DNA of 52,441 nt from a virus, in IMG/VR virus record IMGVR_UViG_3300030333_005141, positions 1 to 52,441 of that record; one strand, given 5' to 3'. Shown in pieces: positions 1 to 52,441 of this stretch (position 1 is its first letter; each line of letters begins with the position of its first letter). The notes beneath the pieces were generated by a model that was not told the origin of the DNA, did not search any database, and saw nothing but the letters and a program-made list of their open reading frames with translations. Made by a program: the position numbers and the translations under genes.

Positions 1-708
1 AAGAGTATTAGTGTAGTCTGTAAAGCCATCGAAGCAATCAAGCCTGATGGATATATTGATTTAGGGGACACGGGTGACTGGGAAAGTATAAGTCATCATA
101 AATATAAAAAAGTAGGTGGCCCACCTAGACTAGAATATTATTTACCTAACTTTATTCAAGAAATTGAAGAAGTTAATAAAGGAATGGATATAATAGATGC
201 TAGTTTAGATAAGGCAAAAGTAAAAGAACGTTACTTTATACAAGGTAATCACGAATTTTGGATGGATATGTTTGTAGATCAATATCCATATCTTCCAGAA
301 TACAATACTAAAGATGCTTTAAAGTTAGATAAAAGAGGTTATAAGTATTATCCTCAGGGAACATTTTTGACAATTGGAAATTTAGGGTATTACCACGGAG
401 ATGAATATGGTGGTATGCATCATGCTGCAAATCATTGCAATCAATTTAAATGCAATGTAATGTATGGTCATCATCACGATGTTCAGGTATATACATCTAG
501 AAGTAAAAGAATGGGTCCTGTAACCGCTTATAGTATTGGTTGCTTAAAGAATATGGACTATAAAAGTAATAAATTTACAAAAGGGAGACCATTGAATTGG
601 AGACAGGCTTTTTCTATTGTAACATACGTAGGAAATAGTTACTTTGTTGAAATAGTAGAAATAAACAATGGTAAAGCAATAGTGAACGGAGAGTTAATTG
701 AGGGATAA
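1..708 (+). CDS. Calcineurin-like metallophosphatase (3' part; gene starts at 52290)
   Basis: The reading frame is open from base 1. It joins in frame to the ATG at 52290 when the 101-base end overlap is collapsed, giving a protein of about 252 residues. Metallophosphatase signatures appear in order: DKH near residue 9 (in the 52290 part), then GDTGD, GNHE and GHHHD. Members of this fold bind two metal ions and cleave phosphoesters of nucleotides, nucleic acids or phosphoproteins; the substrate here is unknown. It lies among late genes, between a zinc-ribbon protein and a small membrane protein that starts in a TAATG overlap at 708. A role in nucleic-acid or nucleotide processing late in infection is inferred only. 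The ATG at 184 is internal and not the start, because the GDTGD motif lies upstream of it. Confidence 0.85.
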   Translation, partial: KSISVVCKAIEAIKPDGYIDLGDTGDWESISHHKYKKVGGPPRLEYYLPNFIQEIEEVNKGMDIIDASLDKAKVKERYFIQGNHEFWMDMFVDQYPYLPEYNTKDALKLDKRGYKYYPQGTFLTIGNLGYYHGDEYGGMHHAANHCNQFKCNVMYGHHHDVQVYTSRSKRMGPVTAYSIGCLKNMDYKSNKFTKGRPLNWRQAFSIVTYVGNSYFVEIVEINNGKAIVNGELIEG

Positions 709-974
709 TGGACATTTTAGTTATACTAGAGACTTTTGGAATACCTGTTGCGGTAGCAATGGCTTTTGGTTTTTTTATATGGAAACAAAATAAGTATATA
801 CAAGATGATTTAGCTAAAGATATTGCTGGACACTTTAAACGTTTAGAGGCTATAGTTATAAAACTTATAGATCAACAAAAAAAGATACAGCTAGATATTA
901 GGAAAATGGAAGGAAAATACCAAAGTTTAGTTGATATAATTACTAAACTGCTAAAGAAAGATAAAGATGCCTAA
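708..974 (+). CDS. Small membrane-anchored coiled-coil protein
   Basis: An 88-residue protein. One N-terminal hydrophobic segment (about residues 3-24, ending in FGFFIW) is followed by a charged, heptad-like helix rich in Lys and Ile. It starts in a TAATG overlap with the metallophosphatase and its stop overlaps the start of the next gene, so translation is probably coupled. The topology (one membrane helix plus a cytoplasmic coil) resembles phage lysis accessory proteins or membrane-bound virion assembly factors. No family is recognised with certainty. Confidence 0.75.
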   Translation: MDILVILETFGIPVAVAMAFGFFIWKQNKYIQDDLAKDIAGHFKRLEAIVIKLIDQQKKIQLDIRKMEGKYQSLVDIITKLLKKDKDA

Positions 975-3900
975 GCAATTAAAAGAATTAAGAAGATTTA
1001 ATATAGGTACTAAAAGTTCAGGCTCAGATACAGATATGCCTGAAGAAGCTGCTATATATAGTAAAAATATAGATGCTTTATCTGAAGAAGGTAAACTTAA
1101 AGGTGTTAAAGAGCATGTTAAGGTTTTAACATCTGAAGGCAAAATTATACAAAAAATTACATTACCTCCTGCTCCTTCTGGCTATACTGCATGGCCTGGT
1201 AATTGGACAATAGAGTTAAGTGATCCAAATGCTGATAAATTTAAAGATTCTGCAAACAATTATTTTGTAGGATATGATTTAAAAATTAAATTTAATCATA
1301 AAGGTTTAGGTAATACTGAGCTTGTTGTTAATTTACCAGTTCCTTCATATGATCCTCCAGCAGGATCTTCTGATGCTCGAATACTTAGACTTCATAATGA
1401 TAATATATACACAACAATAAAAAACACATTAGAAGGTTTATCTATACCTGGTATGAAAGTTCGGTTAATTAGAGCTTGTAATGGAATAGATTTTGCAAAT
1501 GGCCCTTATTATTATCCTGATTCTAACTATACTGATTTTGTAGTAACTGACGAAGAAACAGGTGAAGGTGAAGAGCAATATATAGTAAACAATCATACTT
1601 GTCCTTTTGATGGTCTTGTAAAGCAAGGAGGTGACGCTGTACCACATGAAGCAATGCCACCTTATAGAGCTTTTGAAATACAATTTGATAGAACATTTAC
1701 TGATAGTAATAATGTAGCATGGAATGTTGATAATATTGCTGTATCTGTTATTACACCAAAAAGTAATACAGAAACAGAAACATATGATATAAATACTGTC
1801 TATGCTAACCCAGAAAATGAAGTTTTACAATTAGGTGCTTCAGCTTCTTCTTATTATCCTATTTATGATGCAACTGAATATTTAAATGTAAATGCAAATG
1901 AAATGGAATTTTCTGTAAGAGAAGCTAAAAATAATCTTGTATTTTATTCAATAACAGAAAACGATACAACTCATCCAGGATACGATGTAGACACTGATAC
2001 AGGCGCTGGCACTACAAATAGAATTAAAGTTATTGAAGATTTTTATGGTTCTAAAAAATATATCGATTCATATGATGCCGATGGAGAAGCAAATTATTTT
2101 GATATACCTAGCGCTCCTGCTGATGTTTCTTTAACCAAAAAGAATGCTGATGTATATATTGGTTCTGGTAATACAGAAATGACTAAATCTAAGTTTTTTG
2201 GCAAAATATCTCATAAACAGTTTAATAATGCACTTGATGAATACAGATTAGAAGATGCGGAAGTTTATCCCTTAGATGATGGACAAACAGTATTTAACCT
2301 TGTAGATATAAAATATAATCGTCACGGAACGACAAGTGGAGCTGGATTTACAACAGATAAAATATATGGCATAAATGATGCTATGATGCATATTTTTGGA
2401 ATAAACAACATTGGAAACGGTAATGATGCTAGTCCAGATTCAGATACTAATTCTAATTTAGGTATACAATTTAAAGATACGAACACTTTAACATTTACAC
2501 CAGCATCATTAACTCCTAGTAGATTTGCTTATGAATCTTGTTATAATATATCAAATGGTGTTTGGACTATTGGTTCAAAAAATATTTTTCAATCATCAAA
2601 TTGGAGCCATGATGTAAACACTTCTTATTGGTGGTGTGCTGATAAATATAGAGAAGCAGTTCAAATGGTTAGAACCACATTTGATGGAACTGTGTTAACT
2701 AATAGAAACCATGATGTGCCTATTAATTTAAATTTTGATAAACCTCCACCATCTGGTATGAAAATTACAGATGTTATAGAAACTTATGATAGTGGTGCAG
2801 CTGCTGATGATCAGTATAGGGTTTGGGTGTTATTTACTAAAAAAGATGGAACAGCTTATACTTGGCACGAAGAATTTGTTTATTCATTTCTAGTTTCAGA
2901 GATTAATTGGTCTACTGGAAATGTACCAGCAAAAACACATACTCCTCCTACTTTAAAAATGAAAGCTGAAAGAGCATGGAGTGGAGGTTCTGGATCAAGT
3001 AGATCTGTTTATGTGGATGGAGTGACTCATAAAATAGATTTTGATCATTTTCCATACGTTTGTCATGAAGGTACTTGGAGTTGTAGACAAAATAAATTTT
3101 ATTATAGAAAATGTGATGATATGGGAGATACAACAGGCCAAGAATGGAAGTCTTTAAATGCTAGACATTGGAATAAAGAACACGAAAACGAAAGTTGGGA
3201 TTTAGGTGTAAACTGTGGTTTTGTTGAAGATTCTGGTTATGAAATCACTCCACATAGGACTGGATTAATTGATTTAGACCATGGACATAGAGTTGGTTTA
3301 ATTGCTCATTTAAAAGCAAAATTTGTTACTGATGCTGGTAAACTTCACACTCAAAGAGTAAGCCCAAATTCAAGTTGGCCTAATCGTAAATTTAATATTT
3401 ATCCTTCTTCTGGTGGAACAACTATTGATATAGATGAGCCTATGATGTTTTTCCTTGATTATGAACATAAAGGGACTCATCAAAGAAGAGTTGCTAGTGG
3501 TATAGATACGGCAGATCCAGGAAACTCTGGTAACCCTGCAGATTCAGATGATAAAACATATAGATATTGTGCTTATAAATATGATGGTGGTGATGATAAA
3601 TTAAATATGATGGCTTTAGCTTTTGCAAATTCTACCTCAGAAACAACTTACGGTGGATATACAGATATTAATAAAATTCCTCATAAAATGCGTGATATTG
3701 TATGTTTTAATAAACATTTATCAAATACAGGAAATCCAAATTTATGGATGTCTGTAAGAGGTAACGATAAAAATGCTACAACAATTCAAAAATATTTATA
3801 TGATTACCCAAATAGAGCAGGAACAGATCCTATTTTTACTAGAAAACTTGGCATTGGGACTCAAGGCGCTAATGATCATACTCCAATGATATTTGAAAAA

Positions 3901-5517
3901 TTAGGGACATCTACATTTGCTCATAATAGAGATTCAAATACAAATGAATCATTTTTTATTTCACCAAGACAAGGTGCATACCTTAATGCAACAGGAGAAT
4001 GGAATAGTTCTACAGGATGGATTCCCCCAGCTGAGACTAATTTAAGTACTGGTGAAATATCAGATTTATATTTAGATACATATATTAAACATCATGAGCA
4101 CAGTGAATTAGAATTTGGTATAGTTTTAAATGAAGGAGATTTAACAGGGGTAGATGGTGATAGTAATCCAATACCTGGTAATTTTAATGCTGGAACTACT
4201 TATTTTTATAAAATGTCAGTATTATATGATGGCTATCAAGAAAGTCCAATAACTGGCTTTTATTTTGCATTTACTCCTTCTGAAAACTGCAATAGTGTTG
4301 TTATGACAGTTAAATTAGAAGAACCTGCAGTTAGGGCAACACATATAGTAATATATAGAAAAAATACCATTGAAGACTTTTATAGAATGGTTACTGAAAT
4401 AGATTTAGGAGAAGGTTGGGGATTAGTTGGAGATTCATATTTTATAGTAAAAATTGATAATGGTATTTTAGGAGCAACATATGAAGCTATAACTGGTATG
4501 CCTGAATCTTTAAGAGATACCAATGTAAATTATACAATAAGTTGTTCAGCTGGTGGTTATTTATTTGTTGGTAATTGTTTTCATCCAGAAATAAAAAATG
4601 GACAAAACTTTATATTTAGAAGCCAACCAGACAACTTTTCAATTTTTAATTGGTCAAGAGACTTTTTAATATTACCTAATCCTCCAACAGCTCTTACATA
4701 TTGGGCAGGTAGATTATATGCTTTTGATAAAGCAAATATGTATAAAATAGATCCAAATAGTATGGTTATAGAAGACGAACATGCTGGTGTTGGTTGTTTT
4801 GGAGAACAATCATATATAGTTACTGATTTTGGGTTATATTTTTGTGATACAAACAATATGTATATGCATAATGGAGCAAAAGTTACACCTATTGGTACTG
4901 ATATACTAAAAAACTCTAAATATGATGAAACGGGCACAATAAGGAGCAATTGGCATAACATTAATCATGCCTATGATCCATATGTTGCTTATGATGCATT
5001 TAATCAAACAGTAATGTTTATGTGGGAAGATGAAAGCGGAGATAAAGGTTCTTGGAATTATAATATACCTAGAAATAGATGGGATTTAGTAGATATACCT
5101 AAACCAAAAGCATTCTTACAAGGAAAATTAGGTGAAAGATATGTTTCAGATGGAAAATATTTATATAACTTAAATAATAGTGAAACAAAACTAAATTGGA
5201 CACACCATACTCCAAATTTAGATTTTGGTTTCCAGACTGTTGATAAAAAAATTAAAAAAATTAAAATCATTTTTAACAATGCTGCAGACTTATCTTCTGG
5301 AGAGTTTACTATGAATGTATATTCAGATGATGTGTTATTATATACTGTAAATCATCCATTACACACATCTTCAGAAAAGAAATTTAAAGATGAAGAGCAT
5401 GAAAGGGAATATAGATTACCTAAGAATAAAACTAAAAAATTAAGAATAGAAATAGTAGATTCTAATATAGAAATTGATTCTTTTGCTATCACATATACTA
5501 TGAAAAAGGTTGATTAA
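967..5517 (+). CDS. Large tail protein, tail-nozzle/hub-like
   Basis: A 1516-residue protein. The N-terminus (about residues 1-50) has a pattern I associate with podovirus tail nozzle proteins (P22 gp10/T7 gp12 group): a short basic start, an acidic TDMPEEA stretch, then NIDALSEEGKLKG. The C-terminal 450 residues contain repeated beta-strand/Gly-Asp motifs such as LTYWAGRLYAFD, which fit a beta-propeller-like nozzle. The middle 900 residues are Asp/Asn/Tyr-rich and look like an inserted fibre or decoration region, so this is much longer than a usual nozzle of 500-800 residues. It overlaps the upstream gene by 8 bases, and its stop joins the fibre gene in TAATG. The tail assignment is supported by composition and position; the precise nozzle role is inference. 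Confidence 0.65.
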   Translation: MPKQLKELRRFNIGTKSSGSDTDMPEEAAIYSKNIDALSEEGKLKGVKEHVKVLTSEGKIIQKITLPPAPSGYTAWPGNWTIELSDPNADKFKDSANNYFVGYDLKIKFNHKGLGNTELVVNLPVPSYDPPAGSSDARILRLHNDNIYTTIKNTLEGLSIPGMKVRLIRACNGIDFANGPYYYPDSNYTDFVVTDEETGEGEEQYIVNNHTCPFDGLVKQGGDAVPHEAMPPYRAFEIQFDRTFTDSNNVAWNVDNIAVSVITPKSNTETETYDINTVYANPENEVLQLGASASSYYPIYDATEYLNVNANEMEFSVREAKNNLVFYSITENDTTHPGYDVDTDTGAGTTNRIKVIEDFYGSKKYIDSYDADGEANYFDIPSAPADVSLTKKNADVYIGSGNTEMTKSKFFGKISHKQFNNALDEYRLEDAEVYPLDDGQTVFNLVDIKYNRHGTTSGAGFTTDKIYGINDAMMHIFGINNIGNGNDASPDSDTNSNLGIQFKDTNTLTFTPASLTPSRFAYESCYNISNGVWTIGSKNIFQSSNWSHDVNTSYWWCADKYREAVQMVRTTFDGTVLTNRNHDVPINLNFDKPPPSGMKITDVIETYDSGAAADDQYRVWVLFTKKDGTAYTWHEEFVYSFLVSEINWSTGNVPAKTHTPPTLKMKAERAWSGGSGSSRSVYVDGVTHKIDFDHFPYVCHEGTWSCRQNKFYYRKCDDMGDTTGQEWKSLNARHWNKEHENESWDLGVNCGFVEDSGYEITPHRTGLIDLDHGHRVGLIAHLKAKFVTDAGKLHTQRVSPNSSWPNRKFNIYPSSGGTTIDIDEPMMFFLDYEHKGTHQRRVASGIDTADPGNSGNPADSDDKTYRYCAYKYDGGDDKLNMMALAFANSTSETTYGGYTDINKIPHKMRDIVCFNKHLSNTGNPNLWMSVRGNDKNATTIQKYLYDYPNRAGTDPIFTRKLGIGTQGANDHTPMIFEKLGTSTFAHNRDSNTNESFFISPRQGAYLNATGEWNSSTGWIPPAETNLSTGEISDLYLDTYIKHHEHSELEFGIVLNEGDLTGVDGDSNPIPGNFNAGTTYFYKMSVLYDGYQESPITGFYFAFTPSENCNSVVMTVKLEEPAVRATHIVIYRKNTIEDFYRMVTEIDLGEGWGLVGDSYFIVKIDNGILGATYEAITGMPESLRDTNVNYTISCSAGGYLFVGNCFHPEIKNGQNFIFRSQPDNFSIFNWSRDFLILPNPPTALTYWAGRLYAFDKANMYKIDPNSMVIEDEHAGVGCFGEQSYIVTDFGLYFCDTNNMYMHNGAKVTPIGTDILKNSKYDETGTIRSNWHNINHAYDPYVAYDAFNQTVMFMWEDESGDKGSWNYNIPRNRWDLVDIPKPKAFLQGKLGERYVSDGKYLYNLNNSETKLNWTHHTPNLDFGFQTVDKKIKKIKIIFNNAADLSSGEFTMNVYSDDVLLYTVNHPLHTSSEKKFKDEEHEREYRLPKNKTKKLRIEIVDSNIEIDSFAITYTMKKVD

Positions 5518-8500
5518 TGGCTGTAAGAGATAGTATAGGTAAAATAAGAAGAAGTGCTCCTAAAGTCGGAGATCCTACCCTCCAAAGAGCTATAGATACA
5601 ATATATAAAGATATTAATAAAGTAGCAGATGGTACGAATGCACCTTCTTTAAAATCAGCTACTGTAGGAAGTATAGGAGCAGATGGCGATATAAGATTAT
5701 ATAAAGGTCATGGAGCAGATGGTAGTATCGGTTATTTTCTTCAAGGAAAATTTAATGATGGTTGGGCAACAACTCGTTTAACATTAGAAGCTAAAAATCC
5801 AGAGGCTACAGAAGTTTTAGGAAGTTCTGGAGGTGGAGTCGGAGGTGGACCAGAGCCTTATATTACTAGATATGGAGTTACTTATCAAAATCTAGCATTT
5901 AATAATGATATAGCAGGAATAACTGGAGATATTGCTGGAGATGGATTAGTTGCTAGAGGTAATCATAAACATACTCATTGGACATTACCAGACCCTACTG
6001 AAGATGGTACCAATACAGAACATTTAAATACAATACATTTTCCTTTACAAGCATCTGCTAATTCTGATGGCGAGCAAGCTCTTAATGTAAGTGATCAAGC
6101 AGGCACTACTGGTCTTCAAAATGTTGCTGCAAGAGCAGATCATAGGCATAAATTAGACATGGCTCCTGATTATGTATGGACAGGAAACAATACATTTGGT
6201 GATCAATATGGTATTTCAGGTAAAACAGTTACAATAAATGGGCCAATACCTAATAATGCTGGAGATTCTTTAGCATTAAAAGTAACTGGAGATATGCTAT
6301 TAGATGGTAATTTAAATGTAGTATATTCACAAACTCAATCTTCTGCTGTTGATTTAGCAGACGATGTAGCATTAAATACTAATAATATTGGTGGTGGCGG
6401 ACAAAATACTTCTTATACTAAGAAAACAATTATCCATGGTCCTACAAAATATACTGCTGGATTATCTGTAAAGAGAAGCGCAGTTTCAGACTTATATAAT
6501 TATCATTATGATAATGCAGATCATGGTCAAAACACACCTAATGTTATATTCCAAGACAATAGTGCTTCTGGTCAATTAAGACTAGCTTATGATAGTACAT
6601 ACTATTTTGATTTTAAAATAGACAATCAAGGCACATTATTATTAGAACCTCAAGGAAATATTGAATTAAAACCTAATAATGATCAACCTGATGGAGATGG
6701 GGCAGTTTTACCTAAAGGTAATTTACAAGTAGATTTAGGTACAGATACAAGAAAATGGAGAAGTGTTTATGCTGGAGAGTTAATATTTGATAATTTAGTA
6801 GCACAAAATGTTGTATCTACTATTGGTGGAAAAATAATGGTTGCTCCAACTTCACAACTTGTTCAAGATTTACCCCAAGGAGCAACTACTTATATCCATA
6901 TAGAACATAATGATTCTAATTTTAAAAATGCTTGGATATTTTTATCAAAAGGAAGTGGTGGTACGGTTCAAATTGAAGCTATAAGGACTCAAAATGTAGA
7001 CCCAACAGAAGTAGTTGCAGGCAAAGAGTATAAATATCCTATTCAAACAAGAAACGGTGATGGAAGTGGAGCTAATGCTTGGGCTAAAGGTGATGCTGTT
7101 TCTGTTCTGCATTGTATCAGTAGTGGTGGAAGCAAAGGATTTATTGAATTAACTGCTAGTGGTTCTGTTTTTAATAATAATGGTCCAAGAATTACATTGT
7201 TTTCTGCAACAACTACTGGTGAAACGGCTTGGAATGCTGCAAAACCTATGTTTTCTGTTGGTCAAATTCAAGGTTATGCTGGATTTCCTGATTCAGATGA
7301 CTTTGGTTTAGCAATAGGTAATAATTTACTTTTAAACCCTGTAACAGAAGATTTTAGAGGTTTAACAGTTGATAGAGCAAAAGGGTTAAGAATGTACAAT
7401 AGCCCTATTCAAATTTATGATTCTGGAACTAAAAAGGTTGAAATAAATAGAGATGGAACACTAAGGTTAGGCTCTAGTCTTCAACCAGCTGATGTAAATA
7501 CTAAAGCAGATTGGGATACAGAAAACTCAAATGTGGGACTTGTATGGGATGGAAATGTTTTAACAATAAACGGCATAATACAGTCTTGGGGAGATATATT
7601 ACAAAGTGAATTAGATGATTTAGATGCTGCAGATCAAGATTTACAAGGGCAAATTAATGCCATACCAGAATTAGATGGTTTATCAAACTATGCAGCAGCA
7701 GAAACTTTATCTCAACATTTTCCTGGAAATATATTTTTAGATTGGGATTTTGAATTTAATCCACAACCTCCATCAACATATACTGATATGCAATTATGGA
7801 ATTGGCCTGCAAACAATGCAAACTTTCAAAAAGCAAAATCGCCTGAAATAGAACCATATAATGGTACTCAAGTTATGAGGGGAACTTCTCAATATGTAGA
7901 TGTAGGAACAAACGCAAACTCAACATGTTATATGACAGATTTAAATGGAAACAGACTGTTATTACCTATAGTAAGAGGTTTAAAGTTTAGTGGCAGAATG
8001 TTTTATTATATACCTTCTTCAAATTGGATAAGCAACCCTCCAAATAATACTTGTGGAATAGGATTAAAAATATATAATTCATCTAAAACTCAATGGATGT
8101 ATGTTGGTCCTGATCTTTTTGTTGGCTCAGCAGCTTCAACTAATCAATGGACAGAAGCAACAGGAACTTGGACTGTTCCTGAATTTGTTACATTTACAGC
8201 AGGAACTCCACCATATTTGTCTGGTGCACCATCTTATGCAGAGCCATATCTTATAGTAGATGAAAATAATTCTAATGAAAATAGTGGCACGTCTGATATG
8301 TATGTTTATTTTGATGATTGCTCATTAATGATAGATTCAAGTCTTGCTATGCCTGCTAATCCTACTGGAGATGCAGCATTCTTTGCAGGTAGTGATGCTT
8401 TTGGTATTCATGACGGTACTAGATGGAGAACATTCTTTGGTTTAAATGCTAATGGTTCAGTAATGAAACTGACAAATTCTGAAGGAACTGATTTAGTTAC

Positions 8501-9683
8501 TTGGGATAACGATGTATTTAGCATTGGAACTGGTATTAAGTTATTTGCAGATGGAGACTTAAAAATAGAAGGTGACTTAAAAATAGGGCTCCAAGGTTCA
8601 ATAATGAGTCATCCAGATGGCTATGCACAAGAAGGTATATTCCTTGGTCATAATCTACATAGTGAAGTTGCTAAACCAAAATTTAGTCTTGTTAAAGGTA
8701 CTAAGCATTTTAAATATGATTCACATTTAGATGTATTAGAACTAGCAAATGCAGATATAAATATGGTTAATGGAAAGATGACTGTTGACAATCCTGATGT
8801 AAACGTAATTATAGGTCAAGGAGTAGGCAATCAAGGTTCTAATGATCATGATAATATAATTATAGGAACTTGGGAATCTCAACTACAATCATCTCCAACA
8901 GGTCAAGGCATATTAGTTCAACATAATACATTAAGAAATGCAAATGCAGGCAATGGAGCAGGAACAAATAAATATGATTATTCTAAATTAGACCAAAATG
9001 GATTTAATAGAGCAGGTTTTGAATATCCAATCTTTATAGGAGCACTTCAAGAATGTCCTGGATGGGCAGGAAGAGGCACTAGTGGAACGACTTGGTACGG
9101 TCCTAAAGCAAATAAAATATTTGACAATTATAATGGACAAAAAATATATTATCCAGGTTCAACAGATTTATATAATAAAGTTCCTCCAGGAAGAGCGCTA
9201 TTTTTACAAGTAACTCCAGCTTTTATTATAAATAATACCACTTCTAGTGGCGGTCCATGGCCAATTAAACTCTCAGATAAAGACTCAAAATGTTGTGCTG
9301 AATTTCAAGTATTTTACAGGTGCACAGACGATTACCAATCCTCAACATTACAATATGATAATGGTTTTCCAAGTAATCATACAGTAAGCAATAAAATAGA
9401 AAGATTAGGAACGTTATTTGCTAGCGGATCACAATATGGTCCATGGAATTGTTATATTACAGAAAATACAGATGTAGATGATTTAAGAATAGCTTCAATT
9501 TTTATAAGTAAAGGTAATACAACAACAGAAGGTCAGGTTCAATGGAACAATATTATGATTTGGGAAGTTTCTATGGATAATGTTCCTGCAGAATCAATAT
9601 TTCATAATAATGCAATAATAGAACATATTGATGATTATCCTTGGGGTACTGGTATGTCATTAAGTGGAGGAAATCCATTCTAA
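5517..9683 (+). CDS. Tail fibre / receptor-binding protein
   Basis: A 1388-residue protein rich in Gly, Asn, Asp and Thr. It has a short basic N-terminal adaptor (residues 1-45), many short beta-repeat blocks typical of trimeric fibres (LDGNLNVV, SIGTGIKLFADGDLKIEGD), and a central coiled coil around DLDAADQDLQGQ. After that come jelly-roll-like domains (around residues 740-950), rich in Trp and Tyr, that could bind carbohydrate. It starts in a TAATG overlap after the nozzle-like protein and ends in a TAATG overlap with the next gene. Such fibres usually set host range. No depolymerase active site was recognised. Confidence 0.75.
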   Translation: MAVRDSIGKIRRSAPKVGDPTLQRAIDTIYKDINKVADGTNAPSLKSATVGSIGADGDIRLYKGHGADGSIGYFLQGKFNDGWATTRLTLEAKNPEATEVLGSSGGGVGGGPEPYITRYGVTYQNLAFNNDIAGITGDIAGDGLVARGNHKHTHWTLPDPTEDGTNTEHLNTIHFPLQASANSDGEQALNVSDQAGTTGLQNVAARADHRHKLDMAPDYVWTGNNTFGDQYGISGKTVTINGPIPNNAGDSLALKVTGDMLLDGNLNVVYSQTQSSAVDLADDVALNTNNIGGGGQNTSYTKKTIIHGPTKYTAGLSVKRSAVSDLYNYHYDNADHGQNTPNVIFQDNSASGQLRLAYDSTYYFDFKIDNQGTLLLEPQGNIELKPNNDQPDGDGAVLPKGNLQVDLGTDTRKWRSVYAGELIFDNLVAQNVVSTIGGKIMVAPTSQLVQDLPQGATTYIHIEHNDSNFKNAWIFLSKGSGGTVQIEAIRTQNVDPTEVVAGKEYKYPIQTRNGDGSGANAWAKGDAVSVLHCISSGGSKGFIELTASGSVFNNNGPRITLFSATTTGETAWNAAKPMFSVGQIQGYAGFPDSDDFGLAIGNNLLLNPVTEDFRGLTVDRAKGLRMYNSPIQIYDSGTKKVEINRDGTLRLGSSLQPADVNTKADWDTENSNVGLVWDGNVLTINGIIQSWGDILQSELDDLDAADQDLQGQINAIPELDGLSNYAAAETLSQHFPGNIFLDWDFEFNPQPPSTYTDMQLWNWPANNANFQKAKSPEIEPYNGTQVMRGTSQYVDVGTNANSTCYMTDLNGNRLLLPIVRGLKFSGRMFYYIPSSNWISNPPNNTCGIGLKIYNSSKTQWMYVGPDLFVGSAASTNQWTEATGTWTVPEFVTFTAGTPPYLSGAPSYAEPYLIVDENNSNENSGTSDMYVYFDDCSLMIDSSLAMPANPTGDAAFFAGSDAFGIHDGTRWRTFFGLNANGSVMKLTNSEGTDLVTWDNDVFSIGTGIKLFADGDLKIEGDLKIGLQGSIMSHPDGYAQEGIFLGHNLHSEVAKPKFSLVKGTKHFKYDSHLDVLELANADINMVNGKMTVDNPDVNVIIGQGVGNQGSNDHDNIIIGTWESQLQSSPTGQGILVQHNTLRNANAGNGAGTNKYDYSKLDQNGFNRAGFEYPIFIGALQECPGWAGRGTSGTTWYGPKANKIFDNYNGQKIYYPGSTDLYNKVPPGRALFLQVTPAFIINNTTSSGGPWPIKLSDKDSKCCAEFQVFYRCTDDYQSSTLQYDNGFPSNHTVSNKIERLGTLFASGSQYGPWNCYITENTDVDDLRIASIFISKGNTTTEGQVQWNNIMIWEVSMDNVPAESIFHNNAIIEHIDDYPWGTGMSLSGGNPF

Positions 9684-10159
9684 TGGCTAGCTTAACAGAT
9701 ACAATATATGATATAGCCGATCAGTATACAGATGATTCTAAAACAAATGTAACTAATGCTAAAATTCAAAGTGCTGCAAGTGGCTTTATGACTACATTAA
9801 ATAATGCTCGTTCTGCAGGAGATTTATCTGGTACTTATAGTTATAGTTCTGATATATCTACAACACCTACAGGATTTAGTGATAGTGATATAGGTATTGA
9901 TGCAATAAAAGAATCAAGCCTTAGAACTAAGGTCAGATCTGCAAATACAGTTTTTAACTTTAAAAATACAGTAAATAGTAAGTATATTATAGTATATGAC
10001 AAACAATGTTATTTGTTTGCTTCAGAAAGTAACTTTGATGATGTTATGTCATCCTTTAGATTAAAATTAGCTGATGAAATATATTCAGGAGTTAATTTAA
10101 CAGCTACTTATAATAGTAGTTTAAGTAATATAATGAGTAACCATAATAACCATATATAG
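9683..10159 (+). CDS. Hypothetical virion-associated protein
   Basis: A 158-residue protein. The start at 9683 (TAATG overlap with the fibre stop) is preferred over the upstream in-frame ATG at 9641, which would run 14 codons inside the fibre gene. It is a polar Ser/Asn/Thr-rich protein with no membrane segment. Its place directly behind the fibre gene suggests a fibre accessory or chaperone, but no family is recognised. Confidence 0.6.
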   Translation: MASLTDTIYDIADQYTDDSKTNVTNAKIQSAASGFMTTLNNARSAGDLSGTYSYSSDISTTPTGFSDSDIGIDAIKESSLRTKVRSANTVFNFKNTVNSKYIIVYDKQCYLFASESNFDDVMSSFRLKLADEIYSGVNLTATYNSSLSNIMSNHNNHI

Positions 10160-10167
10160 GAGTAAAA

Positions 10168-10338
10168 ATGGCGGATAATAAAGAAACTGTTAAAGAACAA
10201 ATAAAAGCTCTTGAAGAGCAAAAAAAGAACACTGAAACTATGTATTTTAAACTACAAGGCGCTATAGAAGCCTTAACTGCAGTTCTTCCAGAAATTGACA
10301 AAAAAGAAGAATCTGTTAAAAATATTAAAAAGAAATAG
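10168..10338 (+). CDS. Small coiled-coil protein
   Basis: A 56-residue protein (starting MADNKETVKEQIKALEEQKK) preceded by AGGAGTAAAA. It is almost entirely helical and highly charged, with heptad spacing of Leu, Ile and Val, and has a Lys-rich C-terminus. A hairpin terminator follows 31 bases after the stop. It is probably a small structural or assembly factor of the fibre module; the function is unknown. Confidence 0.65.
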   Translation: MADNKETVKEQIKALEEQKKNTETMYFKLQGAIEALTAVLPEIDKKEESVKNIKKK

Positions 10339-10368
10339 GAATATTAACGGGGAATTACTTATATTATA

Positions 10369-10390
10369 ATGAGTTATTGTAACTCGTTTT
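10369..10390 (+). terminator. Rho-independent terminator
   Basis: An 8-bp stem (ATGAGTTA pairing with TAACTCGT, one G-U pair) with a 3-base loop is followed by TTTT. It closes the fibre unit and is followed at once by a TATAAT box. Confidence 0.65.
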
Positions 10391-10392
10391 AG

Positions 10393-10398
10393 TATAAT
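10393..10398 (+). promoter_or_regulatory. Candidate -10 box of the ejection-protein operon
   Basis: A perfect TATAAT lies 23 bases before the ATG at 10422, directly after a terminator hairpin. The -35 region (TGAGTT near 10370) is weak and lies inside the terminator stem, so this call rests mostly on the -10 box and the position. Confidence 0.4.
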
Positions 10399-10421
10399 AC
10401 CATATACAGGGGGGTAATTAT

Positions 10422-11120
10422 ATGTCTTTTTGGTATAAACCACCAAAGAAGATTGATCCAAATAAAATCTATGATATGATGTCATCTGAAGGAACTCAAA
10501 CTATGTTTGACCGTTCAGAGGCGCTTTTAGATCCTAATAGCCCAATAAACCAAGCAATGTATAATAAATTGCATTCTACAGGTCAGGAGAATCTTTACAC
10601 TCAAAATAGACTGAATAGAATGAACATGGCCTCTCAAGGTTTAAGTGGTCAAAGTGGTGTTGCTAATGCTATAAGCGTAGAAAACGCACTAAAAAACAGT
10701 GGAAATATAATGAATCAGTTCACAGATATGATGACTAATAATTTAGGTATGTCGAACAGTTTATTACAACAAGCTACTGCTAATGATATGACTGCAAGAG
10801 ATGCTAGTGCTTCTGCTTATGGACAAAACATAACTGCTCAAAATAACTTCCAAGCATCTAAAGATGCATTTTGGACTCAAATGGGTGGAGCTGCAATAGC
10901 TGCTATGTCTGATAGAAGATTAAAGAAAAATATCAAAAAAGTTGGAAAAGTTAGAACAAAAGATGGTAAAAAAGTAAATTTATATTCATTTGAGTATAAA
11001 GGTCAAAAAAAGAAACAAGTTGGTGTTTTAGCTCAAGAAATAGAAAAATCACACCCTTCTGCCGTTAATAAGAATAAACAAGGTATGAGAAGTGTTAATT
11101 ATGGAGCATTGTTCGGGTAA
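10422..11120 (+). CDS. Ejection-type virion protein with C-terminal S74 self-cleaving chaperone
   Basis: A 232-residue protein. Residues 1-160 are helical and Gln/Asn/Met-rich, as in T7 gp14-like internal or ejection proteins. From residue 162 a Peptidase_S74 intramolecular chaperone domain follows, starting SDRRLKKNI and ending near the VNYGALFG C-terminus. In this family the Ser of SDxRLK (here S163) and the Lys five residues on (K168) form the autocleavage dyad; both are present. S74 domains usually trimerise tail fibres and then release themselves; fusion to a small ejection-like protein is less usual. The start has a strong AGGGGGGTAATTAT ribosome site. It heads the internal virion protein operon. 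Confidence 0.8.
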   Translation: MSFWYKPPKKIDPNKIYDMMSSEGTQTMFDRSEALLDPNSPINQAMYNKLHSTGQENLYTQNRLNRMNMASQGLSGQSGVANAISVENALKNSGNIMNQFTDMMTNNLGMSNSLLQQATANDMTARDASASAYGQNITAQNNFQASKDAFWTQMGGAAIAAMSDRRLKKNIKKVGKVRTKDGKKVNLYSFEYKGQKKKQVGVLAQEIEKSHPSAVNKNKQGMRSVNYGALFG

Positions 11121-11458
11121 TGTCACAAATACAAAGAGATGCAAGTGGAAATATTGCAGTTCATTCAACTGCACCATCAAATTTTTTAGCTAATATAAAG
11201 CCTATAGAAATTGATGATCGTTTTAAATTTGAAATACCTATGAATGATGGACCTACAAAATTAGGGGGAATGCTTGGTAAAGCATTTGGTGGTGTAAATG
11301 AATTTTTAAACAAAAAAGGTAGTTTCGGCCCTTTCAAAGAAATGACAATGGGTGATAGATTTAAAAAGCTAGGTCAAGGTTTTATGAAAGCCGCAGCAAG
11401 TAGACCAAAGTATGATAGCTGGAGAGACTATAAACAAAACAATCGCTGGGGCGGTTAA
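11120..11458 (+). CDS. Hypothetical small internal virion protein
   Basis: A 112-residue basic protein starting in a TAATG overlap after the S74 protein. It has a Gly-rich middle (GGMLGKAFGGVNEF) that may form an amphipathic membrane-active helix, a property shared by phage ejection proteins. No family is recognised; the role is inferred from the operon. Confidence 0.6.
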   Translation: MSQIQRDASGNIAVHSTAPSNFLANIKPIEIDDRFKFEIPMNDGPTKLGGMLGKAFGGVNEFLNKKGSFGPFKEMTMGDRFKKLGQGFMKAAASRPKYDSWRDYKQNNRWGG

Positions 11459-11472
11459 GGAAGGAAATCACA

Positions 11473-12162
11473 ATGTCAAGATCTGATGACGCAATGTTAA
11501 ATAACATTTTTAAAAACTCTACAGTAGGTAATAGATTTGGAGCTGGTGCTAATCGTGACAGTTTATCTTCAGCTTTTAGTAATCCTACATCTCGTTTAAA
11601 CAATTTAGGTTATGTACCATCATCTGCAGGACAAGGGTATCAAGACCATGTAGCAAATAAATCTATATTTACTACACCAGGTTCAGCCTCTTACAATGCT
11701 CAACATAACAATAAATTTCAACAAATGGGTGACCAAAGAGTAAGTTCTGATAGATATGCAAATATCCGTAAATTTAGAAATAACATAGATTTTGAAGATA
11801 AAGAATCTATTAAAGAACTTCAAGGTTATTTAGGTGTTGAACAAGATGGTATGTTTGGACCTAAAACAGAAAGAGCTTGGAGACAAGCGGTAGCTGGTAT
11901 GGATAAAGCTGATGCTATAGAAGCAGGAGCAACTCCAGAACAAGCTGAACAAGAAGTATTAAGATATGACTGGAATGAGAAAGAATTAGCAGATAGAGTT
12001 GCTGGTTCTAGATGGAAATTAGGTGGTAAACTTAAAGAAGCTTGGACAAACTTAGATGAAAAAGTATTCAAAGGAAAACTACCTGGTGGTTATAATCGAG
12101 GTATTTCAGATATGTCTGCTGAAGATTATTATGCAAGTTTAGATAAAGCAGGTACTAAATAG
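11473..12162 (+). CDS. Internal virion protein with peptidoglycan-binding domain
   Basis: A 229-residue protein. Residues about 111-145 match the PG_binding_1 pattern: SIKELQGYLGV, then DGMFGPKTERAW, the usual LQ...DGxFGxxT...A signature that anchors proteins to peptidoglycan. The N-terminal 100 residues are low-complexity and polar; the C-terminus is helical. No catalytic domain is visible, so it probably guides the ejection apparatus through the cell wall. It has a good ribosome site (AAGGAAGG) 11 bases before the ATG, and its TAG overlaps the GTG of the next gene. Confidence 0.75.
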   Translation: MSRSDDAMLNNIFKNSTVGNRFGAGANRDSLSSAFSNPTSRLNNLGYVPSSAGQGYQDHVANKSIFTTPGSASYNAQHNNKFQQMGDQRVSSDRYANIRKFRNNIDFEDKESIKELQGYLGVEQDGMFGPKTERAWRQAVAGMDKADAIEAGATPEQAEQEVLRYDWNEKELADRVAGSRWKLGGKLKEAWTNLDEKVFKGKLPGGYNRGISDMSAEDYYASLDKAGTK

Positions 12163-13472
12163 TGGCTAATTTCGGCACATATGAAGGACACAGAATACAT
12201 GCTGATGCAACTAGCAAGGCTGTAGATACTGTTACTGCTGCATTTGATAGAGCTCAAAGACAAAAGCAATTTGAACAACAACAAGCAAATTGGGAAAAAG
12301 AGCATCAATATAAAATAGATCAAGACAAACTTGACCAAGACTATAGAAATCAACAAACTGCTATTACTAATGCTCAAAACTTAACTAAAAACACAGGTTT
12401 AGTTCATAATGCTTATAAAGATGAACTTACAGGTAAATGGCTTGTAGATAGTACTGGAACAGATTCTTATGATAAGCAAAGAGATCTTATATCAGATAAA
12501 CAGACACAGGTACAGCAAGAAATAGAAAGAATAAAGTCTAGTGGTAAACCAGGAACTTATGAGGATATTCACGGTAATACAGTTCATTATGACCCTGTAG
12601 CAGAAGGTCTTGTTATTGATAATACTCAACATGATTTAACTCAAAAGAAGAAAAAATCAGAAAAAGATTCAGCACTAAAAGACGCTAGAAGTATATATAG
12701 TACTCAAATGATGAGCGAAGACCTAGACCTTGGTAATCTATCTAATCTTTCTAATATGATGGATAGAAGTCAAATTATGACTATGTTAAAAGAAAGTAAT
12801 CCTAATATAGATTGGACTGAAGATGATGTTAATGCAATATTAGCAGATCAAGCTAACTGGGCTCCTGAAGTTAAAAATAAAATAAGACAAAAGTATTCAG
12901 GTATGGATGCTGATTCATTAAATTTAACTTTAACCGAGGACGATAAAATTGCTGTTAGAAATTATGTAAGAAGTGTTATGCCTAATCAAGAATTACCTGC
13001 AGGATTTGATGTAGGACAATGGTTAACAGGTAATGAGAATTTTTTTGATTGGAATAGCGAAGATGGCAAATTGCAAAAAGAAGCCGAAGGTTGGACTTAT
13101 ACTAAAAAATCAGGCGCTGGAGATTATATTAACCCTACAATAGTTTATTCACAAAATGATAATCCAGGTTGGGGCGGTCATATAGAGTTTATTGGTAATA
13201 CAAAAGATCCAAGTGCTGATGATAGAGCAACAAGAAATGTTCTTTTAGATGCTATAAAATTAATGAAGGACCAAGAAGTAGATAGAAATTTATGGGATGC
13301 TTCAGATGATTTTGAGTTAGAAAGAAGTAAAAGTGGCGATAAATGGACTCTTAGAGAAAAAGATATATTTGGCGATGATGAATATGAAGTAAAAGTAATA
13401 GATGGTAAAGCAATGATCAACTGGGAAGGTGATGATTGGATTGAATTAACAGGAGATTTAGATTGGGATTAA
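12162..13472 (+). CDS. Internal virion protein, coiled-coil N-terminus
   Basis: A 436-residue acidic protein. It begins with GTG in a TAGTG overlap with the preceding stop, so the two are translationally coupled. Residues 20-75 form a strongly charged, Gln-rich coiled coil; the C-terminal third is rich in Trp and Asp. No enzyme motif was seen. Its position between the peptidoglycan-binding protein and the membrane-active internal proteins suggests an ejected or internal core protein. Confidence 0.6.
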   Translation: MANFGTYEGHRIHADATSKAVDTVTAAFDRAQRQKQFEQQQANWEKEHQYKIDQDKLDQDYRNQQTAITNAQNLTKNTGLVHNAYKDELTGKWLVDSTGTDSYDKQRDLISDKQTQVQQEIERIKSSGKPGTYEDIHGNTVHYDPVAEGLVIDNTQHDLTQKKKKSEKDSALKDARSIYSTQMMSEDLDLGNLSNLSNMMDRSQIMTMLKESNPNIDWTEDDVNAILADQANWAPEVKNKIRQKYSGMDADSLNLTLTEDDKIAVRNYVRSVMPNQELPAGFDVGQWLTGNENFFDWNSEDGKLQKEAEGWTYTKKSGAGDYINPTIVYSQNDNPGWGGHIEFIGNTKDPSADDRATRNVLLDAIKLMKDQEVDRNLWDASDDFELERSKSGDKWTLREKDIFGDDEYEVKVIDGKAMINWEGDDWIELTGDLDWD

Positions 13473-13481
13473 GGAGATATA

Positions 13482-14684
13482 ATGGCATTAGGTAATTTAT
13501 CAAATTATGCTGGCCCACAAATTACGCCAGAGGAAAGACAACTTAAAAACGAAAGAAGTAGAGTAAATAGTTTTATTCGTTCTTATGAGCGTAATCCTGA
13601 TACATGGAATCCCTCTATGATTGCTTCTTTAGAAAAATTAGCATTACAATATCAAATACCTTTTAGAAGACATATACCACAAAAAAGTGCACTTCATCAA
13701 GCAGGAGCATTTGTAGGAGGTGCGTTAGATGGTGTTGCATTTGATTTAATCCCAGATAAATGGTATTCTTCTGAAGGTACTCGTGCTGCTAAGAATTGGG
13801 GAAAAGGTGTTGGTGTTGTAGGTAGTGCATTAGTAAGTGGAGGAGCTACCTTAGGAGCCAAAGGTGCTCTTGCTGGTGGAAAGTTATTAGGAAGTAAAGC
13901 GTTAGCCAAAGGTGCCACAGCATTAGGAAGCGGAAAAGGAGTAGCTGGAGGATTGGGTACAGCAGTTTCAAAATATACTCCTTCAGGTATTGCAACTAGA
14001 AAAGGTATAGAAACTGTACAAAAAGTTAAAGGAGCTGCATCAGTTGGTGGTTCTAAAAAACTAGCAGACTCTAAAGCTATTATCGAAGCAGTTAAAAAAG
14101 GTAATATAGGTGATGTTAATACTTTATTAAAAGGTAGAGAGGTAGCTAGAACCTCTATTGATGATGTAATTAAAGTTGTAAATAAAGAGTTTGGTAAAGG
14201 TTCTGCTGCAGCTAATAAAATTATTAAAAATATTAAAGCAAGTTCTCAAACTGGATTAAATCTTGGAAAAGAGAAAATTAAAGGTTTAGTAAATAAAATT
14301 GCTGGACGTTCTGAGTCTGTAACTAAGAGTGTTAATGTTACAGGTAAAGAAATGACTAAATTTATTACCAATGCTGGTAGAAGACAAAAAATGTCTTCAG
14401 CAGAAATTAAAGACCTTCTTAAAGTTATGAAAGACAATAATATTAAAAACTTAGATGAAGCTGCAGATTTTATTTTAAATAGCGGTAAATCTAGTTCAGA
14501 AATATTAAGTAAAGCAATGTCTTGGGCTGACCTTAGGAATATAGACAAATTGGATTTAGCTAAGATAGCTGGAGCTGGGCTTTTAACAACTAGACCACTT
14601 ACAGGTATTGCAGGTAGTGGAGGTATCACACCTAGCCGTGCAGAGTTAGAAGCAGACGACTTAGATATATATAATCCTTACTAA
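13482..14684 (+). CDS. Membrane-active internal virion protein
   Basis: A 400-residue protein with a strong ribosome site (AAGGAGATATA). After a charged N-terminus it shows QYQIPF at residues 56-61 and a Gly/Ala-rich amphipathic stretch (about 75-165). The rest is basic and Lys-rich. The arrangement YxIPF, Gly-rich helix, then a charged box and GVGVVG also occurs at residues 51-115 of the giant protein encoded next, so the two share an N-terminal module. Gly/Ala-rich amphipathic proteins of this kind are typical of ejected proteins that form a membrane channel. The role is inferred. Confidence 0.65.
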   Translation: MALGNLSNYAGPQITPEERQLKNERSRVNSFIRSYERNPDTWNPSMIASLEKLALQYQIPFRRHIPQKSALHQAGAFVGGALDGVAFDLIPDKWYSSEGTRAAKNWGKGVGVVGSALVSGGATLGAKGALAGGKLLGSKALAKGATALGSGKGVAGGLGTAVSKYTPSGIATRKGIETVQKVKGAASVGGSKKLADSKAIIEAVKKGNIGDVNTLLKGREVARTSIDDVIKVVNKEFGKGSAAANKIIKNIKASSQTGLNLGKEKIKGLVNKIAGRSESVTKSVNVTGKEMTKFITNAGRRQKMSSAEIKDLLKVMKDNNIKNLDEAADFILNSGKSSSEILSKAMSWADLRNIDKLDLAKIAGAGLLTTRPLTGIAGSGGITPSRAELEADDLDIYNPY

Positions 14685-14695
14685 ACGGAGCACAA

Positions 14696-17600
14696 ATGCG
14701 AGACTTACAAGATCTCTCCAGTGTTGTCCCTGAGTTTAAGCCTTTTTACAATCAGGACTCCACGGAGAGATTGTTAAATACATACTATCAAGCCCCTCAT
14801 CTTATTAACGATGATTTATTAAGTCAAATTAAAGACCATGCTGCTCATTATAATATTCCTTTTGAAGAAGAACGTGTTCAAAAAGATTTAGGCAAACAAG
14901 AATTTAATCTATTACGTGGCATAAGGCAAATGGGAGAAGGTTTCTTCTCTGGATTTACCACATTTAATGTAGGCGAACCAAGTAAAAATCCATACGAACG
15001 TATAATGCGTTCTGTTGGTGAATTAGGTGGGTTTGTAGGGTATTTCCCTACAGCTCCACTTAAGGCTTTAACTGCTGCTAAAGTCCTTAAATCTACTGCA
15101 TTACTAGATGCTGCTAGAGCATTAAGAGGTAATTCAGTACCATTATTCTTATCTAGAAAAGCAACAGAAAAGGTTGCTCCAATTGTAAGTAACACACTTA
15201 AAAAAGCTGCTCCAAATATAAAGAATGAAGCAGTCCAAGGTGCTGTTAAGTTTATGACTGATGATAAGCCATCACATATTGCTGAAGGTGCTTTTAATTT
15301 AGGATTAGCATCATCTATTAGTGCTTGGCAATTAGGTGTTAATGAAATGCTTAAAGCTGGTTTACATGGTGGTGTAACAGGTGGTGTATTTAGAGGAGTA
15401 GCAGAAATCTTTAATAAAGGGGGTATTCCTAAAACTGATATACTTACAGGTAAGCAAGTCCTTACAGCATCTCAAAAAGAAGACAAGATTTTACGAGCAG
15501 CAGCGTCATCGCTATATGATGGGTTGCAATCATCATACAGGGGTGATACGACACCAGAACAAATATATCACTACTTATTAGGTGCATACTTTGGTGCTAA
15601 TGAAACTACAGCTGGTCAGGCTAAATATATGAAGCATGTTCAGAAAGTAGAGAAAAAAGCCGCATCAAATGCTAAAGCATTAAAAAGGTTAGATGAAGAT
15701 GGAAAGCCTTATAATTGGGATACCGAAATATATGATCCAGAACTAGCAGATCCAGAAGGTTGGAAAGATTTAACTAAAACTGAACAAGAAGCTGTTTATG
15801 ATTATATATTAGCGAATCATGGAACATATGGCAAACAAGCAATGATGACCCATAGATTAATGCAAGAGGCGGGATTAGAGCCTAATGCTGAACAATTAAA
15901 ATTAATGGGTTCAAATTCTAAAGAACGTTATGAACTTGATGTTGCTATGAACAGAATAAACAAAAAGTTTGAAACCCAAAAAACAGCAGATAGAGCAGAA
16001 TCTATAGGTAGAAAATTTAAAGTTGTACCTGAAGCAGAATTAACTGAAGATTATATTAAAAATCAAGGTGATAGAGGTTATAAAAAAGGTAAACAACAAT
16101 TAGTTATACAAGAAAGGTCTTTAGTTAATATAAGAACTTCTAAAGATAGAGGCCCAACAAACGAAGATGCAGCTATTCCTTTAAAAGGTGCTGAAATAGA
16201 GAAATATAATCAATCTGTTAACTTAGATTTTCCTTTATTTGAGAATGAATTAGGAACATCTGTTAAATATGATGCTAAAAGTAAGAAAGTTATTGATGAT
16301 GGATCTCAAGCAAAAGCTGAATTTCCTTTAGAATTTGCAGATAAAGATATTAATGTTGAATATAAAGGTAAAGACAATAAGGTAATTAAAAGAGATTTTA
16401 AAGACTGGAGTCCTGAATTATATAAAATTAAAGAACAAGTAGAAGAAGCTACAGGATATAATTTTGATCTAGCTCGTATTGATATATTAGATAAAGATGA
16501 TTATACTAAATGGGAGCAAGAAAATGATCCTATTTTCCAAAGAACAGATAAAAGAGGTCCAGTTCAAGCAACAGTTTTAATAGGTGAAGGAAGACCATTA
16601 AATTTAAGACATAAAGATGGTAACAGAAATCAAATAGAATTAAATCCTGGCGACATATTTTTAAGTAAAGGTGTAACCAATGATAATATTAAATTTAAGT
16701 TTGATAAATCAAAAAAAGCTGGACGTACTTATAGAATAACTTTTAAACGTGTAAAAGCTAAGGAAACTCCTAGAGCATTAGGTGAAGGTCAAGTTTTATC
16801 TGATAATATATTAAAACTTTATACTAAAGGAATGAGTGATGATTTCTTAAACTTTAATAAAAAAGCCATAAATACTGCTTTTAAAGTTATGGAAGAAAAA
16901 TTTCCAGATAGTACTGTAGTTGCTCCAGAAAATTTAGGATTACATTTAAAAGATACTGCTCCAGAAACTTATGCTTATTTAATGCAAAAAATACAGAAGT
17001 TAAGAGCTCCTGTAGAAAAGGCTAGACAACAATTAGTTCAAGAAGATATTTTAGATGCTGATTTTGATAAACCTGATTTAGATAATGATATTGGAGTAAT
17101 GGGTGAGGCCGTAATACAGCGAAAAACAAACAAATTTGTTTCAGACTACCTAAGTGGTCAGTATGAAGGAATTGTTGATAAAACCAAGCGTTCTCTAAAG
17201 ATTCAAGAATTAAGAGGTCAATTAAAAGATGTTTTAAAGGAAAATTTTAAAGAATTTGATATAAATAACTCAAATAAGATAGATTCTGACAAATTTATAG
17301 CAGATGTAGAAAAGAAACTTGGTGGAATAAAGTTTGGTGAAGAAGCTAGAGGTGATTTAAGACAATTATTAATGCGTCAAAATCAAACAAAACCTTTACA
17401 AAAATTATCTTTAAATATTGATGCAAAACCAAGCGGGATAGTCAAAAGTGGAGATACTATTATTATAGGTATCCAAAATCCTGATGGTATTTATTCTAAA
17501 AGAAATAAAGCTGGTGTTGATGAGTTTCAATTAGAATCCCCTAAACAAATAGACCATATATGGAAAGAAATTGCTCCAAAAGGAGAAGCTAATGATAATG

Positions 17601-20600
17601 TTTATATGGTTGCAGATAAGGTTATATTTGTTACTAAAAAGGGTGGAAGAGAAATTGAATTACAAGATATAAACAAAAGAACAAATTATACAGGTAGTGC
17701 TAGATGGGATGATGCAGCTGCTGCTAAAGAAGGTTCTAAAATAAAATCTATGCTTTTAGAAGAAGCTCATAATAGAGGTTATTATTTTAATGGTGGTAAA
17801 GGTGATAGTGGAAAAATGTATTTCTTTAAATACCACCCTTCATCTCAAGGATTGACAGCTCCTCAATTAAAAACTAAAGTTGATGGTGTTCTTATTGAAT
17901 ATTACGAAGGATTAAAACAAAGACATATAGATAGTGGTTCAGAAAAACCATATATGAGTTTTAAACAATTTCAAGATCAATACAATGCAATGAAAAAAGA
18001 ATTTGTTGCTGAACATCAACTTAATCCTGCATTAAAATTTTCTACTGGCAGAATAAAAGAAGCAGAAAAATATTTTGATGAAGGTTTTTTATCTAATATT
18101 GCATGGGAAGCTGAATTATATGGTGTTTCTGCAACTAATGAAGGTTTTGCTAGATGGACTGGTTATAACTCTTCTATTAAAGATGCTAAAGGTTTTAACA
18201 AAAGAAACCAAATATGGATGACTGATGGATTTGAGGTTGATAAAAGCTTTTATGTAAACACAGTATCTAATATAATGAAAAATAAAGGGCATGATAATGC
18301 TCGTACTATTGCTGATGGTAAATTAAGATTTAGATTAATAAGAGATGCAGACCCTAAAGATATTGTATTAACAGATAAAGATAAAGCTGAAATATATACT
18401 GAATCAACTGATGGTATGATATTACTTGAAGAAAATCATATGGATGCTTTAAATCTTTCTATGGGTATGCCAAGTTCTGGTCAAAATAAATCGTTTATAG
18501 TAGATAGAGATCCAACTCATGGTGCTTTTTTGGGTAAATTTATGTTTCATAAAGCTAGTCCAGAAGCATCTAAGCATATGCGTGATGAAGGTGTTGAAAT
18601 GTATGTTTTTGATAGCGCAGCAAAAGAAAAAGGTTCAAGAGAATTTGGTGAATTAAAGGTTGATGATAATTTAAATGCAAAATATACTCACCCTACCCCT
18701 AAAGAAGTTGGTCCTTTATTTGAAGGTTCTGGAAAAGGTTATTATGAATTAAATATTGATGCTATCAAAGGTTCATTATCTGAAAAACAAAGTAGCCACA
18801 TGTTAGATGCTCAACTTATTCCTAAACAGGTTATGGCCAATCTTGTTCCTCATGCTCAATCTGAAATAGATAGGGCAGTAATGGATGATTTTTTCAATGA
18901 AACTATAGGTAAAAAATATAAAGGTAATGAACAATATAATGAATCATTTAAAAAAGCTCTTGAAAAAGATGTTCTATCTGAAACAGAGCAAGCAGAATTT
19001 TTAAGTAACTTTAATGATTTAGGTGTTATGGAAGTAATTGATGCTATTAAGAACCCAAATCACCCTGAGTTTGTTACTAAATTATATCAAAAGATTTTAG
19101 ATAAAAATATGAGCGATTTAGGGCTTGAATATGAGTCTGGGCAAGTAGATAGATATACTTATGAACAAGCTCATGCAGAAGCTGCTAATATTAGAACTGG
19201 TATAGATAGAATGATGGATGTTTATCCTTCTGTTGAAATCTTTTTATATAAAGATGTTAGAAACTTTATACAAACTGCAATGAAAAATTTTGTTGTTAAT
19301 AAAGTAATAAGACCTAAATGGGATTATTCAGTTTCAGTTAGAATGAGAGGTTTAGACCCGTGGTTAGCTAAACAAGATAATTTAAAAGATTTAAATATAG
19401 GTAAAGGTTTAATTGAAGATCCAATTACAGGTAAAAAGGTTCAATCTAAAACTTATCTTAGAAATAAATATGGTGTAGAAAATGCTGATGAATTGTTTTT
19501 CTTAGATGATAGATACAAACAAACAACTTGGGATATATCTGAATTTATTACACTTAAAAAGGGTCAAAAAAGTAAAATGACTTTAGAGGAAATATGGGAG
19601 CAGTATGGACCTAGAAGAGATGGGACATATCCTAGTGAAAGAATGAAGGAGTTTTTTAAAACAATATCTATTCGTGTTCCTATGGATTCTATATCTGGTG
19701 CTCATAAACTTACATTTGCTGGATTTACTGGCGTTGATGGTCATGGTGGAATATTTCATCCTAGAACTATGAGAGCATTGGGTGGTGCTGACCTTGATGG
19801 TGATAAAGCATTTGCTTTCTTTGGTATGAAACCTGAATGGAAAGAAATGTATCATAGTAATAAAATGGAATTTGCAAAAAAAGTTCCAGGTACTAATGAT
19901 TTTACTATTAGTGATAATAAAACAGCGGGAGTACCTAAAATAGGATTAGATATTTTAAAAGAAACATTTGCTGCTGATCCATCAAAAGCTGCAGATATGT
20001 TTATTATGGATAAATTAGAAGGTAAAAATACTGAAGAATTGACTTTACAAGACTTATTAACATTTACTACCGCTGGCGATAAAGATGTTATGGCATTAAA
20101 AGCAAGTCCTTTAGGTAAATATACTGTTAGTTCAAGAATGGACATCTCTCAACGTGCAGCAGAAGGTCGTGCTCATTTAGGTCCAGCAGTAAGCTCAAAA
20201 CAAATTTTAAATGCTATGTATAATGCTTTAACTAATAATGATGTTCAAAGATATGTTAATAAAAAAAGTAATTCAGACTCTATTTCTGCAGAAGAATTTG
20301 TTAAGTTAAGTGAAAAAGAACAACAAAAATACAAAGAAGACTATTCAGAAGAATTAACATTCATTCCAGAAGGTCATCAAGAACCAGTTCAAATTAGAAT
20401 TACACCAAGAGAAGATTTAACATATGCTAGAGAACTGCAAAGAGCACAAATTGCATTTGGTTCTGACCCGCTTGATGAATTAGGTTTATCTGGAATAGAT
20501 AGATATTTTGACCTTTCATGGCATAGTATGTTTAAAACAGAAATAGTTGGAGCTGATCCTAAAACGGTTGACCCTAATATTCTAAGAAGTTTTGAACCTC

Positions 20601-23600
20601 ATAAGCATGCTAAGCAAGGATTATATAAAATATTTAAAGATTTTAATAGCGCTTATTTTAGTAAAAATTGGGTAGATGGAAGAAGATGGCATGCTACTGA
20701 AATAGCAGAAATGTCTAGAGCTATTACAAAATTAAATAGTAATCAAATGGATACTATGTTACCTCAAATGGTTAAAATATTAAAAGATATAGATTTTTCT
20801 GATGATATATCATCTAGAATATCTCTTAACAAATTAGATGCATCTTATGATTATCATCAAAAAGAAGTTGTTCCTAGATTACAAGAGCTAAATAACAGAT
20901 TATTAGATGTTGATGGCAATAAAATATCTGGAGGTGTTTTAGGAAGAGGGTATTTAGATGCTAAAGGTGTAGATTGGTCTAAAGGTAAAGGTTTTGCCTC
21001 TCCAAAAAATCCAATTATAGATGTAATGCTTTCTAAAAAACTTTTCGATGTAAATGAACGGTTAAAATATATTTTACCAGAACATAATGGTGCAGTTAAT
21101 TTTGAAAAACTATTTAAAGACAACTTTAAAAAGACTAAAGATTTTTATTGGCAGGCTAACCCTTCGTTTTATAAATCTGAAATATTAAAAAATGGTGGTG
21201 TAGAAAAATATAATGAATATAGAAGGCATGAGCAAGATTTTAGAAGAGAACAAATAGAACAATTATATAGAGATGCAACTGAGTTTATGCAATATAATGC
21301 TATGGATAGAAATTCGGCATTAAGAACAATAGAAGCTTTAGAAGAGTATTATAATGCTGGTGGATCTGCAGAATTTGCTGAACGTATAAGCAAAGAAGTA
21401 GAATATATTAAGCAGGTCGATATGGAAAGTAAGGTACGTAGCATAAAAGAAGAAGTGCTTAATAGTGATGAATATAAGTCTTTAAGTGAAAAAGAACAGA
21501 GAAAAGTATATAACACTTTAGAAGTTAAAGAAAAAACTTCAGGTTTAAGTGATAGAGATGAAATTAATTTGTTAATTAGAAAGTTTAAGTATGCTAACTC
21601 TTGGAAAGCAAAATTTGAACCTAATATGCAAGATCCAGAGAACCCTGGTATGATGACTTTAGCAGAGTCTAAGTTATTTGACACACTTATGTTGTCCTCT
21701 TATTATAGAGGTCCAGGTAATCAGCAATTAGTACAATGGCAAAAATTACCTGCTAATATGAAAAAGTTATTAAGTCCCTATATAAAAACATTAAAATATG
21801 AAAACTCTGGAACTTATTTCCATAAAACGGGTTTAAGTAGCGCCTATATTACAGACGCTTCAATTAAAAACTTTTTAGAAGGATATGCTAATGAATTTAG
21901 AAAAGTATATACTGATCCATCTGAGTCTATTGATGTTGATTTTAAAAAGGTATTGACCACAAAAGAAAAAGAAACTAAAGATGGTGTTGAGGTCCCTAAA
22001 TTACTATACGAAGAGGATTATGTTGGTATGGGGACATTAAGAGAAAAGGCAGTAGCTAAATTAAATAAAGATGAAATTCAATTAGTTGATGAATTGGCTG
22101 GACATATACAACATTATAGAGATAGTTTTAATGAAGGTGGTTTAACTTTAAATAAAATTGCTAGAAAAGTTGTTAAAAAAAATGTAGATGCGATGACAAT
22201 AGATGATTACAGGGTCTTAAATGGATATTTTAGACAAATGAGATCAGGTAATATGTTTATTAGTCCAGGTAAACTAACAGCAGAAGGTGCTGTAAGGTTA
22301 TCTGAAAGGCATCATATGCTGTTTCCTAGAATGGTTTCTGATGAGCAAATTGTAAAAGACTTTAAACTATTTGAAGAAAGAGGTTTGTTCCAAAATTATA
22401 ACGGAGAATGGGTTGAAGGAATGACTGGCAGACCTTCTCATTTTATAGAACATACACAATATGCTATTGGAACTATTCAAGATTACGCTACAAAATTAAA
22501 AGAAGATGAAATTAAAGCGTTTAATGAAAGAGTAAGTGAATTAACAGGTTATGATACAATAGAGAATGGTGATGCCTTTATTGAGGTTGCTACTGCTTTA
22601 AAAGATTATAATTATGTAAGAGACCCTAAAACTACATTTAGATCAGAAAATGATCGTTCAGTAGCTACAGAAGTTGCTGTTAAAAATTTAAAGGAGGCGT
22701 ATGAAAAAGCTGATTGGGAAAATGTCAAGGATACTAAAATTAAAGTCACTGTCAAAGCTGAGCCTGGTCCAAAAGGCCAAGAAATGGGCGGTATCATTGA
22801 AAGGACTGGTAAAGAAATTGTTGCATCAATAGATAAAGTTTTAACAGAACGTTCTATTGAGGTAATGAAATGGATTAAAGGGGACCATTGGGAATATATT
22901 AATGGTCAATGGGTAGAAGGTAACAATCCGTTAAAAAAATTATTTAAAAAAGACAAAGAAGGCAATATACTGTACCATGGTGATTCTAATGAGGTCCCTA
23001 TTATAGATATGCAAAAATTTTCTCGTTTAATGTTTGACCATATGAAAGCTGGAAAACAAATGGATATGAAGCTTGGTATGGATAATATGAGATATATTAA
23101 TAGAAACTTAAGAATTGAAATCTTAAAAGAAGAAGCACAAAGACCAGAATTTACAGAAAAACAAAAAAATGGTATTTTGAAGATAATTAAAAATCTATCT
23201 GATAGGCCTATAGAATCAACAGGTGTGATAGATCATAAGAATTACCATCCTCATATGGTTGAAAATAAAACTTTTGCTAGAGAATCTTTAGTTAAACAAT
23301 TAAATAAATTGATTGAAAAAAGAGATAAAGGTGAAGTAGATGCAGATATATTTGACAAAGAAGCTGCAAGTTTAATACATAGACACAAAACATTAACTGG
23401 TGAATGGTATATTGATGATATAGTAGATAATCAATTGTTTGAGACTGCATTGCAAAAAATCAATGAAAAGAAAATGGATGCTCCAGAAATAAAGCAAATG
23501 CTTAGCTCTCCTACAACTGGAAATATGATGAGTCGTACATCTATGCTTGCGGGATTCAAAAGAGATTTAGGGGCATGGGATGTATATCAAGCTAATTTAA

Positions 23601-25096
23601 TTGATGCTTATTTTAGACAAATGGGGCAAGCGGTATCCACTCACATGTTAGGTCAATTTAAAAATCATTTAAAAAAGATTCATAAAACAGAACCCGAACA
23701 AGTTACTGCTTGGGGTAATTGGATGCAAGATTATATATCTAGAAGTTTAGGTTCTCCTTCTAAAATACCTGAAGCTTGGATGGACCCAAATAGTCCTATG
23801 AAAGTTAGAGGTACTCCTTATTCTTGGTTTGCTGATAATCACGTAGCAGATCTTCTTAATAGAGTTAAAAAGAATATGGGCTTTAAAGGTGATGAAAGAT
23901 TACCTGAAGAATTAAGAGGTATAAATGAATGGGATTTAAGACACTGGTCTAATTTAGAAGCTAAATATCAGCTTGCTACATTACTTGCTCACCCTAAATC
24001 TGCTGTAGCTAATATATTTGGTGGTACATTACATACTATACAATCTGTTGGTTGGAAAAATTGGAAGAATGCTAAGAATATTACTTGGCTTAAAAAAGCA
24101 ATAGGTGGAGATAAAGTTCCAACTTGGGAAACAATGAAAGATGCTGAAAAATGGACTATTGGTCATGGTGTTGTTCCTGACTTTATATTAAATGAGGCTC
24201 AAACTAATCCTATATTTAAAAAAGGAAAATATAAGGCATTTTTAGAAGATGCATTGAAAAAAATACAAAAAGATCCATCTGTTAAAGATGAAACTTTACT
24301 TGATATTGCTAAAAGACACAATATTACTAAAAGCATGTTTGATAAAGCTGCTTGGTTTATGAGAGAGCCTGAAAGAATTTTAAGAAGAGATTCTTTTATT
24401 GCTCATTATTTACAAGCCAGAGAATTGTATGGGCATGCTAATATGGAATTAAATCATCCTATGTTAATTCATATGGCTAAAAAAGGTGTACAAGCAACAC
24501 AGTTCTTATATAGTGCACCGTTCAGACCAGCATTTAGTAATACTTCTCTTGGTAAAGTTATGACAAGATTCCAGACTTGGGCTTGGAACTCTGTTAGATT
24601 TAGAAATGATGTATATAGAGCAGCGAAAATATATGGTTTTAGACAAGGTACTCCTGCTTTTGCAAGATATAAAAGACAAGTTCTTACAGACATGTTTGTA
24701 TTTGGCTTGGCTAATGTATTTGCTTATTCTTTATTTGAATCTGCAATGCCTCAACCTTATGGTTGGTTTCAAGATACTGCAGATTGGGTATTCGGAAACG
24801 AACAAGAAAGAGATAGAGCATTCTTTGGGCAGTGGCCAACCGCAGTAGCTCCGCTCCAAATGGTTACTCCGCCATCTTTGCGATTGGTCCCTGCCACATT
24901 CAATGCTGTATTAAATAATGATTTTAGTAGAATCAGTGATTACCAATTATGGACAATGTTTCCTTTTGGAAGATTAGCTAGAGATACTAAAGGTATTATT
25001 GAAAACCCAATGAGAACTGTTGAAAAGACAACTGGTATACCTTATATGCAATTTGCCCGAGAAGCTACCAAATACAGAGAAAAAGATGAAGATTAG
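14696..25096 (+). CDS. Giant virion protein with double-psi-beta-barrel RNA polymerase signature
   Basis: A 3466-residue protein, last large gene of the late block. The N-terminus shares the YxIPF/Gly-rich module of the preceding gene. The key region is residues 1660-1703: R1660-V-P, then 39 residues from R1660 the motif GGADLDGD with D1699, D1701 and D1703. This matches the RxP...HP...xADxDGD arrangement of the catalytic double-psi-beta-barrel of bacterial beta-prime, of SGGDLDGD in eukaryotic RNA-dependent polymerases, and of YonO and crAss-like phage polymerases. Upstream, residues 1239-1313 (TDGMILL, GKFMFHK, DSAAKEKG) could be the partner barrel supplying lysines. The C-terminal 400 residues look like an ejection/virion domain. 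Gene position and size recall the N4 virion polymerase. Known: this motif binds catalytic Mg. Inferred: it is packaged and transcribes early genes. It has no T7-type polymerase motifs. Confidence 0.75.
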   Translation: MRDLQDLSSVVPEFKPFYNQDSTERLLNTYYQAPHLINDDLLSQIKDHAAHYNIPFEEERVQKDLGKQEFNLLRGIRQMGEGFFSGFTTFNVGEPSKNPYERIMRSVGELGGFVGYFPTAPLKALTAAKVLKSTALLDAARALRGNSVPLFLSRKATEKVAPIVSNTLKKAAPNIKNEAVQGAVKFMTDDKPSHIAEGAFNLGLASSISAWQLGVNEMLKAGLHGGVTGGVFRGVAEIFNKGGIPKTDILTGKQVLTASQKEDKILRAAASSLYDGLQSSYRGDTTPEQIYHYLLGAYFGANETTAGQAKYMKHVQKVEKKAASNAKALKRLDEDGKPYNWDTEIYDPELADPEGWKDLTKTEQEAVYDYILANHGTYGKQAMMTHRLMQEAGLEPNAEQLKLMGSNSKERYELDVAMNRINKKFETQKTADRAESIGRKFKVVPEAELTEDYIKNQGDRGYKKGKQQLVIQERSLVNIRTSKDRGPTNEDAAIPLKGAEIEKYNQSVNLDFPLFENELGTSVKYDAKSKKVIDDGSQAKAEFPLEFADKDINVEYKGKDNKVIKRDFKDWSPELYKIKEQVEEATGYNFDLARIDILDKDDYTKWEQENDPIFQRTDKRGPVQATVLIGEGRPLNLRHKDGNRNQIELNPGDIFLSKGVTNDNIKFKFDKSKKAGRTYRITFKRVKAKETPRALGEGQVLSDNILKLYTKGMSDDFLNFNKKAINTAFKVMEEKFPDSTVVAPENLGLHLKDTAPETYAYLMQKIQKLRAPVEKARQQLVQEDILDADFDKPDLDNDIGVMGEAVIQRKTNKFVSDYLSGQYEGIVDKTKRSLKIQELRGQLKDVLKENFKEFDINNSNKIDSDKFIADVEKKLGGIKFGEEARGDLRQLLMRQNQTKPLQKLSLNIDAKPSGIVKSGDTIIIGIQNPDGIYSKRNKAGVDEFQLESPKQIDHIWKEIAPKGEANDNVYMVADKVIFVTKKGGREIELQDINKRTNYTGSARWDDAAAAKEGSKIKSMLLEEAHNRGYYFNGGKGDSGKMYFFKYHPSSQGLTAPQLKTKVDGVLIEYYEGLKQRHIDSGSEKPYMSFKQFQDQYNAMKKEFVAEHQLNPALKFSTGRIKEAEKYFDEGFLSNIAWEAELYGVSATNEGFARWTGYNSSIKDAKGFNKRNQIWMTDGFEVDKSFYVNTVSNIMKNKGHDNARTIADGKLRFRLIRDADPKDIVLTDKDKAEIYTESTDGMILLEENHMDALNLSMGMPSSGQNKSFIVDRDPTHGAFLGKFMFHKASPEASKHMRDEGVEMYVFDSAAKEKGSREFGELKVDDNLNAKYTHPTPKEVGPLFEGSGKGYYELNIDAIKGSLSEKQSSHMLDAQLIPKQVMANLVPHAQSEIDRAVMDDFFNETIGKKYKGNEQYNESFKKALEKDVLSETEQAEFLSNFNDLGVMEVIDAIKNPNHPEFVTKLYQKILDKNMSDLGLEYESGQVDRYTYEQAHAEAANIRTGIDRMMDVYPSVEIFLYKDVRNFIQTAMKNFVVNKVIRPKWDYSVSVRMRGLDPWLAKQDNLKDLNIGKGLIEDPITGKKVQSKTYLRNKYGVENADELFFLDDRYKQTTWDISEFITLKKGQKSKMTLEEIWEQYGPRRDGTYPSERMKEFFKTISIRVPMDSISGAHKLTFAGFTGVDGHGGIFHPRTMRALGGADLDGDKAFAFFGMKPEWKEMYHSNKMEFAKKVPGTNDFTISDNKTAGVPKIGLDILKETFAADPSKAADMFIMDKLEGKNTEELTLQDLLTFTTAGDKDVMALKASPLGKYTVSSRMDISQRAAEGRAHLGPAVSSKQILNAMYNALTNNDVQRYVNKKSNSDSISAEEFVKLSEKEQQKYKEDYSEELTFIPEGHQEPVQIRITPREDLTYARELQRAQIAFGSDPLDELGLSGIDRYFDLSWHSMFKTEIVGADPKTVDPNILRSFEPHKHAKQGLYKIFKDFNSAYFSKNWVDGRRWHATEIAEMSRAITKLNSNQMDTMLPQMVKILKDIDFSDDISSRISLNKLDASYDYHQKEVVPRLQELNNRLLDVDGNKISGGVLGRGYLDAKGVDWSKGKGFASPKNPIIDVMLSKKLFDVNERLKYILPEHNGAVNFEKLFKDNFKKTKDFYWQANPSFYKSEILKNGGVEKYNEYRRHEQDFRREQIEQLYRDATEFMQYNAMDRNSALRTIEALEEYYNAGGSAEFAERISKEVEYIKQVDMESKVRSIKEEVLNSDEYKSLSEKEQRKVYNTLEVKEKTSGLSDRDEINLLIRKFKYANSWKAKFEPNMQDPENPGMMTLAESKLFDTLMLSSYYRGPGNQQLVQWQKLPANMKKLLSPYIKTLKYENSGTYFHKTGLSSAYITDASIKNFLEGYANEFRKVYTDPSESIDVDFKKVLTTKEKETKDGVEVPKLLYEEDYVGMGTLREKAVAKLNKDEIQLVDELAGHIQHYRDSFNEGGLTLNKIARKVVKKNVDAMTIDDYRVLNGYFRQMRSGNMFISPGKLTAEGAVRLSERHHMLFPRMVSDEQIVKDFKLFEERGLFQNYNGEWVEGMTGRPSHFIEHTQYAIGTIQDYATKLKEDEIKAFNERVSELTGYDTIENGDAFIEVATALKDYNYVRDPKTTFRSENDRSVATEVAVKNLKEAYEKADWENVKDTKIKVTVKAEPGPKGQEMGGIIERTGKEIVASIDKVLTERSIEVMKWIKGDHWEYINGQWVEGNNPLKKLFKKDKEGNILYHGDSNEVPIIDMQKFSRLMFDHMKAGKQMDMKLGMDNMRYINRNLRIEILKEEAQRPEFTEKQKNGILKIIKNLSDRPIESTGVIDHKNYHPHMVENKTFARESLVKQLNKLIEKRDKGEVDADIFDKEAASLIHRHKTLTGEWYIDDIVDNQLFETALQKINEKKMDAPEIKQMLSSPTTGNMMSRTSMLAGFKRDLGAWDVYQANLIDAYFRQMGQAVSTHMLGQFKNHLKKIHKTEPEQVTAWGNWMQDYISRSLGSPSKIPEAWMDPNSPMKVRGTPYSWFADNHVADLLNRVKKNMGFKGDERLPEELRGINEWDLRHWSNLEAKYQLATLLAHPKSAVANIFGGTLHTIQSVGWKNWKNAKNITWLKKAIGGDKVPTWETMKDAEKWTIGHGVVPDFILNEAQTNPIFKKGKYKAFLEDALKKIQKDPSVKDETLLDIAKRHNITKSMFDKAAWFMREPERILRRDSFIAHYLQARELYGHANMELNHPMLIHMAKKGVQATQFLYSAPFRPAFSNTSLGKVMTRFQTWAWNSVRFRNDVYRAAKIYGFRQGTPAFARYKRQVLTDMFVFGLANVFAYSLFESAMPQPYGWFQDTADWVFGNEQERDRAFFGQWPTAVAPLQMVTPPSLRLVPATFNAVLNNDFSRISDYQLWTMFPFGRLARDTKGIIENPMRTVEKTTGIPYMQFAREATKYREKDED

Positions 25097-25220
25097 GTAT
25101 CTACCCTTCTATTGCGAAGAAATGGAGAATTATCACATTATTCGCACTAAGTCATTTAAAACCAAAAAAAAAGTTTTAACCAAAAAACTGCACAAAGTCA
25201 CGTATAAGTTTTATAAATAA
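25086..25220 (+). CDS. Small basic protein overlapping the giant gene end
   Basis: A 44-residue, Lys-rich protein (MKIRYLPFYCEEMENYH start, KKKVLTKKLHKVTYKFYK end). Its ATG lies within the last codons of the giant gene (ATGAAGATTAG overlap), preceded by GAGAAAAA. The strong positive charge could suit nucleic-acid binding. The frame is open further upstream, so it may be only a chance tail. Confidence 0.4.
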   Translation: MKIRYLPFYCEEMENYHIIRTKSFKTKKKVLTKKLHKVTYKFYK

Positions 25221-25305
25221 CCAGAAAGTTTTTAGATATTCTTAAAAGGTTGTTGAATCTTGGAGGTGCAATAAGACCTATATAGAATTTTTTATCTTTC
25301 TGGTT
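25219..25305 (+). other. Structured intergenic element, 10-bp closing stem
   Basis: AACCAGAAAG (25219-25228) pairs perfectly with CTTTCTGGTT (25296-25305). Inside, AGATATTC can pair with GAATCT and AGGT with ACCT, giving a branched fold. The left arm begins at the stop codon of the small basic ORF. It resembles the branched elements of the 32-38 kb block but lies on the rightward transcript. Confidence 0.5.
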
Positions 25306-25321
25306 TACTTGAGGTTAGTAT

Positions 25322-25341
25322 AGGGGGAAATTAATCCCCCT
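25322..25341. terminator. Bidirectional terminator between convergent blocks
   Basis: AGGGGGA pairs with TCCCCCT around a 6-base AATTAA loop, followed by TTTA on the plus strand. It lies between the ends of the rightward late block and the leftward block, where a shared terminator is expected. The next 60 bases (to 25406) hold no gene I can support. Confidence 0.6.
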
Positions 25342-25406
25342 TTACTGTAAGGCTTAGGTCCCTGTAGGTTCGGCTAATTTAAGATTGGTTCACCTTTACT
25401 AGGTTG

Positions 25407-25658
25407 TTAAGTGATTTGCTGTTGAATAACCATTCTAAACTTGCCAAATTCAAGAGTTATTTCATCGACTCCCCATCGTATCTGTCTAACAGTTACGTTT
25501 TCTGGAACCGTTTCTAAACTCTCTTCCATTGCCTTTAATATACTCTGTCCGAAGACAAATTTCCAAGCAATTTCTCCCATTTGCTCTTCATCTTGCCTTT
25601 GAAAACTGTCTCCAATATATTCTTTAGCATGTTGGCTAGGCGTTTTTTCCATTGTCAC
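25407..25658 (-). CDS. Hypothetical small protein
   Basis: An 83-residue acidic protein, last gene of the leftward block. GTG at 25658 is preferred as the start: AGGAGG lies 6 bases before it, against 12 bases before the ATG at 25652. It overlaps the upstream gene by 23 bases, so translation is likely coupled. The C-terminal half looks like a beta hairpin (VTVRQIRWGVDEITLEFGKF). No family is recognised. Confidence 0.65.
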   Translation of the reverse strand: MTMEKTPSQHAKEYIGDSFQRQDEEQMGEIAWKFVFGQSILKAMEESLETVPENVTVRQIRWGVDEITLEFGKFRMVIQQQIT

Positions 25659-26118
25659 TTTCAGCCTCCTCTTCTAACTTTAACATCTTACTTGCTCTTT
25701 CTTCTATTGTAGGCTCATTAACGGACCATTCACTTTTTATCTTAGTTTTAGATAATTGTCGTTCTGCACTAACTTGTTCATCGATTTCTTGTCTTTCAAG
25801 CATCTTAACAAGTTCTTCTTCATGATCTATCATGCCCCATAATAGTGTAAGATATACTATTACATCAACGATTCGACCTCTTACATCCTCTCGTTGACTT
25901 TGATGTCCTTTTACATATGATTGTATTCCATCTATATGTTTTAAGAGATAAGTCATTAATATTTGTTCTGGACTTAACCCTTGTAGTTCTGCTATTCTAT
26001 CAAAATTAGCAAAAACATTTTGTTTGTTTTGAGCATATTCTTCTTGACCTTGTAATCTTACTGTTCTTACCTGATCAAATATATCCTCAACTAGTTCTGT
26101 ATGAAGTTTTAAGTTCAT
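25636..26118 (-). CDS. MazG/DUF1599-like all-alpha nucleotide hydrolase candidate
   Basis: A 160-residue helical protein. The pattern EEYAQNKQNVFANFDRIAEL, then a long helix, then GRIVDVIVYLTLLWGM recalls all-alpha NTP pyrophosphatases and the DUF1599 group, where Glu/Asp in EEY and VDVIVYL hold Mg. Such phage enzymes hydrolyse noncanonical or regulatory nucleotides (dUTP-like or ppGpp-like); no substrate can be assigned. The C-terminal 50 residues are charged and probably disordered. It overlaps its upstream neighbour in ATGA and has AAAGGAGCC before the ATG. Confidence 0.55.
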   Translation of the reverse strand: MNLKLHTELVEDIFDQVRTVRLQGQEEYAQNKQNVFANFDRIAELQGLSPEQILMTYLLKHIDGIQSYVKGHQSQREDVRGRIVDVIVYLTLLWGMIDHEEELVKMLERQEIDEQVSAERQLSKTKIKSEWSVNEPTIEERASKMLKLEEEAESDNGKNA

Positions 26119-26333
26119 TCTGGGCTCCTTTTATAGAGTATTGATGCGTATACATAATTATGCACCCACCAACATCTACCATTATCTGAAACATCCATAG
26201 CAGCCTGTTTTGCTCTTTGAGAAAAGCTTAAATGTCTATACTTTTTAGCTACAGTGTAATGTTTGCTTTTTTTATTGTTTTCTTTTTTCGCTATTGAGCG
26301 TTCTTTTGCAGATAAATCCACATAGTTTGCCAT
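26115..26333 (-). CDS. Small basic hypothetical protein
   Basis: A 72-residue protein, Lys/Arg-rich at the N-terminus, with NGRCWWVHNYVYASIL near the end. It has a strong ribosome site (AGAAAGGAGTAATAC) and an ATGA overlap with the following gene. A nucleic-acid-binding role is possible from its charge; no family is recognised. Confidence 0.65.
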   Translation of the reverse strand: MANYVDLSAKERSIAKKENNKKSKHYTVAKKYRHLSFSQRAKQAAMDVSDNGRCWWVHNYVYASILYKRSPE

Positions 26334-26346
26334 GTATTACTCCTTT

Positions 26347-26667
26347 CTAAAAAGGTAAGTCTTCGTCTTTTACCTTCGTAATAGCATCTTCTAGTGATAA
26401 TCCCTGGTCCCTTAGTTTAAACAGCTCTTTGATTTGATCCCAATCCATTTCATGATATATTTCTTTATCTAATTGCTCTTCGTGAGCAGATAATGCAAAA
26501 AACATATTGTTTTGTTTTGGGTTATACCACCCTGCAAGACTAATTCGTGCTGTAGCAGGTATTGTTTTAGGTATTTCAATACTTCCCCTAAAATGTGGTT
26601 GTCTGTTTTCTTCTGTTGCGTCTTCATTTTTAATTAATTTAACGCTTCCTAGTTTTATATATGGCAT
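26347..26667 (-). CDS. Small protein with SSB-like acidic C-terminal tip
   Basis: A 106-residue protein. Its beta-rich N-terminal two-thirds (GSVKLIKN, HFRGSIEIP, ISLAGWYNP) could form an OB-like or DUF736-like sheet. It ends in DEDLPF, the acidic-aromatic tip (DDDIPF type) through which bacterial SSB recruits partner proteins. This suggests single-strand DNA binding or mimicry of the SSB tail. A weaker ribosome site (AGAGGT) precedes the ATG, and a GC-rich GAAA-loop hairpin lies just upstream. The fold is inferred; the tip is seen directly. Confidence 0.6.
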   Translation of the reverse strand: MPYIKLGSVKLIKNEDATEENRQPHFRGSIEIPKTIPATARISLAGWYNPKQNNMFFALSAHEEQLDKEIYHEMDWDQIKELFKLRDQGLSLEDAITKVKDEDLPF

Positions 26668-26692
26668 AAGGACCTCTATTTGTTATGAGTTA

Positions 26693-26709
26693 AGGGGCTT
26701 TCGCCCCCT
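26693..26709 (-). terminator. GAAA-tetraloop hairpin
   Basis: On the minus strand GGGGC-GAAA-GCCCC forms a very stable GNRA-capped hairpin between the 56-residue gene and the SSB-tailed gene. No U-run follows, so it may be an mRNA stability or processing site, or a weak terminator. Confidence 0.4.
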
Positions 26710-26720
26710 AAATCTACTTA

Positions 26721-26891
26721 TTATTTTATTACTCCGCAAGCCTCAATAAACTTATTATAATCGAATCTATTATTAGCAATTTTAAAATCTTCTGCTAATT
26801 CAGATGCAAGTTTAGCTATCGCTTCTGGATGTTTTGGTTGATGTTTTTTTATTGTTTTCGCTATCATTACGAAATATTTTTTTGTTAACAT
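26721..26891 (-). CDS. Small conserved-type phage protein
   Basis: A 56-residue basic protein (MLTKKYFVMIAKTIKKHQPK start, FIEACGVIK end) with AAGGGAG before the ATG. The pattern IAKLASELAEDFKxxNxRFDYxKFIEACG is, from memory, common among short proteins of marine phages, where an ...FDxxxFxxACG ending recurs. Function is unknown. It lies between the zinc-ribbon peptide and the GAAA hairpin. Confidence 0.7.
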   Translation of the reverse strand: MLTKKYFVMIAKTIKKHQPKHPEAIAKLASELAEDFKIANNRFDYNKFIEACGVIK

Positions 26892-26934
26892 TAGATACTC
26901 CCTTAATCTCCTCTAACTGAGGTAATTTAGAATC

Positions 26935-27033
26935 TCAACCATCTGAGTATCCACAATGTGGACATCCAAAGTTACAAGCCATGGCTGAAATATATTTATT
27001 GCAATTTAAACATTTGGTCATTTGATACTTCAT
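26935..27033 (-). CDS. Tiny zinc-ribbon peptide
   Basis: A 32-residue product with CLNC near the start and CPHC near the end, spaced like a complete four-cysteine zinc ribbon. Its ATG overlaps the stop of the preceding gene (ATGA), a coupling used throughout this operon. A single zinc knuckle could bind RNA, DNA or a host protein. Translation is supported by coupling and the intact CxxC pairs, not by a separate ribosome site. Confidence 0.6.
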   Translation of the reverse strand: MKYQMTKCLNCNKYISAMACNFGCPHCGYSDG

Positions 27034-27245
27034 GCACCAATCCTTTTTAAAGCAGTGTCTAATACAGGTTTAATATCGTCTGGCAAAGACTCAAAATGAG
27101 CTGCCATTAAATCGTATGCTTGATACCATTTAAGTGATGTTGCTGTTAGCCTCATTACTTCTTGTTGCAAGAGCTCTACTTGCCTCTCTAGCTGCTTTCT
27201 TGACATCTGACTTAATTGTTTCTTGGTGATTCTGTTTTCTGGCAT
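27030..27245 (-). CDS. Small coiled-coil protein
   Basis: A 71-residue helical protein beginning MPENRITKKQLSQMSRKQLE. The start at 27245 is preferred over the upstream ATG at 27329 because AGAGGAGAAAACT immediately precedes it. It overlaps the previous gene by 116 bases in another frame, an unusually long overlap. Leu-rich heptads suggest a dimer. No family is recognised. Confidence 0.65.
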   Translation of the reverse strand: MPENRITKKQLSQMSRKQLERQVELLQQEVMRLTATSLKWYQAYDLMAAHFESLPDDIKPVLDTALKRIGA

Positions 27246-27489
27246 AGTTTTCTCCTCTAGTTTCAGGATAATGCTGTTGACATTTCCTTCTAGATCTTGA
27301 TATATTAAATGGGGATGAAATTTTTCCATCTTTCCATAATCTCATTAAATTTCTAGCTGATAATGTTTTTATATTAACTGAAGGTTTGAGCGCAGCTAAT
27401 TGCCACGCCCAAATTGCCCAAATTAAATCTACATCACTATCTGCTAGTTTAGGTTTTGCTATTATAAAACCTTTTACTTGATTTACCAT
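27130..27489 (-). CDS. Hypothetical protein after the HNH nuclease
   Basis: A 119-residue protein starting at the ATG at 27489, two bases after the HNH stop (TAATATG), with GAGAG upstream. Residues 1-65 look well folded (VDLIWAIWAWQLA, TLSARNLMRLWKDGK). The last 50 residues are basic and low-complexity and share DNA with the next gene. Either the tail is real or the gene ends earlier in an ancestral form and a frameshift lengthened it. Function is unknown. Confidence 0.5.
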   Translation of the reverse strand: MVNQVKGFIIAKPKLADSDVDLIWAIWAWQLAALKPSVNIKTLSARNLMRLWKDGKISSPFNISRSRRKCQQHYPETRGENYARKQNHQETIKSDVKKAAREASRALATRSNEANSNIT

Positions 27490-27490
27490 A

Positions 27491-27973
27491 TTAACTCTCA
27501 AAGTTGTCTCCCTTCGCTAGTTTTCTTAATATATAGCTTTTTGCGTTCACACTTTGTGTGTCAAGGTAGTTTAACAGATTAGTATATTCTTTATCCGTTA
27601 GGTGTCCTTTCCTTGTGTTACATCGTCTACATATTATAGTAAGGTTTTTAGGAGTAGAGTCACCGCCAAGACTGAGAGGATACATATGGTCGCAAACAAT
27701 GTTAGATACAACAAGCGTATCAGTACAATACCTGCATTGCTTACCATAAAATCTAAGAAATAAATTTCTAATCTCTTCCAGGCTGATGTTAAATTCAACT
27801 TCATACTCTTTACTCCGTTTCTTTAGTGATGATTTTAATGTAGAAGTTTTCTTCATAAGTCTATGGAAAATCTTTTTGGCATGTGTGCCATGGTGCTTTT
27901 GTAGCAACTTTATAAACTGATCTTCCCAATATCTTACTCGTCCTCTTCTAACTATATTCTTTTTATAAGCCAT
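27491..27973 (-). CDS. HNH endonuclease
   Basis: A 160-residue protein. The N-terminal 70 residues are basic and helical, suited to DNA binding. An HNH core follows: C80-x2-C83, DH at 95-96, N110, C115-x2-C118-N and H124. Both zinc CxxC pairs and the catalytic His are present, so it looks active. HNH proteins act as homing, packaging or degradation nucleases. This one lies in the replication block far from the terminase genes, and no intron is evident, so homing-like or host-DNA degradation are the likelier roles. The ATG at 27973 follows GTAGGAGCATAA. Confidence 0.8.
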   Translation of the reverse strand: MAYKKNIVRRGRVRYWEDQFIKLLQKHHGTHAKKIFHRLMKKTSTLKSSLKKRSKEYEVEFNISLEEIRNLFLRFYGKQCRYCTDTLVVSNIVCDHMYPLSLGGDSTPKNLTIICRRCNTRKGHLTDKEYTNLLNYLDTQSVNAKSYILRKLAKGDNFES

Positions 27974-27981
27974 TTATGCTC

Positions 27982-28137
27982 CTACATTACAGCAAAAGTA
28001 AGCATCATATGTAATTTAAATAGCTTAAAAGTTAATGTGACACTATTATCTTGCCCATAAGTAAGTCCAAAGCCTATTAAAGATAATAATACAACTAAAA
28101 AGCCATTTTCACTTTTTTGTATTTCTATAATAGACAT
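27982..28137 (-). CDS. Small single-pass membrane protein
   Basis: A 51-residue protein with one hydrophobic segment (NGFLVVLLSLIGFGLTYG) and a second weakly hydrophobic end. It starts in a TAATG overlap with the Gp157-like gene and ends 8 bases before the HNH start. A membrane role early in infection (for example superinfection exclusion) is possible but unsupported beyond topology. Confidence 0.65.
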   Translation of the reverse strand: MSIIEIQKSENGFLVVLLSLIGFGLTYGQDNSVTLTFKLFKLHMMLTFAVM

Positions 28138-28721
28138 TAAGACCTCCTTATTCGTTTAACTTTTTCTAATTTAAAACCTGTAATACCTAAACCATCTTTT
28201 GAAGCTTCTAGAAAGTCTCTTCTGGCTTTCTTTTTGTCTATTTCGACTTTATATCTCTTATAATTATCGCTAATAGATTCTTCATCTGTTATAACTATAG
28301 GTCCCCAAGTTTCATATACTTTATAACGTGCAGTATCTGTAATTAAAATCCCGTCATTACCGCAAGTTTCTACAATAAGTGGTATCAACTCTTTATTAAA
28401 GTAATCTTCTGTTCTAGAAATAGCGTTTTTTCTGTTTCTTAAACGCTTTATTTCATCAGTTAATGCTTTAATTTCTGCATCAATATTACCTTTTTTCTTG
28501 TTCATTTCTACAATCATATGATCAAGACCACTTACTTTAGTTGTAAGTTCATTTTTTATTTCAGCTATACCTTTTTCTATACGTTTTTCTTCCTCTTCCC
28601 ATTCGTTATCCTGTTCTATTGAACATTCAATTGAATTACGTTTTAAATCAAGGTCGTCTTTTTCTAACTGAAGTTCTATCAATGATCCAACCAGATCTCT
28701 TGATGTTAGCTTAGTAGCCAT
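28137..28721 (-). CDS. Gp157-like protein
   Basis: A 194-residue protein. The central coiled coil with EIKALTDEIKRLRNRKNAI and the C-terminal pattern WGPIVITDEESI, then YKVEIDKKKAR, then GLGITGFKLEK match the siphovirus Gp157 family. Those proteins usually lie beside phage recombination and SSB genes; the family founder was linked to phage resistance, and the biochemical role is unclear. The ATG at 28721 is chosen over the frame's first ATG (28781) because GGAGGACAG precedes it and the overlap with the helicase stop shrinks to 11 bases. Confidence 0.7.
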   Translation of the reverse strand: MATKLTSRDLVGSLIELQLEKDDLDLKRNSIECSIEQDNEWEEEEKRIEKGIAEIKNELTTKVSGLDHMIVEMNKKKGNIDAEIKALTDEIKRLRNRKNAISRTEDYFNKELIPLIVETCGNDGILITDTARYKVYETWGPIVITDEESISDNYKRYKVEIDKKKARRDFLEASKDGLGITGFKLEKVKRIRRS

Positions 28722-30531
28722 CTGTCCTCCGTAATCTGAATGAAGGAGTCCATTCAAGTTCTGTCTCAAATAACTCTCCATCTGTGTTTTTAAATAGTTT
28801 GACAGCCTTTTTAGGGCTATCAGCTTGACCGTTTAGTCCAATTACTTTTCTGGATGCATTTTCTATTGCTCCGCTACCTTTACCTGCATATAAATCAAGT
28901 ACTTCGTTTCTACTATAATCTCTACTTACTTGAGATACCTGTATTATAATAAGGTCGTTGTTAACTGCCATGTTGGATAAACCGTGGGATATATATTTTA
29001 TCTGTTCATACTCGCCTCTCACCGATGGAGGAGTATCAACTAAATCAATATAATCAACGATTACCATAGCAGGTTGCAACTCTGTTATTTTTGTCTGTAT
29101 CTGTTCAAGCGTAGGAGCTACAGTTTGAATTGTTATATGCGCAACTTTATCCTTTACTAATGGATAAATACTTTGATAATTGGACGACACATTGTCTTTT
29201 GATTGATTAGATGCAATCTGAAGATTTCTTCTATGCATATACCAACCTGCCAATTCTAAAGATAAATACAACGTTGGGATTTGTAGATTTGTATCAATTC
29301 TATCGTTTAAATGGTCATAACCTAGAGCAATATTTTGTGCTAAGGTTGTTTTGCTTGACCCTGTGGGTCCAAAGATAGTGATTAAATCTCCTGGGTAAAA
29401 TTGACAATCAGCCTCAACACCTAGTGCCTTACCTAAATTGTAACTTTTACCTGTAAAATCTGTTGTTAATCTATCTGTTAACTGTTTTTGTAGTTCTACA
29501 TTATCCATAATATCTACTAAATAGTCTTTTCTTTTATAATGAATACATTTTGGATTACAATGTTCTTTCATTAAATGATCTTGGCATCCGTATTGGTATC
29601 CTTTATTATAAGCATACTCTACTTGAGATACTACTTCCTGTTCATTTAGACTACCGTCATTCCATTCTAATAATGCAGCTTTTGCAGCTCTAGAAGATAT
29701 ACCGCTTCTTCTATAATGAGAAACTATTCTTAATAATGTTGTGTGTCTGCTACCAACTTGTGGTCCAGCGCCATACATTCTTTGAACACATGTTACAACT
29801 TTATTTGGTTCTGATACTTTCCCCATAGGTTTTGATGTAATAGAAGCTTCTACTATATGATCTTCTAATTCTCCATCACCTACTAACTCTTCGTAAGGAA
29901 ATTCAGTTCTTGCTGTCTTTGCTAAATCGTGTATTTGCTGCCAAGTACATTGTACTGCTTCTTTATAAGTAAGTGGTACTTTATATAAGCCAGTTTTCTT
30001 GTTTATTGTATGAGCTACACGATATAGTCCAGTTCTAGTATAAACCATAGGGTCTATTTCTGGAAACAATTTCATCATAGTTTCTTTCATATGAAAAGGT
30101 AAATCTTCACTAGCTGTGAAGTTAAAAACACTATTTGGTATTATTATATGGTAACCAGTTCCTGAAAAATATACTCTGAAGTTTTCTGGACTTAATTCAA
30201 GGTCATTTATTAATTTATAAACTATTCCTTGCATTTTATCAAGAGTAAATTTATCAGTGTTTTGTTCTCTATCAATATCAATCAAAATATTGTCAATAGA
30301 GCGAGGTCCATAATAATGTTTTATAGTGTTTTTAGAATTTCCATAATCATAAGCATCTTCATTATAAAGATACATAGATCTATATAACGGGACACTATTT
30401 ATATGTTTAGCAAGTTCCTGTTTTGGTATAAATACCCCCCGTTTACGAGGGGTATCTATTGCTATTTCTATATAATTATAGATTTTCAACTGAGATACCT
30501 GATGCATCAAAGTTTTCTGAGTCTGTACCAT
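28711..30531 (-). CDS. Primase-helicase fusion
   Basis: About 600 residues. The N-terminal half looks like an archaeo-eukaryotic primase: IDIDRE with Asp at 85 and 87, SGTGYHI at 123-129, and a later Arg/Lys box near 171-185. A Cys-rich linker (CNPKCIHY, about 325-332) precedes a RecA/DnaB-type helicase with Walker A GPTGSSKTT at 388-396 and a hydrophobic Walker B ending in VDY. It probably primes and unwinds at the phage fork; with no phage DNA polymerase present it would feed the host enzyme. Start is uncertain: ATG 30531, ATG 30507 or TTG 30489, all inside the end of the SSB-like gene; none has a strong ribosome site. Confidence 0.85.
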   Translation of the reverse strand: MVQTQKTLMHQVSQLKIYNYIEIAIDTPRKRGVFIPKQELAKHINSVPLYRSMYLYNEDAYDYGNSKNTIKHYYGPRSIDNILIDIDREQNTDKFTLDKMQGIVYKLINDLELSPENFRVYFSGTGYHIIIPNSVFNFTASEDLPFHMKETMMKLFPEIDPMVYTRTGLYRVAHTINKKTGLYKVPLTYKEAVQCTWQQIHDLAKTARTEFPYEELVGDGELEDHIVEASITSKPMGKVSEPNKVVTCVQRMYGAGPQVGSRHTTLLRIVSHYRRSGISSRAAKAALLEWNDGSLNEQEVVSQVEYAYNKGYQYGCQDHLMKEHCNPKCIHYKRKDYLVDIMDNVELQKQLTDRLTTDFTGKSYNLGKALGVEADCQFYPGDLITIFGPTGSSKTTLAQNIALGYDHLNDRIDTNLQIPTLYLSLELAGWYMHRRNLQIASNQSKDNVSSNYQSIYPLVKDKVAHITIQTVAPTLEQIQTKITELQPAMVIVDYIDLVDTPPSVRGEYEQIKYISHGLSNMAVNNDLIIIQVSQVSRDYSRNEVLDLYAGKGSGAIENASRKVIGLNGQADSPKKAVKLFKNTDGELFETELEWTPSFRLRRTDGY

Positions 30532-31081
30532 TCATAACAACGTTATTTGCAGGTTTACTCATATCTTCAGGAGCCTCTTTCAAGAAACCTTTAGATCTTA
30601 AAAACTCAATGTAACTTTCAAGCTCTTTTTCACTTCCAGCACTTACAGGTAGTACTTTGTTGTGAACTCTTGTATAAGCTTGTCCGTTTTTAGATAACTC
30701 TTTAAATATAAATATAGTTAGATTTACTCCACAATATTTATTTAAATGATCACAAATATTAGAAATTGGTTGACCATCTTCAGTTTCCCATTTTCCGTCT
30801 TGATTGACACCACCTTGTTCTCCAAGTGCATCTAGGAAAAATGTGATTCTTTTTAATAAAGTACAGTCTTTAATCCTGCCGTCTGCTTCTCTATCAAATG
30901 AACCTGCTATTTTCATAACTCTAGGATACTGAGAGCCTTCTACTTCAAATTCAACATTTAAGTAGACATCTGCCCAACTCCATTTACTTGAATCGTCAGT
31001 GATATTGACTATTTTACCTGTTTTTATTCCTAGCCAATCACCACCGCCTCCGCTTTTTATTTCAGAACGCATTATTGCCAT
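30476..31081 (-). CDS. SSB-like protein paired with Sak4-like ATPase
   Basis: A 201-residue protein with a beta-rich body (residues 15-150) and an acidic, disordered tail ending FDASGISVENL. Position directly behind a Sak4-like ATPase is where phages commonly encode a single-strand DNA-binding protein, and the size fits. There is no classic acidic tip at the end. The ATG at 31081 directly follows the preceding stop, with AAGGAGG upstream. The DNA-binding role is inferred from context and fold-like pattern, not from a diagnostic motif. Confidence 0.6.
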   Translation of the reverse strand: MAIMRSEIKSGGGGDWLGIKTGKIVNITDDSSKWSWADVYLNVEFEVEGSQYPRVMKIAGSFDREADGRIKDCTLLKRITFFLDALGEQGGVNQDGKWETEDGQPISNICDHLNKYCGVNLTIFIFKELSKNGQAYTRVHNKVLPVSAGSEKELESYIEFLRSKGFLKEAPEDMSKPANNVVMNGTDSENFDASGISVENL

Positions 31082-31945
31082 CTATTTTTCCTCCTTATAG
31101 GATTTTATTTCAGCTACTATTGATTCATAATCAAAAGGTAACTTCTTTTGTGCTAATGGTCTTAATCTAGAACCTACCATTCTTTCATCATAACCTTCGA
31201 ATGATACCATATATTCTTGAGTAGACCTGTCAATTGTTGCATAACCGATTACATCAGCTTTTGCACATAATGTTCTACCTAGTCCACTAGGTAATGAAGG
31301 TGCTAATTGAGCCTTATCATCTGTCATTGCTGTTTGTTTTGCATGAGATATTAATATTAAATTACCTCCAACTTTTTTCATAAAGTCTTGTAATTTCTTT
31401 ACAATATCTGCATTTTTACGTTTTGCTGCTGCCCAATCAGCTCCCCAGGATCCATCACCCATTTCCTTAATACCTAAATCAATTTTTACTACATCTTCAA
31501 TCCAAGAATTAACTTGGTCAATAGTATCAATTATTATAGTATCATAAGGGTATTTATCCCAGTTTTTCATTAAATCACTAGTAATTTCAGCAAGTGAATA
31601 AACTTCCATAGGTTTGCCTTTATTTGGCCCACCTCTAAAGTAATAACCTCTTTCATTATTTGGTACGTACTCAAGTACTGGTTTACCATTTTTCATTACT
31701 TTTTTACCGTCTTTTTCTTGCTCTCTTACTGGAGGATTTAATGCGTGACAAGTAACAACATTTGCACCATCTACAAAATCTGCTCCTAAGTCAGTGTCTA
31801 TTACTAAACATCCTTCATTTCCTTTAGGTGACCATTTTGCTGCTTGTGTTGTTTTACCTGATTTTGGTTGTCCAATGAAATACCAGGTTATACCACCTGG
31901 AAGATCTCCTGTCCAATCCGATTTTATTTGATTTACTTTTAGCAT
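31082..31945 (-). CDS. Sak4-like RecA-family ATPase / annealing factor
   Basis: A 287-residue AAA_24-type protein. Walker A GQPKSGKTT lies at residues 25-33 after PGGITWYFI; CLVIDTDLGA follows as the first core strand, and Walker B is YDTIIIDTIDQV. LILISHAKQ near residue 200 is the sensor strand. Sak4 proteins are short RecA-like ATPases that promote single-strand annealing and are normally paired with an SSB, as here. The ribosome site TAGGAGTAAT precedes the ATG. Three structured elements lie just upstream. Confidence 0.8.
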   Translation of the reverse strand: MLKVNQIKSDWTGDLPGGITWYFIGQPKSGKTTQAAKWSPKGNEGCLVIDTDLGADFVDGANVVTCHALNPPVREQEKDGKKVMKNGKPVLEYVPNNERGYYFRGGPNKGKPMEVYSLAEITSDLMKNWDKYPYDTIIIDTIDQVNSWIEDVVKIDLGIKEMGDGSWGADWAAAKRKNADIVKKLQDFMKKVGGNLILISHAKQTAMTDDKAQLAPSLPSGLGRTLCAKADVIGYATIDRSTQEYMVSFEGYDERMVGSRLRPLAQKKLPFDYESIVAEIKSYKEEK

Positions 31946-31960
31946 ATTACTCCTAAATTT

Positions 31961-32023
31961 AGAGACACCTATCCCATTGTTTGAATAAACAGTTGTGCGA
32001 GTAGGATAGAGATAGATGTCTCT
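31961..32023 (-). other. Structured intergenic element A
   Basis: AGAGACA pairs with TGTCTCT (7 bp); a second inner stem CTATCC/GGATAG and an apical TGTTT-ATTC-AAACA hairpin stack inside. It lies just upstream of the Sak4-like gene on the leftward transcript. Confidence 0.55.
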
Positions 32024-32029
32024 GATTAC

Positions 32030-32094
32030 AAGGTAGAGCTAGCGCTTTAAATAGTGCCTATCTAGCTTTTAGTCTCGAGACCAGCAACTACCTT
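32030..32094 (-). other. Structured intergenic element B (three-way junction)
   Basis: AAGGTAG pairs with CTACCTT (7 bp), enclosing AGCTAG/CTAGCT extended by GCGC/GTGC, and a small GTCTCGAGAC hairpin. Size is like a tRNA, but there is no T-arm or anticodon arm. Confidence 0.55.
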
Positions 32095-32111
32095 AGTTAT
32101 ACTTGTTATCC

Positions 32112-32189
32112 CAAGGGGGACGCCATCGCAAAGGGATCATACGACCTGCTAGATTTGCTTACAGGAGCATCTGGTGGAGGCGTCACTTG
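32112..32189 (-). other. Structured intergenic element C
   Basis: CAAG/CTTG plus GACGCC/GGCGTC form a stem with an internal loop, enclosing CCTG/CAGG and AGAT/ATCT pairings. It begins 5 bases after the E1-like stop. Together elements A-C fill the 248-base gap between the E1-like and Sak4-like genes; no gene was seen there. Confidence 0.5.
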
Positions 32190-32193
32190 CCCA

Positions 32194-32874
32194 TTAACAA
32201 GCTATTTCTTCTGTGATCTGTGGTTTTACGAGATTTTCCGTTCGTAAATTTACAGGACCTAACGACCCCCAAATATACGAATAATATAGGTTATTTTGCA
32301 ACACATTAAATGCTTGCGCTAACCCATATGATGCTGCCAAACCTCCACAAAATATGGTATGTTTAGCTGTGCATGATTCATCTGGAATATCTTTTGAAGG
32401 AACATAAGAATCCATGAAATAATCGTCATCTCTTGTAACGGTTATTATTTCAAACCCTAATGCTCCCATCCTCATATCAATCAGAAATTCTCTGTCTGGA
32501 TTTTCTTTCCATTGTTTATATACTGCAAGTCTACACTCCATATTATCGGGTGTAAGAAATACTTTATTTTCTAATGGTAATCCAGTTTGCCAAAATGTTG
32601 GACTTGCTTTGACATTACACTTACTATTTAATGTGTTAAGTGTTTCTTTTGCTGCTGTTACTTTAAAAAGATTTAAATACTTTTCTGGCCATGATGTTGT
32701 GGATAAATTATGTTCCTCTAACTGATCAGGGTCCCAGACAGTTATTTCTTTAAATCCCATTATTGCAGCATTTTGTAATAGGGCTGAACCAATACCTCCA
32801 GCCCCAATTACAGTAATCTTATCTAATCTTGATTGATCGATAAGGTCTTTGTTTCTAAGGTAACGATCTGCCAT
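32194..32874 (-). CDS. E1/ThiF-like ubiquitin-activating enzyme
   Basis: A 226-residue ThiF/E1 adenylation domain. GAGGIGS lies at residues 24-30 (nucleotide loop), WDPDQLEEHNLS at 47-58 (the DxDxxxxxN motif), and LIDMRMG near 131-137 (a catalytic Asp). C168 in DESCTAKH resembles the CTxK context of the thioester cysteine of Uba1. Two oddities: the Arg expected after NL (NLxRQ) is replaced by Thr, and no zinc CxxC pairs are present. E1 enzymes adenylate the C-terminus of a ubiquitin-like protein and pass it to an E2. It overlaps the JAMM gene by 20 bases; GGAG precedes the ATG. It is the last gene of the four-gene cassette. Confidence 0.85.
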   Translation of the reverse strand: MADRYLRNKDLIDQSRLDKITVIGAGGIGSALLQNAAIMGFKEITVWDPDQLEEHNLSTTSWPEKYLNLFKVTAAKETLNTLNSKCNVKASPTFWQTGLPLENKVFLTPDNMECRLAVYKQWKENPDREFLIDMRMGALGFEIITVTRDDDYFMDSYVPSKDIPDESCTAKHTIFCGGLAASYGLAQAFNVLQNNLYYSYIWGSLGPVNLRTENLVKPQITEEIAC

Positions 32875-33748
32875 CTTCGTCTACTCCTATCTCTTCTAAG
32901 CGTTTATCTCTAACTTCTGTTTTTATTCTTCCTCTATCCCAATCTAGCATTATGTTGTCATATTCTATCCAAGTGCCATAGTCTAAAGGTTCTTCTTTTA
33001 AGCCATAAGATTGCATATATCCGATTTCATCAACATGGTCGTTGTATCGTTCTGCTTGTGCTTCTATTGCATCTTTTTCTTTTTTGGCTGAAAAAGCTTC
33101 TTTTTTGTTTAACTGATAACTAGATGAGTCAAAAAGAGTTCCTTGTTGCCGTCTTCCAAATCCATATCTTGTAATCGACAATGTTTTCTCTTCTTTTTTG
33201 GCGTTCTTTTTGATGTTCTTCTGCTGCTGTTTCCAGTCCTTATCTATATTGATAACTTCTTCAGCTTTGACATCAATTCCTTGAACAATTTCTATTTGTC
33301 CAAATTGATCGGGAAAACTAAAACCAAAGTAAAACTCTTTTTGTGGTTTAGTTGATACTACTAATGAGTAATAAAAGTTTTCATTAGCACCGTCTTCACA
33401 TTGTTGTTCATCAGTAGGTGAATAATATGCTCCCATACTATGATGTGAATGTATGTTTCCTTGTTCCCATTTTTTGCCAATTTCAGGATATTGTTTTCTT
33501 AATTTACCCCATATCTCTTGAAGTTTATCTCCATCCCAATCAGTTGATGTTGCATCACCTAAATGTAAGGGGTGAAAATACTCTAAAGTTATTTTTAAAG
33601 GGTATTTTTTCTTTCCAGGTAGATTTTGATATTCTACTGAATACCATGCTGGTCCAGACCATTCTCTACCTTTATTCTGTTGAAGAAAATAGCGTACCTT
33701 GTTCAACATTTGGTTGGTTATTAATAGTGAAGGTTTCTTTAAGCTCAC
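32855..33748 (-). CDS. JAMM/JAB-domain isopeptidase of the ubiquitin-like cassette
   Basis: A 297-residue protein. The N-terminal 140 residues are a complete JAMM metalloprotease: E29 (REWSG), H100-S-H102, then S110 and D113, the exact HxHx7Sx2D zinc pattern. This fold removes ubiquitin-like proteins or trims their tails. The C-terminal half is charged, with QGTLF at 202-206, a candidate sliding-clamp-binding motif also present at the E2-like C-terminus. The start is GTG at 33748 with AAAGGAGG 8 bases upstream, so it overlaps the E2-like gene by 77 bases. Catalytic residues are seen directly; substrate and partner are inferred from the neighbours. Confidence 0.88.
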   Translation of the reverse strand: MSLKKPSLLITNQMLNKVRYFLQQNKGREWSGPAWYSVEYQNLPGKKKYPLKITLEYFHPLHLGDATSTDWDGDKLQEIWGKLRKQYPEIGKKWEQGNIHSHHSMGAYYSPTDEQQCEDGANENFYYSLVVSTKPQKEFYFGFSFPDQFGQIEIVQGIDVKAEEVINIDKDWKQQQKNIKKNAKKEEKTLSITRYGFGRRQQGTLFDSSSYQLNKKEAFSAKKEKDAIEAQAERYNDHVDEIGYMQSYGLKEEPLDYGTWIEYDNIMLDWDRGRIKTEVRDKRLEEIGVDEDGRSLP

Positions 33749-35096
33749 GCTTTAACCTCCTTTCATCTTTGTTTAATTGTTCAAGTGATTTCTTTAAAGC
33801 TATACTTTTTAAGTTGTTATATTTAAATATCAATCCATCTGTATCTTCTGCAGTTTTTATTGACTTTAACCAACTTCTTCCATTAGCTTTATCAGGGTTG
33901 TTCTTTCTAAGCATTACAAGATATTGTCCTATTTTTGTACCAGCTGATTTTAATTCTCCAGCAAATTCATATTCTGTTGAATTATTCTCAAAAGGTTTAA
34001 GTAGTTCTTTTAACTCTTTAATATCTTCTTCATGCTCAGCTATAGTTGCGCTATATCTATCGCTTACTATCCATCTATATGAATTGCCTCTTCGTAATTC
34101 ATTTAGTTTATAAGCCATATCCCTTAATTTACCAGATAATTCTGGATCATTTATTCCATCAAAATCCATAAATAATTTTGTAAAGAATATTTTATTAAAG
34201 AATAAAGACTCAACAAGAGACATTTCCCCTATTTCCATAGCTAAATAAATATAACCCATCATCTTTTGATAGTTTACTTTATCTGAAAATCCATAATCCC
34301 CTTCATAAGAATATCTATTTAATTCACCTCTAGTGAAATGCTTAGTTCTTAGATAGGGTATATCAAAAAATCTAAATAATTCATTAAACTTTTTTGATAA
34401 ATGTCCTTGCACTTCAAATTTTCCATAACATGGAATATCTTTTGGAAAGTTCCATCGCATTGGATCTTCTCCTAAAGATACAATATCTAAAGAGTGAGGG
34501 TCATCTACTTCTGATTCAAAAGTTTCCCTTACCTCAATTGGTGTATGAAGTTGATATTTAATAAACTTCTTTTTCCAATGAGTTCCAGCTACATATGTAC
34601 TTCTACCATTATAAGATTCTAAATAGTTTCTTATATATTGTATAAATAATAGAAAATTTCTATTACTCCAATGTGTTGATAAATCTGTAGCAAATGAACC
34701 TAAGCAAGGTGATCCGTCAGATATATGAGGGTGTGATGCATATTCAGTTTTTATTTCAGTTCCATTTGTATATAAATAATAAAATTTAAATACTGGAGCT
34801 TCATCTATTACGGCTACATGTACCCAAAAATCTCCCATATGAAGATGTGGTCTATACTTAACAACAACATCTTTTATTTGTATGAGCGTTACATATTCTT
34901 GTATTACATCATTTGTGCCACTTTCTTGATTCCAAACATTCCTTGTAACGTTAACAACATCAAATTTATAGTTTTTCTCTATTAATTTTGCTTGTTTAGC
35001 ATAAGGTAATGGTGGAGCTTCAGAATGACTAAATGTAGAGTCCCATTCTAATAATGTTGTTTCTACTAAACTTAAGTCAAAAGGTTTAAGATCCAT
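33672..35096 (-). CDS. E2-like ubiquitin-conjugating enzyme with long C-terminal extension
   Basis: A 474-residue protein. Residues about 35-165 follow the E2/UBC pattern: beta strands, then HPH (122-124, replacing HPN), DGSPCLG with candidate catalytic C131, and W143 leading a C-terminal helix (FLLFIQYIRNYL). E2 enzymes take the modifier from E1 as a thioester and transfer it to a target. Residues 170-474 match nothing I recognise: a mixed region, then a coiled coil (420-450), ending EQGTLFSSTE. Q466-F470 fits the bacterial clamp-binding consensus QxxLF. TTGGAGAATAT precedes the ATG at 35096. The E2 assignment rests on the HPx...C pattern and on lying between a modifier gene and JAMM/E1 genes. 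Confidence 0.75.
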   Translation of the reverse strand: MDLKPFDLSLVETTLLEWDSTFSHSEAPPLPYAKQAKLIEKNYKFDVVNVTRNVWNQESGTNDVIQEYVTLIQIKDVVVKYRPHLHMGDFWVHVAVIDEAPVFKFYYLYTNGTEIKTEYASHPHISDGSPCLGSFATDLSTHWSNRNFLLFIQYIRNYLESYNGRSTYVAGTHWKKKFIKYQLHTPIEVRETFESEVDDPHSLDIVSLGEDPMRWNFPKDIPCYGKFEVQGHLSKKFNELFRFFDIPYLRTKHFTRGELNRYSYEGDYGFSDKVNYQKMMGYIYLAMEIGEMSLVESLFFNKIFFTKLFMDFDGINDPELSGKLRDMAYKLNELRRGNSYRWIVSDRYSATIAEHEEDIKELKELLKPFENNSTEYEFAGELKSAGTKIGQYLVMLRKNNPDKANGRSWLKSIKTAEDTDGLIFKYNNLKSIALKKSLEQLNKDERRLKRELKETFTINNQPNVEQGTLFSSTE

Positions 35097-35106
35097 ATAT
35101 TCTCCA

Positions 35107-35168
35107 ATCTTAAAGAGAGAATGCTTGGGTCTCCTCCTCGACAGATTCCCAAGACTTACATCTCACTT
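35107..35168 (-). other. Structured element between modifier and E2-like genes
   Basis: CTTGGG pairs with CCCAAG (35124-35153), with outer GAGATG/CATTCTC pairing with one bulge. It sits in the 5' leader of the E2-like gene; the ribosome site is just downstream and free. Confidence 0.5.
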
Positions 35169-35185
35169 TATATATTAATAGTTTA

Positions 35186-35431
35186 CTAGTTGCCTGACTT
35201 ATTCTTTGCTTTCATGATCAGAATAGTATCATTTTCTACTAGTTTACCTGCTGGTGGAACTGTTCTTTCATCACCGTCTTCTCCAATAACTTGCACTACA
35301 CTATCAGCCATATCCACATCATAAGCTCTTAATACATCGCTTAATTTCTCAAATTTACCTGCTTCTAGCTTGTTATTTTTATTCCATGATGAAACTTCTA
35401 CGTTTACACCGTTATTTGCTGTTCTAGGCAT
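35186..35431 (-). CDS. Ubiquitin-like / ThiS-like beta-grasp modifier
   Basis: An 81-residue protein, the size of ubiquitin. The strand-helix-strand pattern VNVEVSS, FEKLSDVLRAYDV, VVQVIGEDG, then PPAGKLVENDTILIMKA fits the beta-grasp fold, with the late (D/N)DTIxI motif shared by ThiS, MoaD and prokaryotic ubiquitin-like proteins. It ends KNKSGN: one Gly before a terminal Asn, not Gly-Gly. Removal of the Asn would expose a C-terminal Gly, a job the JAMM protein could do. It starts at ATG 35431 with AAAGGTG upstream, directly after the zinc-finger gene. The fold is inferred from pattern and from E2/JAMM/E1 neighbours. Confidence 0.75.
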   Translation of the reverse strand: MPRTANNGVNVEVSSWNKNNKLEAGKFEKLSDVLRAYDVDMADSVVQVIGEDGDERTVPPAGKLVENDTILIMKAKNKSGN

Positions 35432-35432
35432 A

Positions 35433-35690
35433 TTACACCTTTTCTGAGGACGCTTGTGGTTTGTTTTGAGAATCAGGATTGTGTCCTCTTTTAAATCCTG
35501 TATCTCTTACATAACATCTGTTTTTAAAATCTCTAACAATTTCTATTGGTACAGTGTACTGAGCATTACATGCATCACATTTCCATACTTCCCACTCTAC
35601 ACCATCTCCATAATAGTTAAACATTAAATTATCAGGTATACAGCAACCATTTTTATTAGAGATGTCTTTAGTTTTTGGATATAACGTCAT
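35433..35690 (-). CDS. Zinc-binding small protein upstream of the modifier gene
   Basis: An 85-residue protein with GCCIPDN, then WEVWKCDACNAQY and a later RCY: the cysteines could hold one zinc. It has a strong ribosome site (AAGGAGGATAT). It lies immediately before the ubiquitin-like gene and could belong to the same cassette, for example as a small zinc-finger adaptor or ligase-like factor, but it has no complete RING pattern. Confidence 0.6.
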   Translation of the reverse strand: MTLYPKTKDISNKNGCCIPDNLMFNYYGDGVEWEVWKCDACNAQYTVPIEIVRDFKNRCYVRDTGFKRGHNPDSQNKPQASSEKV

Positions 35691-35916
35691 ATATCCTCCT
35701 TACTTTATTAAGTGTTTTGTTAGTTTTAGTTAAATTTTTAAAGTGTTCACACACTCTAAACTTTATTATTTTATATATTGGCCAGTTATACCTAAGATAC
35801 TCTATTTGTTTTTCGTGTGTTTTCATATGATCTAAATAAAAAGCCCAAGGAACTGTTTTTTCTTCTTGGCCTGTATCAGTTTCTGGACTCCACCATTTTT
35901 TATAATTTGTATTGAA
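35668..35916 (-). CDS. Hypothetical protein with no normal start codon
   Basis: An 82-codon open frame (TNYKKWWSPETDTG near the start, VPWAFYLDHMKTHEKQIEYL in the middle) that reads like a real protein. AAAAGGAG lies just upstream, but no ATG, GTG or TTG follows in frame; the first in-frame ATG is internal at 35826 and would give 52 residues. A non-standard start, a base error, or a decayed start codon are the options. The end overlaps the next gene by 23 bases. Function is unknown. Confidence 0.5.
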   Translation of the reverse strand, partial: FNTNYKKWWSPETDTGQEEKTVPWAFYLDHMKTHEKQIEYLRYNWPIYKIIKFRVCEHFKNLTKTNKTLNKVRRIYDVISKN

Positions 35917-35936
35917 GTTATTCTCCTTTTAAATGT

Positions 35937-36053
35937 TAAGCAGCAGAGTCAGGATGTCTCAGGGGTTAGCGGACAGGCACTGGCAATATTCCTTTAATTA
36001 GGACCATGCTCTTGGCGGTCAGGCGATTACCTGGTGCAATCTTCTGCTGCTTA
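35937..36053 (-). other. Structured intergenic element D, 11-bp closing stem
   Basis: TAAGCAGCAGA (35937-35947) pairs perfectly with TCTGCTGCTTA (36043-36053). Inner hairpins include CAGG/CCTG and TCCT/AGGA. No ORF is in it. It is the longest perfect closing stem of the set. Confidence 0.6.
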
Positions 36054-36070
36054 TAAAATTAATAAATTAT

Positions 36071-36158
36071 TGAAAGATTACACACGCCATTACAGGCGTC
36101 CCTTTAAAACTTCCCTACAACCTTAGCCCACAGCTCGTTTGTGGCTCCTCATCTTTCA
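36071..36158 (-). other. Structured intergenic element E (three-way junction)
   Basis: TGAAAGAT pairs with ATCTTTCA (8 bp), enclosing hairpins ACGCC/GGCGT and CCACA/TGTGG. The arrangement is tRNA-like in size but has no tRNA consensus. Confidence 0.6.
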
Positions 36159-36161
36159 TTA

Positions 36162-36240
36162 AGCATACTCTAGTTTGACATAGATAGTTAATCTATCGGA
36201 CGCCTCTCGAGAGCTTATATCCGCCCCTAATTGGTATGCT
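36162..36240 (-). other. Structured intergenic element F (three-way junction)
   Basis: AGCATAC pairs with GTATGCT (7 bp), enclosing GATAG/CTATC and a CTCTCGAGAG hairpin. Elements D-F fill the roughly 330-base gap between the start-less ORF and the next small membrane protein; no gene was seen there. Confidence 0.55.
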
Positions 36241-36247
36241 AGCAATC

Positions 36248-36346
36248 CTAAAATAACCATTTAACGATATAATACCATATAGTTGCACCTATTAGGAAAA
36301 TTCCTAAATAAATGAGCCAATTTGGTATATTAGATAAAAAATCCAT
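36248..36346 (-). CDS. Very small membrane protein
   Basis: A 32-residue protein, almost entirely one hydrophobic helix (WLIYLGIFLIGATIWYYIV). It has a very strong ribosome site (AAAGGAGGAATCA), which is the main reason to call it. It probably sits in the inner membrane; the role is unknown. Confidence 0.65.
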   Translation of the reverse strand: MDFLSNIPNWLIYLGIFLIGATIWYYIVKWLF

Positions 36347-36357
36347 TGATTCCTCCT

Positions 36358-36591
36358 TTATTTTAACATTAAATCTTTCTTTTTAGGTTTTACGTCCATA
36401 AGCTTAAAAGCTTCAAGTTTAGTCTTGATATAATTAATTTGTTTACCAAAACCGTTGTTTATTTCTATGGTTTCTTTAATATCATAGTGTAAATCTTTAT
36501 TAATTATAGATTTCATCACTATTCTGTGATCTTTTGCCATATCATCAAAAGAATTGTAATCAGTATTGTCTGATTTAGTATTATTTGCCAT
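36358..36591 (-). CDS. Hypothetical small charged protein
   Basis: A 77-residue helical, Lys/Asp-rich protein with AAAGGAGGCATA before the ATG. Its last coding bases adjoin the leader of the 32-residue membrane protein, and its start touches the stop of the upstream zinc-finger gene. No family is recognised. Confidence 0.65.
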   Translation of the reverse strand: MANNTKSDNTDYNSFDDMAKDHRIVMKSIINKDLHYDIKETIEINNGFGKQINYIKTKLEAFKLMDVKPKKKDLMLK

Positions 36592-36899
36592 TATGCCTCC
36601 TTTAGCATCTTTTTAGTCTTTAAATACTGTCTTTTTGCATTTGTAAGTTCTTTAGGAATATCATTAGGTTTTAGACTGCTATTGTCTGCTATTAATCGAT
36701 TGATATACTGATCAGCAAGATCTTTTCTGTATTTTTCTTGTATATCTTTATAATATTGACTACGTAGCCTATAATTTGATACTCTATCATCACATTCACT
36801 ACATATAGTGTAGTTTGCTAAATGAGACAGCATATTTGGTAGTTTGAGTTTTTTGGGTTGCTTTTTTAAGTCTTCATTAAAACATTTTAAGCATCTCAT
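36591..36899 (-). CDS. Zinc-finger protein with two CxxC pairs
   Basis: A 102-residue protein beginning MRCLKCFNEDLK, with CSEC about 35 residues later, so one zinc site of four cysteines is likely. The rest is basic and helical. The ATG at 36899 is preferred over 36941 because AGAGGAGTAAATAT directly precedes it. The long leader holds a structured element with a possible pseudoknot. A regulatory or nucleic-acid-binding role is plausible, not shown. Confidence 0.65.
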   Translation of the reverse strand: MRCLKCFNEDLKKQPKKLKLPNMLSHLANYTICSECDDRVSNYRLRSQYYKDIQEKYRKDLADQYINRLIADNSSLKPNDIPKELTNAKRQYLKTKKMLKEA

Positions 36900-36924
36900 A
36901 TATTTACTCCTCTTTCTAATGTTC

Positions 36925-37017
36925 GAGGTAGGACAAATCACGAAAACCTACCTCAGGGTATACAGGGGGTAACCCTAGTCGGCAAACCTAGAATGGCTTG
37001 CGTAAAAGATGTGATTT
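36925..37017 (-). other. Structured leader element G with possible pseudoknot
   Basis: GAGGTAGG/CCTACCTC form an 8-bp hairpin whose 14-base loop contains AAATCAC; that loop pairs perfectly with GTGATTT at 37011-37017. An AGGGT/ACCCT hairpin lies between. The pairings can coexist as a pseudoknot or compete. It sits just upstream of the zinc-finger gene's ribosome site. Confidence 0.55.
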
Positions 37018-37018
37018 T

Positions 37019-37204
37019 TTAATAAACTACTATGTTACTATTTGCTTCTTTATTTGCTCTTAATAAATTATCTATATCTTTATCTAATTTGATGCCATTA
37101 TTTGTTAAGAAGTATTTAACATCTATACCTGTTCTTAATTGAAGGATAATATTTAGCATATGTTGTGCTGTGTTACTCTGTAATATTTTCTTATTTAGCG
37201 TCAT
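37019..37204 (-). CDS. Hypothetical small protein
   Basis: A 61-residue helical protein (ILQSNTAQHMLNIILQLRTG) with TTGGAGGCTAT before the ATG. It is flanked on both sides by structured elements. No family is recognised. Confidence 0.6.
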   Translation of the reverse strand: MTLNKKILQSNTAQHMLNIILQLRTGIDVKYFLTNNGIKLDKDIDNLLRANKEANSNIVVY

Positions 37205-37220
37205 ATAGCCTCCAAATTAA

Positions 37221-37323
37221 TAGAGAGTCGTGCTAATCCGCCACGTATGATTAGTTTTAAATAAGTTCGTCCACGGGACTTGCCCATGAGGCTCTTCTTA
37301 TTGGCTAATATCTTGACTCTCTA
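37221..37323 (-). other. Structured intergenic element H (three-way junction)
   Basis: TAGAGAGTC pairs with GACTCTCTA (9 bp). Inside are CTAATC/GATTAG and AATAAG/CTTATT, the latter topped by CACGGG/CCCATG around a 5-base loop. It fills the whole gap between two small genes. Confidence 0.6.
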
Positions 37324-37327
37324 ATAG

Positions 37328-37375
37328 TTATCCTTTAAAGTTATACCACAATGCATATAACTGTTTTTTCTTCAT
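37328..37375 (-). CDS. Possible 15-residue coupled peptide
   Basis: MKKKQLYALWYNFKG, whose ATG overlaps the stop of the preceding gene (ATGA). Only the coupling supports it; it may be a chance ORF. Confidence 0.25.
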   Translation of the reverse strand: MKKKQLYALWYNFKG

Positions 37376-37590
37376 TTTCTTGATTGACGCTTCCGATACT
37401 TCGGGATACCTTTTCCTCCAGTATTTGAGTGCCCATCTTTCAAGTTGAAATCTCTTTGAGTAGAGACATCTTCTTTGTTGCATGTTACTACTCCTTTCTG
37501 CATATGTTCATCATACGCTTTTTGCTGTAGTTCTTTTATAGTTAATTCCTCTAATTCTTTCATTCCTTCATAATAAATATGATCTTCCAT
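37372..37590 (-). CDS. Hypothetical small protein
   Basis: A 72-residue protein with an acidic helical N-terminal half (MKELEELTIKELQQKAYDEH) and a basic, Gly/Arg-rich C-terminus. It has a strong ribosome site (CAAGGAGGATAT). No family is recognised. Confidence 0.6.
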   Translation of the reverse strand: MEDHIYYEGMKELEELTIKELQQKAYDEHMQKGVVTCNKEDVSTQRDFNLKDGHSNTGGKGIPKYRKRQSRK

Positions 37591-37611
37591 ATATCCTCCT
37601 TGTTAATAAAA

Positions 37612-37735
37612 TATAACCTCAAATCGCTACCTATAGGCAGAGTTTGCTACTTATGGACATACATAAGTTTAATTGGTGGATTTCCAACAAGCCGAATTAT
37701 AGGATTTTGCCCTATTTATGCTCAATGAGGTTATA
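37612..37735 (-). other. Structured intergenic element I, 10-bp closing stem
   Basis: TATAACCTCA pairs with TGAGGTTATA (10 bp), enclosing CTTATG/CATAAG, TTGG/CCAA and ATAGG/CCTAT hairpins, so a multibranched fold. No ORF is in it. Confidence 0.6.
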
Positions 37736-37753
37736 ATGTTATATCTAATGCGC

Positions 37754-37829
37754 ATTGCAGAGTTCCAGGCGCGACCTGGGGATCATTTTACACTATTCGG
37801 TTCAACCCAAATAGTAACCGCTCTGCAAT
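37754..37829 (-). other. Structured intergenic element J (three-way junction)
   Basis: ATTGCAGAG pairs with CTCTGCAAT (9 bp), enclosing CCAGG/CCTGG with a 5-base loop and ACTATT/AATAGT. Together with element I it occupies the 300-base gap 37591-37890; only an unsupported 18-codon ORF also lies there. Confidence 0.6.
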
Positions 37830-37890
37830 TCTTTACTTCTAAATTTTGAGCAGTTTTTACCATGTCGTGCTCAGGACAAGTTTACACAAG

Positions 37891-38115
37891 TTACATTGTG
37901 CGAGGGTTTATGAATAGTTTTCTTGCCCATTTATACCTCTTTCGTAACTTATTTACAATTGCCATTTGAATATAGAATTGTACTACGATAAAAGGTAATG
38001 AGATGCCAACTATGAGAATGCTTTTGAGTATAAATACCCAATACATTGGTGGTGTGATTTTGTACCAAAATGCTAATGCTGATAAACTAATGAATATTTT
38101 AAAAATCTTTTTCAT
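37891..38115 (-). CDS. Small two-helix membrane protein
   Basis: A 74-residue protein with two hydrophobic segments (about residues 5-28 and 29-52) and a basic C-terminal tail (NKLRKRYKWARKLF). AAGGGGGAACATA precedes the ATG, inside the end of the previous gene. Positive-inside topology puts the tail in the cytoplasm. Unknown function; a membrane defence or host-takeover role is possible. Confidence 0.65.
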   Translation of the reverse strand: MKKIFKIFISLSALAFWYKITPPMYWVFILKSILIVGISLPFIVVQFYIQMAIVNKLRKRYKWARKLFINPRTM

Positions 38116-38251
38116 TATGTTCCCCCTTGATTAGTTTAACTGCTTCGCGTTGTGCTTGCGGTACAGTAGTAATTTCGTTTGTTTCATTTACCCTACAAAC
38201 TACATTACCGAATTGGTCTACTGTTAAAAAGAAGTTTCCTGTATCAGTCAT
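38099..38251 (-). CDS. Small hypothetical protein, first gene of the leftward string
   Basis: A 50-residue protein (MTDTGNFFLTVDQFGNVVCR start) with a beta-rich first half and a helical second half (VPQAQREAVKLIKG). AAAGG lies somewhat far (12 bases) before the ATG. It overlaps the membrane protein gene by 17 bases. Confidence 0.6.
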   Translation of the reverse strand: MTDTGNFFLTVDQFGNVVCRVNETNEITTVPQAQREAVKLIKGEHNEKDF

Positions 38252-38374
38252 AAATGGCCTGCCTTTCTATGTTTTATTAATAGTTAATAGTAACTGCTGT
38301 TAAGTCTGTATATCTTTTAAAAAACCTTGTTTATGTGTACTAAAAGACTAATATAGCACTAAGTAATAGGTAGT

Positions 38375-38405
38375 TAAAAAGGGGATAATAGATTTTACCC
38401 CCTTT
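38375..38405 (-). terminator. Rho-independent terminator of the 38.4-kb gene
   Basis: On the minus strand AAAGGGG and CCCCTTT form a stem with a 17-base loop, followed by further T residues. It lies 19 bases after the stop of the 137-residue gene, so that gene is transcribed separately from the downstream string. Confidence 0.65.
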
Positions 38406-38423
38406 ATGCTAATGAAACCTAAA

Positions 38424-38837
38424 CTACCTTAAATCTGCTAATGTTACAGAAGAGTAGTCAATCGTCTCAGGTTGTGGACGAAATATAACGGTATAGCATT
38501 CTACATCAGTGCCGTTATGCTTTTTCGTCCTTACAGGTGATACAGACGATTGATTATAAGGCTTATCGGCTATATGCTGTAGTTTAGGATTCATACCCAA
38601 GAACATCTGAACTGCTTTTACAGATAATGTTGTTTCATCTTTAAGTTCAGATGTAGATAACACAGTAATAGCAATATTGTTAGAGTATTCATCAGAGAAT
38701 ACAATCTTATCGTGCTGTTTAGTTACAGGATTGTATTCATATTTCACTTGGTTGCCGTCCATTTCAGGCTTATTAGTATTGCGTACTGAAAGAATACCAA
38801 GTGAATTGTTAAGATGTGATTTATTAGTATTTGACAT
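38424..38837 (-). CDS. Hypothetical protein, separately controlled
   Basis: A 137-residue protein, Asn/Thr-rich at the start, with a beta-rich body ending CYTVIFRPQPETIDYSSVTLADLR. It has its own terminator downstream. Its start codon is buried in a perfect 10-bp inverted repeat with the ribosome site (AGGA) in the loop, a strong hint of translational control or autoregulation. No DNA-binding motif is evident. Confidence 0.65.
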   Translation of the reverse strand: MSNTNKSHLNNSLGILSVRNTNKPEMDGNQVKYEYNPVTKQHDKIVFSDEYSNNIAITVLSTSELKDETTLSVKAVQMFLGMNPKLQHIADKPYNQSSVSPVRTKKHNGTDVECYTVIFRPQPETIDYSSVTLADLR

Positions 38838-38871
38838 TGTTTTGTCCTATTCTACTACATTCAAAACAATG
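38835..38871 (-). promoter_or_regulatory. Start-codon-sequestering hairpin
   Basis: CATTGTTTTG (38835-38844) and CAAAACAATG (38862-38871) are perfect complements with a 17-base loop. In the minus-strand mRNA the ATG of the 137-residue gene lies in the stem and the AGGA ribosome site beside it, so folding would block initiation. Confidence 0.6.
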
Positions 38872-39207
38872 GGCAAGGGTGTTAAGATGTAGTTGTTATT
38901 TGTATGTATTAATATCTGCCCAAGCAGATGTTGGCCTGCTTTTAATAGTCTACCCCGTAAGTGAGCGTTACAAATTAGATTGAACAAGAGCAACGGCTAA
39001 ACTCAACGGCTGAGGAAGGCGGCAATCTAATTTTAACGGGAGTGGGGGGTCGGTATATCACGTACACAGATTCTAGGGCAATTTTTTACAAATGCACTTT
39101 TCAACGCAAAAAGGGCTATTTTAGGCAAGATCAGTGCAAAACAAGGGTTAAGGTACCCCTGAAATATTTTTTATATAAAAACCCACGATTGCAGTAATAT
39201 AATTTGT
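38872..39207. other. Non-coding control region, possible origin
   Basis: No credible gene on either strand. Seen: hairpin ATCTGC-CCAA-GCAGAT (38914-38929); a long stem at 38966-39038 (CGTTA, one bulge, AAATTAGATTG pairing with CAATCTAATTTTAACG) whose loop holds two direct CAACGGCT copies; a G-rich stretch (39044-39051); and a very AT-rich run near 39165-39178. Placement between divergent blocks plus long stem, short repeats and AT-rich DNA fits a replication origin or a structured control RNA. Neither is proven. Confidence 0.45.
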
Positions 39208-39237
39208 TTGCAATAGTCATTTAAATAGTGGTATATT
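39208..39237 (+). promoter_or_regulatory. Candidate sigma70-type promoter of the rightward block
   Basis: -35 TTGCAA (39208-39213), an 18-base spacer and -10 TATATT (39232-39237). It points at the rightward genes and has two palindromes just downstream where a repressor would block it. Confidence 0.5.
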
Positions 39238-39263
39238 ACTATACATTCCCGCGGTCGTTAACC

Positions 39264-39300
39264 TAAACTGTAGTTTACTACTGATATAAACTGTAGTTTA
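39264..39300. promoter_or_regulatory. Tandem palindromic operator
   Basis: TAAACTGTAGTTTA occurs twice (39264-39277 and 39287-39300), identical, 23 bases apart (about two helical turns). Each is a 6+2+6 palindrome, the classic form of a dimeric repressor site. They lie between the promoter and the first rightward gene. No repressor was identified in the genome. Confidence 0.65.
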
Positions 39301-39336
39301 TTAACAGATTATTATATTTCAAGGTATAGAGTAGTT

Positions 39337-39450
39337 ATGAGCTATAAACCGCTAAAAACAGACAATATTAAGGTTAAATGGGATACTAGTATTCCTGTTG
39401 ATAATGTTCGTACATATCCAAAAACTGATAAAAGGAAGAAAAATGCCTAG
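39337..39450 (+). CDS. Small leader ORF before the endolysin
   Basis: A 37-residue basic protein (MSYKPLKTDNIKVKWDTSIP start) ending TDKRKKNA. Its last 8 bases overlap the endolysin start, suggesting coupling. The ribosome site is poor (AGAGTAGTT). It could be a real small protein or a coupling leader. Confidence 0.5.
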   Translation: MSYKPLKTDNIKVKWDTSIPVDNVRTYPKTDKRKKNA

Positions 39451-39838
39451 ATTTGGTAAAAGAAGTAGAAATAACCTAGCAACCTGTGATGAAAGGTTAC
39501 AAAAGGTATTTAATGAAGTAATTAAACATGTAGATTGTAGTGTAATAGAGGGTCATAGAAGTGGTGAAAGACAAGATAAATTATTTGAAGAGGGTAAAAC
39601 TAAGGTTAAGTACCCCAATGGTCGTCATAACGCTAATCCAAGTAGGGCTGTTGATGTGGTGCCTTATCCTATCGATTGGAATGATAGAGAACGGTTTCAT
39701 CTTTTCGCTGGTTTTGTGCTTGGTATTGCTAAGTCTATGGAGATAAACTTAAGATGGGGAGGAGACTGGGATCAGGACTGGTATGTTCATGATAACAGAT
39801 TTGATGATTTTCCTCATTTTGAACTAAAAGATGTATGA
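39443..39838 (+). CDS. M15-family peptidase endolysin
   Basis: A 131-residue protein, the usual length for M15C phage endolysins (L-alanyl-D-glutamate or D-Ala-D-Ala type). Motifs: EGHRS (36-40), GRHNANPSRAVDV with zinc ligands H62 and D71, and DFPHFEL with H125. These enzymes cleave the peptide part of peptidoglycan to lyse the host. No signal peptide is seen, so export needs a holin; the small membrane proteins at 51616 and 708 are candidates. Start at ATG 39443 with AGGAAGAAAA, rather than the longer frame from 39398. It lies beside the terminase genes, not in a lysis cassette with the holin. Confidence 0.85.
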   Translation: MPRFGKRSRNNLATCDERLQKVFNEVIKHVDCSVIEGHRSGERQDKLFEEGKTKVKYPNGRHNANPSRAVDVVPYPIDWNDRERFHLFAGFVLGIAKSMEINLRWGGDWDQDWYVHDNRFDDFPHFELKDV

Positions 39839-40601
39839 AATAAGCATTAAACACAAAGGACAAGGTAAGGTAACTTACAATGTCTATACTAAAGATGAGG
39901 CTGATAAAGAGAATGTTAGATACACTTACTGGAAAAAGGCCGAAAAAGGCGACTATGCGCTCACTGATGATAACTATGTGGGAAAAGTCATCCAAAAGAA
40001 ACGTTATAATGGAAATAATGGTGTTGAGTCTTATTACGTGCGTATGCCTTTTGGGTACGCCTTTCATTCTCCTAAGTATCCTAATCAAAAACTTAAAGCG
40101 AATGGTAGAATATCTAATCATACGTTGTCTGGGAAACCTCAATTAGAAGTTAGAAAAGGTACACAGGAGTGGAAAAACCTAGCAATGGTATATAGTGTCT
40201 GTTTTAATATGGATTTAGCAATAGACGCTGTATATGACAATCCAACGGCAAATAAGATAAGAACTGCAAAAAGATGGATGAAAACACAGGAGTTTAAAAG
40301 CATGGTTAAAGACGAATTAAAAGAAGTATTAGCGGAGAAAGGTTACAATAGATCAAAAACTATTGATTTATTAACCGAAGGTCTAGAAATGGCCAAAGTT
40401 AAGAATGATGTTACTAATTATTTAAGAGTTGTAGAGAATTTACAGGATATGCTTGGTATGAAGGATAAAACTGTAACTAAAACTACTACACAATTAGAAG
40501 CTACAGCAACTAGAAAGCTTTTAGATGAAATAAATGAAGAAGAACAGCATTTAAAGGGTACGCAAACCAAGATAGAGGCTAAAACAAGCACTGATGAGTA
40601 A
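39831..40601 (+). CDS. Terminase small subunit candidate
   Basis: A 256-residue basic protein overlapping the endolysin by 8 bases. The C-terminal 110 residues carry helices typical of small terminases: LAIDAVYDNPTANKIRTAKRW (HTH-like), then LTEGLEMAKVKND, VVENLQDMLGMKDK, and a coiled tail. The N-terminal 110 residues are beta-rich and unusual for this family, so this may be a fusion. It lies two short genes before the large terminase, which supports the call. It would recognise packaging sites. Confidence 0.65.
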   Translation: MYEISIKHKGQGKVTYNVYTKDEADKENVRYTYWKKAEKGDYALTDDNYVGKVIQKKRYNGNNGVESYYVRMPFGYAFHSPKYPNQKLKANGRISNHTLSGKPQLEVRKGTQEWKNLAMVYSVCFNMDLAIDAVYDNPTANKIRTAKRWMKTQEFKSMVKDELKEVLAEKGYNRSKTIDLLTEGLEMAKVKNDVTNYLRVVENLQDMLGMKDKTVTKTTTQLEATATRKLLDEINEEEQHLKGTQTKIEAKTSTDE

Positions 40602-41346
40602 AAAAACTAAAGTAAATGATGCTGATTTAAAATTACAAGCATTAATAGATGCGTGGAATAATAGAGATGAAGATGCTGGTTCTAATGTAGATCAATGGAA
40701 AGGCATTGTTAGAGACCAACGTTTAAAAACAATTGCTGACGACTATTATACGCATAGTGATAGTTTATATACTCCTAATGAAGTGTATAATGTTATGAGA
40801 GACCTTCATATATTTGGTGGTGACCCCTATATTAATAAAAAGCAAAAAACTGATTATTTCGATCAAAAAGACTCTAGAGGCGATTATGTAACGCGACCCA
40901 CATATAGTCATGGAGGTAGAACATATGGTTTACCAGATGACGGTTTTATACCACCAGACGGCCAACCTTATTGGATGACCAATCGTGATGTAAGAGATAC
41001 TTTGAATATTCCTTTAAATTTTGATGCTTATAGTGCTGAATTTGGAGGGCATGGTCTACCTCAATTTTCTAATCCTACTTATGATGACTGGACTAGAGAT
41101 AGCTTAAGTTATGAAGCAGTTAGACAAAATAAGCTTTATGGAGACTATGATCAACCAGGTGGAGGTAAATATAACTATCAAGGTGGCATAGAAGATCAGG
41201 CTCATTTTGGTGACCATACTTATGATCAAGGTACAGTTCCTATTAAAGGTGCTCCAGGTAGTAATGAAAATGTTTATTATAACCTTCTTCAGTATGGATT
41301 AAAGGATGTATATGGACCAAGAACTGAAATACCTGAAGTAGAATGA
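40594..41346 (+). CDS. Hypothetical protein between terminase subunits
   Basis: A 250-residue acidic protein rich in Tyr, Asp, Gly and Pro, with no helix-rich core and a probably flexible C-terminal half (YDQPGGGKYNYQGG). It overlaps the gene before it by 8 bases and the next in ATGA. Not recognised; position suggests a packaging or head accessory protein. Confidence 0.6.
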   Translation: MSKKTKVNDADLKLQALIDAWNNRDEDAGSNVDQWKGIVRDQRLKTIADDYYTHSDSLYTPNEVYNVMRDLHIFGGDPYINKKQKTDYFDQKDSRGDYVTRPTYSHGGRTYGLPDDGFIPPDGQPYWMTNRDVRDTLNIPLNFDAYSAEFGGHGLPQFSNPTYDDWTRDSLSYEAVRQNKLYGDYDQPGGGKYNYQGGIEDQAHFGDHTYDQGTVPIKGAPGSNENVYYNLLQYGLKDVYGPRTEIPEVE

Positions 41347-41480
41347 AAAGCACACAAAGAGTCAAAATAGAAACACCTATAGGATCTATCGAAAGCGATA
41401 GTGGTAGTCACTTTATCGATGTATTAACAGTGTTGCTTGTAATAGTTGTTATATATTTTCTCAGGAAACTCATTAAATGA
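41343..41480 (+). CDS. Tail-anchored membrane peptide between the terminase genes
   Basis: A 45-residue protein: a polar N-terminus then a single membrane helix (VLTVLLVIVVIYFL) and a short basic end. Both ends overlap neighbours in ATGA, including the large terminase start, so it is tightly coupled into the packaging operon. A membrane protein here is unusual; a small holin is one option. Confidence 0.7.
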   Translation: MKSTQRVKIETPIGSIESDSGSHFIDVLTVLLVIVVIYFLRKLIK

Positions 41481-42967
41481 ACTATGAAGAAGTCTACGCT
41501 AAGAAGCAAGCTCTTAAAAAGCTATTTAGCAATATTGCATTATTTGGGCGTACTTGCTTTCCTACTGCTCTTAGAAAGGCTACTCCACCTTTTCATCATG
41601 AAATTTATACTGCATTAAGAAATAGAAAACAAAAAAGAGTATTAATAGCTGCGCCTCGTGGTACTGCTAAATCTACAGTAACCAGCCTACTCCTTCCACT
41701 ACACCGCATAGCTTTTAAACACCAAGATGACGAGGAGTTCATCGTTATTATATCAGAATCACAGGCACAGTCTATTAATTTCTTATCACGTATTAAATAT
41801 CATTTAACTCATAGCGATAGATTTAAAGAACTTTTTGGTGATTTGGGGCCAAATACTGCTAAAAGATGGACAGCAACAGATGTTGTTACCGCTAATGGCG
41901 TTAGGATAGTAGCTGTAGGTACAGGACAAAGAGTTAGAGGTTTTATTGAAGGAGATACACGTCCTACACTTATTATAGTTGATGACTTTGAGTCGGAATT
42001 AAATGCATTTACACAAGAAGCTAGAGCAAAAAACAGGAAATGGATGACAGAAGCTGTAATACCATCATTATCTGATGACGGTAGGATAGTTATGATTGGT
42101 ACAGTTATATCAGAAGATTGTTTTCTTTATTGGGCAAAAGATTCTCCAGCATGGAAAACATTATGGTATTCTATTATAGAAGAAGACGGAACTCCTATAT
42201 GGCCAGAAAGATTCCCAGAAAGTAGAATTGCTCAAATAAAAGAAGAGTATAGCTCAGTAGGTAATATAAATGGATTCTATCAGGAGTATATGAATATTGC
42301 TCAATCTCCAGACGAGGCTCCCTTTAAACCAGAATGGATTAAACTTTACCAGCACACCTTCGAACGAAGAGAAGGTACTCCTTGTTTGGTGAAAGAAACA
42401 GGAGATGGCGAAGAAGTCATCCCTGTAGAGGTCTATGGAGGAGTAGACCCCGCATCTTCATTATCAGCAAGAGCAGACTTTTTTGTAATAGTAACAATAG
42501 GTATTGATTTTGAAGGAAACAAATATCTTATAGATCTATATAGGAAGCATGTTTCCCCAGCAGAACAACCAGATATTATTATAAATAAGTTTAAAAAGTT
42601 TAGACACCGTAAAATGAAAATTGAAACGGTGGCTTATCAGGAAGCCCTCAGGGCAGCCTGTAAGAAACGAATGTTAGAAGAGAATTTATACATTCCAGGA
42701 TTAGAAAAAGGTGTTAAACCTAGAACTCGTAAGAGTGAAAGGTTGCTATCATTAGTTCCTATGTTTGCTAAAGGCGAATTTTACTTTAGAAGTCAAGATA
42801 CAGAGGCACAAGCAGAGTTTTTATCTTACCCTAAAGGTAAACACGATGATGTTATGGATGCTGTGTGGACAGCTCTGGAAGGTTCTAGGCCATCTAGAAT
42901 CAAATCTTTAGATGGAGAAGAAAAAAAAGGAAAGCTAAAGAAAGTTCTTGATTGGATGACACTATAA
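41477..42967 (+). CDS. terL: Terminase large subunit
   Basis: A 496-residue protein, normal length. ATPase motor: Walker A APRGTAKST (59-67) and Walker B TLIIVDDFESE with the acidic pair at 169-170. C-terminal RNase H-like nuclease: GGVDPASS near 318 and HDDVMDAVW near 455 carry the metal-binding Asp residues. It cuts and pumps DNA into the prohead at the portal. AGGAAAC precedes the ATG. Phylogeny of this protein would be the best guide to packaging type (headful versus defined ends). Confidence 0.95.
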   Translation: MNYEEVYAKKQALKKLFSNIALFGRTCFPTALRKATPPFHHEIYTALRNRKQKRVLIAAPRGTAKSTVTSLLLPLHRIAFKHQDDEEFIVIISESQAQSINFLSRIKYHLTHSDRFKELFGDLGPNTAKRWTATDVVTANGVRIVAVGTGQRVRGFIEGDTRPTLIIVDDFESELNAFTQEARAKNRKWMTEAVIPSLSDDGRIVMIGTVISEDCFLYWAKDSPAWKTLWYSIIEEDGTPIWPERFPESRIAQIKEEYSSVGNINGFYQEYMNIAQSPDEAPFKPEWIKLYQHTFERREGTPCLVKETGDGEEVIPVEVYGGVDPASSLSARADFFVIVTIGIDFEGNKYLIDLYRKHVSPAEQPDIIINKFKKFRHRKMKIETVAYQEALRAACKKRMLEENLYIPGLEKGVKPRTRKSERLLSLVPMFAKGEFYFRSQDTEAQAEFLSYPKGKHDDVMDAVWTALEGSRPSRIKSLDGEEKKGKLKKVLDWMTL

Positions 42968-43012
42968 TAAGTATATTACATTGATTAGGTGAATCTAATT
43001 AAGGGGGTTTAA

Positions 43013-45376
43013 TTGGCATATAAGAGCAAAAAAGGCTCAAAAAAGATCGCAGAGGAAACGAAGCGATTATTTGACTTATATAAAAGAAAAAGAGAACATT
43101 GGGAAACTCAAGCTAGAGAAGACCAAGAATATAGACTTGGTAGACAATGGACTCAAGAGCAAGAAAAAGTTTTAAAATCTAGAGGGCAAGCCCCTATAGT
43201 TGTTAATAGAATACATCCAGCAGTAGAAACTGCAAAAGCAATGCTTTCTGCTAACAGACCATCATTTAAAGTGTCCCCAAGAGAAGATAGTGATACAAAA
43301 GTAGCAAACGTATTAAACGCCCTTTTATCTTATATGTACGATTTATCAGATGGTAGATCAGTTATAAGACAAGCTATTGATGATTACTATGTAACAGGTT
43401 TGGGATATGTAATGGTATATCAAAATCCACAAGCTGATGATGGAAAAGGTGAAGTTATGATAAAAGACATCGACCCCTTAGATGTCTATGTTGATCCTAA
43501 TTGTAGAGATATGTTTTTTGATGATGCAGAAAACATAATTATATCTAGAAACTTTACAAAAGAACAAGCTAAAGCATTGTATCCTCAATACGAAAACGCC
43601 ATTGATGCTGCAACTGGCTCTTACGAGTCTGACCAAATCTTTACAGGAAATACAGATAATACAGGTCTTACTTTTCCTGGAGATGTTGATACATTGGAAT
43701 CTGATGGAGAATCTGAATATGTTAGAGGTTATGAAAGATACTATAAAGTGTCTGAAAATATGTATAGAGTTTTTGAACGATATACTGGAAAAGAGTACAG
43801 ATTCGATGAAGAAGAGTTTCAACAATACATCAATCAATCAATTGGTATGCTCAATGGCGAAATATTTGAAGGTGACGCAATACAGCAAAAACAAGATCAT
43901 ACGAATGAATTAAAAAATACTGTAATGGAACAATCTCTTCAGGTTATAAATGAAGATATTCATAGAATGCAAGAAGAATTGGAAGTTTCTTATATCGAAA
44001 GAGAAAAAGAACTAACAGAAATGATGCAACAAGGTATGATTGTTCCAGAAAGAGCAGAATTAGAACTAGCAAATTTAAGAGAAGCTATTGATAAACAAGT
44101 TGATGATACAAAAACTGAAGCAATGGCTCAAGCTGGTCAAGCTGCTGAATTACCAGAAATTGAAATAATGACTAAAGCTCACCTTGTTAAAGAAGGTATG
44201 ATAGAAGTTGTTCCAATTTCTGTTAGATTAGTTAAACAATGTGTTGTAATAGGAGATAAACATATCTATTCAAGGATATTACCTACTAGTAATTATCCAA
44301 TAGTTCCTGTAGTTAACTTACATACTAGAACTCCATTTCCAATGAGTGATGTTAGAATGGTTAAAGGTTTACAGGATTTTATCAACAAAACAAGGTCGCT
44401 TATTATTGCTCATGCTACAACATCTACAAATATGAAGGTATTAGTTCCTTCTGGTAGTGTAGATATGGCTGAGTTTGAAGAAAAATGGGCACAACCTGGT
44501 GTTGGTATAGAAGTGGATTTCGATATGGGGCAACCTGTAGTTGCTAGTCCTTCTCCATTACCTAACGAACTATATCATAATGAACAGACGGCCAAAAACG
44601 ACATTGACCATCAGCTCGGTCTTTATGAAATGATGATGGGTAACTCACAAGCTGCCCCACAGACTTACAAAGCTACTATATCTTTGGATGAGTTTGGGCA
44701 AAGAAAAATTAAATCAAAATTAGCTGATATTGAAGGAGCATTAACTAGAGTAGCTAAAATTTCTATTCAAATGATGCAAGAACTATATCAGGAAGAAAAA
44801 ATATTTAGAGTTGTTCAAGCAAACAATTCTATTAGTGAATATGCAATAAATAAAAAATTATATGACGATAAAACTGATGAAATCAAAATTGCTAACGATA
44901 TAACTGTTGGTAAATATGATGTAGTATACGTATCAGGTTCAACACTTCCAAGTAATAGATATGCGGAACTTGAATTTTATATGGATGCCTACTCTAAAGG
45001 TTTAGTTGATCGTCAAGAAGTATTGAAGAAAACAGAAGTTTTCGATATGGAAGGAGTCCTTGAGAGAACCGATACTATAGCACAACTTGAGCAACAACTC
45101 GCAGAAGCGACAGAGCAAATCAAAGATTTATCTGGAGATATGCAAACGCTTACTAGAGAAAATGTTCACCTCAAACAAAAAGTTGAAGTTGAGAAGTTTA
45201 AATCTGATTTAGACAACACTTCAAATAAAGCTAAATTAGCGGGCACTCTATTTGAAAAAAGACTAGATGATAATTTATCTATGCTTAAAAAGGAGTTCAC
45301 TGATGCCGCCAAAGAAAATAAACCAGACGCACCTTCTTCAGCATCAAAGAAGCCGTCTAAAAAGAGGAAAAAATAG
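43013..45376 (+). CDS. Portal protein, P22-like
   Basis: A 787-residue protein. The N-terminal pattern HWETQAREDQEYRLGRQWT, then APIVVNRIHPAVETAKAML, is typical of P22-like portals, which are among the longest (about 700-800 residues). A long coiled coil sits near 300-370 and a helical, Lys-rich barrel-like C-terminus ends KKPSKKRKK. Start is TTG at 43013, with AAGGGGG upstream and no in-frame ATG nearby. It forms the dodecameric DNA gate. It fits podovirus morphology together with the nozzle, adaptor and ejection-type genes. Confidence 0.9.
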   Translation: MAYKSKKGSKKIAEETKRLFDLYKRKREHWETQAREDQEYRLGRQWTQEQEKVLKSRGQAPIVVNRIHPAVETAKAMLSANRPSFKVSPREDSDTKVANVLNALLSYMYDLSDGRSVIRQAIDDYYVTGLGYVMVYQNPQADDGKGEVMIKDIDPLDVYVDPNCRDMFFDDAENIIISRNFTKEQAKALYPQYENAIDAATGSYESDQIFTGNTDNTGLTFPGDVDTLESDGESEYVRGYERYYKVSENMYRVFERYTGKEYRFDEEEFQQYINQSIGMLNGEIFEGDAIQQKQDHTNELKNTVMEQSLQVINEDIHRMQEELEVSYIEREKELTEMMQQGMIVPERAELELANLREAIDKQVDDTKTEAMAQAGQAAELPEIEIMTKAHLVKEGMIEVVPISVRLVKQCVVIGDKHIYSRILPTSNYPIVPVVNLHTRTPFPMSDVRMVKGLQDFINKTRSLIIAHATTSTNMKVLVPSGSVDMAEFEEKWAQPGVGIEVDFDMGQPVVASPSPLPNELYHNEQTAKNDIDHQLGLYEMMMGNSQAAPQTYKATISLDEFGQRKIKSKLADIEGALTRVAKISIQMMQELYQEEKIFRVVQANNSISEYAINKKLYDDKTDEIKIANDITVGKYDVVYVSGSTLPSNRYAELEFYMDAYSKGLVDRQEVLKKTEVFDMEGVLERTDTIAQLEQQLAEATEQIKDLSGDMQTLTRENVHLKQKVEVEKFKSDLDNTSNKAKLAGTLFEKRLDDNLSMLKKEFTDAAKENKPDAPSSASKKPSKKRKK

Positions 45377-45378
45377 CA

Positions 45379-46347
45379 ATGGAAGCTAATAATAATACGG
45401 CTCCTGTGCCTGAAATTGAACAGGATTTACAGGATACCCCAACAACTAATGATAACTCATTTAATGATATGTTAGGATTACCTAATACAACAGAAGAAAC
45501 GGCCCCTCCTAAACACGAGGATACCCAACAACTTATTGAGAAAGAAGTAGCACCTCAACAAGATTTTTCTAATAATGAAGTCCCTAATAATAATGACCAA
45601 GTGAGGTATCAATATTGGCAGTCTAAAGCTGCTAAATTGCAGAATGAATTACAAGCTGTTAAAGATTATGCACCTATGGTGGATTATCTTCGTAACAATC
45701 CAGAGGCCGTACAGAACCTAACTCCAGGTGGTAAAGCACCTGAAGGTCAAGTACCCCAAAGTCAAGAGCAAGAGGAGTTTCCTCCTCCACCTGCTAAACC
45801 TGAGCAACCTGCTGGATTCTCAAGAGAGGAAGCTTTTAGTGATCCTGCAAGTGCATCTGCAAAACATTTAGATGAAGTTGAAAAATGGCGCGATGATATG
45901 CAACAATATAATCAACTAGCATCTCAATATGAAATTGCAGTAATGCGCGAAAATTACAACCAAAAGCTCGATAAATTCGAAAAGTTAGAGTTAGAGAGAA
46001 AAGCTTATGCTGAAAATGCTAAAAAAATGAATGATGTGAGACATTATGTTCATTCAAATTATGATTTAGGTGACAATGTAGATGATTTTATCAATACAAT
46101 GAATGATCCTAATTCATTAAATATGGATGAGCTTGTTGCTTACTATAAATTCAAAAAAGGAATGGTAGCACCTACTAATGTAAATAATGCTACAGCTCCT
46201 TCAAGTAATTTTCAGCAAGTAAAAAGAGCACAGTCTGTACCAACACCTATGGGGGTTCAGCCAGCTCAAAGTAACGCTCCTACTGACGCTAGTGAAGGAT
46301 TTATGGATTTGCTTATTAATAATGACAAACACAACAATATCCTTTAA
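45379..46347 (+). CDS. Scaffolding-like protein
   Basis: A 322-residue acidic, Gln/Pro/Asn-rich protein with a central helix (LASQYEIAVMRENYNQKLDKFEKLELERKA region, about 175-215) and disordered ends. Position between portal and major capsid genes plus this composition fit a scaffold, which directs shell assembly and leaves before packaging. No protease motif is seen. It starts 3 bases after the portal stop. Confidence 0.75.
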   Translation: MEANNNTAPVPEIEQDLQDTPTTNDNSFNDMLGLPNTTEETAPPKHEDTQQLIEKEVAPQQDFSNNEVPNNNDQVRYQYWQSKAAKLQNELQAVKDYAPMVDYLRNNPEAVQNLTPGGKAPEGQVPQSQEQEEFPPPPAKPEQPAGFSREEAFSDPASASAKHLDEVEKWRDDMQQYNQLASQYEIAVMRENYNQKLDKFEKLELERKAYAENAKKMNDVRHYVHSNYDLGDNVDDFINTMNDPNSLNMDELVAYYKFKKGMVAPTNVNNATAPSSNFQQVKRAQSVPTPMGVQPAQSNAPTDASEGFMDLLINNDKHNNIL

Positions 46348-46358
46348 GGAGGAATAAA

Positions 46359-47870
46359 ATGGCAAACTTAAAAACAAGTACTCCGTCTACTGCCTTTAAT
46401 ACGCAGGGTGGCCCAGCCATAGATAATATAAGAAGAACGTTTGGCATTGGTGATAAGGTTGCGGAATTAGCTCCAGAAACATCAATTTTCTTCTCATATT
46501 TATCTAAGTTAGGTAAAAAACCTATTGATGAGACAGTATGGAGACCACTAGAATATAGAAACCAATGGCAAAGACGTAATTTTACTGCTATCCAAAAGAA
46601 AGTATCTGACGCTAACTCAGACTGGGTAGATGTAACAGCTGTTAATGCTTCAGGTTCAGGCGCTGATGCGGCTACTCACGTATTCTTTGAATGTGATTAC
46701 AACCACCAAGGTAAAGTACTAAAAGGTGGAACTGAAATGGGTACTAATACTACTGGTAACTATTCACCAATCTTCTTAACAAAAAATCAAGTTCTTAGAA
46801 TTGATGGCGTAGCATATAAATTAACTGCTGAGCCTGTAATTTTAAAACATGATGGAACTAACTGGAACGAAGATACTTCAGGCGATAAAGGTATCGCTCG
46901 AGGTGGTGTTGCTGTTGTGCCTATTGCTAATTTAGTAGTTATTTCTAGTAACTCAGCAATTACTGCAGCGGTAGAAGCTTGGTCTAAAAAAGGTCAAGTG
47001 ATGGGTTCTCAATGGGATGAGGCTTCAGGCGCTCCAGAAGGTTTCAGAGATGAGCTTTCTAGTGCAGAGTTTTATACTCAGATATTCAAAACAGCTGTAC
47101 CATTAATGAGTGGTTCAATGATGGCTACTAAATACAGAGGCTACGCTAATGAGTGGCAACGTATTTATGCAGAGCATCTTAAAGCACACAAAATGGATCT
47201 AGAAAATGCTTTCTTATTTGGTTATGGAAAGTACAATACTGCTGATACTAGAACATCTTGGGGTATAATACCTTTCTTAGAAGCGCAAGGTGGTAAAAGA
47301 TACCAGTTTGACTATGATGGTGGAACTGCTGCTCCTGTTACTAATGATGCTACTTATGACATTAAAGCTGGATTTAACTACGATGGTGTAGTTGATGTTA
47401 TGGATGATTTCATGAGTTATGAATCTGGAAATAGTGGCAAAAAACTATGTTTAACATCTAGAAAAGTTATCAATAACTTACATAAAATGGGTGACGGCAA
47501 CTTCTTGTCTAATTCATTTAGTAAATCTGATGGCTCTGCAACTAACAACAAAGAAGTATTTGCTGCTAGTTTAAATGTTAAACCTTCAAGCTTTATGCCT
47601 ATCGATATTACTTCAATATCAACTTCTTATGGATCTATGAATTTCGTAGCACATCCATTATTTAGAAATGATATGGAAGATAAAGCGGTATGTATCGACC
47701 TTGGAAACGTATCTTACAGACCATTAAGTGGAAACGGAGTATCTCGTGATACATTCGTTGAAACTAATGTTCAAGGTAATGATATTGACGGCAGAAAAGA
47801 CATGATTATAACAGAAGCTGGTTTAGAGGTAATGTTACCTGAAACTCACGCTGTTATTGATTTTGTTTAA
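46359..47870 (+). CDS. Major capsid protein
   Basis: A 503-residue protein with the strongest ribosome site in the genome (AAGGAGGAATAAA), as expected for the most abundant virion protein. It follows portal and scaffold in the standard order and is followed by a stable terminator-like hairpin. N-terminal helical arm, then mixed alpha/beta; an HK97-type fold is presumed. Size is larger than a simple HK97 shell protein, allowing an inserted domain. Confidence 0.85.
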   Translation: MANLKTSTPSTAFNTQGGPAIDNIRRTFGIGDKVAELAPETSIFFSYLSKLGKKPIDETVWRPLEYRNQWQRRNFTAIQKKVSDANSDWVDVTAVNASGSGADAATHVFFECDYNHQGKVLKGGTEMGTNTTGNYSPIFLTKNQVLRIDGVAYKLTAEPVILKHDGTNWNEDTSGDKGIARGGVAVVPIANLVVISSNSAITAAVEAWSKKGQVMGSQWDEASGAPEGFRDELSSAEFYTQIFKTAVPLMSGSMMATKYRGYANEWQRIYAEHLKAHKMDLENAFLFGYGKYNTADTRTSWGIIPFLEAQGGKRYQFDYDGGTAAPVTNDATYDIKAGFNYDGVVDVMDDFMSYESGNSGKKLCLTSRKVINNLHKMGDGNFLSNSFSKSDGSATNNKEVFAASLNVKPSSFMPIDITSISTSYGSMNFVAHPLFRNDMEDKAVCIDLGNVSYRPLSGNGVSRDTFVETNVQGNDIDGRKDMIITEAGLEVMLPETHAVIDFV

Positions 47871-47886
47871 TCTATAACGTAAAAAT

Positions 47887-47911
47887 GAGCCCCTGCTTTG
47901 TGTGGGGGCTC
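47887..47911 (+). terminator. Hairpin after the capsid gene
   Basis: GAGCCCC pairs with GGGGCTC around an 11-base loop. No U-run follows (TAAAAC), so it may trim or stabilise the capsid mRNA or terminate partly. Confidence 0.55.
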
Positions 47912-47928
47912 TAAAACATTGGGGAATT

Positions 47929-48699
47929 ATGGCAAATTTTAAAACACGAGTTCTAGGAATATTAGGGCAAGACAATAGCGATTACTTATCAGATATAGCA
48001 GATATGCCTGGCATAGTTACTAATTCTTTATGGGAAATGGCTCAAGTATTACCAACACAATTTTTATTATCAGAATCAGTTTCGAATCCAGTAGATATTG
48101 AAAATTTAACTAATGGTCAAACAGCTCCTTCTGATGACGTAGATATTGCTGATACTATAGTATTGCTTGTAATTAGAGTTTCTGCTGGTCCTCATATAGT
48201 AAACAGTGAAAACAATATAACTGAAGAAGTATATCTTACAAGACCTTGTAAACAAATAAATATAGAAGAAAGCCATAAAGCGTTAGATTCTAATAGCATA
48301 TATTTTGCTACTGACTTATCTCCAGTTTATTGGATTGAAAATGGAAACAAATTAAAAACTGCCCCTGCAACTACAGGATATACTGCAAATAGTGGGGTTC
48401 CTAATGGTTTAATTATGCCTGATGGAAAAAGTGGATTAAATCTGTACAAATATACTAGACAGGTGTTTACAGATGCAACTTGGGAAACTGCAAGTAGTTT
48501 TACAGGTATTCCAGAAGGCACTGAAGATTTAATTTGCAAAAGAATAGCAGTAGAAGTTCTTAATCAAAAGATACTTAATGCAGGGACACAAGATGAAGAT
48601 CAAGAAATAGTTCAGATTTTACAAGCTAATAGAACATTATTATCTGAAGATATTGGAAATCAAGTAAAACTTTTAAATGATCTTTGGGAGACTAAATGA
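47929..48699 (+). CDS. Head/tail structural protein
   Basis: A 256-residue protein. Start ATG 47929 with GGGGAATT; the longer frame from 47902 would begin inside the terminator hairpin. Residues 15-45 (DIADMPGIVTNSLWEMAQVLP) form a pattern I know from marine phage virion proteins of unknown role. It lies between capsid and adaptor genes, so a connector or head completion role is likely. Confidence 0.65.
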   Translation: MANFKTRVLGILGQDNSDYLSDIADMPGIVTNSLWEMAQVLPTQFLLSESVSNPVDIENLTNGQTAPSDDVDIADTIVLLVIRVSAGPHIVNSENNITEEVYLTRPCKQINIEESHKALDSNSIYFATDLSPVYWIENGNKLKTAPATTGYTANSGVPNGLIMPDGKSGLNLYKYTRQVFTDATWETASSFTGIPEGTEDLICKRIAVEVLNQKILNAGTQDEDQEIVQILQANRTLLSEDIGNQVKLLNDLWETK

Positions 48700-48965
48700 C
48701 ACAAAAAGAGCTTATAGAAATTATACAACAACATCACCCTAAAACTGGTGAAACTTTAATTAGAAAGGCTTTAAATAGAGCCCAAGATGATTTTGCAGCA
48801 AAAACTAGTATAGTTGAAGTTGCTACAGATGGAACAGATGTTACTGTAGCTGGCCAAAGATATTATAGTTTACCTCCTGAATTATTAGAATTAAAAAGAG
48901 TTGAATTAGGCAATATTTCAATTAAAAGATTAATATTTAAACCTATAGAAGGAGATATTACATAA
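48696..48965 (+). CDS. Head-tail adaptor, N-terminal part
   Basis: An 89-residue protein whose helix-rich start (LIRKALNRAQDDFAAKT) and the pattern YYSLPPELLELKRVEL resemble P22 gp4/T7 gp11-type adaptors that sit under the portal. It ends abruptly at KPIEGDIT with a TAATG overlap to the next gene, which looks like the missing second half. Confidence 0.65.
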   Translation: MTQKELIEIIQQHHPKTGETLIRKALNRAQDDFAAKTSIVEVATDGTDVTVAGQRYYSLPPELLELKRVELGNISIKRLIFKPIEGDIT

Positions 48966-49351
48966 TGGCTTCAATAGATTATAGAGATAAATATTTTTAC
49001 TTTGTAGATGACCATAGATTAGGGTTAGTAGAAAATAAAACAACTGTTAGTGTAAATGACCCTAATTATCAAAGTATTCAAAAGGCAGGAGAAAGCATAA
49101 GATTATTTTATGTTAGTAGACCTATACCTTTTGGTTCAGATTTAACAAAAAGTAGTGAAATACCTGACCAATTTCATGAAGCTTTAACTTATAAAGTAAT
49201 ATCAGATTTGTACAAATTACCAGGAGATTCCTTTAATTTGCAATTAGCAGGATATTATGATCAACAATATATGCTAGCTATTAGGGAAGCTAAAAAATAT
49301 GCTTCTAAACATAGACAATCAGGAGGGGTTATTACACCTATAGATTATTAA
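48965..49351 (+). CDS. Head-tail adaptor, C-terminal part
   Basis: A 128-residue protein with YRDKYFYFVDDHRLGLVENK, then IRLFYVSRPIPF, then EIPDQFHEALTYKVISDLYKL: the usual second half of the adaptor family. Together with the preceding gene it makes a normal-sized adaptor of about 215 residues. Either a naturally split gene with TAATG coupling or a frameshift. Confidence 0.65.
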   Translation: MASIDYRDKYFYFVDDHRLGLVENKTTVSVNDPNYQSIQKAGESIRLFYVSRPIPFGSDLTKSSEIPDQFHEALTYKVISDLYKLPGDSFNLQLAGYYDQQYMLAIREAKKYASKHRQSGGVITPIDY

Positions 49352-49692
49352 TGGCATTTAACAGAGCAAATATATCAACAACAAGTACTTTTGAAAGAAG
49401 TGGAGCAATAACTACTAGTGATACTCCTGCTTTTCAACTTTGGAGCAATGTATCTAATCCTGCTTTACAAAAATGGGATTTAGGTAAAGGTTTTACATTA
49501 GATACTAATAGCACAACAAAAGAATTAAATTTTAATTATAACAATGAAGTGATCCTGACTATCGCTAGTACAGGACTTAGCAATTTTGAACAAACTACAT
49601 TAAACCTAAACAATTATAATTCATTCCCATTATCTGGACAGATGGGGGAAATGGCAAATGTTCAAGGTTCTTTGTATGTTTGGACAGATTAA
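49351..49692 (+). CDS. Small structural protein
   Basis: A 113-residue polar beta-rich protein starting in a TAATG overlap. Asn/Thr/Ser-rich like fibre or decoration proteins. No family is recognised. Confidence 0.6.
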   Translation: MAFNRANISTTSTFERSGAITTSDTPAFQLWSNVSNPALQKWDLGKGFTLDTNSTTKELNFNYNNEVILTIASTGLSNFEQTTLNLNNYNSFPLSGQMGEMANVQGSLYVWTD

Positions 49693-49705
49693 AGGAGAGT
49701 AAATA

Positions 49706-50839
49706 ATGGCAACATGGAAAAAAGTCTTAACTGAGGCAGACATTTTAGATGAAGACAATATGTCCTCAGACTCGGCAACGGCAGTTGCCAGTCAACAATC
49801 AATAAAAGCATATGTAGATGCAAGCATTCCAACAGAAGCAACTAATGTTACTGTTACTGGAAATAACAGTACAGATGAAACTGTATATTTAACATTTGTA
49901 GATGGCTCAACAGGTACGCAAGGTATAGAAACAGATACAAACTTAATTTATAATCCTAGTAGTAATATGTTAGAAGCAGGTATTTTTAATGGTACTATAA
50001 AAATTGCTGGCCACACAATGAATGATATTGATATTACATCTGAAGCGACAGATGCAGATGATCATTTAATGAGTGCTGCAGCAATAAAAGCAAGAATAGA
50101 TGATTTAAAATCAGCAACTACATTTAATATAGCAGCAGATTCAGACGCTGCTAATCTAAATGTAGATTCAAAAATAGTTGTACATGATGAAACAATGACA
50201 TTTACAGGTGGAACAGCAATTGATACCACAGTAACTGGAGGACAAACCATTACATTTGATCTTGATTTGTCAGAATTAGGAAATCAAGGTAGTTGCACTA
50301 TTGGTTCTGATTATATTGCAATGACTATAGGTGGAGCAACCGCTAAAATGGCTCCGAAAAATCTATTTCAAGAAATGGATCAGTTTACAGGAGATGATAC
50401 TTTAAGTATTGGTGATGCTGGAAATGATATGACTTTGAATCTAAGAGGTAACGTTACTGTTGGAGGAAATTTAACTGTAAACGGAGGTACTACAACAATT
50501 AGTACTACACAATTAGTTGTTGAAGACGAAAAAATTATATTAGGTAAACCTGATTCTGATTTTGCAGATGATGCTGCTGCAGTTAGTGCAAATAGTGGTG
50601 GTGGTATAGCATTAGTTACAGATTCTCAAACTGCTTCAAATTATGCTCAGCTTACTTGGATAACTGGTAAAAATCAAACAGGTTGGTGTGTAGAAGCAAA
50701 TCAAAGTTCAGATGTATATGAAATCGCTAGCATGGGCTATTCAAATAATAGTGCCCCAGGAAATTCTGATGATGAAAATGGAGTTGGTGGATTTATATTT
50801 GATACAGGCACAGATACATTATATATAAGAACAGCGTAA
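49706..50839 (+). CDS. Fibre-like virion protein with MATWKKVL start
   Basis: A 377-residue protein. N-terminal MATWKKVLTEADI is a start I associate with structural proteins of marine phages; repeats such as NVTVGGNLTVNGGTTTIST and VVEDEKIILGKPDSDF are typical fibre or baseplate beta-helix segments. It probably forms a trimeric side fibre or surface fibre. AAAGGAGAGTAAATA precedes the ATG. A second gene (51039) shares the MATWK-VL start. Confidence 0.7.
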   Translation: MATWKKVLTEADILDEDNMSSDSATAVASQQSIKAYVDASIPTEATNVTVTGNNSTDETVYLTFVDGSTGTQGIETDTNLIYNPSSNMLEAGIFNGTIKIAGHTMNDIDITSEATDADDHLMSAAAIKARIDDLKSATTFNIAADSDAANLNVDSKIVVHDETMTFTGGTAIDTTVTGGQTITFDLDLSELGNQGSCTIGSDYIAMTIGGATAKMAPKNLFQEMDQFTGDDTLSIGDAGNDMTLNLRGNVTVGGNLTVNGGTTTISTTQLVVEDEKIILGKPDSDFADDAAAVSANSGGGIALVTDSQTASNYAQLTWITGKNQTGWCVEANQSSDVYEIASMGYSNNSAPGNSDDENGVGGFIFDTGTDTLYIRTA

Positions 50840-50853
50840 AAAAAGGAGTATAA

Positions 50854-51039
50854 ATGGGGAGCCAGTTTATTGCAAAAACTGAAAGTAAGTTGCAATTTAG
50901 TATTGAAGAAGCTGATTTATTATTAAAGATAATTAATGAAGCACAATTTAGTGGTGGACAAGTAAAAGTAGCCGCAGAACTAATAACTAAAGTCTTAGGA
51001 ATACACAAGAAATTAGTTAAAAATAAATTGGAGTTTTAA
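50854..51039 (+). CDS. Small helical hypothetical protein
   Basis: A 61-residue protein (IEEADLLLKIINEAQFSGGQV, then AAELITKVLGIHKKLV), strongly helical, with AAAAGGAGTATAA before the ATG. Its stop overlaps the next ATG in TAATG. Possibly a fibre chaperone or assembly protein; not recognised. Confidence 0.65.
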   Translation: MGSQFIAKTESKLQFSIEEADLLLKIINEAQFSGGQVKVAAELITKVLGIHKKLVKNKLEF

Positions 51040-51602
51040 TGGCAACTTGGAAACAGGTATTAAAAGATGGAGATGAAAGACGTACTGTTCATATTAATGG
51101 TAGGTTTGGTCTTAGAGAATCAAGTTATTATCTTATTAATGGTACTGGCGCTTGGCTTTGTAATTCTAAAGACAATGTTGAAACAGAAGATATTCCTCTT
51201 GCTATTTTTGCTAACCCTTATAACTCAGATATAGACTATACTGTAGATAAAGCTGAAGTTAGATTTGCTACTAGCAGTAGTATAGCAATAAATTCTAGTT
51301 TTGAAGTTAATTTTAAAAGACTGGGTGATGCTGATTACACTACTGGAACTAGTGATAATACAACTCATGACCTTGATACTATGTGGGAAACAAGCAAATC
51401 TCCATTAAATCAAAATAGAATAGAAATGGTAGGAGGAGCAGGTCTTGTTAATGCTAACGGTCAATTTACAGCTGCAGGAACTGTTTTAGACCCAGGAGAC
51501 GCTTTATATTGTATAGTTAAAGCAGAACATGGCCTAGTAGGAACACCTTTTACTTATTATGCTCTTTCAATTATGTTAGAATTAAAAATGTCAAGAAATT
51601 AA
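51039..51602 (+). CDS. Structural protein with MATWKQVL start
   Basis: A 187-residue beta-rich protein. It shares the MATWK(K/Q)VL opening with the 49706 protein, suggesting a common attachment peptide on the virion. The rest is jelly-roll-like, with no known motif; a fibre tip or decoration role is possible. Confidence 0.65.
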   Translation: MATWKQVLKDGDERRTVHINGRFGLRESSYYLINGTGAWLCNSKDNVETEDIPLAIFANPYNSDIDYTVDKAEVRFATSSSIAINSSFEVNFKRLGDADYTTGTSDNTTHDLDTMWETSKSPLNQNRIEMVGGAGLVNANGQFTAAGTVLDPGDALYCIVKAEHGLVGTPFTYYALSIMLELKMSRN

Positions 51603-51615
51603 AACAGGGGATAAA

Positions 51616-51774
51616 ATGTTAGACACTTTAAGAACATCAACAATAGGAATAGCTGGATCTGTAGGTTCTCAAGCTTTGCATTGGACAGAAATTGTTCCAC
51701 CAGTATTTAGTGCATTAGCTGCACTTGCAACTTTAATATTCATGTTAATTAAAATATATAAGGAGGTTAAATGA
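51616..51774 (+). CDS. Holin candidate
   Basis: A 52-residue protein: short N-terminus (MLDTLRTSTIGIAGSVGSQA), then one membrane helix (VFSALAALATLIFMLI) and a basic tail (KIYKEVK). Size, single helix and charged end fit small phage holins, which open the membrane for the endolysin. Good ribosome site (CAGGGGATAAA). It overlaps the next start in ATGA. Confidence 0.65.
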   Translation: MLDTLRTSTIGIAGSVGSQALHWTEIVPPVFSALAALATLIFMLIKIYKEVK

Positions 51775-51944
51775 AAGAGCTTATAGCAAATTACCTTTTT
51801 AATGATGAAATGAAAGCTAAAATCGTTAAAGAATTAAATGACGATATTAATATTCCAATCATCAATGAAAAAACAGAGGGTAAAATTATTGAGGCTATCT
51901 ACGAGGTAGTTGAAGCTTGTGTCAAAAAAGCGATACTCAAATAA
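51771..51944 (+). CDS. Small helical protein after the holin candidate
   Basis: A 57-residue charged helical protein (MKELIANYLFNDEMKAKIVK start) with AAGGAGG upstream and an ATGA overlap. It could be a lysis regulator (antiholin-like, without membrane helix); not recognised. Confidence 0.6.
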   Translation: MKELIANYLFNDEMKAKIVKELNDDINIPIINEKTEGKIIEAIYEVVEACVKKAILK

Positions 51945-52290
51945 ATTGGAAGAAATTACCGATAAAGAAGAAGTATCCATCACAGAGTTGATCTTGTATA
52001 ATGATTTACTGTTAAATGATGACCCAGATTTAGGGGTTGCAATAGGTTTAGGTAGCGAAGACAAGATTTACGAAAAAGCCCCTAAAAAATGTTCCTGTGG
52101 GGGTTCTAATATAGTAGGACTAGAGGTTCTAGGGGCTTGTGATGAAATTTTGTTTTGGCTTTGTGATGATTGTGACAAAGTCTACTTAACTAGAACATTT
52201 GAAAAGACAAAGAAGCTACTTGAAGTAAGTAAAAAGTTCTGGACGGTACCAAGCGCTTGGCCTATTCCTCCTTTGTCGGAAAGAAATTAA
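51919..52290 (+). CDS. Zinc-ribbon protein
   Basis: A 123-residue protein with CSCGG and, 22 residues on, CDDC, a zinc-ribbon pair. Start probably GTG 51919 (GAGG 11 bases before); TTG 51910 is the other option. It overlaps the preceding gene by 26 bases, and its stop overlaps the metallophosphatase ATG (TAATG). Role unknown. Confidence 0.65.
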   Translation: MSKKRYSNKLEEITDKEEVSITELILYNDLLLNDDPDLGVAIGLGSEDKIYEKAPKKCSCGGSNIVGLEVLGACDEILFWLCDDCDKVYLTRTFEKTKKLLEVSKKFWTVPSAWPIPPLSERN

Positions 52291-52441
52291 TGAAAAAGTA
52301 TGTCGTAACTCCAGACAAACACTTTCCTCATCATGATAAAAAGAGTATTAGTGTAGTCTGTAAAGCCATCGAAGCAATCAAGCCTGATGGATATATTGAT
52401 TTAGGGGACACGGGTGACTGGGAAAGTATAAGTCATCACAA
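52290..52441 (+). CDS. Calcineurin-like metallophosphatase (5' part)
   Basis: First 50 codons of the gene continued at 1-708. It begins MKKYVVTPDKHFPHHDKK: the DKH pair at residues 9-11 is the first metal-binding motif, absent from the 1-708 part alone, which confirms that the two parts are one gene. Confidence 0.85.
   Translation, partial: MKKYVVTPDKHFPHHDKKSISVVCKAIEAIKPDGYIDLGDTGDWESISHH
52341..52441 (+). repeat. 101-base end overlap identical to the window start except one base
   Basis: Bases 52341-52441 match 1-101 with one difference (T at 99, C at 52439). The overlap is inside a gene, so it most likely shows circular closure of the assembly, not a biological terminal repeat. Confidence 0.9.

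What the first reader, a model, noticed from the sequence alone, without database searches (positions are those of the whole stretch)
32194..35431. Complete phage-encoded ubiquitin-like conjugation cassette (modifier, E2-like, JAMM, E1-like)
Four adjacent leftward genes encode a beta-grasp protein of ubiquitin size, a protein with an HPH...C131 E2 pattern, a perfect JAMM protease (E29, HxHx7Sx2D) and an ThiF/E1 protein with GAGGIGS and DxD...N motifs. Three overlap or are coupled, so they are one operon. Bacterial E1/E2/JAMM operons (Bil, CBASS Cap2/Cap3) are known from defence; here a lytic-type phage carries the full set beside its replication genes. This differs from tail JAB/NlpC proteins of lambda-like phages, which lack E2. 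I cannot check whether this exact cassette is described.
Basis: partly seen in the sequence, partly recalled or inferred. Interest (0 to 1): 0.93.

Follow-up and report, generated by a model that had tools for sequence, protein, structure and literature searches.

The report
Phage-encoded ubiquitin-like protein-tagging system
This ocean phage carries, inside its DNA-replication gene block, what looks like a complete miniature ubiquitin system (a small protein tag, two enzymes that activate and attach it, and a protease that trims or removes it), and the same four-gene set recurs in essentially all sampled relatives and in cultured gut crAss-like phages, which suggests it is core phage equipment and not a borrowed bacterial defence.

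Summary
Four leftward genes encode an 81-aa beta-grasp protein, a 474-aa protein with HPH-x6-C, a JAMM protease and a ThiF/E1 protein. Catalytic residues are invariant across very divergent homologues: E2 H122-P123-H124/C131; JAMM E29/H100/H102/S110/D113; E1 GxGGxGS, D48/D50, N56, K71, D110 and C168. The modifier's only invariant residues are S79-G80, followed by 0-97 residues, as expected of a processed Ubl; in a sister phage clade the gene in this position ends in Gly-Gly. All 51 E1-sampled loci with enough sequence, and 25 of 26 helicase-sampled loci, have the whole set. The same order occurs in cultured crAss001 (gp79-gp76) and Flavobacterium phages, there with 100-200-aa tails after (K/S)SG. 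Weakest link: Foldseek did not match the E2 model to a solved UBC structure, although active-site spacing, secondary-structure order and a profile alignment agree with UBC. I found no paper describing this system. Best reading: a phage-borne, reversible Ubl-conjugation pathway that is core to the early/replication module; its targets are unknown.

The parts
35186..35431 (-). Ubl modifier precursor, 81 aa, ubiquitin-like beta-grasp, ends ...NKSG-N
   Evidence: profile hits SAMP2/PF1061/ThiS; ThiS, SUMO-like and SAMP2 Pfam hits among homologues
35192..35197 (-). Codons for invariant S79-G80, the inferred mature C-terminus (one residue follows)
   Evidence: only invariant columns in 30 homologues; sister clade ends in GG
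33672..35096 (-). E2-like protein, 474 aa: N-terminal alpha, beta-meander, HPH/C, alpha domain plus a C-terminal helical region
   Evidence: hhalign to UBC P=0.0029
34725..34733 (-). HPH motif (H122-P123-H124), counterpart of E2 HPN
   Evidence: invariant in 35 homologues
34704..34706 (-). Predicted catalytic Cys131 of the E2
   Evidence: invariant in 35 homologues; Cys followed by a hydrophobic residue kept in the GG clade, crAss-like, Flavobacterium and Xanthomonas phages
32855..33748 (-). JAMM/JAB metalloprotease, 297 aa, GTG start
   Evidence: E29, H100, H102, S110, D113 invariant
33410..33451 (-). JAMM core H100-S-H102-x7-S110-x2-D113
33672..33748 (-). 77-nt out-of-frame overlap of E2 and JAMM genes
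   Evidence: overlap of 22-188 nt in most homologous loci
32194..32874 (-). E1-like ThiF/MoeB-family adenylyltransferase, 226 aa, single adenylation domain
   Evidence: Pfam ThiF 4e-17; profile hits to SUMO/NEDD8/Ub E1s at about 1e-10
32785..32805 (-). Nucleotide-binding GAGGIGS of the E1
32371..32373 (-). Predicted E1 catalytic Cys168 in S-C-T-A-K-H-T
   Evidence: invariant; found in all but one E1 ORF examined
28711..31945 (-). Downstream replication/recombination block in the same orientation: Sak4-like ATPase, conserved 201-aa protein, primase-helicase
   Evidence: order kept in most relatives

Best explanation
The four genes encode a phage-borne, reversible ubiquitin-like conjugation pathway. 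The JAMM protease trims the Ubl precursor after the conserved (S/G)-G; the E1 adenylates that glycine and takes it as a thioester on Cys168; the E2 accepts it on Cys131 and transfers it to target proteins, probably choosing targets through its own C-terminal helical region because no E3 gene accompanies the set; the JAMM protease can also remove the tag. It is part of the phage's own core early/replication module, not an occasional accessory. Shown here: sequence families, invariant catalytic residues, beta-grasp fold, Ubl C-terminal motif, strict co-occurrence and order, place among replication genes in three phage lineages. Inferred: conjugation, thioester relay, JAMM processing, and that targets are phage replication/recombination or early host proteins.
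For: Invariant active sites in all four proteins. The Ubl slot ends SG or GG; two members of the SG alignment end exactly at G, others carry tails of up to 97 aa, and crAss-like/Flavobacterium versions carry 100-200 aa after (K/S)SG, which would require processing. Ubl fold and SAMP2/ThiS/SUMO kinship. E1 profile nearest SUMO/NEDD8/ubiquitin E1s, about 1e-10, with one conserved Cys in a P-C-T-like motif. E2 HPH-(I/V/L)-...-C-(L/F) with H-to-C spacing 9-10, invariant; hhalign to UBC P=0.0029, aligned on HPN...C and the following helix, versus 0.31 or higher in 10 column shuffles. Order Ubl-E2-JAMM-E1 in 51/51 E1-sampled loci and 25/26 helicase-sampled loci. E1 and JAMM distances track each other (r=0.91) and the helicase (r about 0.6; permutation maximum below 0.17). 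Same set in crAss001 beside primase and UDG, and in Flavobacterium phages.
Against: Foldseek found no UBC structure for the E2 model. Pfam does not recognise the E2. The Arg that follows the conserved Asn in canonical E1/ThiF enzymes (N-x-x-R) is missing in all E1s examined (N-L-S-T-T and similar), so the adenylation site is atypical. No E3, no target and no experiment. SG in place of GG in the window's own clade. One helicase-sampled locus (L148) had no recognisable Ubl ORF.
Confidence: 0.8

Rival explanations
1. Counter-defence or host takeover: the cassette tags host defence or regulatory proteins, and is kept because every host has them.
For: Sits in an early-type block; bacterial Ubl systems act in phage-host conflict (PMC11354881 for Bil; PMC10097602 for CBASS).
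Against: Anti-defence genes are typically patchy and mobile (general knowledge); this set is near-universal and collinear with replication genes across E1s down to about 16% identity.
Confidence: 0.25
2. Sulfur-carrier pathway: the Ubl is a ThiS/MoaD-like thiocarboxylate carrier for a modified nucleotide or cofactor.
For: Ubl and E1 belong to ThiS/ThiF-like families; JAB genes occur in some sulfur-carrier operons (PMC1779556).
Against: An E2-like gene with an invariant HPH/Cys accompanies them; no rhodanese, sulfurtransferase or base-modifying gene was seen recurring next to it; E1 profile is nearest to Ub/SUMO/NEDD8 E1s.
Confidence: 0.08
3. Phage-carried anti-phage defence (superinfection exclusion) like Bil, tagging virions of competing phages.
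For: Same four enzyme classes as Bil (PMC11354881).
Against: Inside the replication module, not among morons; present in nearly all relatives; fails several Bil features; no similarity to PADLOC models except the generic E1 hit and one weak E2 hit outside the catalytic domain.
Confidence: 0.1
4. The 474-aa protein is not an E2 but a substrate or scaffold with a different fold; only Ubl, E1 and JAMM are functional.
For: No Foldseek UBC match, no Pfam match.
Against: HPH and Cys are the only fully invariant residues in 35 very divergent homologues, and the Cys-hydrophobic block persists in the GG clade, crAss-like and Xanthomonas phages.
Confidence: 0.12

Closest known systems
Bacterial Bil (BilABCD) ISG15-like defence system
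   Same: Separate genes for Ubl, E2, JAB/JAMM and E1
   Different: BilA has two Ubl domains and BilD an inactive plus an active adenylation domain; BilB has Cys138 followed by Glu/His (CEHH) (PMC11354881). Here: one Ubl domain, one adenylation domain, His before the Cys; phage core genome, not a bacterial defence locus
CBASS type II Cap2 (E2-E1 fusion) and Cap3 (JAB); 6A-MBL cap2_3
   Same: E1, E2 and JAMM chemistry; E1 hits E1-E2 profiles
   Different: No fusion; a dedicated Ubl gene is present; no CD-NTase recognised next to it
Iyer et al. 2006 class 6d (Ub-like, JAB, E1, E2, alpha-helical protein) and the PRTRC system
   Same: Four-component set in unfused genes
   Different: 6d E2s lack the classical His and have one after the Cys (PMC1779556); PRTRC models score far below cut-off (18 vs 144.75; 13.2 vs 101.8)
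Lambda/T1 tail assembly TAPI (Ubl) and TAPK (JAB-NlpC)
   Same: Phage-encoded Ubl plus JAB
   Different: No E1 or E2; tail genes; here no NlpC domain was found and the place is the replication module
Archaeal SAMP/UbaA/HvJAMM1 and Caldiarchaeum Ub operon
   Same: Ubl profile is nearest SAMP2; JAMM partner
   Different: Viral; SAMP systems lack an E2 (own knowledge); no RING E3 recognised here

Membership tests
Ubiquitin-like modifier | Beta-grasp fold | tested here: met
   AF2 pLDDT 71 model; the listed top Foldseek hits are mostly Ubl-fold domains
Ubiquitin-like modifier | C-terminal Gly exposed directly or by processing | tested here: met
   invariant SG plus tail; GG in sister clade; the processing itself is inferred
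Ubiquitin-like modifier | Covalent attachment to proteins | not testable with these tools
   needs biochemistry
E1/ThiF superfamily | ThiF adenylation domain with GxGxxG, D, N, K, D | tested here: met
E1/ThiF superfamily | Arg after the Asn (N-x-x-R) | tested here: not met
   N-L-S-T-T or similar in all E1s examined
E1 (thioester-forming) | Conserved catalytic Cys | tested here: met
   C168 invariant
E2/UBC | Catalytic Cys with upstream H-P-N/H motif at canonical spacing | tested here: met
E2/UBC | UBC fold | tested here: inconclusive
   secondary-structure order alpha, beta-meander, HPH/C, alpha, hhalign P=0.0029, but no Foldseek UBC hit
JAMM/MPN+ protease | E plus HxHx7Sx2D | tested here: met
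Bil system | Tandem-Ubl BilA and two-domain BilD E1 | tested here: not met
   81-aa single Ubl; 226-aa single-domain E1 (Bil features from PMC11354881)
PRTRC system | NCBIfam PRTRC_ThiF / PRTRC_A above cut-off | tested here: not met
CBASS Cap2/Cap3 | E2-E1 fusion next to a CD-NTase | tested here: not met
   separate genes; downstream neighbours are Sak4-like ATPase and primase-helicase

The most novel reading that the evidence does not exclude
Tailed phages encode their own complete ubiquitin-like conjugation pathway as a core component of DNA replication/early infection, shared between abundant marine phages and gut crAss-like phages and with both SG- and canonical GG-ended modifiers: a viral branch of ubiquitin signalling in bacteria, separate from the known bacterial defence operons.
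Probability: 0.5. Interest if true: 0.95.

Novelty: new variant of a known kind. Interest (0 to 1): 0.87.

Why it matters
The bacterial Ubl-conjugation operons compared here (Bil, CBASS) act against phages. A complete system owned by phages, kept as a core gene set in at least hundreds of IMG/VR contigs and in the cultured crAss001, would mean that phages use protein tagging for their own replication or takeover. It opens a little-explored branch for the origin of ubiquitin signalling and is directly testable in a cultured gut phage whose genes gp76-gp79 are annotated 'thiamine biosynthesis protein', 'metalloprotease domain containing protein' and 'hypothetical protein'.

Tried and rejected
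Pfam, PHROGs, NCBIfam and PADLOC name only the E1 clearly. tblastn of the E2 in phages and a viral scan with E2 or JAMM alone found nothing in viral contigs; the conserved E1 was the way in. A PDB profile search with the whole E2 alignment gave only unrelated hits. Foldseek of the E2 against PDB: no UBC. No relatives in 84,980 bacterial/archaeal species genomes with the E1 patterns. Prok-E2_B: no match in two relatives' genomes. Eleven helicase-sampled loci first looked as if they lacked Ubl and E2; inspection of nine of them showed GG-ended Ubls and a variant E2 there. Promoter scan uninformative (fewer sites than in shuffles). Literature searches and the main texts of two crAss papers gave no description; most subscription papers could not be searched.

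Full report
OBSERVATION. The window is one IMG/VR virus record of 52,441 bases with tailed-phage terminase, portal, head and tail-fibre genes. Downstream of E1 in the same orientation come a Sak4-like ATPase, a conserved 201-aa protein and a DnaB-type primase-helicase. E2/JAMM overlap by 77 nt and JAMM/E1 by 20 nt; most homologous loci show an E2/JAMM overlap of 22-188 nt.

HOMOLOGUES. A viral scan with E1 found 66 loci, and one with the E1 alignment 240. Gene order Ubl, E2, JAMM, E1, usually followed by Sak4, the 201-aa protein and the helicase, is conserved. All 51 loci with at least 3.2 kb upstream of E1 have all four parts. As sampling by E1 could bias this, I sampled by the helicase: 513 relatives, 80 kept. 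All 19 loci with enough upstream sequence have E1 and JAMM, and 25 of 26 loci with a complete E2-position ORF have a small ORF ending in SG or GG in the Ubl slot.

MODIFIER. Across 30 Ubls the only invariant residues are S79-G80. Two members of that alignment end exactly there; others have tails, up to 97 aa in the wider set. In a sister clade the same slot reads NKVGG-stop, VKGG-K, KTGG-Q or NTGG-AA. In crAss-like and Flavobacterium phages a Ubl-like N-terminus is followed by (K/S)SG and a 100-200-aa tail. Background for small ORFs ending in (S/G)G plus 0-3 residues is about 3% (my subtraction). The AF2 model (pLDDT 71) matches ubiquitin-like folds including SUMO, TtuB and UBX; the profile finds SAMP2, PF1061 and ThiS; members hit ThiS, SUMO-like and SAMP2 models.

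E1. ThiF domain 4e-17; profile nearest SUMO, NEDD8 and ubiquitin E1s, about 1e-10. Invariant G24/G26/G29/S30, D48/D50, N56, K71, D110 and C168. C168 lies in a motif of the form C-[TSN]-x-K-[HA]-T, mostly preceded by Pro or Ala, present in all but one E1 ORF examined; from my own knowledge this resembles the catalytic-Cys segment of canonical E1s (P-x-C-T). The Arg of N-x-x-R is absent throughout, an unusual feature left unexplained.

E2. Among 35 homologues as low as 13% identical, only H122, P123, H124 and C131 are invariant besides the near-invariant start Met. H-to-C spacing is 9 or 10 (two further regex matches gave 7). The AF2 model (pLDDT 86) gives helix, long beta-meander, HPH/C loop, two helices, then a helical region: the order of UBC plus one strand. 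Foldseek against PDB gave no UBC among the matches shown. I therefore call it E2-like by active site and context, fold unproven.

JAMM. E29, H100, H102, S110 and D113 are invariant and kept in the GG clade and crAss-like phages, although Pfam Prok-JAB is below its cut-off.

DISTRIBUTION. tblastn with the Kolpuevirus E1 finds 78 phage records. crAss001 gp79-gp76 form the same set between primase and gp75/UDG; Fpv phages have it after primase and UDG. A Xanthomonas jumbo phage has a ThiF, an 892-aa protein with HPHM...SLCLGSF and a 141-aa protein ending KASGG. No relatives in bacterial genomes with the E1 patterns. E1 and JAMM distances correlate at r=0.91, and with the helicase at about 0.6, far above permutations, consistent with a set that is inherited together and largely with the replication block.

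MECHANISM. Processing by JAMM, activation by E1, thioester relay to E2, transfer to targets, removal by JAMM. Shown: families, residues, Ubl fold, termini, synteny. Inferred: reactions and targets. Co-location with replication genes in three lineages makes replication/recombination or early-takeover proteins the likeliest targets (about 0.4 for replication specifically).

NOVELTY. Iyer et al. 2006 (PMC1779556) describe bacterial Ub/JAB/E1/E2 operons and the lambda TAPI/TAPK pair, not this. The main texts of two crAss-like phage papers do not mention ThiF, JAB, metalloprotease or ubiquitin. Bil, CBASS and PRTRC membership features fail. New variant of a known kind, in an unexpected owner and role.

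Noticed in passing
L115 (KU599877, Flavobacterium phage Fpv1) 5495-7787: The JAMM gene is interrupted just at its HSH motif by an opposite-strand ORF that looks like a homing endonuclease; FpV4 (L068) is uninterrupted.
   Followed up: partly
L112 (Xanthomonas phage PhiXhv-15) 1709-5588: Jumbo phage with a GG-ended Ubl-like C-terminus (KASGG), an 892-aa protein with HPHM...SLCLGSF and a ThiF; no JAMM seen nearby.
   Followed up: partly
L045 7371-7820 and L057 3905-4383: Ubl tail of about 70 aa in L045; in L057 the matching tail lies in another frame, suggesting a frameshift (error or programmed).
   Followed up: no
window 36358-36591 (-): 77-aa ORF with clear homologues that lie directly upstream of the Ubl in L003, L009 and L014; in the window it lies about 0.9 kb away.
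   Followed up: no
window 35433-35690 (-): 85-aa protein with a CxxC zinc-ribbon-like stretch directly upstream of the Ubl; relatives in L005 and L018.
   Followed up: no
window 14696-25096 (+): Giant ORF of 3466 aa.
   Followed up: no
L128-L179 (11 loci): E2 variants with HP(Y/F) or FPY and longer spacing to the Cys, found with GG-ended Ubls: a natural test of co-evolution between Ubl terminus and E2 active site.
   Followed up: partly
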